From: Actinorhabdospora filicis
Lineage (GTDB): Bacteria; Actinomycetota; Actinomycetes; Mycobacteriales; Micromonosporaceae
NCBI RefSeq assembly: GCF_030269765.1
Contig: NZ_BSTX01000003.1
Location: forward strand, 925,959 to 989,958
DNA: 64,000 bases
Direction: 5' to 3'
Made by a program: the position numbers and the translations under genes. Every line of letters starts with the position of its first letter. The stretch's first letter is position 1. Positions 1 through 64,000 of this stretch are shown here, one piece after another. The notes under the pieces are model-generated. The model did not search any database, was not told where the DNA came from, and was given only the letters and a program-made list of their open reading frames with translations.

Positions 1-57
1 GCCCGTGCGGTCCTGACCGGCGGGTACATTCCCTTTCACGTCCAGGCCGCCCCCTGA
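1..57 (+). CDS. C-terminal end of an unknown upstream protein (partial)
   Basis: A frame open from the first base ends at TGA 55-57 and encodes 18 residues ending HVQAAP. It lies 35 bases before the next gene, on the same strand. There is too little sequence to name a family, and it could simply be a chance open frame. Confidence 0.3.
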   Translation, partial: ARAVLTGGYIPFHVQAAP

Positions 58-92
58 ACGCTTCCCCAGCACACCCAGAGACGGGAACGTTC

Positions 93-875
93 ATGGCACG
101 CGCACGCCTGCTGCTCACCACCTTCGCGGTGGCCGCCGCGCTCACCCTCACCGCCTGCGGTGGCGGTGATCCGGCGCCCGCGGAGACGCCGACCACGCCC
201 CTGCCGCCGCCTCCGGCCGCCGCGCCGGGCGCCGACTGCCCCGAGGACGCCGCCGGGGCGCAGCCGGTCCACTTCGGGCCCGGGGAGACCCTCGGCGGGC
301 TCGTCTACGGCACCGGCGACAAGGCCCTGGTGCTGACCCACCAGTCCGACGGGACGCTCTGCCAGTGGGCGCCCTACGCCAAGACCTGGGCCGAGCAGGG
401 CTACCGGGTCCTGGTCTTCGACTTCTCCCGCCGCTCCTCCTCGCAGAACTCCACGGTGGACACCGCCACCGCCGCCGCCGAGGCGCTCAAGTACGTCCGC
501 TCCACCGGTGCGACCGGGGTGACGATGATCGGGGCGTCCATGGGCGCCACCGCCGCGCTCGTGGCGGCCAGTGCCGCGCAGCCGCCGGTCACCGCCGTCA
601 TCAGCCTGTCGGCGCCGACGTACTACGACGGCTCCGACGCGCTCAAGGCCGTGGCGAACCTGACCGCCCCGGTCCTCTACGCCGCCGCCGACGGCGACGC
701 GCAGTACGCGCAGAACGTGGAGAAGCTGATGGCGGCGACCCCGGCGGCCACGAAGAAGTCGGTCATCATCGGCGGCTCCTACCACGGCGTCGACTTCATC
801 GACCCGAAGAACGCCGACGTCGGGAAGATCCGCGACGCCGTGGCCGACTTCCTCGCCGCCCAGATGCCCGCCTGA
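93..875 (+). CDS. Secreted lipoprotein, alpha/beta-hydrolase (dienelactone hydrolase-like)
   Basis: This 260-residue protein starts with a lipoprotein signal peptide (positive MARAR, hydrophobic stretch, lipobox LTAC near residue 22), so it is probably lipid-anchored outside the membrane. After a Pro/Ala-rich linker comes an alpha/beta-hydrolase core: strand VLVFDFS, nucleophile elbow GASMG with Ser149, a late acidic loop AADGDA and His231 in SYHGVD, a plausible Ser-Asp-His triad. The family hydrolyses esters or related bonds; the substrate cannot be inferred. It is followed after 23 bases by crtB but shows no obvious functional link to it. Confidence 0.8.
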   Translation: MARARLLLTTFAVAAALTLTACGGGDPAPAETPTTPLPPPPAAAPGADCPEDAAGAQPVHFGPGETLGGLVYGTGDKALVLTHQSDGTLCQWAPYAKTWAEQGYRVLVFDFSRRSSSQNSTVDTATAAAEALKYVRSTGATGVTMIGASMGATAALVAASAAQPPVTAVISLSAPTYYDGSDALKAVANLTAPVLYAAADGDAQYAQNVEKLMAATPAATKKSVIIGGSYHGVDFIDPKNADVGKIRDAVADFLAAQMPA

Positions 876-898
876 CCTCCACTGTTACGCTGCCGGGC

Positions 899-1798
899 GT
901 GATCGCAGCACCCGGCCCCGAGGCCGCCCCCGGCGCCGTCGCGGGGCCGGTGGCCGCCTCCTACCGGCACTGCCGCAGGCTGCACCGCGAGCACGGGCGC
1001 ACCTACTACCTGGCGACGCGGCTGCTGCCCAAGCGGGCGCGGCCGCACGTACACGCCCTCTACGGTTTCGCCCGCTACGTCGACGACATCGTCGACACCG
1101 GGCCGCCGACGACGCCGGAGCGGCGCGCGGAGGCCCTGTCGGCGTGGTCGGCGCGGTTCCTGGCCGGGCTGCGCGGCGTCCCCACCGACGACCCGATCCT
1201 CCCGGCGCTGCTGGACACCGTCCGCCGCTACGGGCTGCCGATCGCCGAGTTCGAGGCCTTCCTGGCCAGCATGACCGCCGACCTGACCGTCACCCGCTAC
1301 CAGACCTACGCCGACCTGCGCGGCTACATGGCAGGTTCGGCGGCGGCGATCGGGACGCTGATGCTGCCGATCCTCGGCTCGGCCGATCCGGCGGCGGCCG
1401 CGCGCCCGGCCCGCGAGCTCGGCTACGCCTTCCAGCTCACCAACTTCATCCGCGACGTCGGCGAGGACCTCGACCGCGGCCGCGTGTACCTGCCGCTGGC
1501 CGACCTGGACGCCTTCGGCGTCACCGTCGAGGACCTGCGCGCCCGCCGGGTGACCCCGGCGATCGTCGCGCTGCTGGAACACGAGATGGCCCGCGCGGAG
1601 ACCCACTACGCCGCCGCGCTGCCCGGCATCGACCTCCTCGACGCCGGTTCGCGCGCCTGCGTCCGTGTCGCCTACACCCTCTACCGCGACATCCTCGGTG
1701 CCGTCCGCGCCTCCGGTTACCGCGTCCTGGACCGCCGTGCGCGCGTCCCGCTGCGCCGCCGCGCCCTGGTGGCGCTGCGGGAACTGAGCCGCCGGTGA
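899..1798 (+). CDS. crtB: Phytoene synthase-type squalene/phytoene synthase
   Basis: This 299-residue protein, from a GTG start, belongs to the trans-isoprenyl diphosphate synthase (head-to-head) family, which condenses two geranylgeranyl diphosphates into phytoene. Both aspartate-rich motifs are visible: YVDDIVD with Asp62, Asp63 and Asp66, and RDVGED with Asp186 and Asp190, the latter inside the family signature NFIRDVGEDLDRGRVYLP. Homology begins just after this GTG, and length matches the family. Its stop overlaps the GTG of crtI (GTGA), so the two are translationally coupled. Squalene or diapophytoene synthase activity is possible, but pairing with a desaturase favours phytoene synthase. 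Confidence 0.88.
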   Translation: MIAAPGPEAAPGAVAGPVAASYRHCRRLHREHGRTYYLATRLLPKRARPHVHALYGFARYVDDIVDTGPPTTPERRAEALSAWSARFLAGLRGVPTDDPILPALLDTVRRYGLPIAEFEAFLASMTADLTVTRYQTYADLRGYMAGSAAAIGTLMLPILGSADPAAAARPARELGYAFQLTNFIRDVGEDLDRGRVYLPLADLDAFGVTVEDLRARRVTPAIVALLEHEMARAETHYAAALPGIDLLDAGSRACVRVAYTLYRDILGAVRASGYRVLDRRARVPLRRRALVALRELSRR

Positions 1799-3222
1799 GG
1801 GCCGTGGTCGTCGGCGCCGGGCTGGCCGGGCTCGCCTGCGCCCTGCACCTGCGCGGCGCGGGGGCCGAGGTCACCGTCCTGGAACGCGCCGCCGCGCCCG
1901 GTGGTGTCGCCGCCGAGAGCCGCGTGGGCGGGCACCGCTTCGACCTGGGGCCGACCGTGCTGACCGCGCCCGATCTGCTCGACCGGGCCTTCGCAGCGGT
2001 GGGCGAGCGGGCGTCCGATCGCCTCGACCTCGTGCGCCTCGATCCGGCCTACCGCGGGCTGTTCGCCGACGGCTCCACCCTGGACGTCCTGGCCGAACCC
2101 GAAGCGATGGCGGCCTACCTGGAGCGCGAGTGCGGGCGCGCCGACGCCGAGGGCTACCTGCGCTACGCCGCGCACGTCGGCGAGCTGTACCGGATCCAGA
2201 TCCGCGACTTCATCGACCGTTCCCTGGACACGCCCCGCGACCTGCTCACCCTCAACCTGCTGCGGCTGGCCGCGAAAGGCGGCTTCGGGCGCCTGGGGCC
2301 GCTGGTGGAGCGGCACTTCCGCGACGAGCGGCTGCGGCGGCTGTTCTCCTTCCAGGCCCTCTACGCCGGGCTGGCCCCGTCGCGCGCGCTGGCCCTCTAC
2401 GCGGTGATCTCCTACCTCGACGCCATCGCGGGCGTCTGGTACCCCAGGGGCGGGATGCATCAGGTGCCGCTGGCGATGGCCGCGGCGGCCGCGGCGGCCG
2501 GGGTCGAGTTCCACTACGGCGCCGAGGCGACCGGTGTGGAGACGCGCGCGGGCCGCGCCATCGCCGTCCACGCCGGACAGAGGTATCCGGCCGACGCGGT
2601 CGTGCTGGCCGTGGACCGTTCCGTAGCCGCCCGCCTGCTCGACCGCGCGCCGCGCCGGGGGAGGTCCTCGCCGTCCTGCGTGGTCGTGCACCTCGCCGCC
2701 GCCGCCGGTGCGCGGCCCGGGCTGGCCCACCACAACCTCGTGTTCGGCGCGGCCTGGGATGAGACGTTCCGCGACATCATCGACCGCGGGCGTGTGATGC
2801 GCGATCCGTCCCTGCTGGTCACCAATCCCGGCGACGGCGGCCTCTACGTCCTGGCCCCGGCCCCCAACCTCGCCGTGGGCGGCATCGACTGGGACGAGCG
2901 CGGCCCGTCCTACGCGGCCGAACTCCTCGACGGGCTGGCGCGGCGCGGCATCGACCTGCCGCGCGAGCCCGCGCTGATCACCACGCCCGCCGACTGGGCG
3001 CGCGCCGGGCACACCGACGGGACGCCCTTCGCGCTCGCGCACACCTTCGCCCAGACCGGCCCGTTCCGGCCGCGCATCGGCGTGCCGGGACTGGCGAACG
3101 TGGCGATGGCGGGCGCGGCGACCCAGCCGGGCGTGGGCGTGCCGATGGTGCTGGTGTCAGGACGGCTCGCCGCGCGGAAGGTGCTCGGGGCCCAGGGGGT
3201 TCGGGGCCAGCGCGAGATCTGA
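1795..3222 (+). CDS. crtI: Phytoene desaturase-type FAD-dependent oxidoreductase
   Basis: This 475-residue protein begins with a dinucleotide-binding fold, VVVGAGLAGLACALHL followed by an acidic residue at the end of the second strand (TVLERAAAPGG), the signature of CrtI-type amine-oxidase-fold flavoproteins. The C-terminal FAD motif is present near NVAMAGAATQPGVGVPMVLVSG. It would introduce double bonds into phytoene made by CrtB at the membrane. The GTG start overlaps the crtB stop. No crtE, cyclase or later carotenoid gene is nearby, so the final pigment cannot be told. Its 3' end overlaps the convergent caspase-domain frame by 66 bases. Confidence 0.87.
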   Translation: MRAVVVGAGLAGLACALHLRGAGAEVTVLERAAAPGGVAAESRVGGHRFDLGPTVLTAPDLLDRAFAAVGERASDRLDLVRLDPAYRGLFADGSTLDVLAEPEAMAAYLERECGRADAEGYLRYAAHVGELYRIQIRDFIDRSLDTPRDLLTLNLLRLAAKGGFGRLGPLVERHFRDERLRRLFSFQALYAGLAPSRALALYAVISYLDAIAGVWYPRGGMHQVPLAMAAAAAAAGVEFHYGAEATGVETRAGRAIAVHAGQRYPADAVVLAVDRSVAARLLDRAPRRGRSSPSCVVVHLAAAAGARPGLAHHNLVFGAAWDETFRDIIDRGRVMRDPSLLVTNPGDGGLYVLAPAPNLAVGGIDWDERGPSYAAELLDGLARRGIDLPREPALITTPADWARAGHTDGTPFALAHTFAQTGPFRPRIGVPGLANVAMAGAATQPGVGVPMVLVSGRLAARKVLGAQGVRGQREI

Positions 3223-4200
3223 GGCCGAGCGACTTGTCCGCTGCTGCGGCACCGGAAGGGCCCGCGAGGCGAGCAGGTCCGCCAGGGGCGCGAAGAGATC
3301 GCCGACGCGGATGACCGGCTCGCCGTTGTCCACGCCCTGGCGCAGGATCTCCACGAGCGCGCCGGTGAAGGCGGTGAGGCGCTCGCCGACCGGCGCGAAG
3401 GCCATCGCGGTCGAGGACGAGGCGGTCAGCACCCAGGTGCCCGCGGTGTCGGCGGTGGCGAGCGGGGTCGGCGACATCGTCCCCTTCAGCGCGCGGCCGG
3501 AGAAGCAGCAGTCGAGGATCACGACCTTGTCGCGGGCGGGGGAGTCGCGGATGATCTGCGCGATCCGTTCGTAGGGTAGGGCGGTGAAGGCCGGCATGTC
3601 CGTGTCGGTCTCGCGGAGCCCGAGGTACAGCCGCCCGTCGGAGCCGATGAAGCCGTGCCCGGCGTAGTAGAAGACGAAGGTGTCGCTGCCGGAGCGGGCG
3701 CTCCTGGCGATGTCGGCAAGGTCGGTGAGGGCCGGTTCGGCCAGCGTCCGGACCGCCTCGCCGAAGAGGCCGGTGAGGGCCGCGCGCAGCTCGGCCAGGT
3801 TCGCCGCGACCGCCGGGAGCGAGGGGACGCGCGGGTCGGTGTAGACCGAGGTGCCCATGAGCACGACCGAGGACCGCTCGGGCACCGGCAGCCGGTAGGC
3901 GCGCGGCGCCGAGCGGGCGGGCTCCGGCGCCCGGACCGGTATCACCGCCGGGGCCGCGCGGGGGGTGGTCCGCTCGGTGAGCCCGGCGTCGTCCCGGAAC
4001 GCGCCGTTCGCCAGGGACCGGCCCCTGCTGCGAACGCCCGAGGCGCCCAGCGTGACCACCTGGTACCGGAGGCCGTCGCGCCCGGCGAGACCGAAATCGG
4101 GCGGCGGCAGGCGATGGTGGCGGGTGACGGCGTCGGTGGTGCCGCTCAGGATCACGTCCACGGCCCCGCCGAGCAGTTCGGCGAAGACCTCGCGATCGGC
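3157..4200 (-). pseudogene. Caspase (peptidase C14) C-terminal part of a frameshifted trypsin/calcineurin-like/caspase polyprotein
   Basis: On the minus strand this frame continues the gene that begins at 5393, but one base out of register. It first finishes the calcineurin-like fold (DREVFAELLGGAVDVILSG, then TTDAVTRHH), passes through a low-complexity linker, and then encodes a full caspase-fold domain: VVLMGTSVYTDPRVPSLP, catalytic His in FYYAGHGF (about base 3657) and catalytic Cys in VVILDCCFSG (about base 3506). The dyad is intact. This frame has no credible start of its own. Either a sequencing error, a real inactivating deletion or programmed -1 frameshifting joins it to the upstream frame. 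Bacterial caspases with trypsin partners are known from conflict/cell-death systems; the role here is inferred. Confidence 0.72.
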
Positions 4201-5393
4201 GGCTCGGCGGGAGAGTGGTGCGAGACCGCCACCCGCCGCCAGCCCCCGAAGCCGGGGTCGGCGAGCCGCTCGGCGAACCACGCCAGCTGCTCGCGCCCGA
4301 AGCGCGCCGCGTCGTCCTCGGGCCGGTGGGTCAGCGCCATGGTCGAGTTGAGCGCGAGCAGCAGCAGGCGGCGCCCGGGCACCGACACCAGCCGCCAGGG
4401 CCGCCGCGGATCGAGCGGGTGCCCGGCCCCGGCGGCGAAGTCGGCGTAGGGACGCCACTTCTCCCAGTACGGCGGCCGCGGCTCCTCTTCCAGCGCCGCG
4501 CAGATGTCGAAGTGGCTGCGGCACAGCGCGGTGTTCACGTCGCTCACGCCGGGCACGGTGAGGACGCCGTCCTCCCCGAGCCCGAGGGCGGCGGCGACCC
4601 CGGCGAGGAAGTCGGCGGCCCGCGCGTACTCCGACGGGGCGGCGCGCGCGGCCAGGTCGCCGCAGATCACGATGACGTCGACCGGCCCGGCCTCGGCGGC
4701 CACGTCCTCGGCGAGGCGGCGGGAGCCCGCATCGTCCACGCTCCCGAAGCGCAGGCCGCCGAACTGGAGGATCGACACCTCTCCGCCCGCCTCACCACCG
4801 TCGGCGACCGGCCCCAGGCGGGCGACGTCGACGCACTGCGCGGCGGTCGCCTCGGCGTTCGGCGAGGCCGCCCGCATCACGCCCACGACCTCGCCGGTGT
4901 CGGCCGCCCACACCGGCCCGCCGCTGAAACCCGGCCGGACGCGGTAGGCGCCGTGCCGGTGCTGGTCGATCTGGCGCAGGCCGGGCGCCTGCTCGCCCAT
5001 CAGCACGCCCCCGACGTGCCGGAGCCCGTCGCCGTCGGGGCCGCACATCCGGACCTCCAGCCCGTCGGCCCCGCGCGAGCGCAGGCGCAGCGGCACGGGG
5101 CCGTCGACCGGCGCGTCCAGCAGCAGGACCGCGAGGTCGTCGGCGGGCGACCAGGCGGTCCCCGGTATCCACGTCAGCACCGTCGCGCGGCGCCGCCCGG
5201 GCGCGAACGGGAACTCCACCCCGACCATCGCGCTGCCCGGGTCGGCCGGTTCGCGGACGTCGCGGCCCAGCGCCCGGTTGACCACGTGCGCACACGTGAC
5301 GACCCGGGTGCCGCCGGCCAGGAACCCCAGGCCCGCGCGGTCGGCCGCCGAACCGTGGACGAACGCCACGCCGCGCTCAGGCCCGTTTCCCAT
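4152..5393 (-). CDS. Trypsin-like serine protease fused to a degenerate calcineurin-like phosphoesterase (N-terminal part of caspase polyprotein)
   Basis: Residues 1-200 are a trypsin-fold domain with the triad His36 (VVTCAHVVN), Asp86 (ADDLAVL) and Ser157 (RPGFSGGP). Residues about 205-400 match calcineurin-like phosphoesterases, but metal ligands are lost: the usual SDLHFG is FGGLRFG, GNHD is GVSD (282-285), and GHxH (next frame) is GTTD; only GD (245-246) and VSHH remain. It is therefore probably a non-catalytic binding domain. The frame ends at 4152, about 50 bases after the homology moves into the frame carrying the caspase. No secretion signal is seen, so action is cytoplasmic. A run of ten G/C pairs lies just upstream of the ATG. 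Confidence 0.75.
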   Translation of the reverse strand: MGNGPERGVAFVHGSAADRAGLGFLAGGTRVVTCAHVVNRALGRDVREPADPGSAMVGVEFPFAPGRRRATVLTWIPGTAWSPADDLAVLLLDAPVDGPVPLRLRSRGADGLEVRMCGPDGDGLRHVGGVLMGEQAPGLRQIDQHRHGAYRVRPGFSGGPVWAADTGEVVGVMRAASPNAEATAAQCVDVARLGPVADGGEAGGEVSILQFGGLRFGSVDDAGSRRLAEDVAAEAGPVDVIVICGDLAARAAPSEYARAADFLAGVAAALGLGEDGVLTVPGVSDVNTALCRSHFDICAALEEEPRPPYWEKWRPYADFAAGAGHPLDPRRPWRLVSVPGRRLLLLALNSTMALTHRPEDDAARFGREQLAWFAERLADPGFGGWRRVAVSHHSPAEPPIARSSPNCSAGPWT

Positions 5394-5404
5394 CGGTCCA
5401 TTGT

Positions 5405-5414
5405 GGGGGGGGGG
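5405..5414. repeat. Ten-base G homopolymer upstream of the trypsin/caspase gene
   Basis: Ten consecutive G residues on the plus strand (C on the transcribed minus side) sit 12 bases before the ATG at 5393. It is the longest mononucleotide run I noticed in the window. It occupies the ribosome-site/leader region, so a length change would alter leader spacing rather than the reading frame. Confidence 0.9.
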
Positions 5415-5464
5415 CCTACCGGCGGCGACGGAAACTGTCGTACCCCCGCGGCATGATCGTCACT

Positions 5465-5510
5465 ACGGCGAGCGCCCGCTCACAAGTGCCCGGTGGCGGG
5501 CGCTCGCCGT
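5465..5510 (-). terminator. Perfect 15-bp inverted repeat, terminator of the flavodoxin-like gene
   Basis: Arms 5465-5479 and 5496-5510 are perfectly complementary over 15 bases, with a 16-base loop, starting 6 bases after the stop of the gene ending at 5516. No T-tract follows, which is usual for actinomycete terminators. Confidence 0.75.
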
Positions 5511-5515
5511 ACTCC

Positions 5516-6118
5516 TCAGGCCGCGACGAGCGCCCGGCGTCCGGCGAGCAGGGTCAGCGCCTGGCGGGCGACGCGCGCGCCGAGCAGTTCGGCCGTCTCC
5601 AGGTCGCCGGTGTTGAGGCCGGCGGCGTCGACGTCATTGGGCACCTGCGCGCCCAGGCCCAGGTAGAAGCCGAGGCGGTTGACCTCGTCGTCGCGCGAGT
5701 CGGCCAGGTTCCAGCCGGGCACCAGGCCGAGGTTCACCCAGTTCATGCCGTGCTGGGCGGCCAGGACGGTGAGGAACTGCAGGGTGTTCAGTTTGTCGCC
5801 GCTCATGCCGCCGGAGATGGTGAAGCCGGCGGCGAGCTTGTCCTGCCAGCCGCGGCCGTGCCAGACCTTGCTGCTGGCCTCGGCGAAGGCGTGGAAGGTG
5901 CCGCTGGCGGTGCCCATGTAGGTCGGGGTGCCGAAGATGATGGCGTCGGCGGCCGACAGGGTGTCCCACAGTCCGTCGGTGATGGTGTCGACGGGCGCGA
6001 GGACGGCCTTGGCGCCGGGGACGGAGGAGGCACCGAGGGCGACGCGGTCGGCGAGCCGCCGGGTGTGCCCGAAGCCCGAGTGGTAGGCGATGGCGACGGT
6101 GACCGTGGTGTGCGACAT
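5516..6118 (-). CDS. Flavodoxin/WrbA-like NAD(P)H-dependent oxidoreductase
   Basis: This 200-residue flavodoxin-fold protein starts with strand TVTVAIAYHSGFGHT, whose Ser/Gly-rich loop binds the FMN phosphate, followed by ADAIIFGTPTYMGTASGTF, the 50s-type loop contacting the flavin ring, and TISGGMSGDK. Length and motif spacing fit WrbA/NAD(P)H:quinone oxidoreductase-like proteins, which reduce quinones by two electrons in the cytoplasm. I chose the ATG at 6118 because the flavodoxin fold starts right there. It is divergent from a MarR-family gene, and two near-identical palindromes lie between them, so it is very likely controlled by that regulator, perhaps in response to quinones or electrophiles. 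Confidence 0.85.
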   Translation of the reverse strand: MSHTTVTVAIAYHSGFGHTRRLADRVALGASSVPGAKAVLAPVDTITDGLWDTLSAADAIIFGTPTYMGTASGTFHAFAEASSKVWHGRGWQDKLAAGFTISGGMSGDKLNTLQFLTVLAAQHGMNWVNLGLVPGWNLADSRDDEVNRLGFYLGLGAQVPNDVDAAGLNTGDLETAELLGARVARQALTLLAGRRALVAA

Positions 6119-6138
6119 GAGGTAACCTTCCGGTGTTG

Positions 6139-6152
6139 GTTCAAAATTGAAC
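6139..6152. promoter_or_regulatory. MarR-type operator, copy 1
   Basis: GTTCAAAATTGAAC has inverted arms GTTCAA/TTGAAC around AA, 20 bases upstream of the flavodoxin-like gene. It matches copy 2 at 6181-6194 except at one central base. Their centres are 42 bp apart, four helical turns, so two dimers could bind the same face. Confidence 0.75.
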
Positions 6153-6180
6153 GACCTGACGAGTGAACCGTAGGGCGATG

Positions 6181-6194
6181 GTTCAAATTTGAAC
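6181..6194. promoter_or_regulatory. MarR-type operator, copy 2
   Basis: GTTCAAATTTGAAC is a perfect 14-bp palindrome, 24 bases before the marR start codon. It is AT-rich in an otherwise GC-rich region and well placed for autoregulation together with copy 1. Confidence 0.78.
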
Positions 6195-6218
6195 AACTCT
6201 TTGTGAGGGAGGCCACAG

Positions 6219-6689
6219 ATGACCCTGGAAGAGCGCCTGCTGGGCGCCGAGGAGGCCCGCGCCTGGTCGCAGTTCCTGCGCACCAGCCAGCGCCTGGAGC
6301 ACCGGCTGGACCGCGAGCTGCGCACCGCGCACGGCATCTCCCACACCCAGTACGAGATCCTGGTCAACCTCGCCGAGCCCGGCACCGAGCACGGCAACCT
6401 GTGCATGTCCGACCTCGCCGACATGCTCGCCACCGCCAAGAGCGCCATCACCTACCAGGTCAACCAGCTCGTCGAACGCGGCTACGTCGAGCGCGTCAAG
6501 GGCGAGGGCGACCAGCGCAACGTGATCGTCCGCCTCACCGTCGCGGGCCGCGCGCTGCTGGACGACGTCGCGCCCGCCCACCTCGACCGCGTCCGGCGGT
6601 GGTTCATCGAGCAGCTCGGCCCCGGTCAGCTTCAGGATCTTCAGGAGGCGCTGGAGCGGACGTGCCGGCAGATCGTAGGGCGGCGATGA
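6219..6689 (+). CDS. MarR-family transcriptional regulator
   Basis: This 156-residue protein has the MarR layout: an N-terminal dimerisation helix (SQFLRTSQRLEHRLDRELR), winged helix-turn-helix (SDLADMLATAKSAITYQVNQLVERGYVERVKGEGDQRNVIVRLT, with the wing at DQRN) and C-terminal dimerisation helices. The ATG follows a GGGAGG ribosome site. It is divergent from the flavodoxin-like oxidoreductase across a 100-base gap holding two palindromes, so repression of both genes and ligand-released induction is the simplest model. The ligand is unknown. Its last 86 bases overlap the end of the convergent AfsR-like gene. Confidence 0.9.
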   Translation: MTLEERLLGAEEARAWSQFLRTSQRLEHRLDRELRTAHGISHTQYEILVNLAEPGTEHGNLCMSDLADMLATAKSAITYQVNQLVERGYVERVKGEGDQRNVIVRLTVAGRALLDDVAPAHLDRVRRWFIEQLGPGQLQDLQEALERTCRQIVGRR

Positions 6690-9348
6690 CCTCGCGCATG
6701 TAGACCAGCGCGTCCCGGTCGCCGAGGTGGACCGGGGACGGCGTGAGCGAATCCGGCACCAGCGTGCGGGCCGCGAGCGCGCCGAACTCCCCGGCGCGCG
6801 CCAGGTGGCCCAGCGCGACCGAGGCCTCCGCCTCGCGGCCCAGCGCGGCCATCACGGTGATGAACTCGACGCCGACGACGCTGGCGGCGACCACGTTGTC
6901 CGTGGCGATCAGCTCGTCCACATGGGAACCCAGCAGGGCCAGCGCCAGATCGCGCTCACCGCGCCGGAAGGCGGCGCGGGCGGCGGTGGACTTGTTCGCC
7001 GACAAGGTGCCCTCGGGGACGGCGACGGCGGCCGCGTCGTCGAAGTACCGCTCGGCCCCGGGCCGCCCCTGGAAGGCCGCCGAGTAGCCCAGGGTCTGCA
7101 GGGCCCAGTGCAGCAGCGTCGGCGGCCCCTCGTCCCGGTACCGCCGCGCCAGGGCGGTGACCGAGGCGTCGACCTGCGCGAAGCGCCCGGCGCCCAGCAG
7201 CGGACCGGCCGAGGTCATCTCCAGGTACGCGGCCAGGAACGGCTCGCCCGACAGCCCGGCCACCGCCTCCGGCAGGCACCGGCGCAGGGCCTCGCCGTCG
7301 CCACCGGCGTAGGCGCGCGCGTAGCGGCTCAAGGCGTCCTCGCCGGGATGCCGCGCGGCGAGTTCGGCGAAGCCCCGCGGGTCGGCGATCTGGGTGCGCC
7401 GCTCGGCGGCCCACAGCAGCCAGAACGCGTCGCCGGTCAGCGTCAGCAGCCGCTCCGCCCACACCCCGATCTCCTGCCGCCCGCGCAGCGGCAGCTCGGT
7501 GACCACCGGCCGCACCAGCGCCGCCGCCAGCGCCGGATCGCCGGTCTCGCACGCCCACGCCACCGCCGCGCGCAGCTGCGGCCACAGCCCGGCCAGCAGC
7601 GCGACGCCCTCGGCCTCGCCGGGGCCGGTGAGCAGGCGGTGGGCGCGCGTCACCTCGCCCAGGCACCAGCGGGCGTGCCGGGCGGCGACCGGCGCGGGAT
7701 CCTCCAGCGACTCGGCGGCGAAACGCCGGATCGGCTCCAGCATCCGGAACCGCCGCCCGCCGGGACCCAGCGCGACGGTGAGCATGGACCGCTCGACGAG
7801 GGCGCCCAGGACGTCGTCGGTGTCGGCGACGTCCACCACCGCCTGGGCCGCCTCGGCGTCGAAGGGGCCCGCGAACACCGACAGCCGCCCGAACACCGTC
7901 CGCTCGCCGCCGTCGAGCAGGTCGTGGGACCACCGGATCGCCGCGCACAGCGTCCGGTGCCGCGCCTCGCCCGTGCGGCGCGCTCCGCCCAGCCCCGCCG
8001 GGCCGTCCAGGCGGGCGAGCAGATCGGCGGGCCGGTGGCTGACCGCGCGGGCCGCCGCCAGCTCGATGGCCAGCGGGATCCCGTCGAGCCGCGCGCAGAT
8101 CCCGGCGACCTCCCGGGTGTGCGCGGCGGCGTCGAAGCCGCGATCGGCGGCCCGGGCCCGCGTCCCGAACAGCTCGGCCGCCGCCTCCGGCGCCAGTGAG
8201 CCGACCGCGACGACCCGCTCGGCGGGCAGCGACAACCGCTCCCGGGAGGTGGCCAGCACCCGCACGTCCGGGCAGCCGGCCACGATCGCCGCGACCGTCG
8301 CGGCCGCGGCGGCCAGGACGTGCTCGCAGTTGTCCACCACCAGCAGCACCGAGCGCGTCCCCAGCGCCGCCACCAGCGAGCCGGTGAGATCGCGGCCCGG
8401 GCGCTGCCCGACGCCCAGGGCGTCGGCGAAGGCGCGCGGGACGTCGGCGGGCGCGGCGATCCCGGCCAGCTCCACCAGCCGTGCCTCGGCCGCCTCGCGC
8501 GCGGCGGCCAGCGCGAGCTGCGTCTTGCCGATGCCGCCGGGCCCCGTCAGCGTCACCACCGGCGCCTCCGCCAGCGCGCCGGAGACCGCCCGCAGCTCCT
8601 CGTCGCGGCCGATGAGCCGCGGCACACCACGCGGCAGATGCCCGGGACCGTCGGCGGGCGGCAGATCCTGGGCGAGGACCCGCGCCTCCAGCGCGCGCAG
8701 CCGCGGCCCGGGCTCCACCCCCAGCCCGCCCACCAGATGCTCCCGGGCCCGGCGGTAGGCGGCCAGCGCGTCGCCCTGCCGTCCCGCGCGGTACAGCGCC
8801 GTCATGAGCAGCGCCCACAGGTTCTCCCGCAGCGGATGCCGCTCGGTGAGCCCGGTTAGGACGGCGACGGCCTCGCCCGGCGCGATCGCGGCCCGCTCCT
8901 CCAGATCGGCCTCCACCGCGCCGAGATGGCGCTCGCCCAGGGCGGCGGCGGACGCGACGAGGCCGGGGGCGTCCAGCCCGGCGAGGGGCGTCCCCGTCCA
9001 CTCGGCGAGCGCGGCGCGGTGGTCGCCCTCGCGCAGGCGGCGCTCGAAGCGCACGACGTCCACGGCCTCGGGGTCCACGTCGAGGATGTAGGCCGCGCCG
9101 GAGCGGACGATCAGGGCGGCCCCGAGCGCCGAGCGCAGCCGCGCGATGTGCCACTGGAGCGCCTTGGCGGCCGTCGCCGGTGGCGCCTCGCCCCAGGTGA
9201 GGTCGATGAGGCGCGGCACGGGCACCGGCCTCCCCGGCGACAGCGCGAGCGCGGCGAGGACCGTGCGGGTGCGGGCCGATCCGATGTGGACCGGACGGCC
9301 GTCCCCGTCGTGGACGGCGACACCGCCGAGCAGACCGATCCGGACCAC
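6604..9348 (-). CDS. AfsR/SARP-type regulator with BTAD and NB-ARC ATPase domains
   Basis: This 914-residue protein has an OmpR-type winged helix (about 1-95: IGLLGGVAVHDG, then SARTRTVLAALALSPGRPVPVPRLIDLTWG), a BTAD all-helical domain (about 95-245, GLDAPGL to AYRRAREHLVGGLGVEPGPRL), and an NB-ARC STAND ATPase with P-loop GPGGIGKT (about 268-275) and VLLVVDNCEHVL as Walker B. A long helical C-terminus (TPR-like, no clear repeats) follows. Such proteins activate secondary-metabolism or stress genes. I chose GTG 9348 because the winged helix begins there; the upstream 43 codons are Cys-rich, non-homologous and overlap the promoter. No target cluster is adjacent. Confidence 0.85.
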   Translation of the reverse strand: MVRIGLLGGVAVHDGDGRPVHIGSARTRTVLAALALSPGRPVPVPRLIDLTWGEAPPATAAKALQWHIARLRSALGAALIVRSGAAYILDVDPEAVDVVRFERRLREGDHRAALAEWTGTPLAGLDAPGLVASAAALGERHLGAVEADLEERAAIAPGEAVAVLTGLTERHPLRENLWALLMTALYRAGRQGDALAAYRRAREHLVGGLGVEPGPRLRALEARVLAQDLPPADGPGHLPRGVPRLIGRDEELRAVSGALAEAPVVTLTGPGGIGKTQLALAAAREAAEARLVELAGIAAPADVPRAFADALGVGQRPGRDLTGSLVAALGTRSVLLVVDNCEHVLAAAAATVAAIVAGCPDVRVLATSRERLSLPAERVVAVGSLAPEAAAELFGTRARAADRGFDAAAHTREVAGICARLDGIPLAIELAAARAVSHRPADLLARLDGPAGLGGARRTGEARHRTLCAAIRWSHDLLDGGERTVFGRLSVFAGPFDAEAAQAVVDVADTDDVLGALVERSMLTVALGPGGRRFRMLEPIRRFAAESLEDPAPVAARHARWCLGEVTRAHRLLTGPGEAEGVALLAGLWPQLRAAVAWACETGDPALAAALVRPVVTELPLRGRQEIGVWAERLLTLTGDAFWLLWAAERRTQIADPRGFAELAARHPGEDALSRYARAYAGGDGEALRRCLPEAVAGLSGEPFLAAYLEMTSAGPLLGAGRFAQVDASVTALARRYRDEGPPTLLHWALQTLGYSAAFQGRPGAERYFDDAAAVAVPEGTLSANKSTAARAAFRRGERDLALALLGSHVDELIATDNVVAASVVGVEFITVMAALGREAEASVALGHLARAGEFGALAARTLVPDSLTPSPVHLGDRDALVYMREVIAALRSAGTSAPAPPEDPEADRGRAAR

Positions 9349-9424
9349 CGGGCACCCCCACACCTCGCGTTGCGCCGAGGTTCCCACGGGCCCGCGCACC
9401 GGGCAATCACCCGCACACCCAGAA

Positions 9425-9453
9425 CACAGCACACCCGAGGCACAGCACACCCG
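9425..9453. repeat. Two 13-bp direct repeats, 16-bp period, in the divergent promoter region
   Basis: CACAGCACACCCG occurs at 9425-9437 and 9441-9453, with looser GCACAC-containing copies on either side (9413-9420 and 9457-9474). It lies between the AfsR-like gene and the DUF4386 gene. BTAD-type regulators bind direct repeats, so this could be an operator; that is inference. Confidence 0.5.
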
Positions 9454-9494
9454 GAGCACACTGCCCGCACACCGCATGCGCCGACGATGCCCGC

Positions 9495-10016
9495 ATGGAC
9501 ATCGGACTCGCCCGGCTGACCGGGACCCTCTTCATCACCGCCACGCTCGCCGGGGTCCCCGGCGCGGCCCTGCTCGGCACCACCGCCGGTGCCGCCCTCC
9601 TGCTCTTGATGGCCGCCGCGATCGCGATGATCCCGGCGGCGGTGTTCCCCGTCCTCCGCCGGCACGGGGAGGCCGCGGCCGCCGGATACCTGGCCGCGCG
9701 GGTGCTGGAGGCGGTCCTTCTGCTGCCCGCCGTGGGCGGGCGGCAGGAGGACTGGACCTACGCGGGCGGCTCGCTCTTCTTCTGCCTGAGCGCCCTCATC
9801 CTCAACACCGTCCTCTACCGCGCCCGGCTCGTGCCGCGCTGGATCTCCGGCTGGGGGCTGCTGGCGGTCGCGCCGTACCTGACCGGCGCGGCACTGGTGA
9901 TGTGCGGCGTGCTCGGGACGTCCTCGCCCGCGCTGTTCGCGCTGGTGGTCCCGCTCGCGGTGAACGAGATGGCCCTGGCGGCGCGGCTGCTGGCGAAGGG
10001 CTACACCTCCGTGTAG
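9495..10016 (+). CDS. DUF4386-family integral membrane protein
   Basis: The 173-residue product has about five hydrophobic segments (TGTLFITATLAGVPGAALLG, LLLLMAAAIAMIPAAVFPVL, YLAARVLEAVLLLPAV, GGSLFFCLSALILNTVLY, then GWGLLAVAPYLTGAALVM and LFALVVPLAVNEMALAARLL). The ArgVal-Leu-Glu and SerLeuPhe-Cys-Leu pattern and the closing NEMALAARLLAKGY resemble DUF4386 proteins, whose function is unknown. It is divergent from the AfsR-like regulator and may be its target. Its last 16 bases overlap the end of the convergent giant gene. Confidence 0.75.
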   Translation: MDIGLARLTGTLFITATLAGVPGAALLGTTAGAALLLLMAAAIAMIPAAVFPVLRRHGEAAAAGYLAARVLEAVLLLPAVGGRQEDWTYAGGSLFFCLSALILNTVLYRARLVPRWISGWGLLAVAPYLTGAALVMCGVLGTSSPALFALVVPLAVNEMALAARLLAKGYTSV

Positions 10017-13000
10017 CCGTCGCCGACCTTGGCCGCGATCGCCGCGGCGGCCTTCTTCGCCACCTGCTCCGGCGGCATCCGCTTCACCGAGTACCGCAGG
10101 TCGCGCCCGACGGCGCCATAGCGGGTGCCCAGGAGGCCGTTGCCCTCGTCGGCGTAGACCTCCCACAGCTTCGCGCCGGTCGGCAGGACCTGCTTGAACC
10201 GCCGCCACGCGAGCGAGGGATCGACCTTCATCCCGTGGTACAGGAGCGCGGTGGCGGGGGCCGCGGTGGTGATCGCGTGCGCCATGCGCACGTTGAAGCG
10301 GGTGGCGATCATCCACCCCAGGTGGCACTCCCAGTGCGGGTGCCGGGGCTGGTCGGTGTGGGTGAAGCGCCGCTCGTCATCGCCGGCCCGGTCGGGCGCG
10401 AAGACCGTCCCGGGCTCGCCGTCCTGGTCCTCCTCGAAGACGTCTACCAGCGTGGCGTGCCCGCCGAAGGCGACCTGCCCGCGCGCCAGCATGTCGGCCG
10501 GCGACAGGATCCGCATCGACTTCGCGCCGACCGTCCAGCTCGCGCTGCCGGCGCGCAGCCAGAAGTCCCGCAGCAGCGGCGGCACGGTGGTGTCGCGGGC
10601 CCGCTCGTAGGCGGCGATCTCCTCCTCCGGCACGCCCGTGCCGATCGAGGCCGAGACCGTAACGGGGAAACCGTGCGAGGACACGTGCCCGGCGAACAGG
10701 ACGCACGCCTCGGCGTGCCACACCGCGTCTCGCTCGTCATCGCGGGAACGCCGCTCCATCCACTCGGCGACGGTCTGGTCGCGCGGCAGCTTCCGGCGCT
10801 CCAGGACGTGCACCTCCGAGGGGACGCCCCCGCCGCGCAGCAGCTTCAGCGTCGTGCGATCGACCTTGGCGATCAGTTCGGCCTCGCCCTCGAACAGGCC
10901 ACCTCCGGTGGCCGGTTCGCCGTGCACGAACAGGTTGTGCGTCCCACTGCGGTGGTACTCCCGCGCGATCACCCCGCGCCCCTCGACGTACCAGGGCGAG
11001 GTCTCCAGGTACTTCTGCGCGGGCAGGCACCGCCGCAGCGCGGCCACCCCCTCGATCGCGGCCGCCTCGTCGGCGAACAGCAGCCCGTGGCGGCTCTCGA
11101 TCGAGCCCGCCGGGCCCTGCGCGAACAGGACGCGCTCACCGCAGCGGATCAGGTCGGTGTAGCGGGAGGCGCTCGCCGTCCAGAAGCTCGCCCGCTCGGA
11201 GATCTCGGTGGCCTCGGCGAAGAAGCCGTGGTCCCTGGGCAGATCCGCCAGGACGAACGGCGGCGCGGTCACCTCGTGGCCGTCCAAGGCGTGCGCCTCG
11301 CCGTCGGTGTCGATGAACCACACCGCCCCGGTGGCCTTGTCGGTCAGCAGCCGCCGCGCAACCACCCGCCCGGCGAGGACGCCCAGCTGCTCATCGGTGA
11401 TGTTCTTCCACGGCTTGTTCTTCACTCTCAGGTCCTGGCCCTTCTGGATCAGCGCGGCACGGGTGATGTCGGCGGCACCGGACAGCGTGTCGTCCAGGGC
11501 CGGGCGGAACTCTTCGTCGAGCGGGTCGGTCCAGCCCCTGCCGCGCGCGTACTGGTCGGGTTCGATCGGGTCGCCGCCGCGGCGGGCGTGCGCCTCGCGG
11601 ACCAGACCGTACTCGGCGCGCTGGAGCGCCGCCCTCGTCCCGACGGCCACGGCGTAGGCGAAGAAGCGCGCCACGAGGGGGTCGGTGGGCGCGGGCCAGG
11701 TGACGATCTCGCGCAGCAGCTCCACCAGCTCCGGCCCGCGCTTGGCGTGGTAGTCCAGCGCCGAGGCGTAGTTCGCCGCCGCGTGGTGGTCCCGGCGCTC
11801 CCGCAGCAGCGCCATCGCCCGCCCGTGCACCCGCGGCGACAGGATCGCGGCGATCGCGTTGCCCAGCCGCCAGTACGAGCGCCGCTCGGTGAACAGCCGC
11901 TCCAGCAGCTCCTCGTGCGCGCCGATGTTCCGCAGCGCCGAGTACAGGTCGGCGACCAGGTTCTCCAGGTGCGGGTGCGACTCGCCCGACGCGTACCGCT
12001 CCCCGTACTCGGTCAGGGCCGCCACCAGCACACCGAAGGCGCCCGGGTGGTCGAAGCGGTACAGCTGGTGCCCCGCCGAGTAGCGCACCCGGTCGACCGG
12101 GTGCCCCAGCATGGACGCGATCATCGCCGCCGCCACCCGCGCGGCCTGCGCGTCGTCGAGGCCGCGCAGGGTGGAGTCCTCGTCGAGCGCGCAGAACAGC
12201 TCGTCCCAGATGTGCTCCACGACGTGTGCCTCGCCGTGCGACTCGGCGATCGCCATGAGCGTGGAGAACAGCGGCTCGCCGTGGGCGTGCGGGCGCAGGG
12301 CCTCCAGCGCGGCCTCCACCTGCCGGTCGTGGTCGTAGCGCGCACCCCAGCCGCCCTCGGGGACGGGTGAGAGCGCGACCCGAAGCAGCGCGGCCGCGAC
12401 CGGATGGGCGGGACCGTCGATCTCGGTGGCCAGGCGCTCGATCAGCTGCACTCTCACATGCGCGTCGACCACGTCCAGCGCCCGCGCGGCCAGCGCGGCC
12501 CGGTCCGGCGCGTCGCTCGCCAGAACCTCCCCGGCCGCCCACTCGGCGGATCCGGCGAGTTCGGGATCGACGTCCAGCCGCAGCAGGACGCGCCGGGCGG
12601 TCAGCGCGCGGACCTCGCCGTCCGGCGGAGCGGAGCCTCCGGCGGCCAGGTCGGCCAGGGCCCCGGTGGTGGCCGCCGAGAGCCGCTCGGCGCGCTCCAG
12701 CTCCTCGCGGCCCAGGACCACGTCGTACCCGGCGTGGTCCTGTACGGCGCGAATGGTGGCCAGCAGCTCCGGCTGGTGGGAGTCGTGCCCCCGCAACCAC
12801 TCCAGGGCCGCCTCCAGCGCGTCCAGGTCGCCGACGAGGGGATACGCCCAGGCCAGGACGCGGCCCAGGCCCCGCCAGTCACCGGCGAAGGCGGCCGGAT
12901 CGGCGACGATCGCCCCTGCGGCGGGGGAGGGGATGACGCCCTCGCGCAGATCGAGGTGGGCGCGCAGGATCGTCGCGCCCAGACCCGGGTCCATTCCCGC

Positions 13001-13729
13001 GATCCCGGCGGCGACGGCCTGGGCGCTCAGCCCGCCGTCGGCGACCCACGCGGCGCGCGTGGCGGGGTGCACGGACGCGTCGATCACCATCGCCAGCAGC
13101 GCGCTCGCGGCCCGGCCGAGGTCCTCGGCACGGTGCTGGGCGACCAGGATCGAGCGCCGGGCGCGGTGGGCCGACAGGTCGGCCCCGGCCCAGGCGTCCA
13201 CGAGCACGGCGTCCCCGGCCGCGGCCAGTACGCGCGCGCGATCGGCGTCCATGGCCAGGAACGTGGTGTGCAGGAGCCAGTAGACGGCCAGGTGCGGGTC
13301 GGCGGCGAGCGCGGGCAGCTCGCGGTCGAGGGCCTCGCGGGCCCCGGGGACGCCGGACCACAGGCCGCTCAGCCGCGCCGCGGCCAGCGCCGCCCGGTCG
13401 GCGTCGTCGCCGCCGCGCACCAGTTCGGCGATCCAGCCGAAGCGGGCGGCCAGCTCCGGGGTCGGCACGGCCGGATCCGCCGACTCCGGTGGCGGCGGGC
13501 CGATGGGCTCGCCGGGAACATGGGTCTCCTCGTCGACGGTCCACACGCGGCCGTCGCCGCGGGCGTCCAGCAGGAAGTGCGAGCCGTCGCCGTCGATGAG
13601 GATCACGAACCCGGCCAGGGTCAAGTCGATCGAGGCCGGACGCGCCAGGTACGCGAGCGGATCGTCACCCGGCACGGGTGTACCGGGCATCACGGTCATA
13701 TCAGTGGGAACGGGGTGGGTGAGAGGCAC
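10001..13729 (-). CDS. Giant repeat protein with SMI1/KNR4-like segment and C-terminal WGR domain
   Basis: The 1,242-residue protein starts at GTG 13729, preceded by a GAAGGAG site; a longer frame to 13993 lacks one. The N-terminus (about 15-60, FVILIDGDGSHFLLDARGDG) is followed by several hundred helical HEAT/ARM-like residues. Around residues 1020-1130, VPEEEIAAYERARDTTVPPLLRDFWLRAG resembles SMI1/KNR4 domains, common in immunity proteins. The last about 65 residues (KLWEVYADEGNGLLGTRYG to GDGYTEV) have the WGR pattern, a nucleic-acid- or protein-binding fold also found in PARPs. No catalytic domain is recognised. Function is unknown; a scaffold or DNA-damage/conflict role is conjecture. 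Confidence 0.7.
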   Translation of the reverse strand: MPLTHPVPTDMTVMPGTPVPGDDPLAYLARPASIDLTLAGFVILIDGDGSHFLLDARGDGRVWTVDEETHVPGEPIGPPPPESADPAVPTPELAARFGWIAELVRGGDDADRAALAAARLSGLWSGVPGAREALDRELPALAADPHLAVYWLLHTTFLAMDADRARVLAAAGDAVLVDAWAGADLSAHRARRSILVAQHRAEDLGRAASALLAMVIDASVHPATRAAWVADGGLSAQAVAAGIAGMDPGLGATILRAHLDLREGVIPSPAAGAIVADPAAFAGDWRGLGRVLAWAYPLVGDLDALEAALEWLRGHDSHQPELLATIRAVQDHAGYDVVLGREELERAERLSAATTGALADLAAGGSAPPDGEVRALTARRVLLRLDVDPELAGSAEWAAGEVLASDAPDRAALAARALDVVDAHVRVQLIERLATEIDGPAHPVAAALLRVALSPVPEGGWGARYDHDRQVEAALEALRPHAHGEPLFSTLMAIAESHGEAHVVEHIWDELFCALDEDSTLRGLDDAQAARVAAAMIASMLGHPVDRVRYSAGHQLYRFDHPGAFGVLVAALTEYGERYASGESHPHLENLVADLYSALRNIGAHEELLERLFTERRSYWRLGNAIAAILSPRVHGRAMALLRERRDHHAAANYASALDYHAKRGPELVELLREIVTWPAPTDPLVARFFAYAVAVGTRAALQRAEYGLVREAHARRGGDPIEPDQYARGRGWTDPLDEEFRPALDDTLSGAADITRAALIQKGQDLRVKNKPWKNITDEQLGVLAGRVVARRLLTDKATGAVWFIDTDGEAHALDGHEVTAPPFVLADLPRDHGFFAEATEISERASFWTASASRYTDLIRCGERVLFAQGPAGSIESRHGLLFADEAAAIEGVAALRRCLPAQKYLETSPWYVEGRGVIAREYHRSGTHNLFVHGEPATGGGLFEGEAELIAKVDRTTLKLLRGGGVPSEVHVLERRKLPRDQTVAEWMERRSRDDERDAVWHAEACVLFAGHVSSHGFPVTVSASIGTGVPEEEIAAYERARDTTVPPLLRDFWLRAGSASWTVGAKSMRILSPADMLARGQVAFGGHATLVDVFEEDQDGEPGTVFAPDRAGDDERRFTHTDQPRHPHWECHLGWMIATRFNVRMAHAITTAAPATALLYHGMKVDPSLAWRRFKQVLPTGAKLWEVYADEGNGLLGTRYGAVGRDLRYSVKRMPPEQVAKKAAAAIAAKVGDGYTEV

Positions 13730-14037
13730 GGACGTGCTCCTTCGGGGGAAGCGGGGAAGGCGCTCGCCGCGACCATAAGCCGACCATGTGACACATCGGA
13801 CGGTGACCTGCCGGGCGCCGCGCGACGGTGGCCCCGGACCGCTCGCGAGCAGCGCCGACGCCGATCCGGCGTCCACAAGGGATGGATCTTGACCCTTGTG
13901 GCCTGCGGCGACCGTCGTAAAGGGACCGGTAAGGCCCGTGGCCGAATCGAGACCTGACGATCCCTTGACGCCCCCGTGAACACGGGGCAACACTGTGCCG
14001 GAAACGTTTACAGCCGACGGTCTGGAGCAGTGACGGC
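13730..14037. other. Divergent intergenic region (308 bp) between the WGR gene and the LacI operon
   Basis: It holds the GAAGGAG ribosome site of the WGR gene (13736-13743), an 11-bp palindrome ATGTGACACAT (13786-13796), a perfect 7-bp inverted repeat CCCCGTG-AA-CACGGGG (13972-13987) next to a possible -35 TTGACG (13965-13970), and one LacI operator copy (13997-14014). I see no further gene in it. Confidence 0.6.
13997..14014. promoter_or_regulatory. LacI-family operator, upstream copy
   Basis: This 18-base block contains GAAACGTTTAC, with palindromic core AAACGTTT typical of LacI/GalR operators. It is repeated exactly at 14042-14059. It lies 24 bases before the lacI-type start codon. Confidence 0.75.
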
Positions 14038-15123
14038 ATGAGCCGGAAACGTTTACAGCACGGAGACCAGAACGGCCCGCCGACGGTGCGGACCGTCGCA
14101 GCCCTCGCCGGGGTGTCCATCGCCTCGGCCTCCCGCGTCCTCAACGGCCTCGGCGCCAGCGCCGAGACCGAGCGCAAGGTCCGTGAAGCCGCCGCCAGCG
14201 TCGGCTACGTCCCCAACGCCGTCGCCCGGTCCCTCCAGGCCCGCCGCACCGACATGCTCGCCCTCGCCGTCGAGGACATCGGGAACCCCGTCTACGTCGC
14301 CATGATGCGCGCCATCGAGGAGGTCGCCGCACGTGCCGGATACCGCCTCCAGGTCCACGCCACCGGCGCCGACCCCGCCGGTGAGGTCGAACTCATCGAC
14401 GGCCTCGCCCGCCGCTACGTGGACGGCCTCGTGATCAGCCCCATCCGGGTGACCGCCGCCCACCTCACCGCCCTGGCGCGCGTCCCCACGCCCGTCGTCG
14501 TGGTCGGCAGCCTCCCCGACGACGCGCCCACCGGCGCGCGGCCCGTGGACAACGTCCGCGCCGACTCCCACACCGGCGTCGCGCTCGCCGTCGCCCACCT
14601 CGTCGCCGGTGGACGCCGCCGCATCGCCTTCGTCAACGGCCCCCTCGACACCGTGCCCGGCGCCGCCCGGCACGCCGGGTACCTCGCCGCGCTCGCCGCC
14701 AACGGCCTCATCGCCGACCCCGCGCTCATCGAGACCGGCGACTTCCACCACGCCGCCGGACGCGAGGCCACCCGCAGGCTCCTCGACCGCGAACGGCCCG
14801 ACGCGATCCTGTGCGCCAACGACCTCATCGCCGTCGGCGCCCTGCACGCCCTGCTCGCCGCCGGCAAACGCGTCCCCGAGGACGTCGCCCTGGTCGGCAT
14901 GGACGACACCGACCTCGCCGAGATGTCCTTCCCGCAGCTGTCCAGCGTCTCGCTCGGCTCGGCCGAACGCGGCCGCATCGCCGCCGAACTGCTGCTGCGG
15001 CGCCTGGCCGAACCCACCCGGCCCGCCCAGCGCGTCACCGTCGCCCCCGAGCTCAAGATCCGCGCGTCCAGCGCCCACGCCATCGCCGCCGTCCCCGCGC
15101 CGAGAATTGGAGAGACCCCGTGA
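14038..15123 (+). CDS. LacI/GalR-family transcriptional repressor
   Basis: This 361-residue protein has the LacI helix-turn-helix TVRTVAALAGVSIASASRVLNG (residues about 16-37), the hinge VRSLQARRTD-type segment and a periplasmic-binding-like sensor domain (DMLALAVEDIGNPVYVAMMRAIEE to SVSLGSAERGRIAAELLLRRL). The ATG is preceded by GGAG at 14024. Its own codons 3-8 contain a second exact copy of the 18-base operator, so it probably represses itself and the whole downstream catabolic operon; the inducer should be the imported sugar or a derivative. Its stop overlaps the GTG of the next small ORF. Confidence 0.88.
   Translation: MSRKRLQHGDQNGPPTVRTVAALAGVSIASASRVLNGLGASAETERKVREAAASVGYVPNAVARSLQARRTDMLALAVEDIGNPVYVAMMRAIEEVAARAGYRLQVHATGADPAGEVELIDGLARRYVDGLVISPIRVTAAHLTALARVPTPVVVVGSLPDDAPTGARPVDNVRADSHTGVALAVAHLVAGGRRRIAFVNGPLDTVPGAARHAGYLAALAANGLIADPALIETGDFHHAAGREATRRLLDRERPDAILCANDLIAVGALHALLAAGKRVPEDVALVGMDDTDLAEMSFPQLSSVSLGSAERGRIAAELLLRRLAEPTRPAQRVTVAPELKIRASSAHAIAAVPAPRIGETP
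14042..14059. promoter_or_regulatory. LacI-family operator copy inside the repressor gene
   Basis: An exact 18-base repeat of 13997-14014, 45 bp downstream, overlaps codons 2-8 of the repressor gene. Two sites 45 bp apart could let a tetramer or two dimers loop or roadblock transcription. Confidence 0.7.
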
Positions 15124-15341
15124 GCTTCGTCCTGGAGGAAGGCCCCGAGCCGCGCCCGTGCACCGTCCACGGCTTCGGCGGCAACGCCTCCCTGCACAAG
15201 TACGCCCCGCCCGGCGACGCCGTGCCCGTCCGCGTCCTGTCCGGGCAGCGACCCTCCCGGGGCTGGGCCGGTCCGCGCCGCCCCGCCGGGACCGGCGGTC
15301 CCGCGTTCTTCGCCACGCCCCCGATCGACCAGGTTCCGTAG
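15120..15341 (+). CDS. Hypothetical 73-residue protein coupled between lacI and the ABC permease gene
   Basis: A GTG at 15120 overlaps the lacI stop and is preceded by a good ribosome site GGAGAG (15109-15114). The frame ends at TAG 15341, three bases before the permease ATG, which lacks a strong site of its own, so translation of this ORF may feed the permease. The product is Gly/Pro/Arg-rich with a segment TVHGFGGNASLHKYAPPGD and no transmembrane helix or known domain. It may be a real small protein, a translated leader, or a remnant of a larger gene. Confidence 0.5.
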   Translation: MSFVLEEGPEPRPCTVHGFGGNASLHKYAPPGDAVPVRVLSGQRPSRGWAGPRRPAGTGGPAFFATPPIDQVP

Positions 15342-15344
15342 GCG

Positions 15345-16259
15345 ATGACCGCGCTCAACGACGAGCTCCCCCTCGCCCGCCGTCGGCGCGCCCGGACCGG
15401 GTACGCCTACTTCCTGGTGCTGCCCGCGCTGCTGCCGGTGCTGTTCCTGTCGGTGGTCCCGCTGGTCAACGGCATCTACCTGGGCTTCACCGACGCGCGC
15501 GCCGGACTCAACCAGACCACCCACTTCACCGGTCTGGACAACTACACCGGCCTTCTGTCCAACGAGCAGTTCTGGGCCAGCTTCAAGATCGGCCTGATCT
15601 GGGCGGTCAGCGTCACCGTCATCCAGTTCTTCGCCGCCCTCGGCCTGGCCCTCCTGCTCAACCTGAACCTGCGGCTGCGCTGGCTGGCCCGTACCCTCGC
15701 CCTCGTCCCCTGGGCGATGCCGCCGGTCATCGTCGGCATCATGTGGCAGCTCGTCTACCACCCCGACGCCGGGCTCATCAACGAGGCGCTCTACCGCGTC
15801 GGCCTGGAATCCCTCGGCACCAACTGGCTCGGCGACTTCTCCACCGCCCTGCCCGCCGTGATCATCGTCGGCGTGTGGGCCGGGATGCCGCAGACCACCG
15901 TCGTGCTCCTCGCCGGGCTCCAGGGCGTCCCCGGCGAACTCCACGAGGCCGCCGCCGTCGACGGCGCCGGTGCCTTCCGCCGCTTCTGGAGCATCACGCT
16001 CCCGCAGCTGCGGCCGGTCATCGTCGCCATCACCTCCCTCGACTTCATCTGGAACTTCAACTCGTTCGGCCTGGTCTACGTCCTCACCGCGGGCGGACCC
16101 GGCGGACGCACCATGCTGCCGATGCTCTTCGCCTACGAAGAGGCCTTCAAGTACGGCCACTTCGGCATCGCCGCCGCCATGGGCAACGTCATGGTGATCA
16201 TCATCGTCGCCCTGCTCGCCGTCTACCTGCGGCGCCGGATGAGGGAGGCCAGCGCGTGA
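15345..16259 (+). CDS. ABC sugar transporter permease (MalF/UgpA type)
   Basis: This 304-residue inner-membrane permease has six predicted helices, beginning AYFLVLPALLPVLFLSVVPLV, and the cytoplasmic EAA loop near the C-terminus, HEAAAVDGAGAFRRFWSITLP, which docks on the ATPase. It belongs to the carbohydrate CUT1 family and would form a heterodimer with the next gene product. No ATPase gene is present in the operon; CUT1 importers in actinomycetes often share a distant MsiK-type ATPase. The stop overlaps the next GTG (GTGA). Confidence 0.9.
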   Translation: MTALNDELPLARRRRARTGYAYFLVLPALLPVLFLSVVPLVNGIYLGFTDARAGLNQTTHFTGLDNYTGLLSNEQFWASFKIGLIWAVSVTVIQFFAALGLALLLNLNLRLRWLARTLALVPWAMPPVIVGIMWQLVYHPDAGLINEALYRVGLESLGTNWLGDFSTALPAVIIVGVWAGMPQTTVVLLAGLQGVPGELHEAAAVDGAGAFRRFWSITLPQLRPVIVAITSLDFIWNFNSFGLVYVLTAGGPGGRTMLPMLFAYEEAFKYGHFGIAAAMGNVMVIIIVALLAVYLRRRMREASA

Positions 16260-17095
16260 ACCGCACCTCGAAGTGGTACTGGCGAGTCCTGCAGTACCTC
16301 GCCCTCGCCGGGTACCTGCTGTTCCTGTCGTTCCCGCTGCTGTGGATGCTGTCCACGTCCTTCAAGAAGCCGCAGGAACTGGTGGAGCTGCACCCCAGCT
16401 TCATCCCCCGCGACCCGACGCTGGCCAACTACGCCACCGCCTTCACCGAGCAGGACCTGGGCCGCGCCACGCTGAACAGCCTCCAGGTCGCCATCGCCTC
16501 GGCCGTCATCACCGTGATCATCGCGCTCCCGGCGGCCTACGCGCTGGCCCGCTTCCGGACCCGCGTCAACAAGGTCGCCACCGCCTGGATCCTGCTGTCG
16601 CAGCTGTTCCCGTTCATCCTGCTGGTCATCCCCATGTTCATGATCCTCAAGCAGGTCAAACTCACCAACAGCCTGACCGGGCTGACCCTCGTCTACGTCG
16701 TGTGGTCCCTGCCCTTCGCGCTGTGGATGCTCCAGGGCTTCGTCCGCAACATCCCCCGCGAACTGGAGGAGGCCGCCGCCGTCGACGGCGCCACCCGCTT
16801 CCAGACGCTGTGGCGGATCATCGCCCCGCTGCTGGCGCCCGGCGTGGTCGCCGCCGCGCTGTTCAGCTTCATCAGCGCCTGGAACGAGTTCTTCTTCGCC
16901 CTCGTGCTGCTGAAGAAACCCGAGATGGCCACCCTGCCGCTGGCGCTGGCGAAGTTCGTCGGCATCGAGGGCATCTCGCGGCTCGGGCCGCTGGCCGCCG
17001 GATCGCTCATGGCGACCATCCCGAGCCTCATCTTCTTCGCGATCCTGCAGCGCCGCCTCACCTCCGGCGGCATGGCCGGCGCGGTCAAAGGCTAG
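16256..17095 (+). CDS. ABC sugar transporter permease (MalG/UgpE type)
   Basis: This 279-residue protein starts at a GTG overlapping the previous stop. Six helices are seen, from YLALAGYLLFLSFPLLWMLSTSFK, then the region QVAIASAVITVIIALPAAYALARF, with the EAA loop LEEAAAVDGATRFQTLWRIIAP. This is the second membrane half of the CUT1 importer. The family takes up oligosaccharides, glycerol phosphate and related polyols; specificity lies mostly in the binding protein encoded next. Confidence 0.9.
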   Translation: MNRTSKWYWRVLQYLALAGYLLFLSFPLLWMLSTSFKKPQELVELHPSFIPRDPTLANYATAFTEQDLGRATLNSLQVAIASAVITVIIALPAAYALARFRTRVNKVATAWILLSQLFPFILLVIPMFMILKQVKLTNSLTGLTLVYVVWSLPFALWMLQGFVRNIPRELEEAAAVDGATRFQTLWRIIAPLLAPGVVAAALFSFISAWNEFFFALVLLKKPEMATLPLALAKFVGIEGISRLGPLAAGSLMATIPSLIFFAILQRRLTSGGMAGAVKG

Positions 17096-17133
17096 CCCAC
17101 CACCCCCTCGCACACCCCCTAGGAGAGAACGCA

Positions 17134-18420
17134 ATGAAGCGCCTCGCCCCACGCCGCGTCGCGGCGGCCGCCCTGGCGGCCACCCTCGCGGTCGGCACCC
17201 TCGCCGCCTGCGGCAGCGGAGACGACTCCGCCGGCCCGATCAAGCTGAAGTTCCTCAGCCTGGCCTGGCAGGAAGAGTCCGTCGCCGCCAACAAGAAGAT
17301 CGTGGAAGCCTGGAACGCCGCGCACAGCGACGTGCAGATCGAGTACATCCAGGGCTCCTGGGACTCCGCGCACGACCAGCTCCTCACCTCCTTCGAAGGC
17401 GAGGACGCGCCCGACATCATCCACTACGAGGCCGCCCTCGCCGGGCAGTTCGCGCAGCAGGGTTACCTCGCCGACGTCAAGGACCTCATCCCCGCCGACC
17501 TCAAGGGCGACATCGGCGACAACGTGTGGCAGACCGTGACCTCCGGCGACGGCAAGGTCTACGGCGTCCCGTTCCTGCTGGAGTCGCAGGCCGTCATCGC
17601 CAACAAGAAGCTCCTCGACGAGGCCGGCATCCCCGTCCCCACCGCCGACAAGCCGTGGACGTGGGACGAGTTCCAGGCCGCGGCCAAGACCCTCACCAAG
17701 GGCGAGACCTTCGGCACCGCCTGGCCCGTGAAGCAGCCGGTCAACCGGGTCCTCAACCTCAGCCTCAACTTCGACGGCAAGTACTTCCAGAAGAACGGCG
17801 ACAAGAACCAGGTCGTCTTCGGCGCCGCCGAGCAGGAGGTGCCCAAGCGCATCCACGACATGGTCTACACCGACAAGTCCGCCGCGCCCGACGCCCTCAC
17901 CATGGGCGGCACCGACCCGCTGCCCGGCTTCTTCGGCGGCAAGTACGCCATGCTGCCCGGCTCCATCTACCTGCGCCAGCAGATGAAGGAGCAGGCCCCC
18001 GCCGGTTTCGAGTGGGTCACCCTGCCCCCGCTGAAGGGCCTCAGCCAGAACCAGGCCGCCAACCCGCAGACCCTCTCGGTGGCCACCCAGTCGGAGCACA
18101 AGGAGGAGGCGATGAAGTTCATCGCCGAGTTCCTCAACCCGGCCAACATGGCCGAGCTCGCCAAGGGCGACTGGCTCGTCCCCACCGGCAAGAAGGCCGG
18201 TGAGGAGCTGCTGAAGTCCACCGGCGGCAAGGACGGCTGGGACGTCGCCGTGGCCAGCGCGGGCTCGCTCGTCCTGGCGCCCTTCCAGACGGTCACCCAG
18301 TTCCCCGAGTGGAAGTCCAAGATCGCCACCCCGGCCTTCCAGGAGTACTTCGCGAACAAGATCTCCCTCGACGAACTCGGCAAACGCCTCGTCGAGGGCG
18401 GCAAGGACATCCTCAAGTAA
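17134..18420 (+). CDS. ABC sugar-binding lipoprotein (extracellular solute-binding protein family 1)
   Basis: The 428-residue precursor has a lipoprotein signal ending in the lipobox LAAC (about residue 24), after which a two-lobe solute-binding fold begins (IKLKFLSLAWQEESVAANKKIVEAWNAAHSDVQIEYIQGS). Family 1 features include EDAPDIIHYEAALAGQFAQQGYLADV and GGKYAMLPGSIYLRQQM. An AGGAGAG site precedes the ATG. It would capture the substrate outside the cell for the two permeases. Its sequence does not disclose the ligand. Lys is frequent compared with neighbours, usual for exported binding proteins. Confidence 0.9.
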   Translation: MKRLAPRRVAAAALAATLAVGTLAACGSGDDSAGPIKLKFLSLAWQEESVAANKKIVEAWNAAHSDVQIEYIQGSWDSAHDQLLTSFEGEDAPDIIHYEAALAGQFAQQGYLADVKDLIPADLKGDIGDNVWQTVTSGDGKVYGVPFLLESQAVIANKKLLDEAGIPVPTADKPWTWDEFQAAAKTLTKGETFGTAWPVKQPVNRVLNLSLNFDGKYFQKNGDKNQVVFGAAEQEVPKRIHDMVYTDKSAAPDALTMGGTDPLPGFFGGKYAMLPGSIYLRQQMKEQAPAGFEWVTLPPLKGLSQNQAANPQTLSVATQSEHKEEAMKFIAEFLNPANMAELAKGDWLVPTGKKAGEELLKSTGGKDGWDVAVASAGSLVLAPFQTVTQFPEWKSKIATPAFQEYFANKISLDELGKRLVEGGKDILK

Positions 18421-18456
18421 GACCCCACCAGCCATCGTCCCCTTTGGAGTTAAATC

Positions 18457-19605
18457 GTGACCAGTGCCGCACTGGTGGACAGGTCGATCGGCTGCCTCGT
18501 GGGCGCCGCCGTGGGCGATGCCCTCGGCGGCGCCACCGAAGGCGCGCTGCCCGAGCAGATCAAGGCCCGCTACGGCGGGTGGGTCGACGGCCTCGTCGGC
18601 CCCTTCCACGAGGACTGGCGCACCGCCCGTCCCACCGCGCCCTACCACAAGGGCGACGGCCACATCACCGACGACACCCTGATGACGCAGGCGCTCATCC
18701 GCGTCTACGTGGCCAAACGCGACCACCTCGACGCCTACGACATCGCCGAGCGGCTCGTCCCCGACCTGATGAACCACCGCGTCTACATCCCCGACATGGA
18801 ACGCGAAGCGGTCACCCTGCACCGCCTCGCGCTGGCCGAGCGGCACATCGTCGCCAGCCTGTTCCACGCCCACGCCGACCCGCGCGAGGCCGGGCACGGC
18901 AACATCGTCAACTGCGGTGCGGCGATGTACATGGCGCCCATCGGGATCGTGAACGCGGCCAACCCGGCCGGGGCCTACGCCGAGGCCATCGAGATCGCCG
19001 GGGCGCACCAGATCAGCTACGGACGCGAGGCCGCGGGGGTCTTCGCTGCCGCCGTCGCCGAGGCCATGGCCCCCGGCGCGACCGCCGCGTCCGTCGTGGA
19101 CGCCACCCTCGCCGTCGCCAAGGACGGCACCCGCCAGGCGATCGAGGCCGTCCGCGACGCCGTGCGCGGGCAGAGCGACTGCCTGGAGGCGATCCCGGTC
19201 GTTCGCGCCGCCATCGCGCCCTACGACACCGTCGGCGAGGCCTACCGGCAGCCCGGGCTGGGCGCCCGGCGTCCCTCGCGACTGCACTCCATCGAGGAGC
19301 TGCCCGCCGCGCTGGGCATGCTGCTCATCGCCGACGGCGACTACGCCAAGGCCGTCCTCGGCTCAGTCAACTACGGCCGCGACGCCGACTCCACCGCCAC
19401 CATGGCCGGCGCGATCGCCGGTGCCCTGGGCGGGGAGAAGGCCGTGCCCGCCGACTGGGCCGAGACGGTGGCCACCGCCAGCCGCGTCGACCTGCACGGC
19501 CCGTCGCGCGAGCTGGCCGCCGTCGCCGAGGAGGTCTTCGCCGCCGACCTGCGCCGCCGGGGCGAGCACGCCGCGCGCTTCGCGTCGCTGACCGGGGCGG
19601 CCTGA
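18457..19605 (+). CDS. ADP-ribosylglycohydrolase family protein, copy 1
   Basis: This 382-residue cytoplasmic protein has an intact binuclear Mg site: GHITDDTLM with Thr71-Asp72-Asp73 at the N-terminal half and NYGRDADSTATMAGAIAGAL with Asp309 and Asp311 near the C-terminus. The family hydrolyses N- or O-glycosidic bonds to ribose, classically ADP-ribosyl-protein bonds. Its place directly after a sugar importer and before a ribokinase-like gene suggests that it cuts an imported ribosyl- or glycosyl-compound rather than reversing protein ADP-ribosylation. The GTG start has GGAG 12 bases upstream. The next gene begins 2 bases after its stop. Confidence 0.88.
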   Translation: MTSAALVDRSIGCLVGAAVGDALGGATEGALPEQIKARYGGWVDGLVGPFHEDWRTARPTAPYHKGDGHITDDTLMTQALIRVYVAKRDHLDAYDIAERLVPDLMNHRVYIPDMEREAVTLHRLALAERHIVASLFHAHADPREAGHGNIVNCGAAMYMAPIGIVNAANPAGAYAEAIEIAGAHQISYGREAAGVFAAAVAEAMAPGATAASVVDATLAVAKDGTRQAIEAVRDAVRGQSDCLEAIPVVRAAIAPYDTVGEAYRQPGLGARRPSRLHSIEELPAALGMLLIADGDYAKAVLGSVNYGRDADSTATMAGAIAGALGGEKAVPADWAETVATASRVDLHGPSRELAAVAEEVFAADLRRRGEHAARFASLTGAA

Positions 19606-19607
19606 GC

Positions 19608-20939
19608 ATGAGAGTCACGTGGATCCAGCCGGAGGACCTCGTCCCGCACGCGCTGGCCACCGCGCGCCTCGACGGGCACGACGTGTCCGGCATCGAGGCG
19701 CGCTGGGTCGCGGGCGGTGGAACCGCGGCGGTTCCGGCGAAGGGGGCCTCGCCCGAGCGGGCCCCCGCGCCGGTGCGGGAGCTGGCCGCCGTCCTGCTGT
19801 CCGAACTGGACGCGCTGGCGGCGCTCCCGCGTCCCGGGGAGCCGGACGCGCTGTGGGAGCTGCCGGACCTCGGCCTGCCGCGCGAGACGACCTTCGACCG
19901 GCTGCACGGCGCGTGGCTGGGCCGGGCCGCCGGGTGCGTCCTCGGCAAGCCCGTGGAGGGCCTGCCGCGCGAGGGGATCGAGGAGATCGCCCGGGCCACC
20001 GGGAACTGGCCCCTCAAGGGCTGGTTCACCGCGCACGGGCTGCCCGAGGAGATCGCCGCCCGGCGTCCGTGGAACCGGCGGTCGAAGGGCACCAGCCTCG
20101 CCGAGAACATCGACGGGGCGCCCGAGGACGACGACCTCAACTACCCGCTGATGGCGATGCTGCTGCTGGAGACGCGGGGGACCGGCTTCACCGCCGAGGA
20201 CGTCGCCCTCTCGTGGCTGGACCTGCTGCCGGCCGGGCGCACGTTCACCGCCGAGCGGGTCGCCTACCGGAATCTGCTGCTGGGCATGGTCCCGCCACAG
20301 ACGGCGACGACCGGGAACCCCTTCGCCGAGTGGATCGGGGCGCAGATCCGCACCGACCTGTACGGCTGGGCGCGTCCCGGCGACGTGGCCGCGGCGGCGT
20401 CCCTGGCCTACCGGGACGCGGTCGTGAGCCACGTCCGCAACGGCGTGTACGGGGCGATGTTCGCCGCCGCGCTGGGGGCGGCGGCGGTCGTGGTGTCCAC
20501 GGTGGACGAGGTCCTGGACGCCGGGTTCGCGGTGCTGCCGCCGTCGTCCCGCATCGCCGTGGCGGTGCGGGAGGCGCGCGAGCTGGCCGCGTCCGAGCCG
20601 GACTGGAACCGCGTCCTGGATGTCCTGCACGCCCGCCACGGGCACCTGCACTGGGTGCACGTGCTGAACAACGCGGCCCTGGTCACGGCCGCGCTCGTGC
20701 ACGGCGGCGGCGACTTCGCCAAGACCATCACCGCGACGGTGACCGGCGGCTGGGACACCGACTCCAACGGCGCCACCGTCGGCGGGATCGTGGGCGCGCT
20801 GACCGGCGCGTGCGCGCTGCCGGAGTACTGGAAGGCGCCGCTGAAGAACCGCCTGGCCACCTCGATCCCGGGCCTGGACGGCGTCGGTTTCGACGAACTG
20901 GCCCGGCGCACGCTCGCGCTGGCGAAGGTGGACGCATGA
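19608..20939 (+). CDS. ADP-ribosylglycohydrolase family protein, copy 2
   Basis: This 443-residue paralogue starts at ATG 19608. It has a long N-terminal extension (about 105 residues, TWIQPEDLVPHALATARLDG) before the all-helical core TTFDRLHGAWLGRAAGCVLGKPVEG. The first metal motif is changed from TDDT to EDDD (173-176, in APEDDDLNYPLMAMLLLE), and the second is GGWDTDSNGATVGGIVGAL with Asp383 and Asp385. Both sides of the metal site keep acidic ligands, so it is probably active, but on a substrate different from copy 1. Its stop overlaps the kinase ATG (ATGA), implying coupled synthesis. Confidence 0.85.
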   Translation: MRVTWIQPEDLVPHALATARLDGHDVSGIEARWVAGGGTAAVPAKGASPERAPAPVRELAAVLLSELDALAALPRPGEPDALWELPDLGLPRETTFDRLHGAWLGRAAGCVLGKPVEGLPREGIEEIARATGNWPLKGWFTAHGLPEEIAARRPWNRRSKGTSLAENIDGAPEDDDLNYPLMAMLLLETRGTGFTAEDVALSWLDLLPAGRTFTAERVAYRNLLLGMVPPQTATTGNPFAEWIGAQIRTDLYGWARPGDVAAAASLAYRDAVVSHVRNGVYGAMFAAALGAAAVVVSTVDEVLDAGFAVLPPSSRIAVAVREARELAASEPDWNRVLDVLHARHGHLHWVHVLNNAALVTAALVHGGGDFAKTITATVTGGWDTDSNGATVGGIVGALTGACALPEYWKAPLKNRLATSIPGLDGVGFDELARRTLALAKVDA

Positions 20940-21832
20940 GCATCGATGTGGTCGTCCTCGGCAGCGCCAACATGGACCTGGTCGCCACCGCGCCCACCCT
21001 CCCGAAGCCGGGCGAGACCGTGCTGGGGCACGGGTTCGCCACGGTGCCGGGTGGGAAGGGCCTGAACCAGGCGGTCGCGGCGGCGCGGGCGGGGGCGCGC
21101 ACGGCGTTCATCGGGGCGGTGGGGGATGACGCTTTCGGCGCGCAGCTGCGGGAGGCGCTGACCGCTGACGGCGTGGACGTGTCGGGCCTGCGCGAGGCTC
21201 CGGGGGCGTCCGGGGTGGCGCTGATCGCCGTCGACGACGCCGGTGAGAACAGCATCGTGGTCGCCCCCGGCGCCAACGCCACCGTGGACGCGCTCACCGC
21301 CGCCGACCTCGGCGGCCTGAGCGGCGCACGGGTCCTGCTGTGCCAGCTGGAGGTCCCCGAACCGGCCATCGTGGCCGCTGGGAAGGCCACCGGTGACACC
21401 ACCCTCATGATCCTGAACGCCGCCCCCGCCCGGCCCCTGAGCGCCGAGCTGCTGGCCACCGTCGGGCTGCTCGTGGTCAACGAGGTCGAGGCGGCCATGC
21501 TGTCCGGCTGGGACGCCGACCCGCTCACCGCGCTGCTGCGCGTCGTCCCGCGCGTCGTGGTCACCCTCGGTGGCGCCGGATCCCGTTACGCCGACGCCGA
21601 AGGCGCCCGGCTCGACGTCCCCGCCCCGAAGGTGCCCGTCGTCGACACCACCGGCGCCGGCGACTGCTTCACCGGCGCCCTGGCCACCGCCATCGCCGAG
21701 GGCCGCCCCATGGAGGAGGCCCTGCGGTGGGCCACCGCCGCCGGGGCGCTCGCCGTCCAGAAGACGGGCGCGACCACGTCCCTGCCCCACCGCGCCGACA
21801 TCGACCAGCTCTACGAGGTGACCTACCGGTGA
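20936..21832 (+). CDS. PfkB-family sugar kinase (ribokinase-like)
   Basis: This 298-residue kinase has PfkB signature 1, GGKGLNQAVAAARAGARTAFIGAVGDD, and signature 2, DTTGAGDCFTGALATA, with catalytic base Asp243. The N-terminal VVVLGSANMDLV is typical of ribokinase. It would phosphorylate a sugar, probably ribose or a similar sugar freed by the two glycohydrolases, with ATP in the cytoplasm. At 298 residues it is ribokinase-sized. Other PfkB substrates (fructose, 2-keto-sugars, nucleosides) cannot be ruled out. The stop overlaps the GTG of the next gene. Confidence 0.87.
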   Translation: MSIDVVVLGSANMDLVATAPTLPKPGETVLGHGFATVPGGKGLNQAVAAARAGARTAFIGAVGDDAFGAQLREALTADGVDVSGLREAPGASGVALIAVDDAGENSIVVAPGANATVDALTAADLGGLSGARVLLCQLEVPEPAIVAAGKATGDTTLMILNAAPARPLSAELLATVGLLVVNEVEAAMLSGWDADPLTALLRVVPRVVVTLGGAGSRYADAEGARLDVPAPKVPVVDTTGAGDCFTGALATAIAEGRPMEEALRWATAAGALAVQKTGATTSLPHRADIDQLYEVTYR

Positions 21833-23799
21833 GCCGTTTCAACCCCTACGTCCCGCGCCCCATCGACTCACCCGCCGAGGTACCCCTCGATCCCGGCGCG
21901 GACCTGTCGGTGCTGGACGACGCGAAGATCTTCGCGGTGCCCGCCGATCCCGCCGACCTGCCCGCCTGGCGCGCGGCGATCACCCGCTGGCGCGAGGAGG
22001 CGCGGGTCCGCATCGCCTACGACGACGAGCTGTACGCGCGCCCGGAGTTCTCCTGGATCCCCGGCAACTACGTCGTCTGCCTCGCCTGGCTGTGGGACGA
22101 GCTGCTCTACGACCACGACGCCGGGCACTTCACCCCCGAGCGGTTCCTGGACGCCGCCGAGCGCGACTTCGGCGGCTTCGACGGCGTCGTCCTGTGGCAC
22201 GCCTACCCGGTGATCGGCATCGACGACCGCAACCAGTTCGACTTCTACCGCGACGTCCCGGAGCTGCCCGCGCTGGTCGCGGCCTTCCAGGCGCGCGGCG
22301 TGCGGGTCTTCATCGACTACAACCCGTGGGACGTGGGCACCCGCCGCGAGGCCGCCGACGACATCGCCGCCGTGGCCGCCACGGTGGAGTGGCTCGGGGT
22401 CGACGGCGTCTTCCTCGACACCATGAAGGAGGGCGGGCAGGCGATGCGCGCCGCGCTGGACGCCGTCCGGCCCGGCGTCGCCCTCGAAGGCGAGTCGCGC
22501 CTGCCGCTGGAGCGCGTCACCGACCACCCGATGTCGTGGGCGCAGTGGTTCGCCGACAGCGACGTGCCCGGCGTGCTGCGCGCCAAGTGGTTCGAGCCCC
22601 GGCACATGGCCCACCACACCCGCCGCTGGCACCGCGACCACTCCGGTGAGCTGCACTCGGCCTGGCTGAACGGTTCCGGGATGCTGGTGTGGGAGAGCGT
22701 CTTCGGCTCCTGGGTCGGCTGGACCGAGCGCGACAAGGGCCTGCTGCGGGCCATGCGCCGGGTCTGGGACTCCTACGGCGCCTGGCTCACCGAGGGCGAG
22801 TGGACGCCGCTCGCCGACACCGCCGGAAGCGACGTGCACGCCTCCCGCTGGGTGCGGAACGGCACGCCACTGTGGACGGTCGCGAACACCGGCGCGGAAC
22901 TGGACGGGCCCTGGATCGTCGCCGACGAGCTGCCCGGCCACCGCTGGTACGACCTGACCACCGGCGCCGAGCTGACGCCGGTGCCCGCCGGGGACGGCAA
23001 GATCGCCGTGGGCGGCCCGCTCGCCGCCGACGGCGTCGCCGCCGTCCTGGCCAGCCCGGTCCCCGTGGTCCTGCACGCCTTCGAGCCCGCCCCGCGAGAC
23101 ACCACCCACCCGGCCCGGACCGCCGCCCGCATCGGCTTCGAGGACGCCTACGCCGACGAACTGCCCGAGGGCATGGCGGCCGTGCCCGCCGGGCGGCGCG
23201 AGCTGACCGTCCGCTACCGGCTGCGCGAGACCGGCCTGTACGGCGAGGTGCCCTATGTGGACGAATGGAAGCCGCTGCCGCCGCGCCTGCACAATGAGCA
23301 CCGCCTCATCCGGCCCGTGGAACTGGGCCTGTACGGCATCGGCATCCGCGAGGTGACCAACGCCGAGTACGCCGCCTTCCTCGCCGACTCCGGATACGGC
23401 GGACCGCACGGGCGCTTCCTCGCGCACTGGCGCGACGGCGCGCCCGTCCCCGGCACCGAGCACGAATCCGTGACCCATGTGGACCTCGCCGACGCCCGGG
23501 CCTACGCGTCCTGGCGCGAACTGCGGCTGCCCACCGAGGACGAGTGGCAGGCCGCCGCCGAGGACGGGCTCCTCGAACGCGGCGAACCCCTGGTGTGGAA
23601 CTGGACCGAGAGCGAGCACACCGACGGCCGCACCCGCTTCACGATCCTCAAGGGCGGCTCCGCTTACGAGGCCCGGGGTTCCGACTGGTACATCGACGGC
23701 GGCCGCAAGGATCCCGACGTCAGCGTCAAGTTCCTCAACCCCGGCGCCGGGCTGGCCCGCTCGTCCTCGATCGGCTTCCGCGTGGCGGTGAGCCTGTGA
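21829..23799 (+). CDS. TIM-barrel glycosidase-like domain fused to SUMF1/FGE-fold domain
   Basis: In this 656-residue protein, residues about 60-270 look like a TIM-barrel hydrolase (FDGVVLWHAYPVIGIDDRNQFDF, RGVRVFIDYNPWD, GVDGVFLDTM, VALEGESR), with candidate acids Asp in FLDTM and Glu in LEGE. A beta-rich middle follows, and then a SUMF1/formylglycine-enzyme fold (about 490-656: IGIREVTNAEYAAFL, RLPTEDEWQAAA, WNWTES, FTILKGGS, SSSIGFRVAV). The paired catalytic cysteines of true FGE are absent: SSS stands where Cys is expected. The SUMF1 part is therefore more likely a binding module. No signal peptide is seen. It is coupled by overlap on both sides. Confidence 0.75.
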   Translation: MSRFNPYVPRPIDSPAEVPLDPGADLSVLDDAKIFAVPADPADLPAWRAAITRWREEARVRIAYDDELYARPEFSWIPGNYVVCLAWLWDELLYDHDAGHFTPERFLDAAERDFGGFDGVVLWHAYPVIGIDDRNQFDFYRDVPELPALVAAFQARGVRVFIDYNPWDVGTRREAADDIAAVAATVEWLGVDGVFLDTMKEGGQAMRAALDAVRPGVALEGESRLPLERVTDHPMSWAQWFADSDVPGVLRAKWFEPRHMAHHTRRWHRDHSGELHSAWLNGSGMLVWESVFGSWVGWTERDKGLLRAMRRVWDSYGAWLTEGEWTPLADTAGSDVHASRWVRNGTPLWTVANTGAELDGPWIVADELPGHRWYDLTTGAELTPVPAGDGKIAVGGPLAADGVAAVLASPVPVVLHAFEPAPRDTTHPARTAARIGFEDAYADELPEGMAAVPAGRRELTVRYRLRETGLYGEVPYVDEWKPLPPRLHNEHRLIRPVELGLYGIGIREVTNAEYAAFLADSGYGGPHGRFLAHWRDGAPVPGTEHESVTHVDLADARAYASWRELRLPTEDEWQAAAEDGLLERGEPLVWNWTESEHTDGRTRFTILKGGSAYEARGSDWYIDGGRKDPDVSVKFLNPGAGLARSSSIGFRVAVSL

Positions 23800-24986
23800 T
23801 CCCCGCCCTCAACGGCGTCAAGGTCCTCGACCTCGCCACCCTCTTCGCCGGGCCCCTGGCCGCGGCGATGCTCGCCGACTTCGGCGCCGAGGTCATCAAG
23901 GTCGAGCACCCCAAGCGGCCCGATCCCTCGCGCGGGCACGGCCCGGCCAAGGACGGCGTCGGACTGTGGTGGAAGGTCCTCGGCCGCAACAAGCGGACCA
24001 TCGCCGTCGACCTGTCCACCGAGGACGGCCGGGATCTGCTCATCGCGCTGGCAGCCGAGGCCGACGTGGTCATCGAGAACTTCCGGCCGGGCACCCTGGA
24101 GCGCTGGGGCCTCGGCTACGACGTCCTCTCGGCGGCCAACCCGGGCCTCATCCTCACCCGCGTCACCGGCTTCGGCCAGGTCGGGCCCTACGCGTCCCGC
24201 CCCGGCTTCGGCACCCTCGCCGAGGCCATGAGCGGCTTCGCCGCCGTCACCGGCGAACCCGACGGGCCGCCGACCCTGCCGCCCTTCGGGCTCGCCGACG
24301 GCGCGGCCGCGATGGCCGCCGCCTTCGCCACGTCCCTTGCACTGAACGCGCGGACGGCCACCGGGCGCGGCCAGGTAGTCGACCTGGCCATCATCGAGCC
24401 GATCATGGCGCTGCTCGGGCCGCACATCACCTGGTTCCAGCAGCTCGGCTACGTCCAGCCGCGCACCGGCAACCGCTCCAGCAACAACGCTCCCCGCAAC
24501 ACTTACAGGACCGCCGACGGGCGCTGGCTGGCGGTGTCCACCAGCGCGCAGAGCATCGCCGAGCGGGTGATGACCCTCGTCGGGCGGCCCGACTACCTCG
24601 ATGAGCCGTGGTTCGCCACCGGCTCCGGCCGCGCCGCGCACGCCGACGAACTGGACGCGGCGGTCGCCGCGTGGGTGGGCGCGCGGCCCGCGTCAGAGGT
24701 CGTCGCCGCCTTCGAGGAAGCGCAGGCCGCCGTCGCGCCGGTCTACGAGATCACCGACATCGTCGCCGATCCCCAGTACCGCGCGCTCGGTACCGTCCAC
24801 AGTGTCCCCGACCCCGAGCTCGGCGAGGTCGCCATGCAGAACGTGCTGTTCCGGATGAGCGGCACGCCCGGCGAGATCCGCTTCGCCGGCCGCCCGCACG
24901 GCGCCGACACCGACGCGGTCCTGGGCGAACTGGGGCTGTCCGGCGACGAGATCGCCGCGATGCGGGAGAAGGGCTCGATCAAGTGA
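23796..24986 (+). CDS. Family III CoA transferase (CaiB/BaiF type)
   Basis: This 396-residue enzyme has the family III start VKVLDLATLFAGPLAAAMLADFGAEVIKVEHP, the region NKRTIAVDLSTEDGRDLLIALAAEADVVIENFRPGTLERWGLGY, and the probable catalytic Asp168 in FGLADGAAAM. Family III enzymes move CoA between carboxylic acids through a mixed anhydride on that Asp. With the next gene (CitE-type) it would activate a carboxylate to a CoA ester for cleavage. Both ends overlap neighbours by four bases, so its acid substrate presumably comes from the same pathway as the imported glycoside. Confidence 0.9.
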   Translation: MIPALNGVKVLDLATLFAGPLAAAMLADFGAEVIKVEHPKRPDPSRGHGPAKDGVGLWWKVLGRNKRTIAVDLSTEDGRDLLIALAAEADVVIENFRPGTLERWGLGYDVLSAANPGLILTRVTGFGQVGPYASRPGFGTLAEAMSGFAAVTGEPDGPPTLPPFGLADGAAAMAAAFATSLALNARTATGRGQVVDLAIIEPIMALLGPHITWFQQLGYVQPRTGNRSSNNAPRNTYRTADGRWLAVSTSAQSIAERVMTLVGRPDYLDEPWFATGSGRAAHADELDAAVAAWVGARPASEVVAAFEEAQAAVAPVYEITDIVADPQYRALGTVHSVPDPELGEVAMQNVLFRMSGTPGEIRFAGRPHGADTDAVLGELGLSGDEIAAMREKGSIK

Positions 24987-25813
24987 TCCTGACGTGGTTG
25001 TACGTCCCCGGGCACCGGCCCGACCGCTTCGTGAAGGCGGTCACCTCCGGCGCCGACGCGGTGATCCTGGACCTGGAGGACGCCGTCGCCGCGTCCCGCA
25101 AGGCCTACGCGCGCGCCGCCGTCGCCGAGTTCCTCGCCGCCCCCTCCGACGTCCCGGTGTACGTGCGCGTCAACGAGCTCACCGGACCCGACGTCGCCGC
25201 CGACCTGGCCGCCGTGGCCGGGCTGCCCGGCCTGGCGGGGCTGCGCCTGCCGAAGGTGCAGTCGCCGGAGGAGGTGCTGCGGGCCGCCGAGACCGGCGCG
25301 CCCGAACTGCACTGCCTGGTCGAGTCGGCCCTCGGCGTGGAGTCGGCTTTCGCGATCGCCACCGCGCACCCGTCGGTGGCCGGGATCGGCCTGGGCGAGG
25401 CCGACCTGTCGGCCGACCTGAACGTGAGCGAGGAGGCGGGCCTGACCTACGCCCGCAGCCGGATCGTGGTCGCCGCCCGCGCCGCCGGGCTCGCCCCACC
25501 GGCCATGTCGGCCTACACCAACCTGTCCGAACTGGACGGACTGGAGGGCCTGGCCGCCTCGTGCCGGATCGGCCGCGCCCTGGGCTTCCTCGGCCGCGCC
25601 GCCATCCACCCCCGGCAGCTCCCGGTGATCGCCGAGGCGTTCCGCCCCTCGGAGTCCGAAGTGGACAAGGCCCGGGCGCTGCTGGAGGCCATGGCCGGAG
25701 CCGAGAAGCGCGAGTCCGGGACCGTGGTCCTGCCCGACGGCCGCTTCGCCGACCGCGCCATGATCGCCGCCGCGAGCCGCACCGTGGCACTCGCGGAGCG
25801 TGAGGCGGCCTGA
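24983..25813 (+). CDS. HpcH/HpaI-fold CoA-ester lyase (CitE-like)
   Basis: The 276-residue TIM-barrel protein begins TWLYVPGHRPDRFVKAVTSGADAVILDLEDAV, the signature of CitE-like malyl-CoA/citramalyl-CoA/beta-methylmalyl-CoA lyases, with Mg-binding Glu in the segment LHCLVESALG and Asp in GLGEADLSADL. The end FLGRAAIHPRQLPVIAEAF is also typical. It would split a 3-hydroxyacyl-CoA made by the preceding CoA transferase into acetyl-CoA (or propionyl-CoA) plus an oxoacid. It is the last gene of the operon; 39 bases separate it from a gene of different base composition. Confidence 0.88.
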   Translation: MILTWLYVPGHRPDRFVKAVTSGADAVILDLEDAVAASRKAYARAAVAEFLAAPSDVPVYVRVNELTGPDVAADLAAVAGLPGLAGLRLPKVQSPEEVLRAAETGAPELHCLVESALGVESAFAIATAHPSVAGIGLGEADLSADLNVSEEAGLTYARSRIVVAARAAGLAPPAMSAYTNLSELDGLEGLAASCRIGRALGFLGRAAIHPRQLPVIAEAFRPSESEVDKARALLEAMAGAEKRESGTVVLPDGRFADRAMIAAASRTVALAEREAA

Positions 25814-25852
25814 TGGGAGGATAGGGCGGGGAGCATCACGAAGGGGGTCGAG

Positions 25853-28800
25853 ATGCCCGAATCGCACCTGAACCTGGTCCGGCTTCTGGCCAGGCGGCAG
25901 ACCGGATCGCTCATGCCGCCGATGGCTCAGACGCTTCTGCTTCCGTTCGATCAGCTGGACCCACTAGTGTTCGAACGTGTCGTCGCCGAGGTCATGTGGT
26001 TGGTGGATCGACTCAGTGAGATCCGCGTTGTGGGTCGTCCGGGCCAGTATCAGGGCGGCATTGATCTCATCGGCCGCCGTGACGGCGCTCATCATGTCTA
26101 CCAGGTGCGTCGTATCCACTCCCTCAGCGCTACGGCGCTGAGGAAGGCCGTGACCGACTTCGCCGGGCCGACACGCAGGGACGTGCCGGAGGCGGACTGG
26201 GCGGAGCGACCTTGGCAGGCCGTGCGGTTCGTGCTGGCCGCCGGATGCCGTGTGGAAGACGTGACGGTGGAGGAGGAGCTGGCGAAGCTCCAGCAGGAGT
26301 ACGCCGGTGACCTCGATATCGCGCTCTACGACGCCGGCAGTCTCTCGCTGGCTTTGCGTGAGCGGCCGCGAGTGGTTCACGGGATCTTCGGTCCTGAATG
26401 GGGCAGAGCGTTCACCGGGGTGGTGGATGAGCCGTCGGGCGCCCTTCCAAATGTCGTAGGGCTGCTCTACGACCCGGTTGAGGCGTTGGGGCTGGGCACG
26501 GTCGCCGAGAGATGTGCGGAGCTGGCCCAGGAAGATCCGCGTGCATCTGCCGAACTATTGCTGGCTCTCGGAGAAGAGCTGCGTTCGGCGGGCTTTCCGG
26601 GACATGCCGACATGTTCGCTACACGAGCAAGGGAGCGCTTCGAGCAGGCGGGTGCGGAGACCGAGGCCTTCCGGATCGCGGTGACGCGGGCGGTACGTGG
26701 GCTTTGCGATGGACGTACGGAGCATCCGGACATCACCGCCGTCGAAAGGCTCACCCTGAGGCTGGCGGAGCCCGAAAGGGCGCTGGGTCGCGTGATCACC
26801 GCCGCCGGGAATTGGGGGCTGGCGGGGATCGACGTGGACGCGGTGGTGGCGGACCTGACCGTGGCCGCAGAGGCCCAGTGCGATGACTTCGAGCTCCTCG
26901 TGATGGTCGTCGCGGAGCAGATCATCGCGGATGAAGACCCGCGGGACGACCAGAGCCTCATGATCGGGCCGCTGGAGTGCGCGATCAGTCGTGCCAAGGC
27001 GGATGTTCGGGCCCGCCTGATGTGCTGCCTGGCGGATCTGCGGGTACAGGGTGGAGTCGGGCCGGAGGCCGCGTTCGCACACGTGCTGACCGAGATCGCC
27101 ACCGGACGACTGCCGGAGGACTTCGGCGTGCTCGCTCATTTGCGGCTCGGCCGAGCACATGTGATGTCGGGACTGGCGAGGGCGGCGATCGATTCCTACC
27201 GGAAAGGGGTCGTGATCGCCGGGCGTTCCGGCTATCCGGGTGACGCCCGTGACGCGCTTCTGGCCATCGCCTATCTGACCATCATGTCTCCGGAGACCTT
27301 CGAGGAGATCCAGGCGACCCAGATGGCTGCAAAGGCGCTCGACCCCCACGGGCGTCGTTTCCTGCCGGAATCGGCTGGCTCTGCCCTCACCGCCTTCTCT
27401 GACCTGAAACGCGGGGCCATGCGTGGTGCCCTTCCCGCTGCACGAGCATGGGTGCGGAAGGCACGTGCGCGAGGCGCGCTCTGCGATGAACTCTGGGGCC
27501 GCCAGACTCTGGGAGAGGCATTCGAGGCATCGCGAAGCCCGTTCGGCGCGGTCCTGAATCTCGTGCTCGCAGGACAGGGAGACAAGGCCGTCGCGGTCGT
27601 CAAGGGCGAAGCGCGCCACCTTGATCTCATCGATCTACTGGATCACCCGGCTGTAGCAGTGCGCGCCGCTGCTCTGAAGGTCTACGCGGCACAGGCGGAC
27701 AGGATTCCCGACGATCAGGTTGCCGTCGTCGGGGAGAAGCTGCTTCACGTGCTCCGCGGCGAGGTTTCGCATCCGCCGTTCGTGGACGACAAGCGTGCCG
27801 CCCTGAAGGCCATCGCCGCCCTCGATCACCGAATCCCGATGAGCGTCGGAGCGGCGGCGCTCGATTTCGCGGAACTGTTCATACCTCGCGAGGACGGTAA
27901 GAGCCTCTTCATCGATGACGCCGTGGTGGCGTTGCTCGGAGCTTGCGCAGAGGCCGATCGCTCGGAGTCCGCTCGGGCGGGGATCGCGCTGGTGGCAGCT
28001 TGGCGACATGATTTGCGCGGTGTGGAGACGGCACTTCTCGGGTTGTACGACCCGCCCGATGTCGTGAAGACGGAGCTCAAGAATGCGGCTGGCGAGGGAT
28101 CGCGATCGGCCCTCTACATCCTGGCGGAATGGAACATCGTTCCGCCGGAGGCGATCGAGCTGCTGGTCGACCTCGCGCAGGGCGTTCTGGATGAGCCGGT
28201 CGGTACGGCGCGCACGTCCTACGCCATTGGTACCGGAGTCCCCCGGTTCGCCTCGCTGTTGTCGAAGGCCGTGGAATCGGGAGAAGCGCCACCAGAGCTC
28301 CTCGAACTCCGGGATCGTGTGGTTGCCCGCCTCATGAGCTGGGCCGAGGACCGGCTGGACACGGCTGAGCGCCGCGAGGACGCGACGAGCGCCATTTCGG
28401 TACTGGGAGCGGCTCTCACCGACGACGAGCGCAGAGTTTTGACAAATCGTCTTCTGCGACTTCACGGATCGCCCGGGGAACACGATCTTGACGCCTTCGA
28501 ACGCCGATCGTCGCACCCGCTGAGCGGACTGCGGGTCAGAACGAACGGCCGTCTCCTGTCGGTCTCGGCCTTGGCAGCCGCAGCGGCACTGGCAGTGGAC
28601 GCGGATGCTCTAGAGGAGATAGAGGGGTGGGTCCTGCAGCACCTCGATGTCGATGCCGATGACCAGGAGGCGATGCGATTGATGGCTCACGCCCTCGCCT
28701 GGGTGAGCCGGTCTCGACCGGTTCCCCTGGCGGCCTTCCGTAGCCATCAGTCTCGGCACATTCGGGAAGCCGCCGTCCATTGCTGGGGTCATTCGGTTGA

Positions 28801-28993
28801 GCCGAGTGTGGTGCTGGCAAGGTCTTTCGCCGAGGACAAGGATCCCTGGGTGCGCCTGGAACTCGCGCACGCGCTCGGTCGAATCGGCATGGCCGAACGC
28901 CAGGACCTTCTGATGGTGCTGGGTGAGCTTGAGAGGGATCCAAGCGCACGGGTGCGGTACATCGCCGCGCGCGCTCGCGAATCCTTCGAGTGA
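25853..28993 (+). CDS. PD-(D/E)XK nuclease-like domain with HEAT/TPR-like repeats; possible defence protein
   Basis: The 1,046-residue protein starts at ATG 25853 after AAGGGGG. Residues about 28-160 resemble restriction-endonuclease-like folds: FERVVAEVMW, then QGGIDLIGRRDGAHHVYQVRR, giving Asp71 and Gln84-x-Arg86 where most nucleases have (E/Q)xK. The remainder is helical solenoid, ending in clear HEAT-like units (HIREAAVHCWGHSVEPSVVLARSFAEDKDPWVRLELAHALGRIG). No P-loop is visible. Codon third positions use A/T far more than in flanking genes, a sign of transfer. A nuclease sensor/effector in phage defence is plausible but unproven; Lys to Arg may reduce catalysis. Confidence 0.7.
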   Translation: MPESHLNLVRLLARRQTGSLMPPMAQTLLLPFDQLDPLVFERVVAEVMWLVDRLSEIRVVGRPGQYQGGIDLIGRRDGAHHVYQVRRIHSLSATALRKAVTDFAGPTRRDVPEADWAERPWQAVRFVLAAGCRVEDVTVEEELAKLQQEYAGDLDIALYDAGSLSLALRERPRVVHGIFGPEWGRAFTGVVDEPSGALPNVVGLLYDPVEALGLGTVAERCAELAQEDPRASAELLLALGEELRSAGFPGHADMFATRARERFEQAGAETEAFRIAVTRAVRGLCDGRTEHPDITAVERLTLRLAEPERALGRVITAAGNWGLAGIDVDAVVADLTVAAEAQCDDFELLVMVVAEQIIADEDPRDDQSLMIGPLECAISRAKADVRARLMCCLADLRVQGGVGPEAAFAHVLTEIATGRLPEDFGVLAHLRLGRAHVMSGLARAAIDSYRKGVVIAGRSGYPGDARDALLAIAYLTIMSPETFEEIQATQMAAKALDPHGRRFLPESAGSALTAFSDLKRGAMRGALPAARAWVRKARARGALCDELWGRQTLGEAFEASRSPFGAVLNLVLAGQGDKAVAVVKGEARHLDLIDLLDHPAVAVRAAALKVYAAQADRIPDDQVAVVGEKLLHVLRGEVSHPPFVDDKRAALKAIAALDHRIPMSVGAAALDFAELFIPREDGKSLFIDDAVVALLGACAEADRSESARAGIALVAAWRHDLRGVETALLGLYDPPDVVKTELKNAAGEGSRSALYILAEWNIVPPEAIELLVDLAQGVLDEPVGTARTSYAIGTGVPRFASLLSKAVESGEAPPELLELRDRVVARLMSWAEDRLDTAERREDATSAISVLGAALTDDERRVLTNRLLRLHGSPGEHDLDAFERRSSHPLSGLRVRTNGRLLSVSALAAAAALAVDADALEEIEGWVLQHLDVDADDQEAMRLMAHALAWVSRSRPVPLAAFRSHQSRHIREAAVHCWGHSVEPSVVLARSFAEDKDPWVRLELAHALGRIGMAERQDLLMVLGELERDPSARVRYIAARARESFE

Positions 28994-29016
28994 GCACTGT
29001 TCGAAGAAAACCCGGG

Positions 29017-29045
29017 GCGGGTACCGCCGAAAATGTCGTACCCGC
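29017..29045. promoter_or_regulatory. 8-bp perfect inverted repeat upstream of the Phd-like gene
   Basis: GCGGGTAC (29017-29024) and GTACCCGC (29038-29045) are perfect inverted arms with a 13-base AT-richer spacer, 17 bases before the ATG. It could be an antitoxin autoregulation site; there is no T-tract to argue for a terminator. Confidence 0.5.
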
Positions 29046-29061
29046 TCCGGAATCTGGTCAC

Positions 29062-29520
29062 ATGGCCGCTCCGAACATCGTGCCGGGCCCGCGGTCGGTA
29101 CCCCTTCGCGAGGCCCGCGTCCGCTTCAGTCAGCTCGTGGCGTTGACCGAGCTGAACAACACGACGACGATCATCACCCGCGACAACGACTCCCGCCCGA
29201 TCGCCGTGCTCGCCCCGACCTCGGCGGTGCGGGACGCTCCCGAGGCGCCGGTCGCGCCGCCGCGCTCGGCCGACTGGCACGCCACGGTGAACGCCGGGTG
29301 GGCCAAGCGGCTGGACAGTGTGCGCGCGCAGCTGTCCGACCGGCACGCCCGTGAGTGCCGGGTCCTGCTGGACGCGCTCAACCGCGCCTGGGCCGAGCTC
29401 GACCGCCTCGCGCGGCCGGGCGCCGACCGGGACGTGGACGAGCTGCGCGCCCTGCAGGCCGAGCTGATCAGCGGCTCAGCCGCGCCAGGCTCTCGCGCAG
29501 CGATGCGGCGAGCGAGCTGA
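29062..29520 (+). CDS. Phd/YefM-type antitoxin-like protein without adjacent toxin
   Basis: The 152-residue product has a Phd/YefM-like N-terminal DNA-binding unit, VPLREARVRFSQLVALTELNNTTTIITRDNDSRPIAVLAP (residues about 13-52), and a long helical C-terminus rich in Arg, Ala and Glu. A GTG at 28990 overlapping the previous stop would add 24 residues; I prefer ATG 29062 because homology starts soon after and the inverted repeat precedes it. No toxin gene follows: the next gene is convergent and overlaps by 53 bases. It may be an orphan regulator or pair with the preceding nuclease-like gene. Confidence 0.65.
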   Translation: MAAPNIVPGPRSVPLREARVRFSQLVALTELNNTTTIITRDNDSRPIAVLAPTSAVRDAPEAPVAPPRSADWHATVNAGWAKRLDSVRAQLSDRHARECRVLLDALNRAWAELDRLARPGADRDVDELRALQAELISGSAAPGSRAAMRRAS

Positions 29521-30676
29521 GGTCGGCGCCGGGCAGGGTCCCGGCGCGCTTGCGGACGACGCCGTCGACCAGGACGGTGTCGACGTTCCCGGCGTGCGCC
29601 GAGGCGACCACGGCCGCCACCGGGTCGGTGGCGCCGATGAGGTTGGCGTCGTGGGCGCGGACGGTGATGACGTCGGCGCGCTTGCCCACGGCCAGCGAGC
29701 CGATGAGGCCGTCCATGCCGAGCGCGCGGGCGCCGTCGATGGTGGCCGCGCGCAGGGCGTCCGAGGTGGACAGCGTGGTCCCGCCGGCCGAGGTCATGGC
29801 CGCGCGCATCAGCGAGAACATGTCCCCGGGCGCGGTGGTGACGACGTCCACGCCGAGGCCGGTGGGGACGCCCGCCGCGCGCAGCCGCGCCAGCACCGGC
29901 GCGCCGTGGCCCATGCGGGCCTCCACGGCGGGCGCGACCGAGGCGGTGCCGCCGGAGTCGGCCATCAGCCGCAGTTCCTCGTCGTCGAGGGGGTTGCCGT
30001 GGACGTAGAGCCACTCCGGCCCGAGCAGTCCGCGCTCCTTGAGGCGGGTGAGCGGGCCGCCGTGCCCGACGTGGGCGGCGAGGCGCAGGCCGAGCTCGCG
30101 GGCGAGGCGGTGGTCGCGCGCGACCTCGTCCAGGTCGCCGTAGGAGGGCCCGTGTGAGGCCAGCATGAGGCTGGTGGTGCCGCGCGCGAGGCCGTGGACG
30201 CGGCGCAGCTCGGCCTCGTCGGTGGCGCCCAGGCCGCCGTGGGCGAGCACGGCCCGCAGCCCGGCGTAGGCCGACAGGGCGGCGTCGGTGTGTTCGGGGG
30301 TGTGCATGGTCTGGGCGTAGTCCTGGACGGTGGTGACGCCCGCGTCGAGCGCCTCCAGGGCCCCGGCGAGGGTGGCGTCGTGCAGGTCCTGGGGCGTCAC
30401 GCGCGGCCCGATGCCGTAGAGGACGCGTTGCAGGTAGGCGCCGAGGTCGGCGTCGGCGGTGAGGGCGCGCAGGCCGGTCTGCCACATGTGCCGGTGGGTG
30501 TCGACGAAGCCGGGCAGGACGTAGTGGCCGCTCACGTCGAGGACCTCGGCGGTCTCGGCGGTGAGATCGGGCCCGACGGCGGCGATGCGGCCGTCGGTGA
30601 TGAGCAGGTCGGCGGTCTGGACGGCGATCGGGTCGGTGTCGATGACGAGACCGCCGCGGAGCAGGATGCTGGACAC
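29468..30676 (-). CDS. Metal-dependent amidohydrolase (cytosine deaminase/chlorohydrolase-like)
   Basis: The 402-residue enzyme of the amidohydrolase superfamily has VLPGFVDTHRHMW (first metal motif HxH), LAAHVGHGG and YVHGNPL (later His ligands) and GLGVDVVTTAPGD (metal Asp). A beta-sandwich formed by both termini (LLITDGRIAAVGPDL; KRADVITVRA) is typical of the TrzN/AtzB/cytosine-deaminase group, which hydrolyse C-N or C-Cl bonds on ring compounds. GTG start with GGGAG upstream. It is divergent from a MarR gene with a 16-bp palindrome between, so probably induced by its substrate. Confidence 0.87.
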   Translation of the reverse strand: MSSILLRGGLVIDTDPIAVQTADLLITDGRIAAVGPDLTAETAEVLDVSGHYVLPGFVDTHRHMWQTGLRALTADADLGAYLQRVLYGIGPRVTPQDLHDATLAGALEALDAGVTTVQDYAQTMHTPEHTDAALSAYAGLRAVLAHGGLGATDEAELRRVHGLARGTTSLMLASHGPSYGDLDEVARDHRLARELGLRLAAHVGHGGPLTRLKERGLLGPEWLYVHGNPLDDEELRLMADSGGTASVAPAVEARMGHGAPVLARLRAAGVPTGLGVDVVTTAPGDMFSLMRAAMTSAGGTTLSTSDALRAATIDGARALGMDGLIGSLAVGKRADVITVRAHDANLIGATDPVAAVVASAHAGNVDTVLVDGVVRKRAGTLPGADLSSLAASLRESLARLSR

Positions 30677-30694
30677 GAGACTCCCTCAGGTAAA

Positions 30695-30710
30695 AGCTTT
30701 CTAGAAAGCT
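30695..30710. promoter_or_regulatory. Perfect 16-bp palindrome, probable MarR operator
   Basis: AGCTTTCTAGAAAGCT is a perfect palindrome centred in the 61-base gap between the divergent amidohydrolase and MarR genes. Its AT content and placement fit a shared operator. Confidence 0.78.
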
Positions 30711-30737
30711 ATCCCGAAAGGGGCCTAGGATGCAAGG

Positions 30738-31217
30738 GTGGATCCCGTCGACGCCCTCATCGCCGCCTGGCGCGCCGAGCTGCCCGAAGCCCTCGGCCCG
30801 GCCAGTGAGCTGAGCAAACGCGTGATGCTGCTGTCCGCCCGGCTCGAACGCGCCACCCGGGAACTTCTTCCCGGCCTGGGCCTCACCGTCGCCGGGTTCG
30901 ACATCATCGTCAGCCTGCGCCGGGGCGGCCCGCCCTACCGGCTCAAGCCCGCCGAGCTGGCCCGCTCGCTGGTCATGTCCAGCGGCGGTACCACGAACGT
31001 GCTGCACCAGCTCGTCGCGCGCGGCGTCGTCCGGCGCGTGCCCGATCCCGACGACGCGCGCAGCACCTGGATCGAGCTCACCGACGAGGGGCTCGAACTG
31101 GCGCGGACGGCGGTCCTGGCCAACACCGCCGCCCACGAGAAGGTCTTCGCCGAGGCCGGTCAGGACGCCGTGGACGCCGCCGCGAACGCCCTGCGCGCGG
31201 TCTTCCCGAGCGCGTGA
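30738..31217 (+). CDS. MarR-family transcriptional regulator
   Basis: The 159-residue protein has a MarR winged helix: GLTVAGFDIIVSLRRGGPPYRLKPAELARSLVMSSGGTTNVLHQLVARGVVRRVPDPDDARSTWIELT, with wing residues DPDDARS, flanked by dimerisation helices. The GTG start lies 7 bases after AGGATGCAAGG. It is divergent from the amidohydrolase and most likely represses both genes through the palindrome at 30695-30710, releasing when a small aromatic or heterocyclic ligand binds. Identity of the ligand is inference only. Confidence 0.88.
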   Translation: MDPVDALIAAWRAELPEALGPASELSKRVMLLSARLERATRELLPGLGLTVAGFDIIVSLRRGGPPYRLKPAELARSLVMSSGGTTNVLHQLVARGVVRRVPDPDDARSTWIELTDEGLELARTAVLANTAAHEKVFAEAGQDAVDAAANALRAVFPSA

Positions 31218-31220
31218 GAA

Positions 31221-31245
31221 AGGCCCGGTCCACCGGACCGGGCCT
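31221..31245. terminator. Bidirectional terminator hairpin
   Basis: AGGCCCGGTCC (31221-31231) and GGACCGGGCCT (31235-31245) form a perfect 11-bp stem with a 3-base loop. It lies between the convergent MarR gene and the secreted nuclease gene, so it can serve both. Confidence 0.85.
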
Positions 31246-31256
31246 CCCTCGATGCG

Positions 31257-33611
31257 CTAGATCTTCAGCCGGACCACCTGCGGGTCGTGGTCACTGAGCT
31301 GCGCGGCGAACTCCGCGTTGACGTGGACCACGTCGTAGGCGTACCCGGCGCTCACCAGTGCGGGCGAGACCAGGATGTGGTCCAGGACCTGCGAGTTGCC
31401 CTCGTACACGTACGTGTAGCGCTCGGCGTCGGGCAGCGTGCCCGGCAGGTCGGTCAGGCCCACCGCGGTCAGCTTCGACACCGGCGCGGAGAACTCGAAG
31501 TCGTTCAGGTCACCGGCCACCACGATCCGGGCGGCGGAGTCGATCGCGCGCAACTTCGTGACGAAGTCGGCCACGATCGCCGCCTGCTGGTTGCGCTGCG
31601 TCTCCGAGCTGAGCACCGGCGGCTGGCGGCGGCCGAACAGCGGATCGTCGCCGCCCTTGGAGTTGAAGTGGTTGGCGATCACGTACAGCGGCTTGCCGCC
31701 GACCAGGAACTTGCCCACCAGGGGCTTGCGGCTGGCGTTGAACGCGGTGTTCGCGGGCTGGATCCGGCCCGGGTTCGCCGACAGCGCGATCGGGTCGGCG
31801 GAGTTCCCGGACGCCGAGGCGCTCACCGCCGTCGTCGGCCCGCCCGGCGAGCCGGGCGCGAAGCTCACCTTGTCGGTGCGGAACAGGAACCCGACGCGGA
31901 TGTTGCCGCCGGGCTCGCCGCCGTCGGCGTCGTCGACTGGGTTGACCTGGCGGTAGTCGTAGGACGGCCCACCGGCGGCGGTGATGGCCGCGATGAGCTT
32001 GCCGAAGGTCTGCGCGGCGTCCACGGTGGACGAATTCGCGGGACCGTCGTTGTCCTGGATCTCCTCGACGGCCAGGATGCCGGGCGCGGCGAGGTTGGTG
32101 ACGATCTGGCGCGCCAGACCGTCGAACTTGGCCTGCGGGTCGGCGGGGTCGAGGTTCTCCACGTTGAACGTGGCCACCGAGACCTCACCGGCGCCCGCCG
32201 CCGTGGTGGTCTCCGGCGCGAGGGTGCCCGCGACGCGGGTGAGCGCCGAGGTCAGCTCCAGCCGGAAACCGCCGAAGTCGTAGTCGAGGACGCCGACCGC
32301 CGGGCCGGAGAAGTGGTCGCCGACGTTGACCGCGGGCGTCGACCCGGCCAGCAGCGCGTCGTCCAGGATGACCCGCTCGGGATTGAAGTCGCCCGCCTTG
32401 ACCATGATCCCGCCGCGGGTGGTGCGCACACCGGCCCCGGCGCCGTTGTCGGCGAGCACGGGGATCTCGGCGTGGCCGGACGTCGGGCCGGCCGCGACCG
32501 GGTTGTTCACCTGGACGCGCATGCCCTCCAGGGACTCGTAGAAGTCGATGCCATCGGTGGCCGCGTCGAAGGTCCCGGCGGTTTCCACGTCGCCGTTGGC
32601 GTCGTTGTCGATGACGGCCGTGGGCGGCACGCGCCCGCCGGAGCCGATCACCGTCGCCGCCGGAACCGGCTTGGTGCCCAGCTTGGTGACGCTCGGGGCG
32701 GTCAGCTCGGTGGTGCTCAGGTTCGCCGTGGACGCCCCGCCCGGCCGGTACTCGGTGACGGTGGCGTTGACCGCGACCTCGTCCCCGGCGGCCACCGTCG
32801 GCGCCGAGGAGGTGTAGACGAAGACGGCCTCGGAGGTCGCCGGATCGGCGTCCGGGCACGGGTCCTGGAACCAGAACCCGGTGGTGTTCCTCGCCGTCAC
32901 GACTCCGCGCACGTCGCTCACGGCCGCCCCGGCCAGCGGCGACTTGTGCGCCTTGCCCTGCACGGCCCGGATCCGCGTGCCCGGATAGGCGCATCCGCCA
33001 CCGCCGCCACCGGCGGTGTTCTGCGGGCTCGGCGTCCCGGCGGTGAAGTCGGCGGCGTTGTTGTCGGTGTCGGTGGCGCCCCGCGCGATCGACGTCGTAT
33101 TCGACCCGCCGGCCGCGGCCGCGCCCTCGAAGTCGTTGGCCGAGCCGTAACCGGCGAAGTCGCGGACCCCGGCGGCGGTGTCGCAGTTGGACCCGCACGT
33201 CAGCGCCGAGGTCGTGGTCACCAGCGCGACCTTGCCCGCCGTCGCCGACATGTTGGTCGAGCCCGTGGCGTCCGGCGTCGGCAGCGCCGCCCCGGTCGCG
33301 CCGCCCGAGGCGAGCTTCACCAGATAGCGGCCCCCGGCGGGGATCGAGCCGCTCAGCGGCGTGGCCGCCCAGGTCGTGCCCGACGCCGAGGCGTACTGCA
33401 CCGACCAGCCCGACAGCGCCACCGCGGCCGCGCCCCGGTTGTACAGCTCGACGTAGTCGTTGGCGTGGGACGCGCCGCTGTTGCCGCCCCCGCCGTAGAT
33501 CTCCCCGATCAGCACGTCGGGGGACGTGGCCTGGGCGCTCGCCGGTGCCAGGGCGGCGAGGCCGAGCGCGGCCGTTAAGAAGACGGCCGTGCGGCCGATG
33601 GCGTTTCGCAT
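31257..33611 (-). CDS. Secreted nuclease with lamin-tail and endonuclease/exonuclease/phosphatase domains (ExeM/NucH-like)
   Basis: The 784-residue precursor has a Sec signal peptide cut near ASAQA, a lamin-tail domain (about 35-165, VLIGEIYGGGGNSGASHANDYVELYN), an OB-like middle (about 195-420) and a C-terminal EEP nuclease (about 470-784: ATFNVENLD, ILAVEEIQDNDG, VIANHFNSKGG, VVAGDLNDFEFSAP, YVYEGNSQVLDHILVS, LSDHDPQV). All expected catalytic Asn, Glu, Asp and His positions appear present. It would degrade extracellular DNA. ATG 33611 follows GGAGAG. Codon 12 is TTA, rare here, suggesting developmental (bldA-type) control. A stable hairpin occupies the 5' leader. Confidence 0.88.
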   Translation of the reverse strand: MRNAIGRTAVFLTAALGLAALAPASAQATSPDVLIGEIYGGGGNSGASHANDYVELYNRGAAAVALSGWSVQYASASGTTWAATPLSGSIPAGGRYLVKLASGGATGAALPTPDATGSTNMSATAGKVALVTTTSALTCGSNCDTAAGVRDFAGYGSANDFEGAAAAGGSNTTSIARGATDTDNNAADFTAGTPSPQNTAGGGGGGCAYPGTRIRAVQGKAHKSPLAGAAVSDVRGVVTARNTTGFWFQDPCPDADPATSEAVFVYTSSAPTVAAGDEVAVNATVTEYRPGGASTANLSTTELTAPSVTKLGTKPVPAATVIGSGGRVPPTAVIDNDANGDVETAGTFDAATDGIDFYESLEGMRVQVNNPVAAGPTSGHAEIPVLADNGAGAGVRTTRGGIMVKAGDFNPERVILDDALLAGSTPAVNVGDHFSGPAVGVLDYDFGGFRLELTSALTRVAGTLAPETTTAAGAGEVSVATFNVENLDPADPQAKFDGLARQIVTNLAAPGILAVEEIQDNDGPANSSTVDAAQTFGKLIAAITAAGGPSYDYRQVNPVDDADGGEPGGNIRVGFLFRTDKVSFAPGSPGGPTTAVSASASGNSADPIALSANPGRIQPANTAFNASRKPLVGKFLVGGKPLYVIANHFNSKGGDDPLFGRRQPPVLSSETQRNQQAAIVADFVTKLRAIDSAARIVVAGDLNDFEFSAPVSKLTAVGLTDLPGTLPDAERYTYVYEGNSQVLDHILVSPALVSAGYAYDVVHVNAEFAAQLSDHDPQVVRLKI

Positions 33612-33631
33612 CTCTCTCCAAAAGGGACGAT

Positions 33632-33657
33632 GGCGCGCGGAGGGGGTTCCGCGCGCC
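33632..33657 (-). promoter_or_regulatory. 5' leader stem-loop of the secreted nuclease mRNA
   Basis: GGCGCGCGG (33632-33640) and CCGCGCGCC (33649-33657) form a perfect 9-bp stem 21 bases before the start codon. On the minus strand a TATAGG box (33664-33669) lies just upstream, which would put the transcript start at the base of the stem. A CCACG-TTCG-CGTGG repeat (33672-33685) sits in the spacer. Confidence 0.55.
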
Positions 33658-33715
33658 AGCATCCTATAGATCCACGTTCGCGTGGTCGATGGAGAGTGAA
33701 CACGAAACGAAGAAG

Positions 33716-34858
33716 TTACCCTACGGTCCGTCCGCTCAGAGCGGTGTGCAGCGCCGCCATCACCGTCTCGGCGCGATGGTCGGGGGCGTCGCGCAGCGCG
33801 GCGGTGGTGTAGGAGAACCCGGTGCGCAGGGACGGCCAGGCCGCGTGCCGCGTCCCGGCCCATCCGGCGTGCCCGAAGGCGTCGGCGGCCGGGCCGAAGT
33901 TGGCGGTCAGCTCGAAACCGGCGCCGTAGACCATCGGTGTGCCCCACATCGGCTCGGTGCCCGCGCGCACCTCCCGGCGGGCGGCGTCCACGGTGGACTC
34001 GGCCAGCACCCGTACGCCGTCGATCTCCCCGCCCCGGGCCAGCGCGCCGTAGAAGCGCGCGATCGAGCGGGCCGTCCCGATCGCGCCGATCGAGCCGAAA
34101 CCGGCCTCCCGGAAGGGACGCGAGTTCCAGATGCCCGGCCCGGCCGAGCCGGTGACCGGATTGCCGACCAGCGCGCGCAGCGGGTCCGGCTCGCTCGCGG
34201 CATCGACGTCGGCGATCAGGGAGGCGTCCTCGGCGCGCAGGTCGGCGATGCGCTCGTCGGGAACCTCCGGCGGGACGCCGATCCACAGGTCGAGCCCGAG
34301 CGGGGCGGCGAACTCCGCGGCGAAGATCTCCCGCAGCGAGCGCCCGTCGGTCCGCCGCGCCAGGCCGTCCAGCGGGAAGCCCCAGTTGACCGAGCTGTAC
34401 ATGTACTCCGCGCGCGGATCCCAGGCCGGGGCCTGCTCCTCGGCGAGCCGGTCGGCGGCCGCGGGGTCGTAGAGCGCGGTGACGTCCTGGGTCGGCAGGT
34501 GCGGCAGCCGGGCCTGGTGGGTGAGGAGCTGGAGGGCGGTGACGTCCTCCTTGCCCTCGCGCCCGAACTCCGGCCAGTACCGGGCCACCGGGGCGTTCAG
34601 GTCGATGGTGCCGCGTTCCTGGAGTAGCGCCAGCACCGCCGCGACCAGGCCCTTGGTCCCGGAGAAGACCAGGGAGACGGTGTCGGAGCGCCAGGCGCGC
34701 CCGGCCCCGGCGTCCCCGCCCCACAGGTCGGCGACGAGCTCGCCGTCGGCGTAGGCGGCGAAGGCGCCGCCGGTCTCGCCGTGCTCGTCGAAGCCGTGCT
34801 GGAAGGCCTCGGCGACCTTCTCGAAGCCGGGCAGGGTGAAGCCGTCGATCGTGGTCAT
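33716..34858 (-). CDS. Serine hydrolase of the beta-lactamase (class C)/esterase family
   Basis: The 380-residue protein has the SxxK motif FSGTKG with Ser66 and Lys69 and a Tyr-containing second motif, MYSSVNWG with Tyr154, as in EstB-type esterases and class C-like hydrolases. The last motif region is FGHAGWAGTRHAAWP (His-Ala-Gly type, HxG). No signal peptide is seen, so it is probably a cytoplasmic esterase or peptidase rather than a secreted beta-lactamase. Its ATG overlaps the stop of the upstream TetR gene (ATGA), so the two form an operon under TetR control. Confidence 0.85.
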   Translation of the reverse strand: MTTIDGFTLPGFEKVAEAFQHGFDEHGETGGAFAAYADGELVADLWGGDAGAGRAWRSDTVSLVFSGTKGLVAAVLALLQERGTIDLNAPVARYWPEFGREGKEDVTALQLLTHQARLPHLPTQDVTALYDPAAADRLAEEQAPAWDPRAEYMYSSVNWGFPLDGLARRTDGRSLREIFAAEFAAPLGLDLWIGVPPEVPDERIADLRAEDASLIADVDAASEPDPLRALVGNPVTGSAGPGIWNSRPFREAGFGSIGAIGTARSIARFYGALARGGEIDGVRVLAESTVDAARREVRAGTEPMWGTPMVYGAGFELTANFGPAADAFGHAGWAGTRHAAWPSLRTGFSYTTAALRDAPDHRAETVMAALHTALSGRTVG

Positions 34859-35445
34859 GTTCCGCTGCTTTCGGTGGAGGCCCGCAGGAGGGCGAGCGCG
34901 GCGTCTTTCGCGCTGAGGCCCGTGGCGCGGGGGTCGGGGTCGTGCCGGGCGACGGCGATGGCGCCCTCGATGAGGATGAGGAGCTGCCGCGCCAGTCCCG
35001 TGGGGTCGGCCGCGCCGGCGTCGCGGGCGATGCCGGTGAGCAGCCGGTGGTAGCGGCCGAGGTGGGTGGTGGCGAGGGGACCGGCGATGTCTGAGCGCTC
35101 GGTGGCGGCGTTGAGGATGGCGCAGCCGAGGTAATCCGGCTCGGCGAGCCAGTCGACGAGGTCGGCGAAGATCGCCGCGAGCCGCGCGGCCGGGTCGGCG
35201 CCCGCCTCGGCGGCGGCGGTGAGTTTGCCGATCACGCGGTCGGAGCGGCTGACGACGACCGCCTGGATGAGGCCGTCCTTGGAGCCGAAGTGCCGGTAGA
35301 CGGTCTCCTTGGACGCGCCGACGGCCGCGCAGAGCTCCTTGACGGGCAGGCCGAGGCCGCCGCGGTAGAAGAGGTCCTCGGCGGCGGCCAGGATGGTGGC
35401 GCGGGTGCGCGCGGGGTCGAGTGATTCGCCTGCTGCGACGGGCAT
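34855..35445 (-). CDS. TetR-family transcriptional regulator
   Basis: The 196-residue protein begins with a TetR helix-turn-helix: ARTRATILAAAEDLFYRGGLGLPVKELCAAVGASKETVYRHFGSKDGLIQAVV. The C-terminal region (DYLGCAILNAATERSD, LARQLLILIEGAIAVARHD) matches the TetR_C_33/LmrA-like ligand domain. I chose ATG 35445 over the longer frame to 35514 because the HTH lies close behind it and the palindrome ACCCATGGGT falls just upstream. It is the first gene of a two-gene operon with the serine hydrolase and probably represses it. Confidence 0.85.
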   Translation of the reverse strand: MPVAAGESLDPARTRATILAAAEDLFYRGGLGLPVKELCAAVGASKETVYRHFGSKDGLIQAVVVSRSDRVIGKLTAAAEAGADPAARLAAIFADLVDWLAEPDYLGCAILNAATERSDIAGPLATTHLGRYHRLLTGIARDAGAADPTGLARQLLILIEGAIAVARHDPDPRATGLSAKDAALALLRASTESSGT

Positions 35446-35456
35446 GGCGAGATGGT

Positions 35457-35466
35457 ACCCATGGGT
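35457..35466. promoter_or_regulatory. Possible TetR operator palindrome
   Basis: ACCCATGGGT is a perfect 10-bp palindrome 12 bases upstream of the tetR start codon. It is short, so chance is possible. Confidence 0.4.
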
Positions 35467-35510
35467 TCGATCTCGGGTCATGACGATGTGGCGCGGGTCA
35501 CGATCACCGC

Positions 35511-35732
35511 TCACTCGTCGACGGCGAAGAGCTCCAGGTGGCCGCAGTCTCCGCAGCGGAAGGCCTCGACGGCCAGTTTCGGGCGGCCGAACATCTTGGC
35601 GCCGCCCAGGACGCCGCGCTCCAGGCGACCGGCGATCCAGCGGGTGAAGCCGCGTCCGCCCATGTCACCGAGAAAGCCCGGAGTGAGGTCGGCGGATCGG
35701 CAGTGGGTGCAGTGCGTCGGCGCGGCGGGCAT
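35511..35732 (-). CDS. Small zinc-ribbon protein
   Basis: The 73-residue protein has two CxxC pairs, CTHC (8-11) and CGDC (60-63), separated by about 50 residues containing GGRGFTRWIAGRLERGVLGGAKMFG. This is the layout of short zinc-ribbon proteins that often carry a membrane-adjacent or nucleic-acid binding role; function is unknown. It lies downstream of a strong terminator that ends the previous (upstream) gene, so it needs its own promoter in the 12-base gap or read-through. Confidence 0.65.
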   Translation of the reverse strand: MPAAPTHCTHCRSADLTPGFLGDMGGRGFTRWIAGRLERGVLGGAKMFGRPKLAVEAFRCGDCGHLELFAVDE

Positions 35733-35744
35733 GACCGCAGGGTA

Positions 35745-35770
35745 GGGGCGGCCCGCAAGCGGGCCGCCCC
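35745..35770 (-). terminator. Perfect 12-bp stem terminator of the wall-anchored protein gene
   Basis: GGGGCGGCCCGC (35745-35756) and GCGGGCCGCCCC (35759-35770) form a 12-bp perfect stem with an AA loop, 7 bases after the stop of the gene ending at 35778. Confidence 0.85.
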
Positions 35771-35777
35771 TTTCGGC

Positions 35778-37022
35778 TCAGCTCCGCCGGGCCCGGCGGG
35801 CCAGCAGGACGAGCGCGCCGCCCGCGGCGAGCAGGGCCGCGCCGATGGCGGCCGGGACGCCCAGGGCCGCGCCGGTCGTGGCGAGGTCCTCGCGGGAGCC
35901 CGAGGTGCTCGGGCTGGGCGAGGAGGCGGTCGGGGAGGGGCTGGACGTGGTCGGCGTCGGCTCCACCCCGGCCACCAGCGGCGTGACGACCGTGTTCGAG
36001 GTGGCGGTGCCGTCCTCGCCGATCAGGACGCTCACGTAGTGCGCGGTGGCGGTGTTCTCCAGCCTCCCCTTCGCGCCCTCGGTGACGGTGACGCGGAAGC
36101 CCAGCTCGGCGGCGTCGCCGCGCTCCAGCCGGTCCGGCCGCGCCACGACCGTGCCGTCGGCGAACTCGGCGGCGTCGCCGTCGGCCGCGTCGGTCAGCGG
36201 CACCCCGTCGAGGGTGATGCTGCCGGGGACGTAGGTCGCGCCCGCCGGGATCGCGTCGCGCACCACCGGGTTCCCGGCGGCCGAGCCGCCGTCGTTGCGG
36301 ACTCGCACGGTGTAGGCCAGCTCGTCCCCGGCGGCGAGGGGGCCGTCGGCGTCGGCGGACTTGGTGGCGATGACGCAGGCGGGGGTGCCGAAGGTGATGT
36401 CGTCGAGGAAGTTGCCCATGGAGTCGTTCCCGGACGCCGTGGAGACGGCCTTGAAGCCGAAGCGCGTGGTCGTCTGGCCCGCCGGGACGGTGTAGACGCC
36501 CGTCCAGGTGCCCCAGGCGGCGTCGGTGTCGACGATGTCGGGCGTGGCCGCGCCGGACGGCTTCTGGGGCGACTCCGCGCCGGGCGCGCCGATCAGGACG
36601 TGCATGGTGTCCTTGTCCACGCCGGGGGAGACGTCGCGCGCCCGGTGCCGGATGCGCCACAGCAGTTTCTGGCCGGGCGTGGTGGCCACGTCCTGGTACA
36701 GAGTGGACGGACGGGTCGCGTTCAGCTCGGCGAACTGCGCGCCGTCGGCCGCCGGGACCTCGTTGCCCCGGTTGGCGAAGCCGTTGCCCGGCCCCCAGAG
36801 TTCGACGCGCTTGTCGGAGGCGGTCGTCGACCAGCCCGGCACCTCGCCCTCGGCGAGGAAGCGCGGCCCCTTCCCGGCGGGGGCCTCGAAGGAGGAGTTG
36901 GCCAGGCCCACCGCCCCCGGCGGGCACGAGACGGGGTCTTGGACCGCGCCGGCGGCCACGGCGGGAACCGCCGCCAGACCGGCGCCGAGGATGGCGGCGA
37001 AGCCGCGAAGGACGATGCTCAC
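35778..37022 (-). CDS. Cell-wall-anchored protein with DUF11-like repeat and LAxTG sorting signal
   Basis: The 414-residue precursor has a signal peptide (SIVLRGFAAILGAGLAAVPAVAAGA), an extracellular beta-rich domain (LANSSFEAP to FLDDITFG) resembling carbohydrate-binding/jelly-roll modules, a DUF11-type domain (SADADGPLAAGDELAYTVRVRNDGG to NTATAHYVSV), a Ser/Pro/Thr-rich wall-spanning linker, and the sorting signal LATTG followed by a hydrophobic helix and RRARRS. LAxTG is the motif recognised by class E sortases of actinobacteria, so the protein is probably covalently attached to peptidoglycan. GTG start. A role in surface adhesion or hyphal development is inference. Confidence 0.82.
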   Translation of the reverse strand: MSIVLRGFAAILGAGLAAVPAVAAGAVQDPVSCPPGAVGLANSSFEAPAGKGPRFLAEGEVPGWSTTASDKRVELWGPGNGFANRGNEVPAADGAQFAELNATRPSTLYQDVATTPGQKLLWRIRHRARDVSPGVDKDTMHVLIGAPGAESPQKPSGAATPDIVDTDAAWGTWTGVYTVPAGQTTTRFGFKAVSTASGNDSMGNFLDDITFGTPACVIATKSADADGPLAAGDELAYTVRVRNDGGSAAGNPVVRDAIPAGATYVPGSITLDGVPLTDAADGDAAEFADGTVVARPDRLERGDAAELGFRVTVTEGAKGRLENTATAHYVSVLIGEDGTATSNTVVTPLVAGVEPTPTTSSPSPTASSPSPSTSGSREDLATTGAALGVPAAIGAALLAAGGALVLLARRARRS

Positions 37023-37126
37023 GCGCGGCGACGCTATGTTACCGATGGGTAATGCGCCCAGGTTCTGTGCGTGGTCTCACGGGGACGAAGCGGACCATTG
37101 CGAAGCTCGGGCCGAGACGGCGAGGC

Positions 37127-38164
37127 TCACGCCGAGGGCGCCACCTTCGCCAGCCATGTCGCCGCCTCGGCCCGCGGCAGGACCCGGTCCAGGCGCAGGA
37201 CGCCGCGCATCTGCGGGTAGCGGCGGTTGTTGCTCCACGACCGCCCGTAGGCGGGCGGGTCCAGCACCACCACGCGGCGGCCCTCGAAGAACGGGATGTC
37301 GGCGGGCACGCCCTCGTTCCAGATCCACTTGCCGTAGGCGTCCACCGGGTTGAACCGGCCCTCGGCGCTCCCGCCGAAGGTCTCCTCCGGCCCGTCGGAG
37401 GCGGCGGCGATCCAGCGCGGGTCGACGTTCAGGTCGCCCAGCAGCCCCTCGGCCTCCGGTCCCGACAGCGCACCGGCCAGCAGCGTGTGCAGCTGGAAGT
37501 TGTCGCCGAGGCCCCCGATGGTGACCTCGTAGCCGCGGCCGGACGGCCGGTGCAGCACCAGCAGCGGCTCGTCGTCCAGCACGGCCAGCAGCCCGGCGAT
37601 CCACTCCAGGTCCGGCCACTCCTCGGCGAGATCGGCGCAGGCCTCGGCGAGCTCGCGCGGGAACGCCCGCCGCGCTTCGGCGTCCAGTTGCAGCAGCGAC
37701 AGCGCCGGCATCTGCCACATGCCCAGCGCGTACCAGCCCTCGCCGCCGGAGGCCGCCGCCTCCGCGCCCAACTCGGGCGCGATGGCCGCCTCCAGGTCGG
37801 CGTACTCCTCCATCGGCGACTGCGGACCGGGCAGCGGCACCGGGCGCCCGGCCCGGTCCCAGGCCGCGCGGACCCGCCGCGCCCGCGACAGCGCCTCCCC
37901 GAAGCCCTCGGCGATCGCCCCCGCCACCGGTGCCGCCGGGACCCCGTGTTCCACGAACGCCCCGCACAGGATCGCCAGCTGCGCGCCCATCCCGATCGGC
38001 AGCCGCCGCAGGACTCCGGCGCACACCGGAAGGACCGCCGCCATCTCGCGCGGCGAGGCCTCCCGCGCCGACTGCCAGAGCGCGCCGAGGGCGGCGTCGT
38101 AGGCGTCGGTGTCGCGGTCGGTGACGGCGCGGTCGAGGGCGGTGGCGGCGGCTTCGAGACTCAT
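37127..38164 (-). CDS. Hypothetical 345-residue protein
   Basis: I do not recognise the family. The product starts SLEAAATALDRAVTDRDTDAYDAALGALW, is largely helical through residue 170 (PREMAAVLPVCAGVLRRLPIGMGAQLAILCG), and ends with a mixed region containing RSWSNNRRYPQMRGVLRLDRVLPRAEAATWLAKVAP. There is no signal peptide or transmembrane helix. ATG 38164 is chosen because upstream codons run through the chitinase promoter; no strong ribosome site is seen. Composition matches the neighbours, and the third-position GC bias supports it being coding. Confidence 0.6.
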   Translation of the reverse strand: MSLEAAATALDRAVTDRDTDAYDAALGALWQSAREASPREMAAVLPVCAGVLRRLPIGMGAQLAILCGAFVEHGVPAAPVAGAIAEGFGEALSRARRVRAAWDRAGRPVPLPGPQSPMEEYADLEAAIAPELGAEAAASGGEGWYALGMWQMPALSLLQLDAEARRAFPRELAEACADLAEEWPDLEWIAGLLAVLDDEPLLVLHRPSGRGYEVTIGGLGDNFQLHTLLAGALSGPEAEGLLGDLNVDPRWIAAASDGPEETFGGSAEGRFNPVDAYGKWIWNEGVPADIPFFEGRRVVVLDPPAYGRSWSNNRRYPQMRGVLRLDRVLPRAEAATWLAKVAPSA

Positions 38165-38239
38165 CCGGGGATCGTATTCAGTGAGATCCAGTCGCCCCGG
38201 CGGCCGCGAAACGCATTCAGTGACAGCGCCACCCGAAAC

Positions 38240-38255
38240 TGTTAGAGTCCTAACA
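38240..38255 (+). promoter_or_regulatory. Inverted repeat in the chitinase promoter
   Basis: TGTTAG-AGTC-CTAACA is a 6-bp-arm inverted repeat 37 bases before the chitinase ATG, followed by a further TTAGGAAGGTTCC. This AT-rich block stands out and is likely a regulatory site or part of the promoter. Confidence 0.5.
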
Positions 38256-38291
38256 ATTAGGAAGGTTCCGGATAGGCATCTGGGAGAAGCC

Positions 38292-40070
38292 ATGAACCAC
38301 CGCCGCCCCCTCGGCGTCTTAGCCGCACTCCTCTTGCTCACCCTCTCCACGCTCGTCGCGCCCGGCACCGCGACGGCCGCCGAACTGCTGACCAACCCCG
38401 GCTTCGAGGCCGGGAACCTCACCGGCTGGACCTGCTCCGGCGGCAGCGTCGTCACGACCCCCGTGCGCACCGGCTCCTACGCGCTGACCGCCGCCGCGAG
38501 CGCCTCCGACCAGGCCACGTGCGGGCAGACCGTCGCCGTCCGGCCGAACACCGCCTACACCCTCACCGGCTGGGTGCGCGGCAACTACGTCTACCTCGGC
38601 GTCACCGGCGGCGCCTCGACGTGGACGCCCTCGGCCCCGGCCTACACCAAGCTCACCGTCGCCTTCACCACCGGCGCGACGCAGACCAGCGCCGAGGTCT
38701 ACCTGCACGGCTGGTACGGGCAGGGCACCTACTACGCCGACGACGTGAGCCTGGACGGACCCGGCGGCCAGCCGCAACCCGGCGTCCCCGGCACGCCCGG
38801 GACGCCGTCGATCGGCGCGGTCACCGGCTCCTCGGTCGCGCTGTCGTGGACGGCCGCCACCGGGACCGTCACCGGCTACCGCGTCTACGAGGGATCGGCG
38901 GTGGTCGCCACGACGTCCGCCGTCTCGGCCACGATCGGCAACCTCGCCGCCTGCTCGACGCACACCTACGCCGTGGCCGCCTACAACACGGTGGGGGAGT
39001 CGCCGAAGTCCGCCGCCGCGACCGCGACCACGGCCGGCTGCACCGACACCGGCCTGCCGAAACACGCGCTCATCGGCTACCTGCACGCCAGCTTCGCCAA
39101 CGGCTCCGGCTACGTGCGCATGGCCGACGTCCCCGACGCCTGGGACATCATCCAGCTGGCCTTCGGCGAACCCACCTCGGTCACCTCCGGCGACATCCGC
39201 TTCAACCGCTGCCCGGTGAGCGAATGCCCCTCGGTGGAGAGCGAGGCCGACTTCATCGCCGCGATCCGCGCCAAGCAGGCCAAGGGCAAGAAGGTCCTGA
39301 TCTCCATCGGCGGCCAGAACGGCCAGGTCCAGCTCACCACGACCGCCGCCCGCGACGCCTTCGTCACCTCGGTGAGCGCCATCATCGACCGCTACGGACT
39401 CGACGGGCTCGACATCGACTTCGAGGGCCACTCGCTGTACCTGAACTCCGGCGACACCGACTTCCGCAACCCCACCACCCCCGTCGTGGTGAACCTGATC
39501 GCCGCCCTGCGGACACTCAAGGCCCGCTACGGCGCGAAGTTCGTGCTCACCATGGCCCCGGAGACCTTCTTCGTGCAGGTCGGATACCAGTTCTACGGCG
39601 GATCCGGCGGCTCCGACAACCGGACCGGCTCCTACCTGCCGGTCATCCACGCCGTCCGCGACTTCCTGACCGTCCTGCACGTCCAGGACTACAACTCCGG
39701 CCCCGTCATGGGCCTGGACGGGCAGTGGCACACCATGGGCGGCGCCGACTTCCACATCGCCATGACCGACATGGTCAAGGCCGGGTTCCCCGTGGCCAAT
39801 ACCGGGCAGACCTTCCCCGGCCTGCGGCCCGAGCAGATCGCCATCGGCCTGCCCGCCGCCGTCAGCGCCGGCAACGGGTACACGTCCCCCGCCGTCGTCC
39901 ATCAGGCCGTGGACTGCCTGGCCAAGGGCACCGGCTGCGGCGGCTACACCCTGCGCGGCGGGCCCTCACCCGGCCTGCGCGGGCTGATGACCTGGTCGGT
40001 CAACTGGGACCGCTACTACGGCTGGGAGTTCATGAACTCCCACGAGCCCTACCTCAACGGGCTGCCGTAG
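38292..40070 (+). CDS. Secreted GH18 chitinase with carbohydrate-binding and fibronectin type III domains
   Basis: The 592-residue precursor has a signal peptide cut near ATAAE, a carbohydrate-binding module (about 34-160, LLTNPGFEAGNLTGWTCSGG), one fibronectin III domain (about 172-253, VPGTPGTPSIGAVTGSSVALSW) and a GH18 catalytic barrel (about 262-592) with KVLISIGGQNG and the active-site motif DGLDIDFEG, in which the last Glu is the acid. It would hydrolyse chitin outside the cell. Codon 10 is a TTA leucine, rare in this DNA, suggesting bldA-type developmental control. GGGAGAAG precedes the ATG. Confidence 0.93.
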   Translation: MNHRRPLGVLAALLLLTLSTLVAPGTATAAELLTNPGFEAGNLTGWTCSGGSVVTTPVRTGSYALTAAASASDQATCGQTVAVRPNTAYTLTGWVRGNYVYLGVTGGASTWTPSAPAYTKLTVAFTTGATQTSAEVYLHGWYGQGTYYADDVSLDGPGGQPQPGVPGTPGTPSIGAVTGSSVALSWTAATGTVTGYRVYEGSAVVATTSAVSATIGNLAACSTHTYAVAAYNTVGESPKSAAATATTAGCTDTGLPKHALIGYLHASFANGSGYVRMADVPDAWDIIQLAFGEPTSVTSGDIRFNRCPVSECPSVESEADFIAAIRAKQAKGKKVLISIGGQNGQVQLTTTAARDAFVTSVSAIIDRYGLDGLDIDFEGHSLYLNSGDTDFRNPTTPVVVNLIAALRTLKARYGAKFVLTMAPETFFVQVGYQFYGGSGGSDNRTGSYLPVIHAVRDFLTVLHVQDYNSGPVMGLDGQWHTMGGADFHIAMTDMVKAGFPVANTGQTFPGLRPEQIAIGLPAAVSAGNGYTSPAVVHQAVDCLAKGTGCGGYTLRGGPSPGLRGLMTWSVNWDRYYGWEFMNSHEPYLNGLP

Positions 40071-40081
40071 TCCACGGGCTC

Positions 40082-40114
40082 GGGGAGGCCGGTTCTGGCG
40101 GGACCGGCCTTCCC
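40082..40114 (+). terminator. Terminator hairpin after the chitinase gene
   Basis: GGGAGGCCGGT and ACCGGCCTTCCC pair over 11 bases with one bulged T and a 9-base loop, 12 bases after the chitinase stop. Confidence 0.7.
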
Positions 40115-40172
40115 GGGGCACCCCCCACGGCAAACCCGCCCGAAAGCCCGCCCGCTCGTCCACACTGTCCCC

Positions 40173-40598
40173 ATGAGCGATCCCTGGCCGCCCGGCGACC
40201 GCGTCAAGACCTACACCGCACCCGGCACGGCCGTGCGCTTCGACGCGCGCCGCTGCGCGCACGCCGAGGAATGCGTCAAAGGCCTCCCCGAGGTCTTCGA
40301 CCCCGCCCGGCGCCCCTGGATCGACCCGTCCCTCGCCGACCCCGACGCCATCGCCGAGGTCGTCGCCCGCTGCCCCAGCGGCGCCCTGCACGCCGCCGTC
40401 GACGGCGTGTGGGCGAAAGAGGGCGGCCCCACCGCGATCACCGCGCTCGCCGACGGCCCGCTCGAAGTGCGCGGCGACTTCGAAGTGGACGGCCGCCGCG
40501 AGGTCCGCGCGCTGCTGTGCCGCTGCGGGGACAGCGCCAACAAGCCGTGGTGCGACGGGACGCACGTGCGCAAGGGGTGGCGCGCCCGGTCCGGCTGA
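40173..40598 (+). CDS. Fused (4Fe-4S) mono-cluster and CDGSH iron-sulfur protein
   Basis: The 141-residue protein combines an N-terminal ferredoxin-like Fer4_19 unit (about 15-75: RFDARRCAHAEECVKGLPEVFDPARRPWI, then VARCPSGAL) with a C-terminal CDGSH unit (about 95-137: CRCGDSANKPWCDGTH), which binds a [2Fe-2S] cluster through three Cys and one His. The first unit has only three clear Cys. These domains occur together in small redox or iron-handling proteins; partners are unknown. It stands alone, after a terminator, and is probably cytoplasmic. Confidence 0.85.
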   Translation: MSDPWPPGDRVKTYTAPGTAVRFDARRCAHAEECVKGLPEVFDPARRPWIDPSLADPDAIAEVVARCPSGALHAAVDGVWAKEGGPTAITALADGPLEVRGDFEVDGRREVRALLCRCGDSANKPWCDGTHVRKGWRARSG

Positions 40599-40665
40599 CC
40601 GGCACGATGATCACGGTGATGGTCCGGCGATCTCATGGCCGTGGCGTGCGCCCTACCATTGGGAC

Positions 40666-40902
40666 ATGTCCGACGAATGGACCCCGTACCCGGGTCACGA
40701 TCCCGCGCACCCGCCACCCGGGGCCACGCCCGGCAGCTGCCTGGCCTGCCAGGGCACCGGACGCACCTGGCGCGAGTACATGGCCCTCGGGCCGCTGGCC
40801 GCGCTGGACCTCGACCCCGGCGAGGTCGGCACGGTCCCGGTGCTGGGCCCGTGCCGGTTCTGCCGCGGCCACGGCTGGACCTGGCACACCAAGCTGCGCT
40901 AG
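40666..40902 (+). CDS. Small DnaJ-type zinc-finger protein
   Basis: The 78-residue protein contains two CxxCxGxG-like motifs, CLACQGTGRTW (25-35) and CRFCRGHGWTW (63-73), each followed by an aromatic. Together they could form one zinc ribbon like those of DnaJ or Zn-ribbon chaperones. The N-terminus is Pro/His/Asp-rich. No other domain. Function unknown; it ends 4 bases before the convergent GNAT gene stop. Confidence 0.72.
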   Translation: MSDEWTPYPGHDPAHPPPGATPGSCLACQGTGRTWREYMALGPLAALDLDPGEVGTVPVLGPCRFCRGHGWTWHTKLR

Positions 40903-40905
40903 GGC

Positions 40906-41355
40906 CTAGGGCAGCCACTCCATCCGCACGTCCGGCTCCTTCTCCTGGTTCTCCGCGCCGTCGGTGCGCTCCACCTCCACGAACCCGTGCCGCGCGTAGA
41001 ACCGCAGCGCGGGCCCGTTCACCTGGAACGCCCACAGCTGGAGCCCCTCGGGCCGCCGCTCCTTGGCGAGGGCGACGAAGCGGTCGCCGAGACCGCGTCC
41101 GCGCGCCTCCGGCAGCAGGTACAGCTGCGAGATCCAGCCGGAGTCCTCCGCGAGCACCATGAGCCCGATGAGCCCGCCGTCCCGCTCGGCGACCCAGGTC
41201 TCGCGGACGGGGACGACCACGCGCGCGATGTAGGCGATGATCTCCTCGTCGGTCTTGCCGCGCCGCACGGTGGGCAGGGCGGCGTCGAAGGAGCGGATGT
41301 AGACGGACGCCACGTCGGCGGCGTCGGCGGGCTGCGCCCGGCGTATCTCGATCAC
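40906..41355 (-). CDS. GNAT-family N-acetyltransferase
   Basis: The 149-residue single-domain protein starts IEIRRAQPADAADVASVYIRSF, has the acetyl-CoA pyrophosphate loop LYLLPEARGRGLGDRFV (motif A, R-x-x-G-x-G/L) and motif B ALRFYARHGFVEVERTD. Length is standard for GNAT. It would acetylate a small molecule or peptide amine in the cytoplasm; the acceptor cannot be inferred. Single-gene unit. Confidence 0.88.
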   Translation of the reverse strand: MIEIRRAQPADAADVASVYIRSFDAALPTVRRGKTDEEIIAYIARVVVPVRETWVAERDGGLIGLMVLAEDSGWISQLYLLPEARGRGLGDRFVALAKERRPEGLQLWAFQVNGPALRFYARHGFVEVERTDGAENQEKEPDVRMEWLP

Positions 41356-41401
41356 GCGCGCAGCCTCACACCGTCGGCGCCCGAGGGCAACCGCAAAAAA
41401 C

Positions 41402-42007
41402 TCAGCACTGCCAGACGAAGGCGGCCCGGTCGCACGGCCCGCACGCGAAGACGTACCCGCGTCCGCCGCCGCCGAAGTTCATCCCGGTGCGCGGGTCGCG
41501 GCCTTCTTCCAGCTGGACGCCGAAGTCCATGGGCGCCCCGCAGCCCTGGCAGGTGGGCGTCTCGTCGCCCTGGATCCACTCCGGCGCGCCGCCGAGCTTG
41601 CCGAGGACCTCCCGGGGGCTCCGGCCGGTCGCGGCGGCCCAGCCCTGGCGGGCGGTGGCGTAGTCGGCGGCGTCCACTTCGGTCGTGGTGAGCCCGGCGG
41701 CCTCGGGCAGCCGCGTCTGGCCCTTCTCGGGGACGCCCGTCTCGCCCAGCGGGCCGGTGAACACGTAGGCGGCGTTCCCGCCCTGGGCGGGGTCCCATTC
41801 CTGGCAGAGGCCGGGATCGTTCTGGCACATGAACACCGCCACCGCGCCCTCGGCCGAGGGCAGGTGAGCCAGGAACATCATCGCCCCGCCGCAGGTCCGG
41901 CAGACCGGCCATTGGAAGCCCGCAGGAGCCAGCGGCACACCACCGGTGCGGGGCGTGTGGGCGTCCGGGGCGGCGGGCCCGGCGTAGGTCAGCAGCGTCA
42001 CCATCAT
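41402..42007 (-). CDS. DUF1963/YwqG-like protein with two zinc-finger-type cysteine pairs
   Basis: The 201-residue product has VCRTCGGAMMFLAHLP with CRTCG near residue 35, a middle FMCQNDPGLCQEWDPAQGGNAAYVF, and CQGCGAPMDFGVQLEE near residue 160, a pattern like YwqG/DUF1963 proteins of unknown function. It ends FACGPCDRAAFVWQC. Two consecutive ATG codons (42007, 42004) are possible starts; the long frame to 42778 is a shadow of the convergent MpaB-like gene. No signal peptide. Function not assigned. Confidence 0.65.
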   Translation of the reverse strand: MMVTLLTYAGPAAPDAHTPRTGGVPLAPAGFQWPVCRTCGGAMMFLAHLPSAEGAVAVFMCQNDPGLCQEWDPAQGGNAAYVFTGPLGETGVPEKGQTRLPEAAGLTTTEVDAADYATARQGWAAATGRSPREVLGKLGGAPEWIQGDETPTCQGCGAPMDFGVQLEEGRDPRTGMNFGGGGRGYVFACGPCDRAAFVWQC

Positions 42008-42058
42008 GGCAACGGTAGCCGCTGGCCGCTGCCCGTTCGCGCACGTACGCTCGGACGC

Positions 42059-42913
42059 ATGGGCGGCGATCACGGACTGTTCGGGCCGGACTCGGTGACC
42101 TGGCGCGTCCACACCGAGCTGGTGCTCTGGATCGGTGGCCTGCGCGCCCTCTACCTCCAGTCGCTGAACCCGCGCGTCATGCGCGGCACGTACCAGAACT
42201 CCGCCCTCTTCGACCCGAAGAAGGGCTGGAGCCGGTTCGTGCGCACCGCCCAGTTCGTGCACGTGCGGACCTTCGGGACCACCGCCGCGGTGGAGAAGGC
42301 CGCCGCTCGGGTGCGCGCCATCCACGCCTCCCTCACCGGTTTCGATCCCGACACCGGCGAGACGTTCCGGCTGGACGAGCCCGCCGGCCTGCTGTGGGTG
42401 CACTGCGCCGAGATCGACTCCTACGTGGACGTCGCCCGCCGCTCGGGCGCGATCGCCACCGATGAGGAGGCCGACCGCTACGTCGCCGAGAACGTCGCCG
42501 CCGCCGAGGCCGTGGGCCTCGACCCCGGCGACGTCCCCGCCACCCGCGGCGAGCTGCGCGAGTACTTCGACGGGATCCGCCCGAAGCTGTACGCGTGCAA
42601 GGAGGCCATGGACGGGCTGCGCTCCTCGTTCCGCCCGCCCCTGCCGCGCGAGCTGGCGCTGCTGCGCCTGGGCGTCCCCGCCGCCAACACCCTCGCCATC
42701 GCGGCCCTCCCGGGCTGGGCGCGGCTCATGCTCGGCATCCCCGTCCTGCCCGGTGGCGACTGGACGACGACGCTGCACCTGAAGGCCCTGCGCGGCGCGC
42801 TGCGCCTGGCCGTCCGCACGCCCACCGACCGGGCGATCGAGGAGTGCGTCCGCGACGCGCGCGCGATGGACGAGGGCACCTTCGTGTCGCGGCTGATGCC
42901 CGCCCGCCGCTGA
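42059..42913 (+). CDS. MpaB/DUF2236-family oxygenase-like protein
   Basis: The 284-residue helical protein has the family start GLFGPDSVTWRVHTELVLWIGGLRALYLQSLNPRVM, RTAQFVHVRTFGTTAAVEKAAARVRAIHASLTG, and PAGLLWVHCAEIDSYV, features of the ER-bound oxygenase MpaB/latex-clearing-protein-like (DUF2236) family, with conserved His residues that may bind heme in some members. The substrate is unknown. ATG 42059 is placed where homology begins; it is divergent from the DUF1963-like gene across 51 bases. Confidence 0.85.
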   Translation: MGGDHGLFGPDSVTWRVHTELVLWIGGLRALYLQSLNPRVMRGTYQNSALFDPKKGWSRFVRTAQFVHVRTFGTTAAVEKAAARVRAIHASLTGFDPDTGETFRLDEPAGLLWVHCAEIDSYVDVARRSGAIATDEEADRYVAENVAAAEAVGLDPGDVPATRGELREYFDGIRPKLYACKEAMDGLRSSFRPPLPRELALLRLGVPAANTLAIAALPGWARLMLGIPVLPGGDWTTTLHLKALRGALRLAVRTPTDRAIEECVRDARAMDEGTFVSRLMPARR

Positions 42914-42919
42914 GGGCGG

Positions 42920-44065
42920 CTACAGCAGCGCGATCCAGACGATGAGCGTGATCGCGGCCAGCGCGAGGAGCCCCACGACGCCCGCGATGGTGGCCTGTGA
43001 GCGCCGGACGCGCTCGGCCTCCTCTTCGGGGCCGGGCAGCAGCGGGTCGCCGGGATCGATGTCCACCGGCTCGATGTAGGCGAGCGGCTCGTAGGACGGC
43101 GCCCGCGAGGCGGGTCGCGCCTCCACGCCCATGACCGCGCCGAGCGCCACGACCTGCTCGACGGCGTCGGCGAGCACCGGTGCCCGGCCGAGGGCGCGGT
43201 GCAGCAGCGTGCCGAGCAGGGGCGTGCGCGCCCCGCCGCCGACCAGGTACACCGCCGTGACCGGCAGGCCGCCGAGCAGCCCGGTGGTGGCCTCCACGGC
43301 GCGCCGCAGGTGCGGTTCGGCGACGCGCTCCAGCTCGGCCCGCGTGAGGTGGCCCCCGCCGGGCAGGTCGACCGTCTGGTGGCGGGACAGGCGTTCCCGG
43401 GCGGCGCGCATGTCTTCGGCGGCGACCCGGCGGCCGGTGTGGACGGACAGGGCCTCGTCCAGGTCGACGCCGCCGAGATCGTCCAGCCCGGTGACGCCGA
43501 GGAGGGTGTGACCGTGCGTCTCCCGGCGCAGGACCGCCGCGTCGAAGGTCCCGCCGCCCAGGTCGCACACCACGATGTGGCTCCCCGCGTCCAGGTCGCG
43601 CCCGTGGTAGGCGACCGCCGCGACCGGTTCCGGGACGAGGACCGGCTCGGGCAGCCCGGCCTCGTGGGCGGCGCGCAGCAGCACGTCCCGGCGCGGCCTT
43701 CCCCACGCGGCCGGATGGGTGAGCACGACGAGCGGGCGGACGCCCTCCAGCCGGGCCGCGGTCGTGCCCGCGTGCCGCAGGACGGCGGCGAACAGTTCGG
43801 GCACCCGGTACTCGGTTCCGCCGAGCAGCACCGACCCGTCGTCCACCCGGCGCTTGGGATGCGGCTCCAGCCGTTCGGGCCGGGTCCGCCCGAAGTGGAG
43901 CGCGTCGGCCCCGACGATGAGCCGGCCGTCGTCTCCGGCGAAGACGGCCGAGGGCAGCAGCGGCGAGCCGTCGAAGAGGACCGGCTCGACCCGCCCGTCT
44001 CCGCGCCGCAGCACCGCCACGGTGTTCGAGGTGCCGAAGTCGATGCCGAGAACCGGGGACAACAC
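42920..44065 (-). CDS. Hsp70-family ATPase with C-terminal membrane anchor
   Basis: The 381-residue protein has the Hsp70/actin-fold ATPase: phosphate 1 GIDFGTSNTVAVL, phosphate 2 IVVCDLGGGTFDAAVLRRE, and adenosine loop VYLVGGGARTPLLGTLL. It lacks the usual substrate-binding domain; after residue 320 comes an acidic linker (EPVDIDPGDPLLPGPEEE) and a final hydrophobic helix (ATIAGVVGLLALAAITLIVWIALL). It is thus a tail-anchored, DnaK-like ATPase facing the cytoplasm. The divergent neighbour is a DUF853 ATPase. Client and partner are unknown. Confidence 0.85.
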   Translation of the reverse strand: MLSPVLGIDFGTSNTVAVLRRGDGRVEPVLFDGSPLLPSAVFAGDDGRLIVGADALHFGRTRPERLEPHPKRRVDDGSVLLGGTEYRVPELFAAVLRHAGTTAARLEGVRPLVVLTHPAAWGRPRRDVLLRAAHEAGLPEPVLVPEPVAAVAYHGRDLDAGSHIVVCDLGGGTFDAAVLRRETHGHTLLGVTGLDDLGGVDLDEALSVHTGRRVAAEDMRAARERLSRHQTVDLPGGGHLTRAELERVAEPHLRRAVEATTGLLGGLPVTAVYLVGGGARTPLLGTLLHRALGRAPVLADAVEQVVALGAVMGVEARPASRAPSYEPLAYIEPVDIDPGDPLLPGPEEEAERVRRSQATIAGVVGLLALAAITLIVWIALL

Positions 44066-44186
44066 GCCGCGACTCTAGCGGGCGGGCACCCGCCGCGAAC
44101 CCCCCGCGATCGCCGCAACCGCCGGACACACCCGATCCCGGCTCGATACGCTGCGACAACACACCGGCGAGGCACGCGGGGGAGCG

Positions 44187-45755
44187 ATGGCCGAGGACAT
44201 CATCGAGACGGTGACCGCCGGCTACGCCTTCGACGAGCCCGGTGTCGACCTCGGCTCCCTCGTCGTCGACGACAAGGCGGTCCCCGCTGCGCGCGTGCGC
44301 GTCCCGCTGGCCATGTTCAACCGCCACGGCCTGGTCGCCGGGGCCACCGGCACGGGCAAGACCGTCACCCTCCAGGTCCTCGCCGAGCGCCTGTCCCGGC
44401 AGGGCGTGCCGGTCTTCCTCGCCGACATCAAGGGCGACCTGTCGGGGATGGCCGTCCCCGGCGAGGGCTCGGAGAAGCTGCTGGCCCGCACGAAGGAGAA
44501 CGGCCAGGACTGGACGGCCCGGCCCAACCCGGCGGAGTTCCTCGCCCTGGGCGGCCAGGGCAAGGGCGTCCCCCTGCGGGCGACCATGACGTCCTTCGGC
44601 CCGACGCTGCTGTCGAAGGTCCTCGGCCTCAACGACACCCAGGAGTCCTCCCTCGGCCTGATCTTCCACTACGCCGACCAGAAGGGCCTGCCCCTGCTGG
44701 ACCTGAAGGACCTGCGCGCGGTCGTCCAGCACCTGGTGTCCGACGAGGGCAAGGCCGAGCTGAAGGACCTCGGCGGCCTCTCCGCCCAGACCGCCGGCGT
44801 CATCCTCCGGGCGCTCATCGGCTTCGCCGACCAGGGCGCCGACCGCTTCTTCGGCGAACCCGAGTTCGATCCCGCCGACCTCCTCCGCCTCGCATCCGAC
44901 GGCCGGGGCGTGGTCTCCGTCCTCGAACTCCCCGAGCTCCAGTCCAAACCCGCGCTGTTCTCCACGTTCCTGATGTGGCTGCTGGCGCAGCTCTTCGAGG
45001 ACCTGCCCGAGGCCGGTGACCTGCCCAAACCCAAGCTGGTCTTCTTCTTCGACGAGGCGCACCTGCTGTTCTCGGAGTCCTCCAAGGCCTTCCTGCAGGC
45101 CATCACCCAGACCGTGCGGCTGATCCGGTCCAAGGGTGTCGGGATCTTCTTCGTGACGCAGACGCCGAAGGACGTCCCGGCCGACGTCCTGGCCCAGTTG
45201 GGCGCGCGCGTGCAGCACGCGTTGCGGGCGTTCACCCCGCAGGACGCCAAGGCGCTCAAGGCGACGGTGACGACGTTCCCGAAGTCGGGTTACGACCTGG
45301 AGGAGGACCTGACGCGGCTGGGCATCGGCGAGGCGATGGTGACGGTCCTGGACGCCAAGGGCCGTCCCACCCCGGTGGCGTGGACGCGGCTGTTCGCGCC
45401 GGAGTCGCGGATGGGCCCGGCCGAGGAGCCGACAGTGGACGGGATCATCGCCGCCTCACCGCTCCAGGCGAAGTACGGTGCCGAGATCGACCGCGAGTCG
45501 GCCTACGAGATCCTGGCCGCGCGGGTCGCCGCGCCCGCCCCCGTCGCACCCGAGGCGGCCCCGTCGGAGGCGGCCCCGTCGAAGGTTCTGCGCTACGAGC
45601 CGATCCCGCCGCTCGACCCGCCGAAGAAGACCAGGGCGGCGGCGAAGAAGACGAAGGAACCCGACAGCGTCGTGGACACCTTCCTGACCAGCGCCGCCCG
45701 CACCTTCGGCCGCGAGATCACCCGGACCCTGTTCGGCACCGCCAAGCGGCGCTGA
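44187..45755 (+). CDS. HerA-like/DUF853 ATPase (YjgR-like)
   Basis: The 522-residue protein has Walker A GATGTGKT with Lys58, FLADIKGDLSGMA, and Walker B LVFFFDEAHLLF, followed by IRSKGVGIFFVTQTPKDVPADVLAQLGARVQHALRAFTPQD, the characteristic DUF853/HerA sensor region. Family members are hexameric DNA- or nucleoprotein-translocating ATPases of uncertain function. The C-terminus adds an Ala/Pro-rich linker and a basic tail (KKTRAAAKKTKEP to REITRTLFGTAKRR), perhaps for nucleic acid binding. ATG 44187 is preceded by GGGGGAGCG. Confidence 0.9.
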   Translation: MAEDIIETVTAGYAFDEPGVDLGSLVVDDKAVPAARVRVPLAMFNRHGLVAGATGTGKTVTLQVLAERLSRQGVPVFLADIKGDLSGMAVPGEGSEKLLARTKENGQDWTARPNPAEFLALGGQGKGVPLRATMTSFGPTLLSKVLGLNDTQESSLGLIFHYADQKGLPLLDLKDLRAVVQHLVSDEGKAELKDLGGLSAQTAGVILRALIGFADQGADRFFGEPEFDPADLLRLASDGRGVVSVLELPELQSKPALFSTFLMWLLAQLFEDLPEAGDLPKPKLVFFFDEAHLLFSESSKAFLQAITQTVRLIRSKGVGIFFVTQTPKDVPADVLAQLGARVQHALRAFTPQDAKALKATVTTFPKSGYDLEEDLTRLGIGEAMVTVLDAKGRPTPVAWTRLFAPESRMGPAEEPTVDGIIAASPLQAKYGAEIDRESAYEILAARVAAPAPVAPEAAPSEAAPSKVLRYEPIPPLDPPKKTRAAAKKTKEPDSVVDTFLTSAARTFGREITRTLFGTAKRR

Positions 45756-46098
45756 GACCACGCCGTCCGGTGTGACGGCGCCCGGCCGGCCGTACGCCCG
45801 AAAGATCCGTTCGGGACGGCCCGCCGCTCCGCTTGACTCCACGGGCCACCCTGCACGGTGGGCCGTCGCCGACGCGTCCGCATTAGTCCTTGTCCGATGT
45901 GCGGTCGGAGTTCCACCCGGGCGTACGTGATCTCGTCCACAGCACGTGGTCCGCCCATGTCCGAAGGCGGCATAGTGATCAAAGCCTGCCATCGAGAGCC
46001 GTCAATCTCGATACCCGTGCGTGGAGAGCCGTCATTCTCGATGCCCGGGACCCTTTCGGCCCGCCCGCGAGGGTCGTCCGGCCGACGTTCTGAGAGGT
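45756..46098. other. 343-bp gap before the mbtH-NRPS operon
   Basis: It contains a tandem dyad repeat (45994-46047, described separately) and an imperfect GC-rich stem near 45841-45866 that may terminate the DUF853 gene. I see no convincing open frame with a ribosome site and no clear consensus promoter, although the mbtH promoter must be here. Confidence 0.6.
45994..46047. promoter_or_regulatory. Two 24-bp direct repeats, each a dyad, upstream of mbtH
   Basis: Copies at 45994-46017 and 46024-46047 match at 22 of 24 bases and repeat with a 30-bp period. Each contains GAGA...TCTC inverted arms around GCCGTCA. They end 51 bases before the mbtH start. The second copy holds CCGTCATTCTCG, which recurs exactly at 55663-55674 before the protease gene. 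This looks like a binding site for a cluster regulator not encoded in the window. Confidence 0.68.
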
Positions 46099-46308
46099 AT
46101 GTCCGTGACCAATCCGTTTGAGGACGCCGACCGCTCGTACCGGGTGCTGGTCAACGCCGAGGGGCAGCATTCGCTGTGGCCCGCGGGCCTGGACGTGCCG
46201 CCCGGCTGGTCGGTTCGCTTCGAAGGCTCACGCGAGGACTGCGTCGCCCACGTCGAGGCGAACTGGACGGACATGCGTCCCGCCGGCCTGGCCGCGCTCG
46301 ACAACTGA
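46099..46308 (+). CDS. MbtH-like protein, NRPS adenylation partner
   Basis: The 69-residue protein carries the full MbtH signature: [23 protein letters not shown], and the tail [16 protein letters not shown]. MbtH-like proteins bind adenylation domains and are needed for their folding or activity. It sits 31 bases before the NRPS gene and is surely cotranscribed with it. A GAGAGG site precedes the ATG. Three adenylation domains follow, any of which may depend on it. Confidence 0.95.
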
Positions 46309-46339
46309 TCACGCACCGCGGCATTCCTGGGGAGGAAAT

Positions 46340-55465
<9,126 letters not shown>

Positions 55466-55527
55466 CGGCGCGGGTACCACCGGCCCCCGGGTGAGTGCGG
55501 CCATCGGCATTCCGCCCGGGCGGCGGG

Positions 55528-55552
55528 ACGGCCGGAACGGGCCGCCGGCCGT
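55528..55552 (+). terminator. Possible terminator after the NRPS gene
   Basis: ACGGCCGG (55528-55535) and CCGGCCGT (55545-55552) form a perfect 8-bp stem with a 9-base loop, 63 bases after the NRPS stop. It would separate the NRPS transcript from the protease gene. Confidence 0.55.
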
Positions 55553-55662
55553 TGCGTGGAACCCGACGCCTGACCCCGGATGGGCTTCCGGAAGAGACGA
55601 TCGCCGCAGTTCGGGAAGCCCGTGCTCGCGGGCACGATGACCGTCCCCAGAGGACAATGACA

Positions 55663-55674
55663 CCGTCATTCTCG
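55663..55674 (+). promoter_or_regulatory. 12-bp motif shared with the mbtH upstream repeats
   Basis: CCGTCATTCTCG here is identical to 46029-46040. It overlaps an AATGAC-ACC-GTCATT inverted repeat (55656-55670) and lies 76 bases before the preferred protease start codon. Co-regulation with the NRPS is inferred. Confidence 0.55.
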
Positions 55675-55750
55675 TTCGGTGGGGGAAAAGGGTGACATGG
55701 TGGTTGACGAAGCGATTTTCCGGGCTTCACCATCCATCAGAGAGAAGCTC

Positions 55751-56995
55751 ATGTCGCGCACGATGGTTTCCCTGCTCACGGCCGTATCGGCCGTCATCGC
55801 GGTGATGATCCCCGCGCACGCCGCAGCGCACGACCCGCCACCGGCCGGTGGCGAGGCTCTCGCCTACGCGCGAGAGGTGGGCATCCCACCCGCCGAGGCG
55901 GCCCGCCGTCTCGACCGTCAGGCGCTCGCGCCGGGCTTCGCGTCGGCGGCCGAGAACTACCTGGGCACGGCGTTCGGCGGTGTCTGGATCGACCGGGAGT
56001 CCGTTCTCAACGTCGGCGTCGCCGGCTCGATGACCGCCGCCCGCACCGAGGCGGTCGGCACGGCCGCGCGCGCCGCGGGTCTCGACGGCGGCTACCGGCC
56101 GGTTCGCGTCGGCTACGCCATGGCCGACCTGAACCGCGCCAACGCGCTGCTCGCCGACCGGCTCGGCCCGGCCAACGAGGGCGCTTCCACGAGCCTCACG
56201 GCGGGACTGCGCACCGACATCAACGCCGTCGAGCTCCAGCTCCCGGCGGGCGCCACGCTGACCGCGGCTCAGGACGCACTGATCTCCGACGCGGTCAAGG
56301 CCCTCGGCGGGCTGCTCGTCGTCGGGGAGTACACCGGCCGTGCGGAGGCCCGCGCTTGCGTCTACCCCTACTGCGATCCGCCGCTGCGAGGCGGGATCCG
56401 GATCGCCAACTCCGGTGCGGGCTGCACCGGCTCATTCATCGCGCGTTCCAAGGATGACGCGCTACTCTACCAGTTCACCGCCGGGCACTGCGCCGTCGGC
56501 AACACCGACGACTGGTCGACGCGCTTCCCCGACCAGTCGGAGCACGTCATCGGCCCGATCCACAACTCGCGCTTCGCGTCCAACGGCGACATGGCGATCA
56601 TGCGGGTCCTCAATGTCACCGGTTGGGCACCTCGCGGGTGGCTGAAGGTGACCGACGGGCCCGACACCTTCGCCGATGACACCTACAACCTGTCGTCGGA
56701 CTCCACGAGTGTCATCGGAATGCGCATCTGCACCGCCGGCGCCTTCTACGGCCGCGGCGACTGCGGCACGGTCACCCACCTGGGCGTGACCGCCAGTTAC
56801 AACGGCCGCACCGTCACCAACCTGGGACGGGGGACCTTCTGCGGGACCGGCGGGGACAGCGGGGCGCCGATGTACGCCTCGCACGTCGCCTACGGCCTGC
56901 AGGTCGCCGGTTACAGCGAATGCGACAGCCTCTACCAGGGCATCGCGGCGGCGGAGTCGGCGATGAATGTGAACGTCCTGCACGCCTTGGCGTGA
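55751..56995 (+). CDS. Secreted chymotrypsin-fold (S1 family) serine protease
   Basis: The 414-residue precursor has a signal peptide (MVSLLTAVSAVIAVMIPAHAAA), a propeptide-like region (about 30-200, EALAYAREVGIPPAEAARRL) as in streptogrisins, and an S1 protease domain with His in TAGHC, Asp in NGDMAIM and Ser in GTGGDSGAP; Cys pairs are placed as in this family. I favour ATG 55751 because the signal peptide starts there and AGAGAAG precedes it; in-frame GTG 55679 and ATG 55697 are alternatives. It follows the peptide-aldehyde NRPS and may be its physiological target. Confidence 0.85.
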   Translation: MSRTMVSLLTAVSAVIAVMIPAHAAAHDPPPAGGEALAYAREVGIPPAEAARRLDRQALAPGFASAAENYLGTAFGGVWIDRESVLNVGVAGSMTAARTEAVGTAARAAGLDGGYRPVRVGYAMADLNRANALLADRLGPANEGASTSLTAGLRTDINAVELQLPAGATLTAAQDALISDAVKALGGLLVVGEYTGRAEARACVYPYCDPPLRGGIRIANSGAGCTGSFIARSKDDALLYQFTAGHCAVGNTDDWSTRFPDQSEHVIGPIHNSRFASNGDMAIMRVLNVTGWAPRGWLKVTDGPDTFADDTYNLSSDSTSVIGMRICTAGAFYGRGDCGTVTHLGVTASYNGRTVTNLGRGTFCGTGGDSGAPMYASHVAYGLQVAGYSECDSLYQGIAAAESAMNVNVLHALA

Positions 56996-57004
56996 CACGC
57001 CGGA

Positions 57005-57029
57005 GCCCGGGCCCGTGAGGGGCCCGGGC
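57005..57029 (+). terminator. Terminator of the secreted protease gene
   Basis: GCCCGGGCCC (57005-57014) and GGGCCCGGGC (57020-57029) form a perfect 10-bp stem with a GTGAG loop, 10 bases after the protease stop. Confidence 0.85.
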
Positions 57030-57151
57030 GATGGACGCGGGCGCCGCGCCCGGCGACACGACCCCGGGATGGGGACTTTCGCATCTGTCGGGTCACCGAT
57101 CGCGGCGTGCACGCTCAGCTTGCCCGCACCGCCGCGAAGGGAGAACCGTCC

Positions 57152-57316
57152 ATGACCATCCTGTGGTTCATCGTCTGGCTGATCGCGAACAACGTGAACG
57201 ACCCGGAGCCGCTGCGCTTCGACCCCGTCAACGTGTGGGCGGGCACGCTGATCCTGGCCGTCGCGCTCGACCTGGCCGCCGGGCACGCGACCGGCTCGGC
57301 CCGGCGGCGGCGCTGA
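57152..57316 (+). CDS. Small two-helix membrane protein
   Basis: The 54-residue protein has two hydrophobic segments (ILWFIVWLIANNV and VWAGTLILAVALDLAAG) joined by a short polar loop NDPEPLRFDPVN and a basic tail ARRRR. GGGAG lies 9 bases upstream of the ATG. No family is recognised and function is unknown. It is convergent with the ArsR-type gene, 5 bases apart. Confidence 0.6.
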   Translation: MTILWFIVWLIANNVNDPEPLRFDPVNVWAGTLILAVALDLAAGHATGSARRRR

Positions 57317-57321
57317 CGGCG

Positions 57322-58281
57322 TCAGTGCCGCTCCAGTAGCGCCCGGCCGAGATCGGTCGCGTGGTGCAGGACGGCCTTGCCCGCGCGGACGGTCACCAGC
57401 AGCCCGGCCTCGCGGAGGGTCCGGGCGTGCTGGCTGGCGGTGGGTGGGCTGATGCCGAGCCGCGCGGCCAGTCCGGTGGTGGTCGCCGACTCGCCGGCCA
57501 GCGCGTACAGCGCGGCGGCCCGGGTGGCGCCCAGGAGCTCGCCCAGCCCGGCGGCGGGCCCGGTCTCGGTGAGCCAGCCGGGACGCGGGTTGGCCGGGTA
57601 GGCCAGCACCGGCGGGTGCTCGGGATCGAGGAGCCGGGTCGGGTGCTTCAGGCAGAAGAAGGTGGGCGTGAGCGTCAGGCCCCGGCCGTCGAGGTACAGG
57701 TCGTCGTCGAGCGGGAACGGCACCTGCCACACCGGCGGGGTCCACGTCGCGCCCGGCACCACCGTGCGCAGCAGCCGGTCCACGCCGCCGGACATCAGGT
57801 CGGCGGCGCGCCGGTTGCGGTCGGCGGCGACCGTGGCGTTGATCTGCGGCCAGTGCGGGGCCAGGACGGCGTCGTGGAAGCCGGTGATGGCCGCGCCCAG
57901 GCGGCGCAGCGTGGCCGGATCGCCCTCGGCGAGCAGCGCGGCCGAACCGGGCAGCCGCCCGGCCCCGCCGAGCCGGGTCAGCTCGTGCGCGATGCGTGTC
58001 TTCGGCGCCGACATCACCGCCTCCACGCCCTCGCGCAAGTGGACGGTGCCCGTCGCGGGGGTGAGGAAGTCGGGGCAGTAGCCGTAGGGCGGCATGAGCC
58101 GCAGCAGGCCGCCGAAGGCGGCGGCCTCACCGCGCGCCCGCCGTCGCCACCGGCCGAAGAGCACCTCCGCGTCGGACTTCTGCAGCAGATGCGCCGCCAG
58201 CAGCGTCTCCCACAGGGGATCGACGGCCGCCGACACGCGCACCCGGGTCAGGTCCTCGGCCGTGAAATGCACACGCAGCAC
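57322..58281 (-). CDS. ArsR-type winged-helix regulator with large N-terminal domain (DUF5937-like)
   Basis: The 319-residue protein has an N-terminal region of unknown fold (LRVHFTAEDLTRVRVSAAVDPLWETLLAAHLLQ), typical of actinomycete ArsR-like proteins, and a C-terminal winged helix (about 230-315: LGATRAAALYALAGESATTTGLAARLGISPPTASQHARTLREAGLLVTVRAGKAVLHHAT). No metal-binding ELCVCDL-type box is seen, so it is not an arsenic sensor. GTG start after GGGGGAAC. The ligand and targets are unknown; autoregulation is likely. Confidence 0.82.
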   Translation of the reverse strand: MLRVHFTAEDLTRVRVSAAVDPLWETLLAAHLLQKSDAEVLFGRWRRRARGEAAAFGGLLRLMPPYGYCPDFLTPATGTVHLREGVEAVMSAPKTRIAHELTRLGGAGRLPGSAALLAEGDPATLRRLGAAITGFHDAVLAPHWPQINATVAADRNRRAADLMSGGVDRLLRTVVPGATWTPPVWQVPFPLDDDLYLDGRGLTLTPTFFCLKHPTRLLDPEHPPVLAYPANPRPGWLTETGPAAGLGELLGATRAAALYALAGESATTTGLAARLGISPPTASQHARTLREAGLLVTVRAGKAVLHHATDLGRALLERH

Positions 58282-58365
58282 TGTTCCCCCTCTACGGCCC
58301 CGACCGCTCCCCACGGTCCCGGCGGCTCCCCAAGATAGAGCGGGCCCGCCAGATCGCGCGGGGTC

Positions 58366-58902
58366 TCAGAAGGTCAGGTGCGCGATCGCGGCCAGGTCGA
58401 TGCCGTGGCGGCGGTAGACCTCGACGGTGTTCTCGCCGGTGAGCGCGGCCGGGTCGACGCCCAGGAGCCGGGCGGCGCGATGGACGGTCCCGGCGTCGTG
58501 GGCCTCGATCTCCAGGTAGGGCGGGATCAGCGGCCAGGAGTCGATCTCCAGCGCGGCGCCGCCCAGGGTGAAGGAGGCGCGACGGTTCTCCTGGTAGGAG
58601 CGGGCGGTGTGCCCGAGCTTGGCGAGCAGGACGCGGGTGGTGTCGAAGTCGCCGACCACGACCTCGGTCTCGGTGGTTCCGTCGATGCCGTCGTGGGCGA
58701 TCTCCTTGACCGCCAGGGTGACCGTGGTCCCGTCGTCACGCAGCCGCAGCCACCGGCCGGGATCGCCCGGGGTGATGTCGTAGACGAGCCGCCGCTGGAG
58801 CGCCTCGCCGACGCGGTGCCCGCCCCGGTCGAGGATCAGCGCGGCCATCGCCTCGGGATCGACGTCGAGGAGCTTCGCCTCGTACTCGATGCCGGAACCC
58901 AT
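58366..58902 (-). CDS. CYTH-domain protein (triphosphate tunnel metalloenzyme family)
   Basis: The 178-residue protein starts with the ExExK signature IEYEAKLL, followed by further charged strands lining the tunnel (RWLRLRDDG, LAVKEI, TETEVVV, ENRRASFTLGG, PYLEIEAHD). The family includes class IV adenylate cyclases, thiamine triphosphatases and inorganic triphosphatases; the reaction acts on a triphosphate with a divalent metal. Which substrate is used cannot be told. ATG 58902 is chosen as homology begins immediately. Confidence 0.85.
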   Translation of the reverse strand: MGSGIEYEAKLLDVDPEAMAALILDRGGHRVGEALQRRLVYDITPGDPGRWLRLRDDGTTVTLAVKEIAHDGIDGTTETEVVVGDFDTTRVLLAKLGHTARSYQENRRASFTLGGAALEIDSWPLIPPYLEIEAHDAGTVHRAARLLGVDPAALTGENTVEVYRRHGIDLAAIAHLTF

Positions 58903-58962
58903 GTGACGTCCGCCTTCCGCTCGACTGCCGGGATGACGGTACCCGCCCACTGAAACGTTCGG

Positions 58963-58991
58963 TTGACCAAATAGAAACCTTTCAATACAGT
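58963..58991 (+). promoter_or_regulatory. Strong housekeeping-type promoter before the cysteine-rich mini-gene
   Basis: TTGACC (58963-58968), a 17-base AT-rich spacer and TACAGT (58986-58991) match the -35/-10 consensus closely. Transcription would start near 58998, about 54 bases before the ATG at 59052. Confidence 0.7.
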
Positions 58992-59051
58992 CGAGCGGTC
59001 CACAAAGGACTCTCCGTGCCGCGGGGGTGCGGAGGCAGCGAGGAGACGCGC

Positions 59052-59450
59052 ATGTAGAAGTTCGCCGACCGCTTACTGAACCGTCTCGTTCCCCGGACGC
59101 GCGCCAAGGGCGCCTGCAACAGCTACCTGAAGTGCGACGCCTGCATGTCCGACGGCTGGCAGTACTGCCGCCGGTGCTACATGGCCGGCGGCTCCTGCTC
59201 CGCGCCCTACTGCGAGGGAGCCTGGCGCCGCCAGTGCATCCAGCGGCCCTCGCCCGAACCCGTGATCACGCGCCCGGCGGTGAGCCGCCGGGCGCGTCCT
59301 CGGCTTCGGGCAGTTCCACCACGAACATCCCGCCGGGTCCCGCCCCGGCGCGGACGGTGCCCCGGTAGCCGGTCACCATGCCGCGCACGATCGCCAGGCC
59401 CAGCCCGCTGCCGCCGTCATCGCGGGCGCGGGCGTCGTCGAGGCGGATGA
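59052..59450 (+). pseudogene. Cysteine-rich mini-gene with TAG as its second codon
   Basis: An ATG at 59052 follows a perfect AGGAG (59041-59045) and a good promoter, but codon 2 is TAG. From codon 3 an open frame encodes KFADRLLNRLVPRTRAKGA, an amphipathic leader-like segment, then a core with eight Cys, including CDAC, CRRC and CEGAWRRQC. Codon 8 is TTA leucine. The frame stays open to 59450 but past about 59265 it is antisense to the kinase, so the real end may be earlier. It could be a nonsense mutant, a sequencing error, or a recoded gene. A ribosomal-peptide precursor or small zinc protein are possible identities. Confidence 0.45.
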
Positions 59451-60813
59451 AGCGGTCGAAGACGCGCTCGCGGTCCTCCGGCGCGATGCCGGGGCCGTCG
59501 TCGGTGACGGTCAGGATCACCGTGCCGTGGCGGACCTCCACGCGCGCCGAGACCGCCGAGGCGGCGTGCCGGGCGGCGTTGTCGAGGAGGTTGCGCAGGA
59601 CGCGCGCCAGCCCGTGCTCGTCGCCGCCGACCAGGGCGGGCCCGTCGGTGGCGGCCGTCCAGGTCGTGCCGGGGTCGAGGTGCTCGCGTTCGGCGATCTG
59701 CTCCTCGGCGAGCCCGGCGAGGTCGACGGTTCCGTGCACGGCGCGGACGCCGCCGTCCAGCCGCGCCAGCAGCAGCAGGTCGTCGGAGAGGGCCTGGAGC
59801 CGCACGGTCTCGGCGAGGACGCCCTCGGCGACCTCGCGCCAGTCGACGTCGTGCCCGAAGCGCATCTGCACCTCGATGGAGTTGCGCAGCGTCGCCAGCG
59901 GGCTGCGCAGCTCGTGTGAGGCGTCGGCGACGAACTCCCGCTGCCGGGACAGCGCGGCGGCCAGCCGGGCGAGGGTCGCGTTGGTCGTCTCGGCCAGCCG
60001 CCCGATCTCGTCGCGGGCCTTGGGGACGGGGACGCGCAGGTCGGGGTCGGAGTCGCTGATCTCGGCCATCCGCAGGCGGATGCGCTCGACCGGGCGCAGC
60101 GCGCGCCCGGTGATCCACCAGGCGATCCCGGCCACGAACAGGACCGCCACGGGCACGCCCAGGCCGAGGGCCTGGCGCATGGTGGCGGCGACGGCGTCGG
60201 CCTCCTGCGGCATGGCCAGCACGAAGACGGCGAACTTGGCGGGTTCCTGCCGGTAGACCTCGCCGGCGGGCAGCATCTCGGGTTGGATGTTGTCGGCGAC
60301 GGTGACGGCGGCGTCGTAGACGCGGGGTGTGCCGCCCGAGCCGAGGAACACGTCGGAGCGGTCGGTCCACACCGCTACCTCGGCCCGCCAGTAGCCGGGC
60401 CCGTAGCTGCGCATGACCGGCGGCGTCGGGTCACCGCGGCCCATGGTCAGGGGCGTGGTCAGGTCGTTCCGGTCGAAGTAGAGGACTTCCTCCTTGCCCG
60501 ACAGGGGCGCGCCGGTGAGCGAGGGCGCGAACAGCGGCGACGCGGCGAACCAGCGTCCGTCGCCGTCGAGGGCGATCCACCACACGTCGCCCTGGCCGGG
60601 GACGGCCTGGCTGACGGGCGTGTCGATCCCGCCGATGGCGGCGGCGATGGCGCGCGAGTCGTCCATGGCGCGGGCGACCTCGTCGTCCATGCGCTTGTCG
60701 CGGGCGTAGACGGTCAGCCACCAGCCGCCCGCGCCGAACACGATCGCGGCGGCCAGCGCGGTGCTCAGGAACGCCCGGACGCGCACCGACAGCGAGCGCC
60801 TGGCCTCAGGCAT
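59266..60813 (-). CDS. Sensor histidine kinase
   Basis: The 515-residue membrane kinase has a first helix (VRAFLSTALAAAIVFGAGGWWL), an extracytoplasmic sensor of about 160 residues, a second helix (LGLGVPVAVLFVAGIAWWITG), a HAMP linker (RALRPVERIRLRMAEISDSD), HisKA with the phosphorylated His in FVADASHELRSPLATLRNS, and HATPase motifs LLDNAARHA, DDGPGIAPEDRERVFDRF and GSGLGLAIVRGM. Its ATG overlaps the regulator stop by 8 bases. It pairs with the OmpR-type regulator encoded just upstream. The signal is unknown; the sensor contains several Trp/Tyr-rich strands. Confidence 0.93.
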   Translation of the reverse strand: MPEARRSLSVRVRAFLSTALAAAIVFGAGGWWLTVYARDKRMDDEVARAMDDSRAIAAAIGGIDTPVSQAVPGQGDVWWIALDGDGRWFAASPLFAPSLTGAPLSGKEEVLYFDRNDLTTPLTMGRGDPTPPVMRSYGPGYWRAEVAVWTDRSDVFLGSGGTPRVYDAAVTVADNIQPEMLPAGEVYRQEPAKFAVFVLAMPQEADAVAATMRQALGLGVPVAVLFVAGIAWWITGRALRPVERIRLRMAEISDSDPDLRVPVPKARDEIGRLAETTNATLARLAAALSRQREFVADASHELRSPLATLRNSIEVQMRFGHDVDWREVAEGVLAETVRLQALSDDLLLLARLDGGVRAVHGTVDLAGLAEEQIAEREHLDPGTTWTAATDGPALVGGDEHGLARVLRNLLDNAARHAASAVSARVEVRHGTVILTVTDDGPGIAPEDRERVFDRFIRLDDARARDDGGSGLGLAIVRGMVTGYRGTVRAGAGPGGMFVVELPEAEDAPGGSPPGA

Positions 60814-61480
60814 CGGCGACCAGGCGGTACCCGCCACCCCGCACGGTCTCGATGCTGGCGCGCCCGAAGGGCAGGTCCAGTTTGCGGCGCAGGGCCCGGA
60901 TGTAGACCTCCACGATGTTGACGTCGCCGCTGAAGGCGTGGTCCCACACCTCGTCGAGGATGTCCACCTTGGACACCACCTCGCCCTGGCGGCGGGCCAG
61001 GCACTCCACGACGGCGAACTCCTTGGCGGTCAGTCGCACCTCCTCGCCGGCGCGGCGGCAGCGGCGCGCGGCCGGGTCCAGCCACAGGTCGCCGACCCGC
61101 AGCGCCACCGGGCGGGTGGCGCCGCCGCGGCGCAGCAGCGCCCGCAGCCGCGCCGCCAGGACCACGTAGGAGAAGGGCTTGGAGAGGTAGTCGTCGGCGC
61201 CGGTGTCGAGGGCCTCGGCCTCGTCGTACTCGCCGTTCTTGGCCGTCAGCATCAGGATCGGCACGGTGCTGCCGGAGCGGCGGATGTGGTCGCAGACGAC
61301 ATAGCCGTTCATGCCCGGCAGCATGATGTCCAGGATCACCGCCGCGTAGGGGTAGGCGGTGGCCGCCGTCAGCCCCTCGCGGCCGTCGTGGACGACGTCG
61401 ACGGCGTAGCCCTCACCGCGCAGCCCGGTGGCCAGGGTGCGGGCCAGGCGGACCTCGTCCTCCACGATCAACAAGCGCAT
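60806..61480 (-). CDS. OmpR-family response regulator
   Basis: The 224-residue protein has a receiver domain with the acidic pair EDE (7-9), phospho-acceptor Asp51 in VILDIMLPGMNGY, Thr in LMLTAK and Lys in YLSKPFSY, plus a winged-helix effector domain (LRVGDLWLDPAARRCRRAGEEVRLTAKEFAVVECLARRQG to IETVRGGGYRLVADA). It is the first gene of the two-component operon; translation of the kinase is coupled. A direct repeat TTCAGCC lies 44-69 bases upstream and is probably its own binding site. Confidence 0.94.
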   Translation of the reverse strand: MRLLIVEDEVRLARTLATGLRGEGYAVDVVHDGREGLTAATAYPYAAVILDIMLPGMNGYVVCDHIRRSGSTVPILMLTAKNGEYDEAEALDTGADDYLSKPFSYVVLAARLRALLRRGGATRPVALRVGDLWLDPAARRCRRAGEEVRLTAKEFAVVECLARRQGEVVSKVDILDEVWDHAFSGDVNIVEVYIRALRRKLDLPFGRASIETVRGGGYRLVADA

Positions 61481-61523
61481 CGCACCAGTATCCCGCGCGC
61501 GTCCCGGCGGCCCTGAAAACCGG

Positions 61524-61549
61524 TTCAGCCGCCTTCAGCCGATCCTCAG
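61524..61549. promoter_or_regulatory. Direct repeats, probable response-regulator box
   Basis: TTCAGCC occurs at 61524-61530 and 61534-61540, with CTCAG at 61545-61549, a 10-11-bp period as expected for a head-to-tail OmpR-type dimer. CTGAA (61513-61517) opposite TTCAG makes a small inverted repeat too. It sits between the regulator and the divergent DUF2079 gene. Confidence 0.55.
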
Positions 61550-61573
61550 TGCCCGCTGGACAGCCTCGCGGCC

Positions 61574-62914
61574 ATGCCCACCCCTCTCCGGCGCCTGCTG
61601 GTACGCCTGCCGGTCCCGCTGACGCTGTTCGCGCTCTACACGGCCGTCTCGGTCAACCGGCACCGGTCCATGCTGACCTCCGGCTTCGACCTGGGCATCT
61701 TCACCCAGGCCGTGCGCGGCTACGCCGAGCTGCGCGCGCCCGTGGCCGAACTCAAGAGCCCCGGCTTCGCGCTCCTCGGCGACCACTTCCACCCCGTCCT
61801 GGCGCTGCTGGCGCCCCTGTACCGGCTGTGGCCGAGCCCGGTGACGCTGCTGGTGGCGCAGGCGGCGCTGCTGGCGCTGTCCGCCGTCCCCGTCACCACG
61901 CTGGCCACCGAGCGCCTCGGCCGCCTCGCCGGGACCTCCCTCGGCCTCGCCTACGGGCTGTCGTGGGGGATCCAGGGCGCGGTCGGCTTCGACTTCCACG
62001 AGATCGCCTTCGCCGTGCCGCTGCTGGCGATGAGCCTCACGCGCCTGGCCCGCGGCCACCACCTCGCCACCGCCCTGTGGGCGCTGCCGCTGCTGCTGGT
62101 CAAGGAGGACCAGGCGGCCACCGTGGCCGCCATCGGCGTCCTGCTGCTCCTGCGCGGATCCCGCCGCCTGGGCGCCGCGCTGACCGCCGTCGCCGCCCTC
62201 GCCGGGTTCCTGCTCATCACCGTGGTCATCCCCGCGATGAACCCGCTGGGAACCTACGAGTACCTCCATTCCGCGCGCGGACACGGCGAGAACCCCTTCG
62301 CGCGCCTCCTCCTGCCGCTGGACAAGGCGTGGCTGCCGCTGGCGCTGCTCGCGCCCACCCTCCTGCTCGCCGCGCGCTCGTCCATCGCGCTCATCGCCGT
62401 CCCCACGCTGCTGCTGCGGATGTGGTCGGCCAACGAGTCCTACTGGGGCACCGGCTTCCACTACAGCGCGGTGCTGATGCCGGTGGTGTTCACCGCGATG
62501 CTGGACGCGCGCGTCCGCCACCGCCTCATCGCCCACGCCGCCCTCGCCGTGGCCCTCGCCTGGACCGCGACCGGCCTGCCCCTGCGCGAAGCCGTCACCC
62601 CGGACGCCTGGCGCGTCCCCTCGCCGGTCACCACCACCGAGACCGTCCTCGCGCTCATCCCCGAAGGCACCGCGGTCGCCGCCGACAACCGCTTCGCCGC
62701 CGCCCTCACCGCCCGCCACACCGTCTACCTGTTCCCCACCCACCCCTCGCAGGGAATCCGCCCGGAATGGGTGGCCGTCTCCGACCCGCCCGGGCGCTCA
62801 CCCCTGCCCGCCGCCGAGAACCTCGCCGCCCGCGAGGCCCTGCCCGGACGCGGATACCTCCTGGTCGCCGGGGCACCGGGGATCCGCCTGTACCGCCTGC
62901 CGCCGCCGGGATAG
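61574..62914 (+). CDS. DUF2079-family polytopic membrane protein
   Basis: The 446-residue protein starts with a helix (LVRLPVPLTLFALYTAVSV), then SGFDLGIFTQAVRGYAELRAPVAE and LLGDHFHPVLALLAPLYRLWPSP, conserved DUF2079 sequence, followed by about eight further helices (for example LLVAQAALLALSAVPVTTLA, ALTAVAALAGFLLITVVIP). The loop ANESYWGTGFHYSAVLMPVVF is also characteristic. The family resembles GT-C glycosyltransferases but function is unknown. Divergent from the two-component operon and sharing its putative regulator box, it may be a target. Confidence 0.82.
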   Translation: MPTPLRRLLVRLPVPLTLFALYTAVSVNRHRSMLTSGFDLGIFTQAVRGYAELRAPVAELKSPGFALLGDHFHPVLALLAPLYRLWPSPVTLLVAQAALLALSAVPVTTLATERLGRLAGTSLGLAYGLSWGIQGAVGFDFHEIAFAVPLLAMSLTRLARGHHLATALWALPLLLVKEDQAATVAAIGVLLLLRGSRRLGAALTAVAALAGFLLITVVIPAMNPLGTYEYLHSARGHGENPFARLLLPLDKAWLPLALLAPTLLLAARSSIALIAVPTLLLRMWSANESYWGTGFHYSAVLMPVVFTAMLDARVRHRLIAHAALAVALAWTATGLPLREAVTPDAWRVPSPVTTTETVLALIPEGTAVAADNRFAAALTARHTVYLFPTHPSQGIRPEWVAVSDPPGRSPLPAAENLAAREALPGRGYLLVAGAPGIRLYRLPPPG

Positions 62915-62941
62915 TCTTCGCCACCGATCCCGAGGAGCCCC

Positions 62942-63811
62942 ATGCGCGTCACACCCCTGGCCGATCCCGCCCGCACCGAGTGGTCCCACCGGCTCGCCTG
63001 GCTCGCCGACGAGGACGGCGTACCCGTCGGCTCGGCGTTCCTGCGCTACTCGGCCCACACCGACGACGCCCACCGGGCCGAACTGGAACTCACCGTCCAC
63101 CCCGCGCACCGCCGCGCCGGTATCGGCACCACGCTGCTGGACGCCGTCCTGGACACCGCGCGGGCCGACGGTGTCCGCGTCCTGCGCGTCGTGACCGGCG
63201 ACGAGGCCCCGGGACCGGACTTCCTCGCCGCGCGCGGCTTCCGGCGCGTGCTGGCCCTCACCTTCGGCCGCCTCGACCTGCGCACCGCCGACCTCGCGCC
63301 CGTGCGCGCCCTCGCCGAGCAGGCACACCCCGGCTACCGCCTCGTCGACTGGGCCGGGACCGTGCCCGGCGAGCTCGCCGAGACCTACGCCGCCTCCCGC
63401 CGCGCCATGGACGACATGCCCATGGACGACGCCGACCACACCCCCGAGGTCTGGGACGTCGCCCGCCTCCACGCCGTCGCCAAGATCGTCGCCGACCGCG
63501 GCGAGCACCTGCACACCGTCGCCGCGCTCGCCGCCGACGGCTCGATCGCCGGGTTCAGCGAGCTGGTGACCGGCGCCGACGGCGACGGCGACGCCCAGCA
63601 CTACGGCACCGCCGTCCTGCCCGCCCATCGCGGGCACGGCCTGGGCGCGTGGATGAAGGCCGCCTCGGTCGTGCGCGCCGCCGCGCACTTCCCGAAGCTG
63701 GAGGGGCTGCTCACCGACACCGCCGAGAGCAACACCGCCATGCGCGCGATCAACGACCGCTTCGGCTACGCGCCCACACACCGGCTCCTGTACTTCGAAC
63801 GTTCGGTGTGA
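62942..63811 (+). CDS. Tandem GNAT N-acetyltransferase (mycothiol-synthase-like fold)
   Basis: The 289-residue protein has two GNAT domains. The first (about 1-130) has LTVHPAHRRAGIGTTLLDAVLDTARADGVRVLRV as its acetyl-CoA loop; the second (about 150-289) has GTAVLPAHRGHGLGAWMKAASV and ends TDTAESNTAMRAINDRFGYAPTHRLLYFERSV. This two-domain plan is shared with MshD and many uncharacterised actinomycete acetyltransferases. Both loops look intact. Substrate unknown. ATG 62942 begins 27 bases after the DUF2079 stop, so the two may be cotranscribed. Confidence 0.87.
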   Translation: MRVTPLADPARTEWSHRLAWLADEDGVPVGSAFLRYSAHTDDAHRAELELTVHPAHRRAGIGTTLLDAVLDTARADGVRVLRVVTGDEAPGPDFLAARGFRRVLALTFGRLDLRTADLAPVRALAEQAHPGYRLVDWAGTVPGELAETYAASRRAMDDMPMDDADHTPEVWDVARLHAVAKIVADRGEHLHTVAALAADGSIAGFSELVTGADGDGDAQHYGTAVLPAHRGHGLGAWMKAASVVRAAAHFPKLEGLLTDTAESNTAMRAINDRFGYAPTHRLLYFERSV

Positions 63812-64000
63812 GACAGACCGGCCGGGTCCGCCGCTGGTACCACCACGCGGCGATCCCGGCCGTCACGCCGAAACCGCCGAACCCGAGCGCCGCCGCGCCC
63901 ACGATCCACCACGGCGCCTCGTAGCCCAGGCCGCCCCAGAACGGCAGGATCGCCGCCATGCCCAGCCCGTACGGGCCGAGCGTGACCGCGCCCAGCCACG
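63750..64000 (-). CDS. C-terminal end of a membrane protein (partial, runs off the window)
   Basis: This minus-strand frame is open from the window end to 63750. It encodes LGAVTLGPYGLGMAAILPFWGG and WWIVGAAALGFGGFGVTAGIAAWWYQRR, two hydrophobic segments with a basic end, consistent with a membrane protein whose start lies beyond base 64000. It overlaps the convergent GNAT gene by 62 bases. Family not recognised; the first frame-internal ATG at 63959 is not necessarily the start. Confidence 0.5.
   Translation of the reverse strand, partial: WLGAVTLGPYGLGMAAILPFWGGLGYEAPWWIVGAAALGFGGFGVTAGIAAWWYQRRTRPVCLTPNVRSTGAGVWARSRSGR

Follow-up and report, generated by a model that had tools for sequence, protein, structure and literature searches.

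A conserved LacI-regulated operon with paired ADP-ribosylglycohydrolase-family proteins in Actinorhabdospora filicis and its possible role in the catabolism of an acylated furanosyl glycoside

We analyzed a window of 64,000 nucleotides from Actinorhabdospora filicis (contig NZ_BSTX01000003.1; positions are counted from the first letter of the window) and examined a same-strand run of ten genes, all on the + strand with intact frames, whose 3' limit is position 25813. Reading of the DNA placed 4-base overlaps at five of the nine junctions (permease 1/permease 2, arh2/pfkB, pfkB/TIM-barrel–SUMF1 gene, TIM-barrel–SUMF1 gene/caiB and caiB/citE) and gaps of 221, 38, 36 and 2 bases at the remaining four. 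Pfam matches were obtained to LacI/Peripla_BP, BPD_transp_1 (two genes), SBP_bac_1, ADP_ribosyl_GH (two genes) and PfkB in the upstream genes, and to FGE-sulfatase, CoA_transf_3 and HpcH_HpaI in the downstream genes. The gene set listed in an earlier note on this DNA, and its description of the genes as mostly joined by 4-base overlaps, were thus borne out. An ORF of about 72 aa at 15120-15344, between lacI and permease 1, was rejected as a conserved gene, as it gave no tblastn match in related loci.

The run is headed by a lacI-family repressor gene (14086-15123, + strand; Pfam and NCBIfam), for which RbsR gave the best NCBIfam score, far below the cut-off. Two exact copies of a 16-mer palindrome, CCGGAAACGTTTACAG, a LacI-type operator to which no strand is assigned, are located at 13998-14013 and 14043-14058; these are the two exact copies found genome-wide, both at the 5' end of the operon. 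The palindrome was kept upstream of related lacI genes in 49 of 53 regions (54 loci, with L071, which begins inside lacI, dropped), compared with 44 of 3672 control windows, which are mostly coding DNA and therefore an imperfect background. The earlier note had placed the start of lacI at 14038; the second operator copy falls within such a gene, and the operators of related operons lie at similar distances before the aligned lacI start. The GTG at 14086 is therefore the likelier start. A single regulated catabolic unit is supported, which would be autoregulated by its LacI-type repressor.

Two sugar-type ABC permeases (15345-16259 and 16256-17095, both + strand; Pfam and NCBIfam) are followed by a MalE-like substrate-binding protein (17134-18420, + strand; Pfam) with a lipobox-like N-terminus, as read by eye, whose solved relatives indicated no single ligand. 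No ATPase gene is present among the ten genes. Actinobacterial LacI-regulated sugar ABC operons served by a shared ATPase are known, and a shared enzyme encoded elsewhere would presumably energize this importer. The operon resembles those systems in its LacI regulator, binding protein, two permeases and intracellular hydrolases, but differs from them in that hydrolases of the ADP-ribosylglycohydrolase (ARH) family are used and a CoA-dependent acid pathway is encoded at the operon end.

These hydrolases are encoded by arh1 (18457-19605, + strand) and arh2 (19608-20939, + strand), the latter with an N-terminal extension, and both proteins matched PF03747 (168.5 and 163.7 bits, respectively; cut-off, 26.2). 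The acidic motifs TDD/DDD and DxDS, which we take to be metal ligands, are intact in ARH1 and were kept in 81 of 81 rows for either protein, with Glu117 of ARH2 kept in 80 of 81; here and below, the rows of residue counts include repeats (101 rows, 98 distinct, for the TIM-barrel/SUMF1 protein, and likewise three fewer for the other five families checked). The equivalog cut-offs of the NCBIfam models for the ADP-ribosyl protein hydrolases DraG and Tri1 (337 and 490 bits) were missed by both ARH1 (55 and 53 bits) and ARH2 (21 and 19 bits). To our knowledge, the substrates of ARH members of known function are ADP-ribose conjugates, not food glycosides. A role of the pair as regulators of protein ADP-ribosylation was considered and rejected, given these missed cut-offs and the lack of an ADP-ribosyltransferase among the ten genes.

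The next gene encodes a PfkB kinase (20936-21832, + strand; Pfam, NCBIfam and residues), which scored 271.8 bits against the ribokinase model TIGR02152 and missed its equivalog cut-off of 299.65. Its best solved relatives are ribokinases, and the residues D14, GGKG, N44, E139 and D243, presumably the ribose-binding and catalytic site of ribokinase with D243 as the catalytic Asp, were present in 69 of 69 rows. Judged from its sequence, the kinase appears ribokinase-like, in line with the 'ribosyl' moiety that the earlier note had proposed.

The gene at 21829-23799 (+ strand) encodes a protein of 656 aa, a putative glycoside hydrolase for which structure prediction gives a GH13-like fold and in which Pfam places a shortened FGE/SUMF1-like domain at the C-terminal end (PF03781, residues 492-597; 58.6 bits; cut-off, 23.3). 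The oxidase activity of FGE/SUMF1 proteins involves a copper-binding Cys pair; a short loop separates the RLP-EW and VWN motifs in the operon forms. The previous 'TIM-barrel' label agrees with the predicted structure, in which a barrel is seen, but the Pfam search gave no family for the barrel part: the best E-value was 0.15 (GH97), and no GH13 model was listed at a maximum E-value of 10, with the HMMER filters dropping most matches above 0.1. When the predicted barrel and C-terminal beta domain were compared with GH13-type alpha-glycosidases, we obtained a Z of 19.5 (rmsd 3.7, 321 aligned, 12% identity), in a VIA structure list that re-examines the matches ranked by Foldseek; the best barrel match reached Foldseek TM-scores of only 0.36-0.39 over full chains. 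In the GH13 barrel, the strand-4 Asp and the strand-5 Glu have catalytic roles, and an Arg lies two residues ahead of the nucleophile. Asp197 (end of strand 4) and Glu222 (end of strand 5) were invariant in 102 of 102 rows, and the position two before the Asp was occupied by Phe in 25 of 26 rows and by Asn in 1 of 26. The protein is therefore similar to GH13-type alpha-glycosidases (clan GH-H fold) in its barrel, its C-terminal beta domain and these two acidic residues, but differs from them in lacking both the Arg before the Asp and a Pfam GH13 match and in carrying an FGE-like domain. On this structural model, it looks like a putative glycoside hydrolase, and by its structure it may still belong to GH13. 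Kinship with ergothioneine/selenoneine synthases was dismissed, since the match was weak and limited to the C-terminal FGE part, and the barrel is a separate domain.

The last two genes, assigned by Pfam, NCBIfam and residues, encode a CaiB-type (family III) CoA-transferase of the FG-xxx-E subfamily (23796-24986, + strand; PF02515, CoA_transf_3, 406 bits; cut-off, 23.3) and a CitE-like CoA-ester lyase (24983-25813, + strand; PF03328, HpcH_HpaI, 109 bits; cut-off, 25). Family III CoA-transferases use a catalytic Asp (Asp169 of formyl-CoA transferase). This residue was not found in CaiB, where Gly139 takes the aligned position in 83 of 83 rows, as it does in 20 of 20 relatives selected for comparison; Glu143, shortly after it, was invariant in the same 83 rows. 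Because Gly139 is common to the whole subfamily, the protein may still function as an enzyme. In CitE, R62, E114, E139 and D141, which we assume to be metal and substrate residues, were present in 78 of 78 rows, and Asn64 (73/78) and Asp145 (62/78) were variable. CitE missed the equivalog cut-offs for citrate lyase CitE (152 vs 443 bits) and RipC (141 vs 375 bits).

We further surveyed close relatives of CaiB outside the operon. Among 20 regions, hand-picked from a longer list and including second copies in two operon-bearing genomes (G138 and G259), CitE was found in 14 and MmgE/PrpD in 15 (one at 28% identity). Six genomes (G046, G138, G163, G184, G193 and G259) contained two CaiB matches each. 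CaiB relatives elsewhere occurred with MmgE/PrpD, a cyclase and an amidohydrolase, or with a DctM-type gene (L170). The itaconate-methylsuccinate cluster of P. aeruginosa and C. necator groups a transferase, a lyase and MmgE/PrpD, and its transferase takes (S)-citramalate, according to passages of PMC12290011 and PMC9875883. The operon resembles this cluster (Ict, Ich, Ccl, MmgE/PrpD and acyl-CoA dehydrogenase) in having a CoA-transferase next to a CitE-type lyase, but its ten genes include no dehydrogenase, no MmgE/PrpD and no hydratase (Ich), which the published cluster also needs; conversely, it adds a sugar importer, the ARHs and the putative glycosidase. The company of CitE and MmgE/PrpD, shared with that cluster, favors a citramalate-type acid; these neighbors indicate branched dicarboxylates, which is in line with the 'citramalate-like' acid suggested previously.

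We next consider how widely the operon occurs. With the TIM-barrel/SUMF1 protein as the sole anchor, 80 named loci were obtained, of which 58 were actinobacterial. Both ARHs were present in 58 of these 58, CaiB and CitE in 57 and the kinase in 49, where loci shorter than the operon were scored as misses and the score cut-offs, as in the residue counts, pass over L078 and L084, whose ARH, CitE and transporter genes are divergent but present. The kinase was missing in 9 of the 58, and L102 lacked the kinase, CaiB and CitE. In 298 genomes of the host's order, ARH1 was found in 31 and the TIM-barrel/SUMF1 protein in 29, all within the 31; the Fisher value of 3e-38 overstates the significance, because related genomes are not independent. 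The gene set and, largely, the gene order were conserved across other genera and families, which argues that the operon is not a product of chance. Co-occurrence limited to this genome, which the earlier note had named as speaking against its reading, is ruled out by the relatives' loci (58 actinobacterial loci; 29-31 of the 298 genomes).

Related operons were also observed in three non-actinobacterial bins and on rhizobial plasmids. CaiB and CitE were present in divergent Ensifer and Sinorhizobium operons; three of six rhizobial regions contained neither the kinase nor CaiB/CitE as annotated in an incomplete gene table, and the Nonomuraea region gave no CaiB/CitE match. Two ARH-like genes lie upstream of the TIM-barrel–SUMF1 gene in a planctomycete bin. 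On a Sphingopyxis plasmid, this gene occurs with a GH127-family gene, a ribokinase and a CoA-transferase, with no ARH match, and in an unclassified bin (L133) it adjoins a DUF2961 gene. It is absent from one genome (L164) in which the remainder of the operon is present, and Mycolicibacterium arabiense carries a reduced version with one ARH, a LacI regulator, a transporter and a ribokinase. An esterase recurred in 19 of the 58 actinobacterial loci, in Pelagibacterium and in a Chloroflexi bin (two genes were confirmed as PF00756 by Pfam, the other counts being based on similarity to one of them), whereas the window and 39 of the 58 loci have no such gene. Since the kinase, CaiB/CitE and the TIM-barrel/SUMF1 protein are each missing somewhere, it is not certain that all versions act on the same substrate.

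On balance, we lean slightly toward the interpretation that the operon is autoregulated by LacI and serves to catabolize an acylated furanosyl glycoside, which is imported and then dismantled inside the cell, where the ligand, the linkage and the reactions are what we infer. The binding protein and the two permeases would import a small oligosaccharide-like conjugate, which a PF00756 esterase perhaps trims before import in roughly one in three species. In the cytoplasm, ARH1 and ARH2 would cleave off furanose units, either ribose or a cis-diol furanose resembling it, the GH13-like-fold protein would remove a further glycosyl unit, and the ribokinase-like enzyme would phosphorylate the pentose once freed. 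The CaiB-type transferase would then form the CoA ester of the acid set free, which is most likely a branched citramalate-type hydroxy-dicarboxylate, and the CitE-type lyase would split this acyl-CoA into acetyl-CoA and a 2-oxo acid (pyruvate, if citramalate). Most likely, both the sugar and the organic acid of the imported compound are catabolized. The recurrence of the esterase (19 of 58 loci) points to an acid bound through an ester link rather than a glycosidic one. The earlier interpretation is supported in part: a regulated unit, import, glycosidic cleavage, phosphorylation and CoA-dependent splitting of the acid fit the gene set, but it left the TIM-barrel/SUMF1 protein without a role. 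Since this protein looks glycosidase-like, the imported compound probably exceeds a composition of one sugar and one aglycone.

The ARH-family assignment, the ribokinase-like kinase, the top score of RbsR for the regulator and the reduced version in Mycolicibacterium arabiense would also be consistent with the salvage of a ribosylated or modified nucleoside, or of an oligomer derived from ADP-ribose, as the task of the operon, in which case the ARHs would cut N- or O-ribosyl bonds, the kinase would trap ribose, and CaiB and CitE would degrade the acid of the modified base. We consider this improbable, however, as the importer falls within the MalE-like oligosaccharide class, a GH13-like hydrolase is retained, the esterase recurs, and no nucleobase-degrading family was found among the ten genes. 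A little less doubtful, though still unlikely, is that the furanose is another cis-diol furanose, e.g. apiose, such that the specificity of the kinase and the ARHs is shifted and the remaining pathway is unchanged. The inspected residues of the presumed ribose site, all as in ribokinase, and the solved ribokinase relatives argue against this, whereas the score of the kinase below the ribokinase cut-off, the GH127-family gene without an ARH match in Sphingopyxis and the DUF2961 neighbor in L133 argue for it.

It seems less likely still that the imported molecule does not contain the acid and that CaiB and CitE represent a bystander acid-splitting cassette captured by a sugar operon. The pair is indeed modular: CaiB relatives occur in other contexts (no ARH1 is present in 29 of the 59 genomes that have a close CaiB), and the pair is missing, as annotated, from some rhizobial versions and unmatched in the Nonomuraea region. 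However, 57 of 58 actinobacterial loci retain it, its genes are joined by 4-base overlaps in the window, and it also occurs in the Ensifer and Sinorhizobium operons, divergent as these are.

In E. coli, yegTUV comprises a transporter, the ADP-ribosylglycohydrolase YegU and the PfkB-type YegV, whose functions are described as unknown in a passage of PMC10819704. The present operon shares with it an ARH-family hydrolase, a putative sugar kinase and a transporter, but yegTUV has one ARH, no acid-splitting genes or glycosidase, and another class of regulator and transporter. In the open-licence literature, we found no paper describing the gene set, none pairing an ADP-ribosylglycohydrolase with a CoA ester lyase, and none combining an ADP-ribosylglycohydrolase, SUMF1 and a glycoside hydrolase; likewise, a term search of the main text of the LacI regulon survey PMC4052901 found neither ADP-ribosyl, ribokinase, CoA transferase nor citrate lyase. 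That many actinobacteria and some alphaproteobacteria keep the operon hints at a common, overlooked natural compound. We tentatively propose, with rather less confidence than in the catabolic reading itself, that the operon represents a widespread pathway, not described before, for the breakdown of an acylated furanosyl oligosaccharide that is plentiful in soil or plants, with ARH-fold furanosidases (two to four per operon), a new glycosidase family and an acyl-burning CoA-transferase/lyase. Because the repressor, the binding protein and the enzymes are co-located, the question of the substrate is directly testable. If true, the proposed pathway would extend into catabolism a protein family mainly associated with ADP-ribose chemistry, make the TIM-barrel/SUMF1 protein a candidate for a new glycosidase family, and tie sugar to branched dicarboxylate metabolism within one operon.

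The window, part of a 7.2 Mb genome in 19 contigs, has ten + strand genes, of which the first encodes a LacI-type repressor and the last, ending at 25813, a CitE-type lyase. The 4-base stop/start overlaps described in the earlier note are present at five of the nine junctions, and no ABC ATPase was found among the ten genes. The family names assigned in that note were matched by the operon proteins, except that in the 656-aa TIM-barrel/SUMF1 fusion (TIM/SUMF1; 21829-23799) Pfam recognises the C-terminal SUMF1-like part only. Directly upstream lies a large divergent open reading frame (10001-13993, - strand; at most 1330 aa) with no Pfam match at E 0.01, and about 40 bases past citE lies a 1046-aa protein with weak HEAT-repeat matches (25853-28993, + strand), which was not counted as an operon gene. 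The window also encodes a protein of 1155 aa that combines a lamin-tail with an endonuclease/exonuclease/phosphatase domain (31257-34724, - strand), and a 3115-aa open reading frame (46118-55465, + strand) that resembles a non-ribosomal peptide synthetase, with three AMP-binding, two condensation and three carrier stretches and a terminal NAD_binding_4 (reductase-type) domain.

By sequence match, the operator CCGGAAACGTTTACAG occurs at 13998-14013 and again at 14043-14058. The genome has no further exact copy; two more sites were found at two mismatches and the reversed sequence, used as a control, had zero matches. The palindrome AANCGNTT, of which TGGAAACGTTTCCA and TGTAAACGTTTACA are frequent forms, was observed upstream of lacI in 49 of 53 named loci, compared with 44 of 3672 equally long windows taken elsewhere in those loci. 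The initial count was 50 of the 54 named loci where a lacI match could be used, from which one (L071) was removed as an artefact, its sequence beginning inside lacI; the palindrome was not found upstream in L103, L109, L111 and L114, all from Glycomyces. Because the second operator copy overlaps the start codon region given for lacI in the earlier note, the GTG at 14086 is the likelier start.

Among 298 genomes of the order, TIM/SUMF1 was found in 29 and close relatives of the first ADP-ribosylglycohydrolase-family protein (ARH1) in 31, the window genome included, and all of the 29 fall within the 31. In 19 of 19 extended regions the repressor, the binding protein with both permeases, the two ARHs, TIM/SUMF1, CaiB and CitE are retained, and in 16 of them the kinase; a twentieth has no more than a lacI-like match and a diverged copy of TIM/SUMF1. 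Scanning named genomes with the TIM/SUMF1 alignment yielded at least 342 confirmed relatives, and our named-locus counts are drawn from the best 80 loci (58 actinobacterial and 22 other). The wide co-occurrence that the earlier note had proposed to survey is evident here: both ARHs are present in 58 of the 58 actinobacterial loci, CaiB, CitE and the binding protein each in 57, the permeases in 56, the repressor in 54, the kinase in 49 and a PF00756-type esterase in 19. Among the genera represented are Kribbella, Amycolatopsis, Cellulomonas, Promicromonospora, Microbacterium, Leifsonia, Nocardioides and Pseudonocardia. Operons with ARHs, CaiB, CitE and TIM/SUMF1, in which the kinase had no match, also occur in metagenome bins named Devosia, Pelagibacterium and Trueperaceae. 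No CaiB or CitE was found in the 19 other non-actinobacterial loci among the best 80, several of which are short contigs and one of which (L128) opens with a short pfkB-like stretch.

The structure predicted for TIM/SUMF1 (mean pLDDT 89, pTM 0.90) resembles GH13-type enzymes over residues 46-411 (best Z 19.5, rmsd 3.7 A, 321 aligned residues, 12% identity), and the best Foldseek match has an E-value of 3.8e-10 with TM-scores of only 0.36-0.39. Since fucosidases, xylanases and an alpha-galactosidase are also among the structural matches, the comparison shows the fold class and not the family. In the model, Asp197 lies just after strand 4 and Glu222 at the end of strand 5, positions that we take to be those of the GH13 nucleophile and acid/base, and both residues are invariant in 102 of 102 aligned rows. 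The GH13 arginine two residues ahead of the Asp is absent from the alignment, and Pfam glycosidase models gave no significant match. With moderate confidence, the model points to a retaining glycosidase from a family not yet described, in whose operon forms the shortened SUMF1-like domain is perhaps a binding module. By eye, homologues in two Verrucomicrobiae bins, one Bryobacteraceae bin and one unclassified bin (L119, L123, L130, L133) start with twin-arginine-like leaders, which suggests exported versions; in L133 the homologue adjoins a DUF2961 gene.

In both ARHs, the conserved motifs, presumably metal ligands, are intact. The PfkB kinase is the top ribokinase-like protein of the genome (271 bits vs 156 for the next) and retains the residues of the ribokinase site, and its score is below the ribokinase equivalog cut-off. 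R62, E114, E139 and D141 of CitE are conserved in 78 of 78 rows, N64 and D145 are variable, and the closest solved relatives (8khl, 9nzb) are named acyl-CoA lyase beta chain. CaiB lacks the Asp that we take to be catalytic in family III CoA-transferases and has an invariant Glu four residues beyond that position; because the same is seen in all 20 relatives selected from other gene sets, the absence is a subfamily mark and not decay.

Close CaiB relatives occur in 59 of the 298 genomes, including 30 of the 31 with ARH1. In 20 regions hand-picked from these relatives outside the operon (L168-L187), CaiB is accompanied by CitE in 14, by MmgE/PrpD in 15 (in one case at 28% identity), by a PF04199 cyclase in 14 and by an amidohydrolase in 11; the last three had no match in operon loci at E 1e-10. 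CaiB and all four of these families form a second conserved set, with LivK-type transporter matches in 5 of 20, that looks like a pathway for another acid or a heterocycle. Two regions (L170, L171) combine CaiB and CitE with a membrane transporter gene, which in L170, the one tested, is DctM-type. As described in PMC12290011 and PMC9875883, the itaconate/methylsuccinate cluster features a transferase that accepts (S)-citramalate, an (S)-citramalyl-CoA lyase and MmgE/PrpD, a grouping that recurs around the selected CaiB relatives, and further contains a dehydrogenase and a hydratase, the latter absent from the operon. Because the operon is without a hydratase, an acid already hydroxylated, such as citramalate, would by analogy be the simplest fit.

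Rhizobial plasmids encode LacI, two permeases, the binding protein, an ATPase, ARH1 and a second ARH about 700 aa long, for which the Pseudochrobactrum region has no annotation. After these genes come a CoA-transferase and a CoA-ester lyase in Ensifer sp. PDNC004 and Sinorhizobium sp. B11, and a ribokinase in Agrobacterium HAMBI 105; neither is annotated in the incomplete gene tables of the Phyllobacterium, Nitratireductor and Pseudochrobactrum regions. Two ARHs and a ribokinase are annotated in Deinococcus aetherius. Additional ARHs accompany the kinase in the Nonomuraea gerenzanensis region, where TIM/SUMF1, CaiB and CitE had no match, and two additional ARH-type matches accompany the operon of G111 (L164), where TIM/SUMF1 had none; additional ARHs also occur in L071, L073, L077 (by eye) and L085. 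A Sphingopyxis plasmid combines a TonB receptor, ribokinase, TIM/SUMF1, a GH127-family gene and CoA-transferase. In a planctomycete bin, two ARH-like genes lie immediately 5' of TIM/SUMF1, all three beginning by eye with hydrophobic leader-like segments, and in a Chloroflexi bin the esterase adjoins TIM/SUMF1 on the opposite strand. Such variants would be expected if the ARHs, TIM/SUMF1 and esterase break down parts of a single class of molecule, and if the kinase and CaiB/CitE handle different products. In L165 (genome G025; 5202-11417), divergently oriented ARH1 and ARH2 relatives neighbour lactate-racemase-type (LarA), UPF0261 and PEP-hydrolase-like genes in place of CaiB/CitE, which gives the same hydrolases another back end. 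In two Kribbella loci (L089, L096), arh1 and arh2 are separated by a pair of genes, about 2.4 kb long, in the reverse orientation.

The analysis directly supports the genes and their order, the operator, the co-occurrence, the predicted fold and the residue conservation. Beyond this, we propose that an inducer would free operon transcription and that an oligosaccharide-like conjugate would be imported, trimmed by the esterase in the species that bear it, and relieved of a furanose by the ARHs and of a further glycosyl unit by TIM/SUMF1; the kinase would phosphorylate the pentose, and CoA would be transferred to the acid, which the lyase would then cleave. LacI-controlled operons for sugar uptake and catabolism are of a well-known kind, and no description of this gene combination was found in our searches of open-licence literature. 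E. coli yegTUV, of unknown function according to PMC10819704, is similar in pairing an ARH with a kinase and differs in being a smaller unit, and Salmonella RikA (PMC13432705) illustrates that an uncharacterised PfkB enzyme can turn out to be a ribokinase. There is a realistic chance that the operon represents a new pathway and contains a new hydrolase family.
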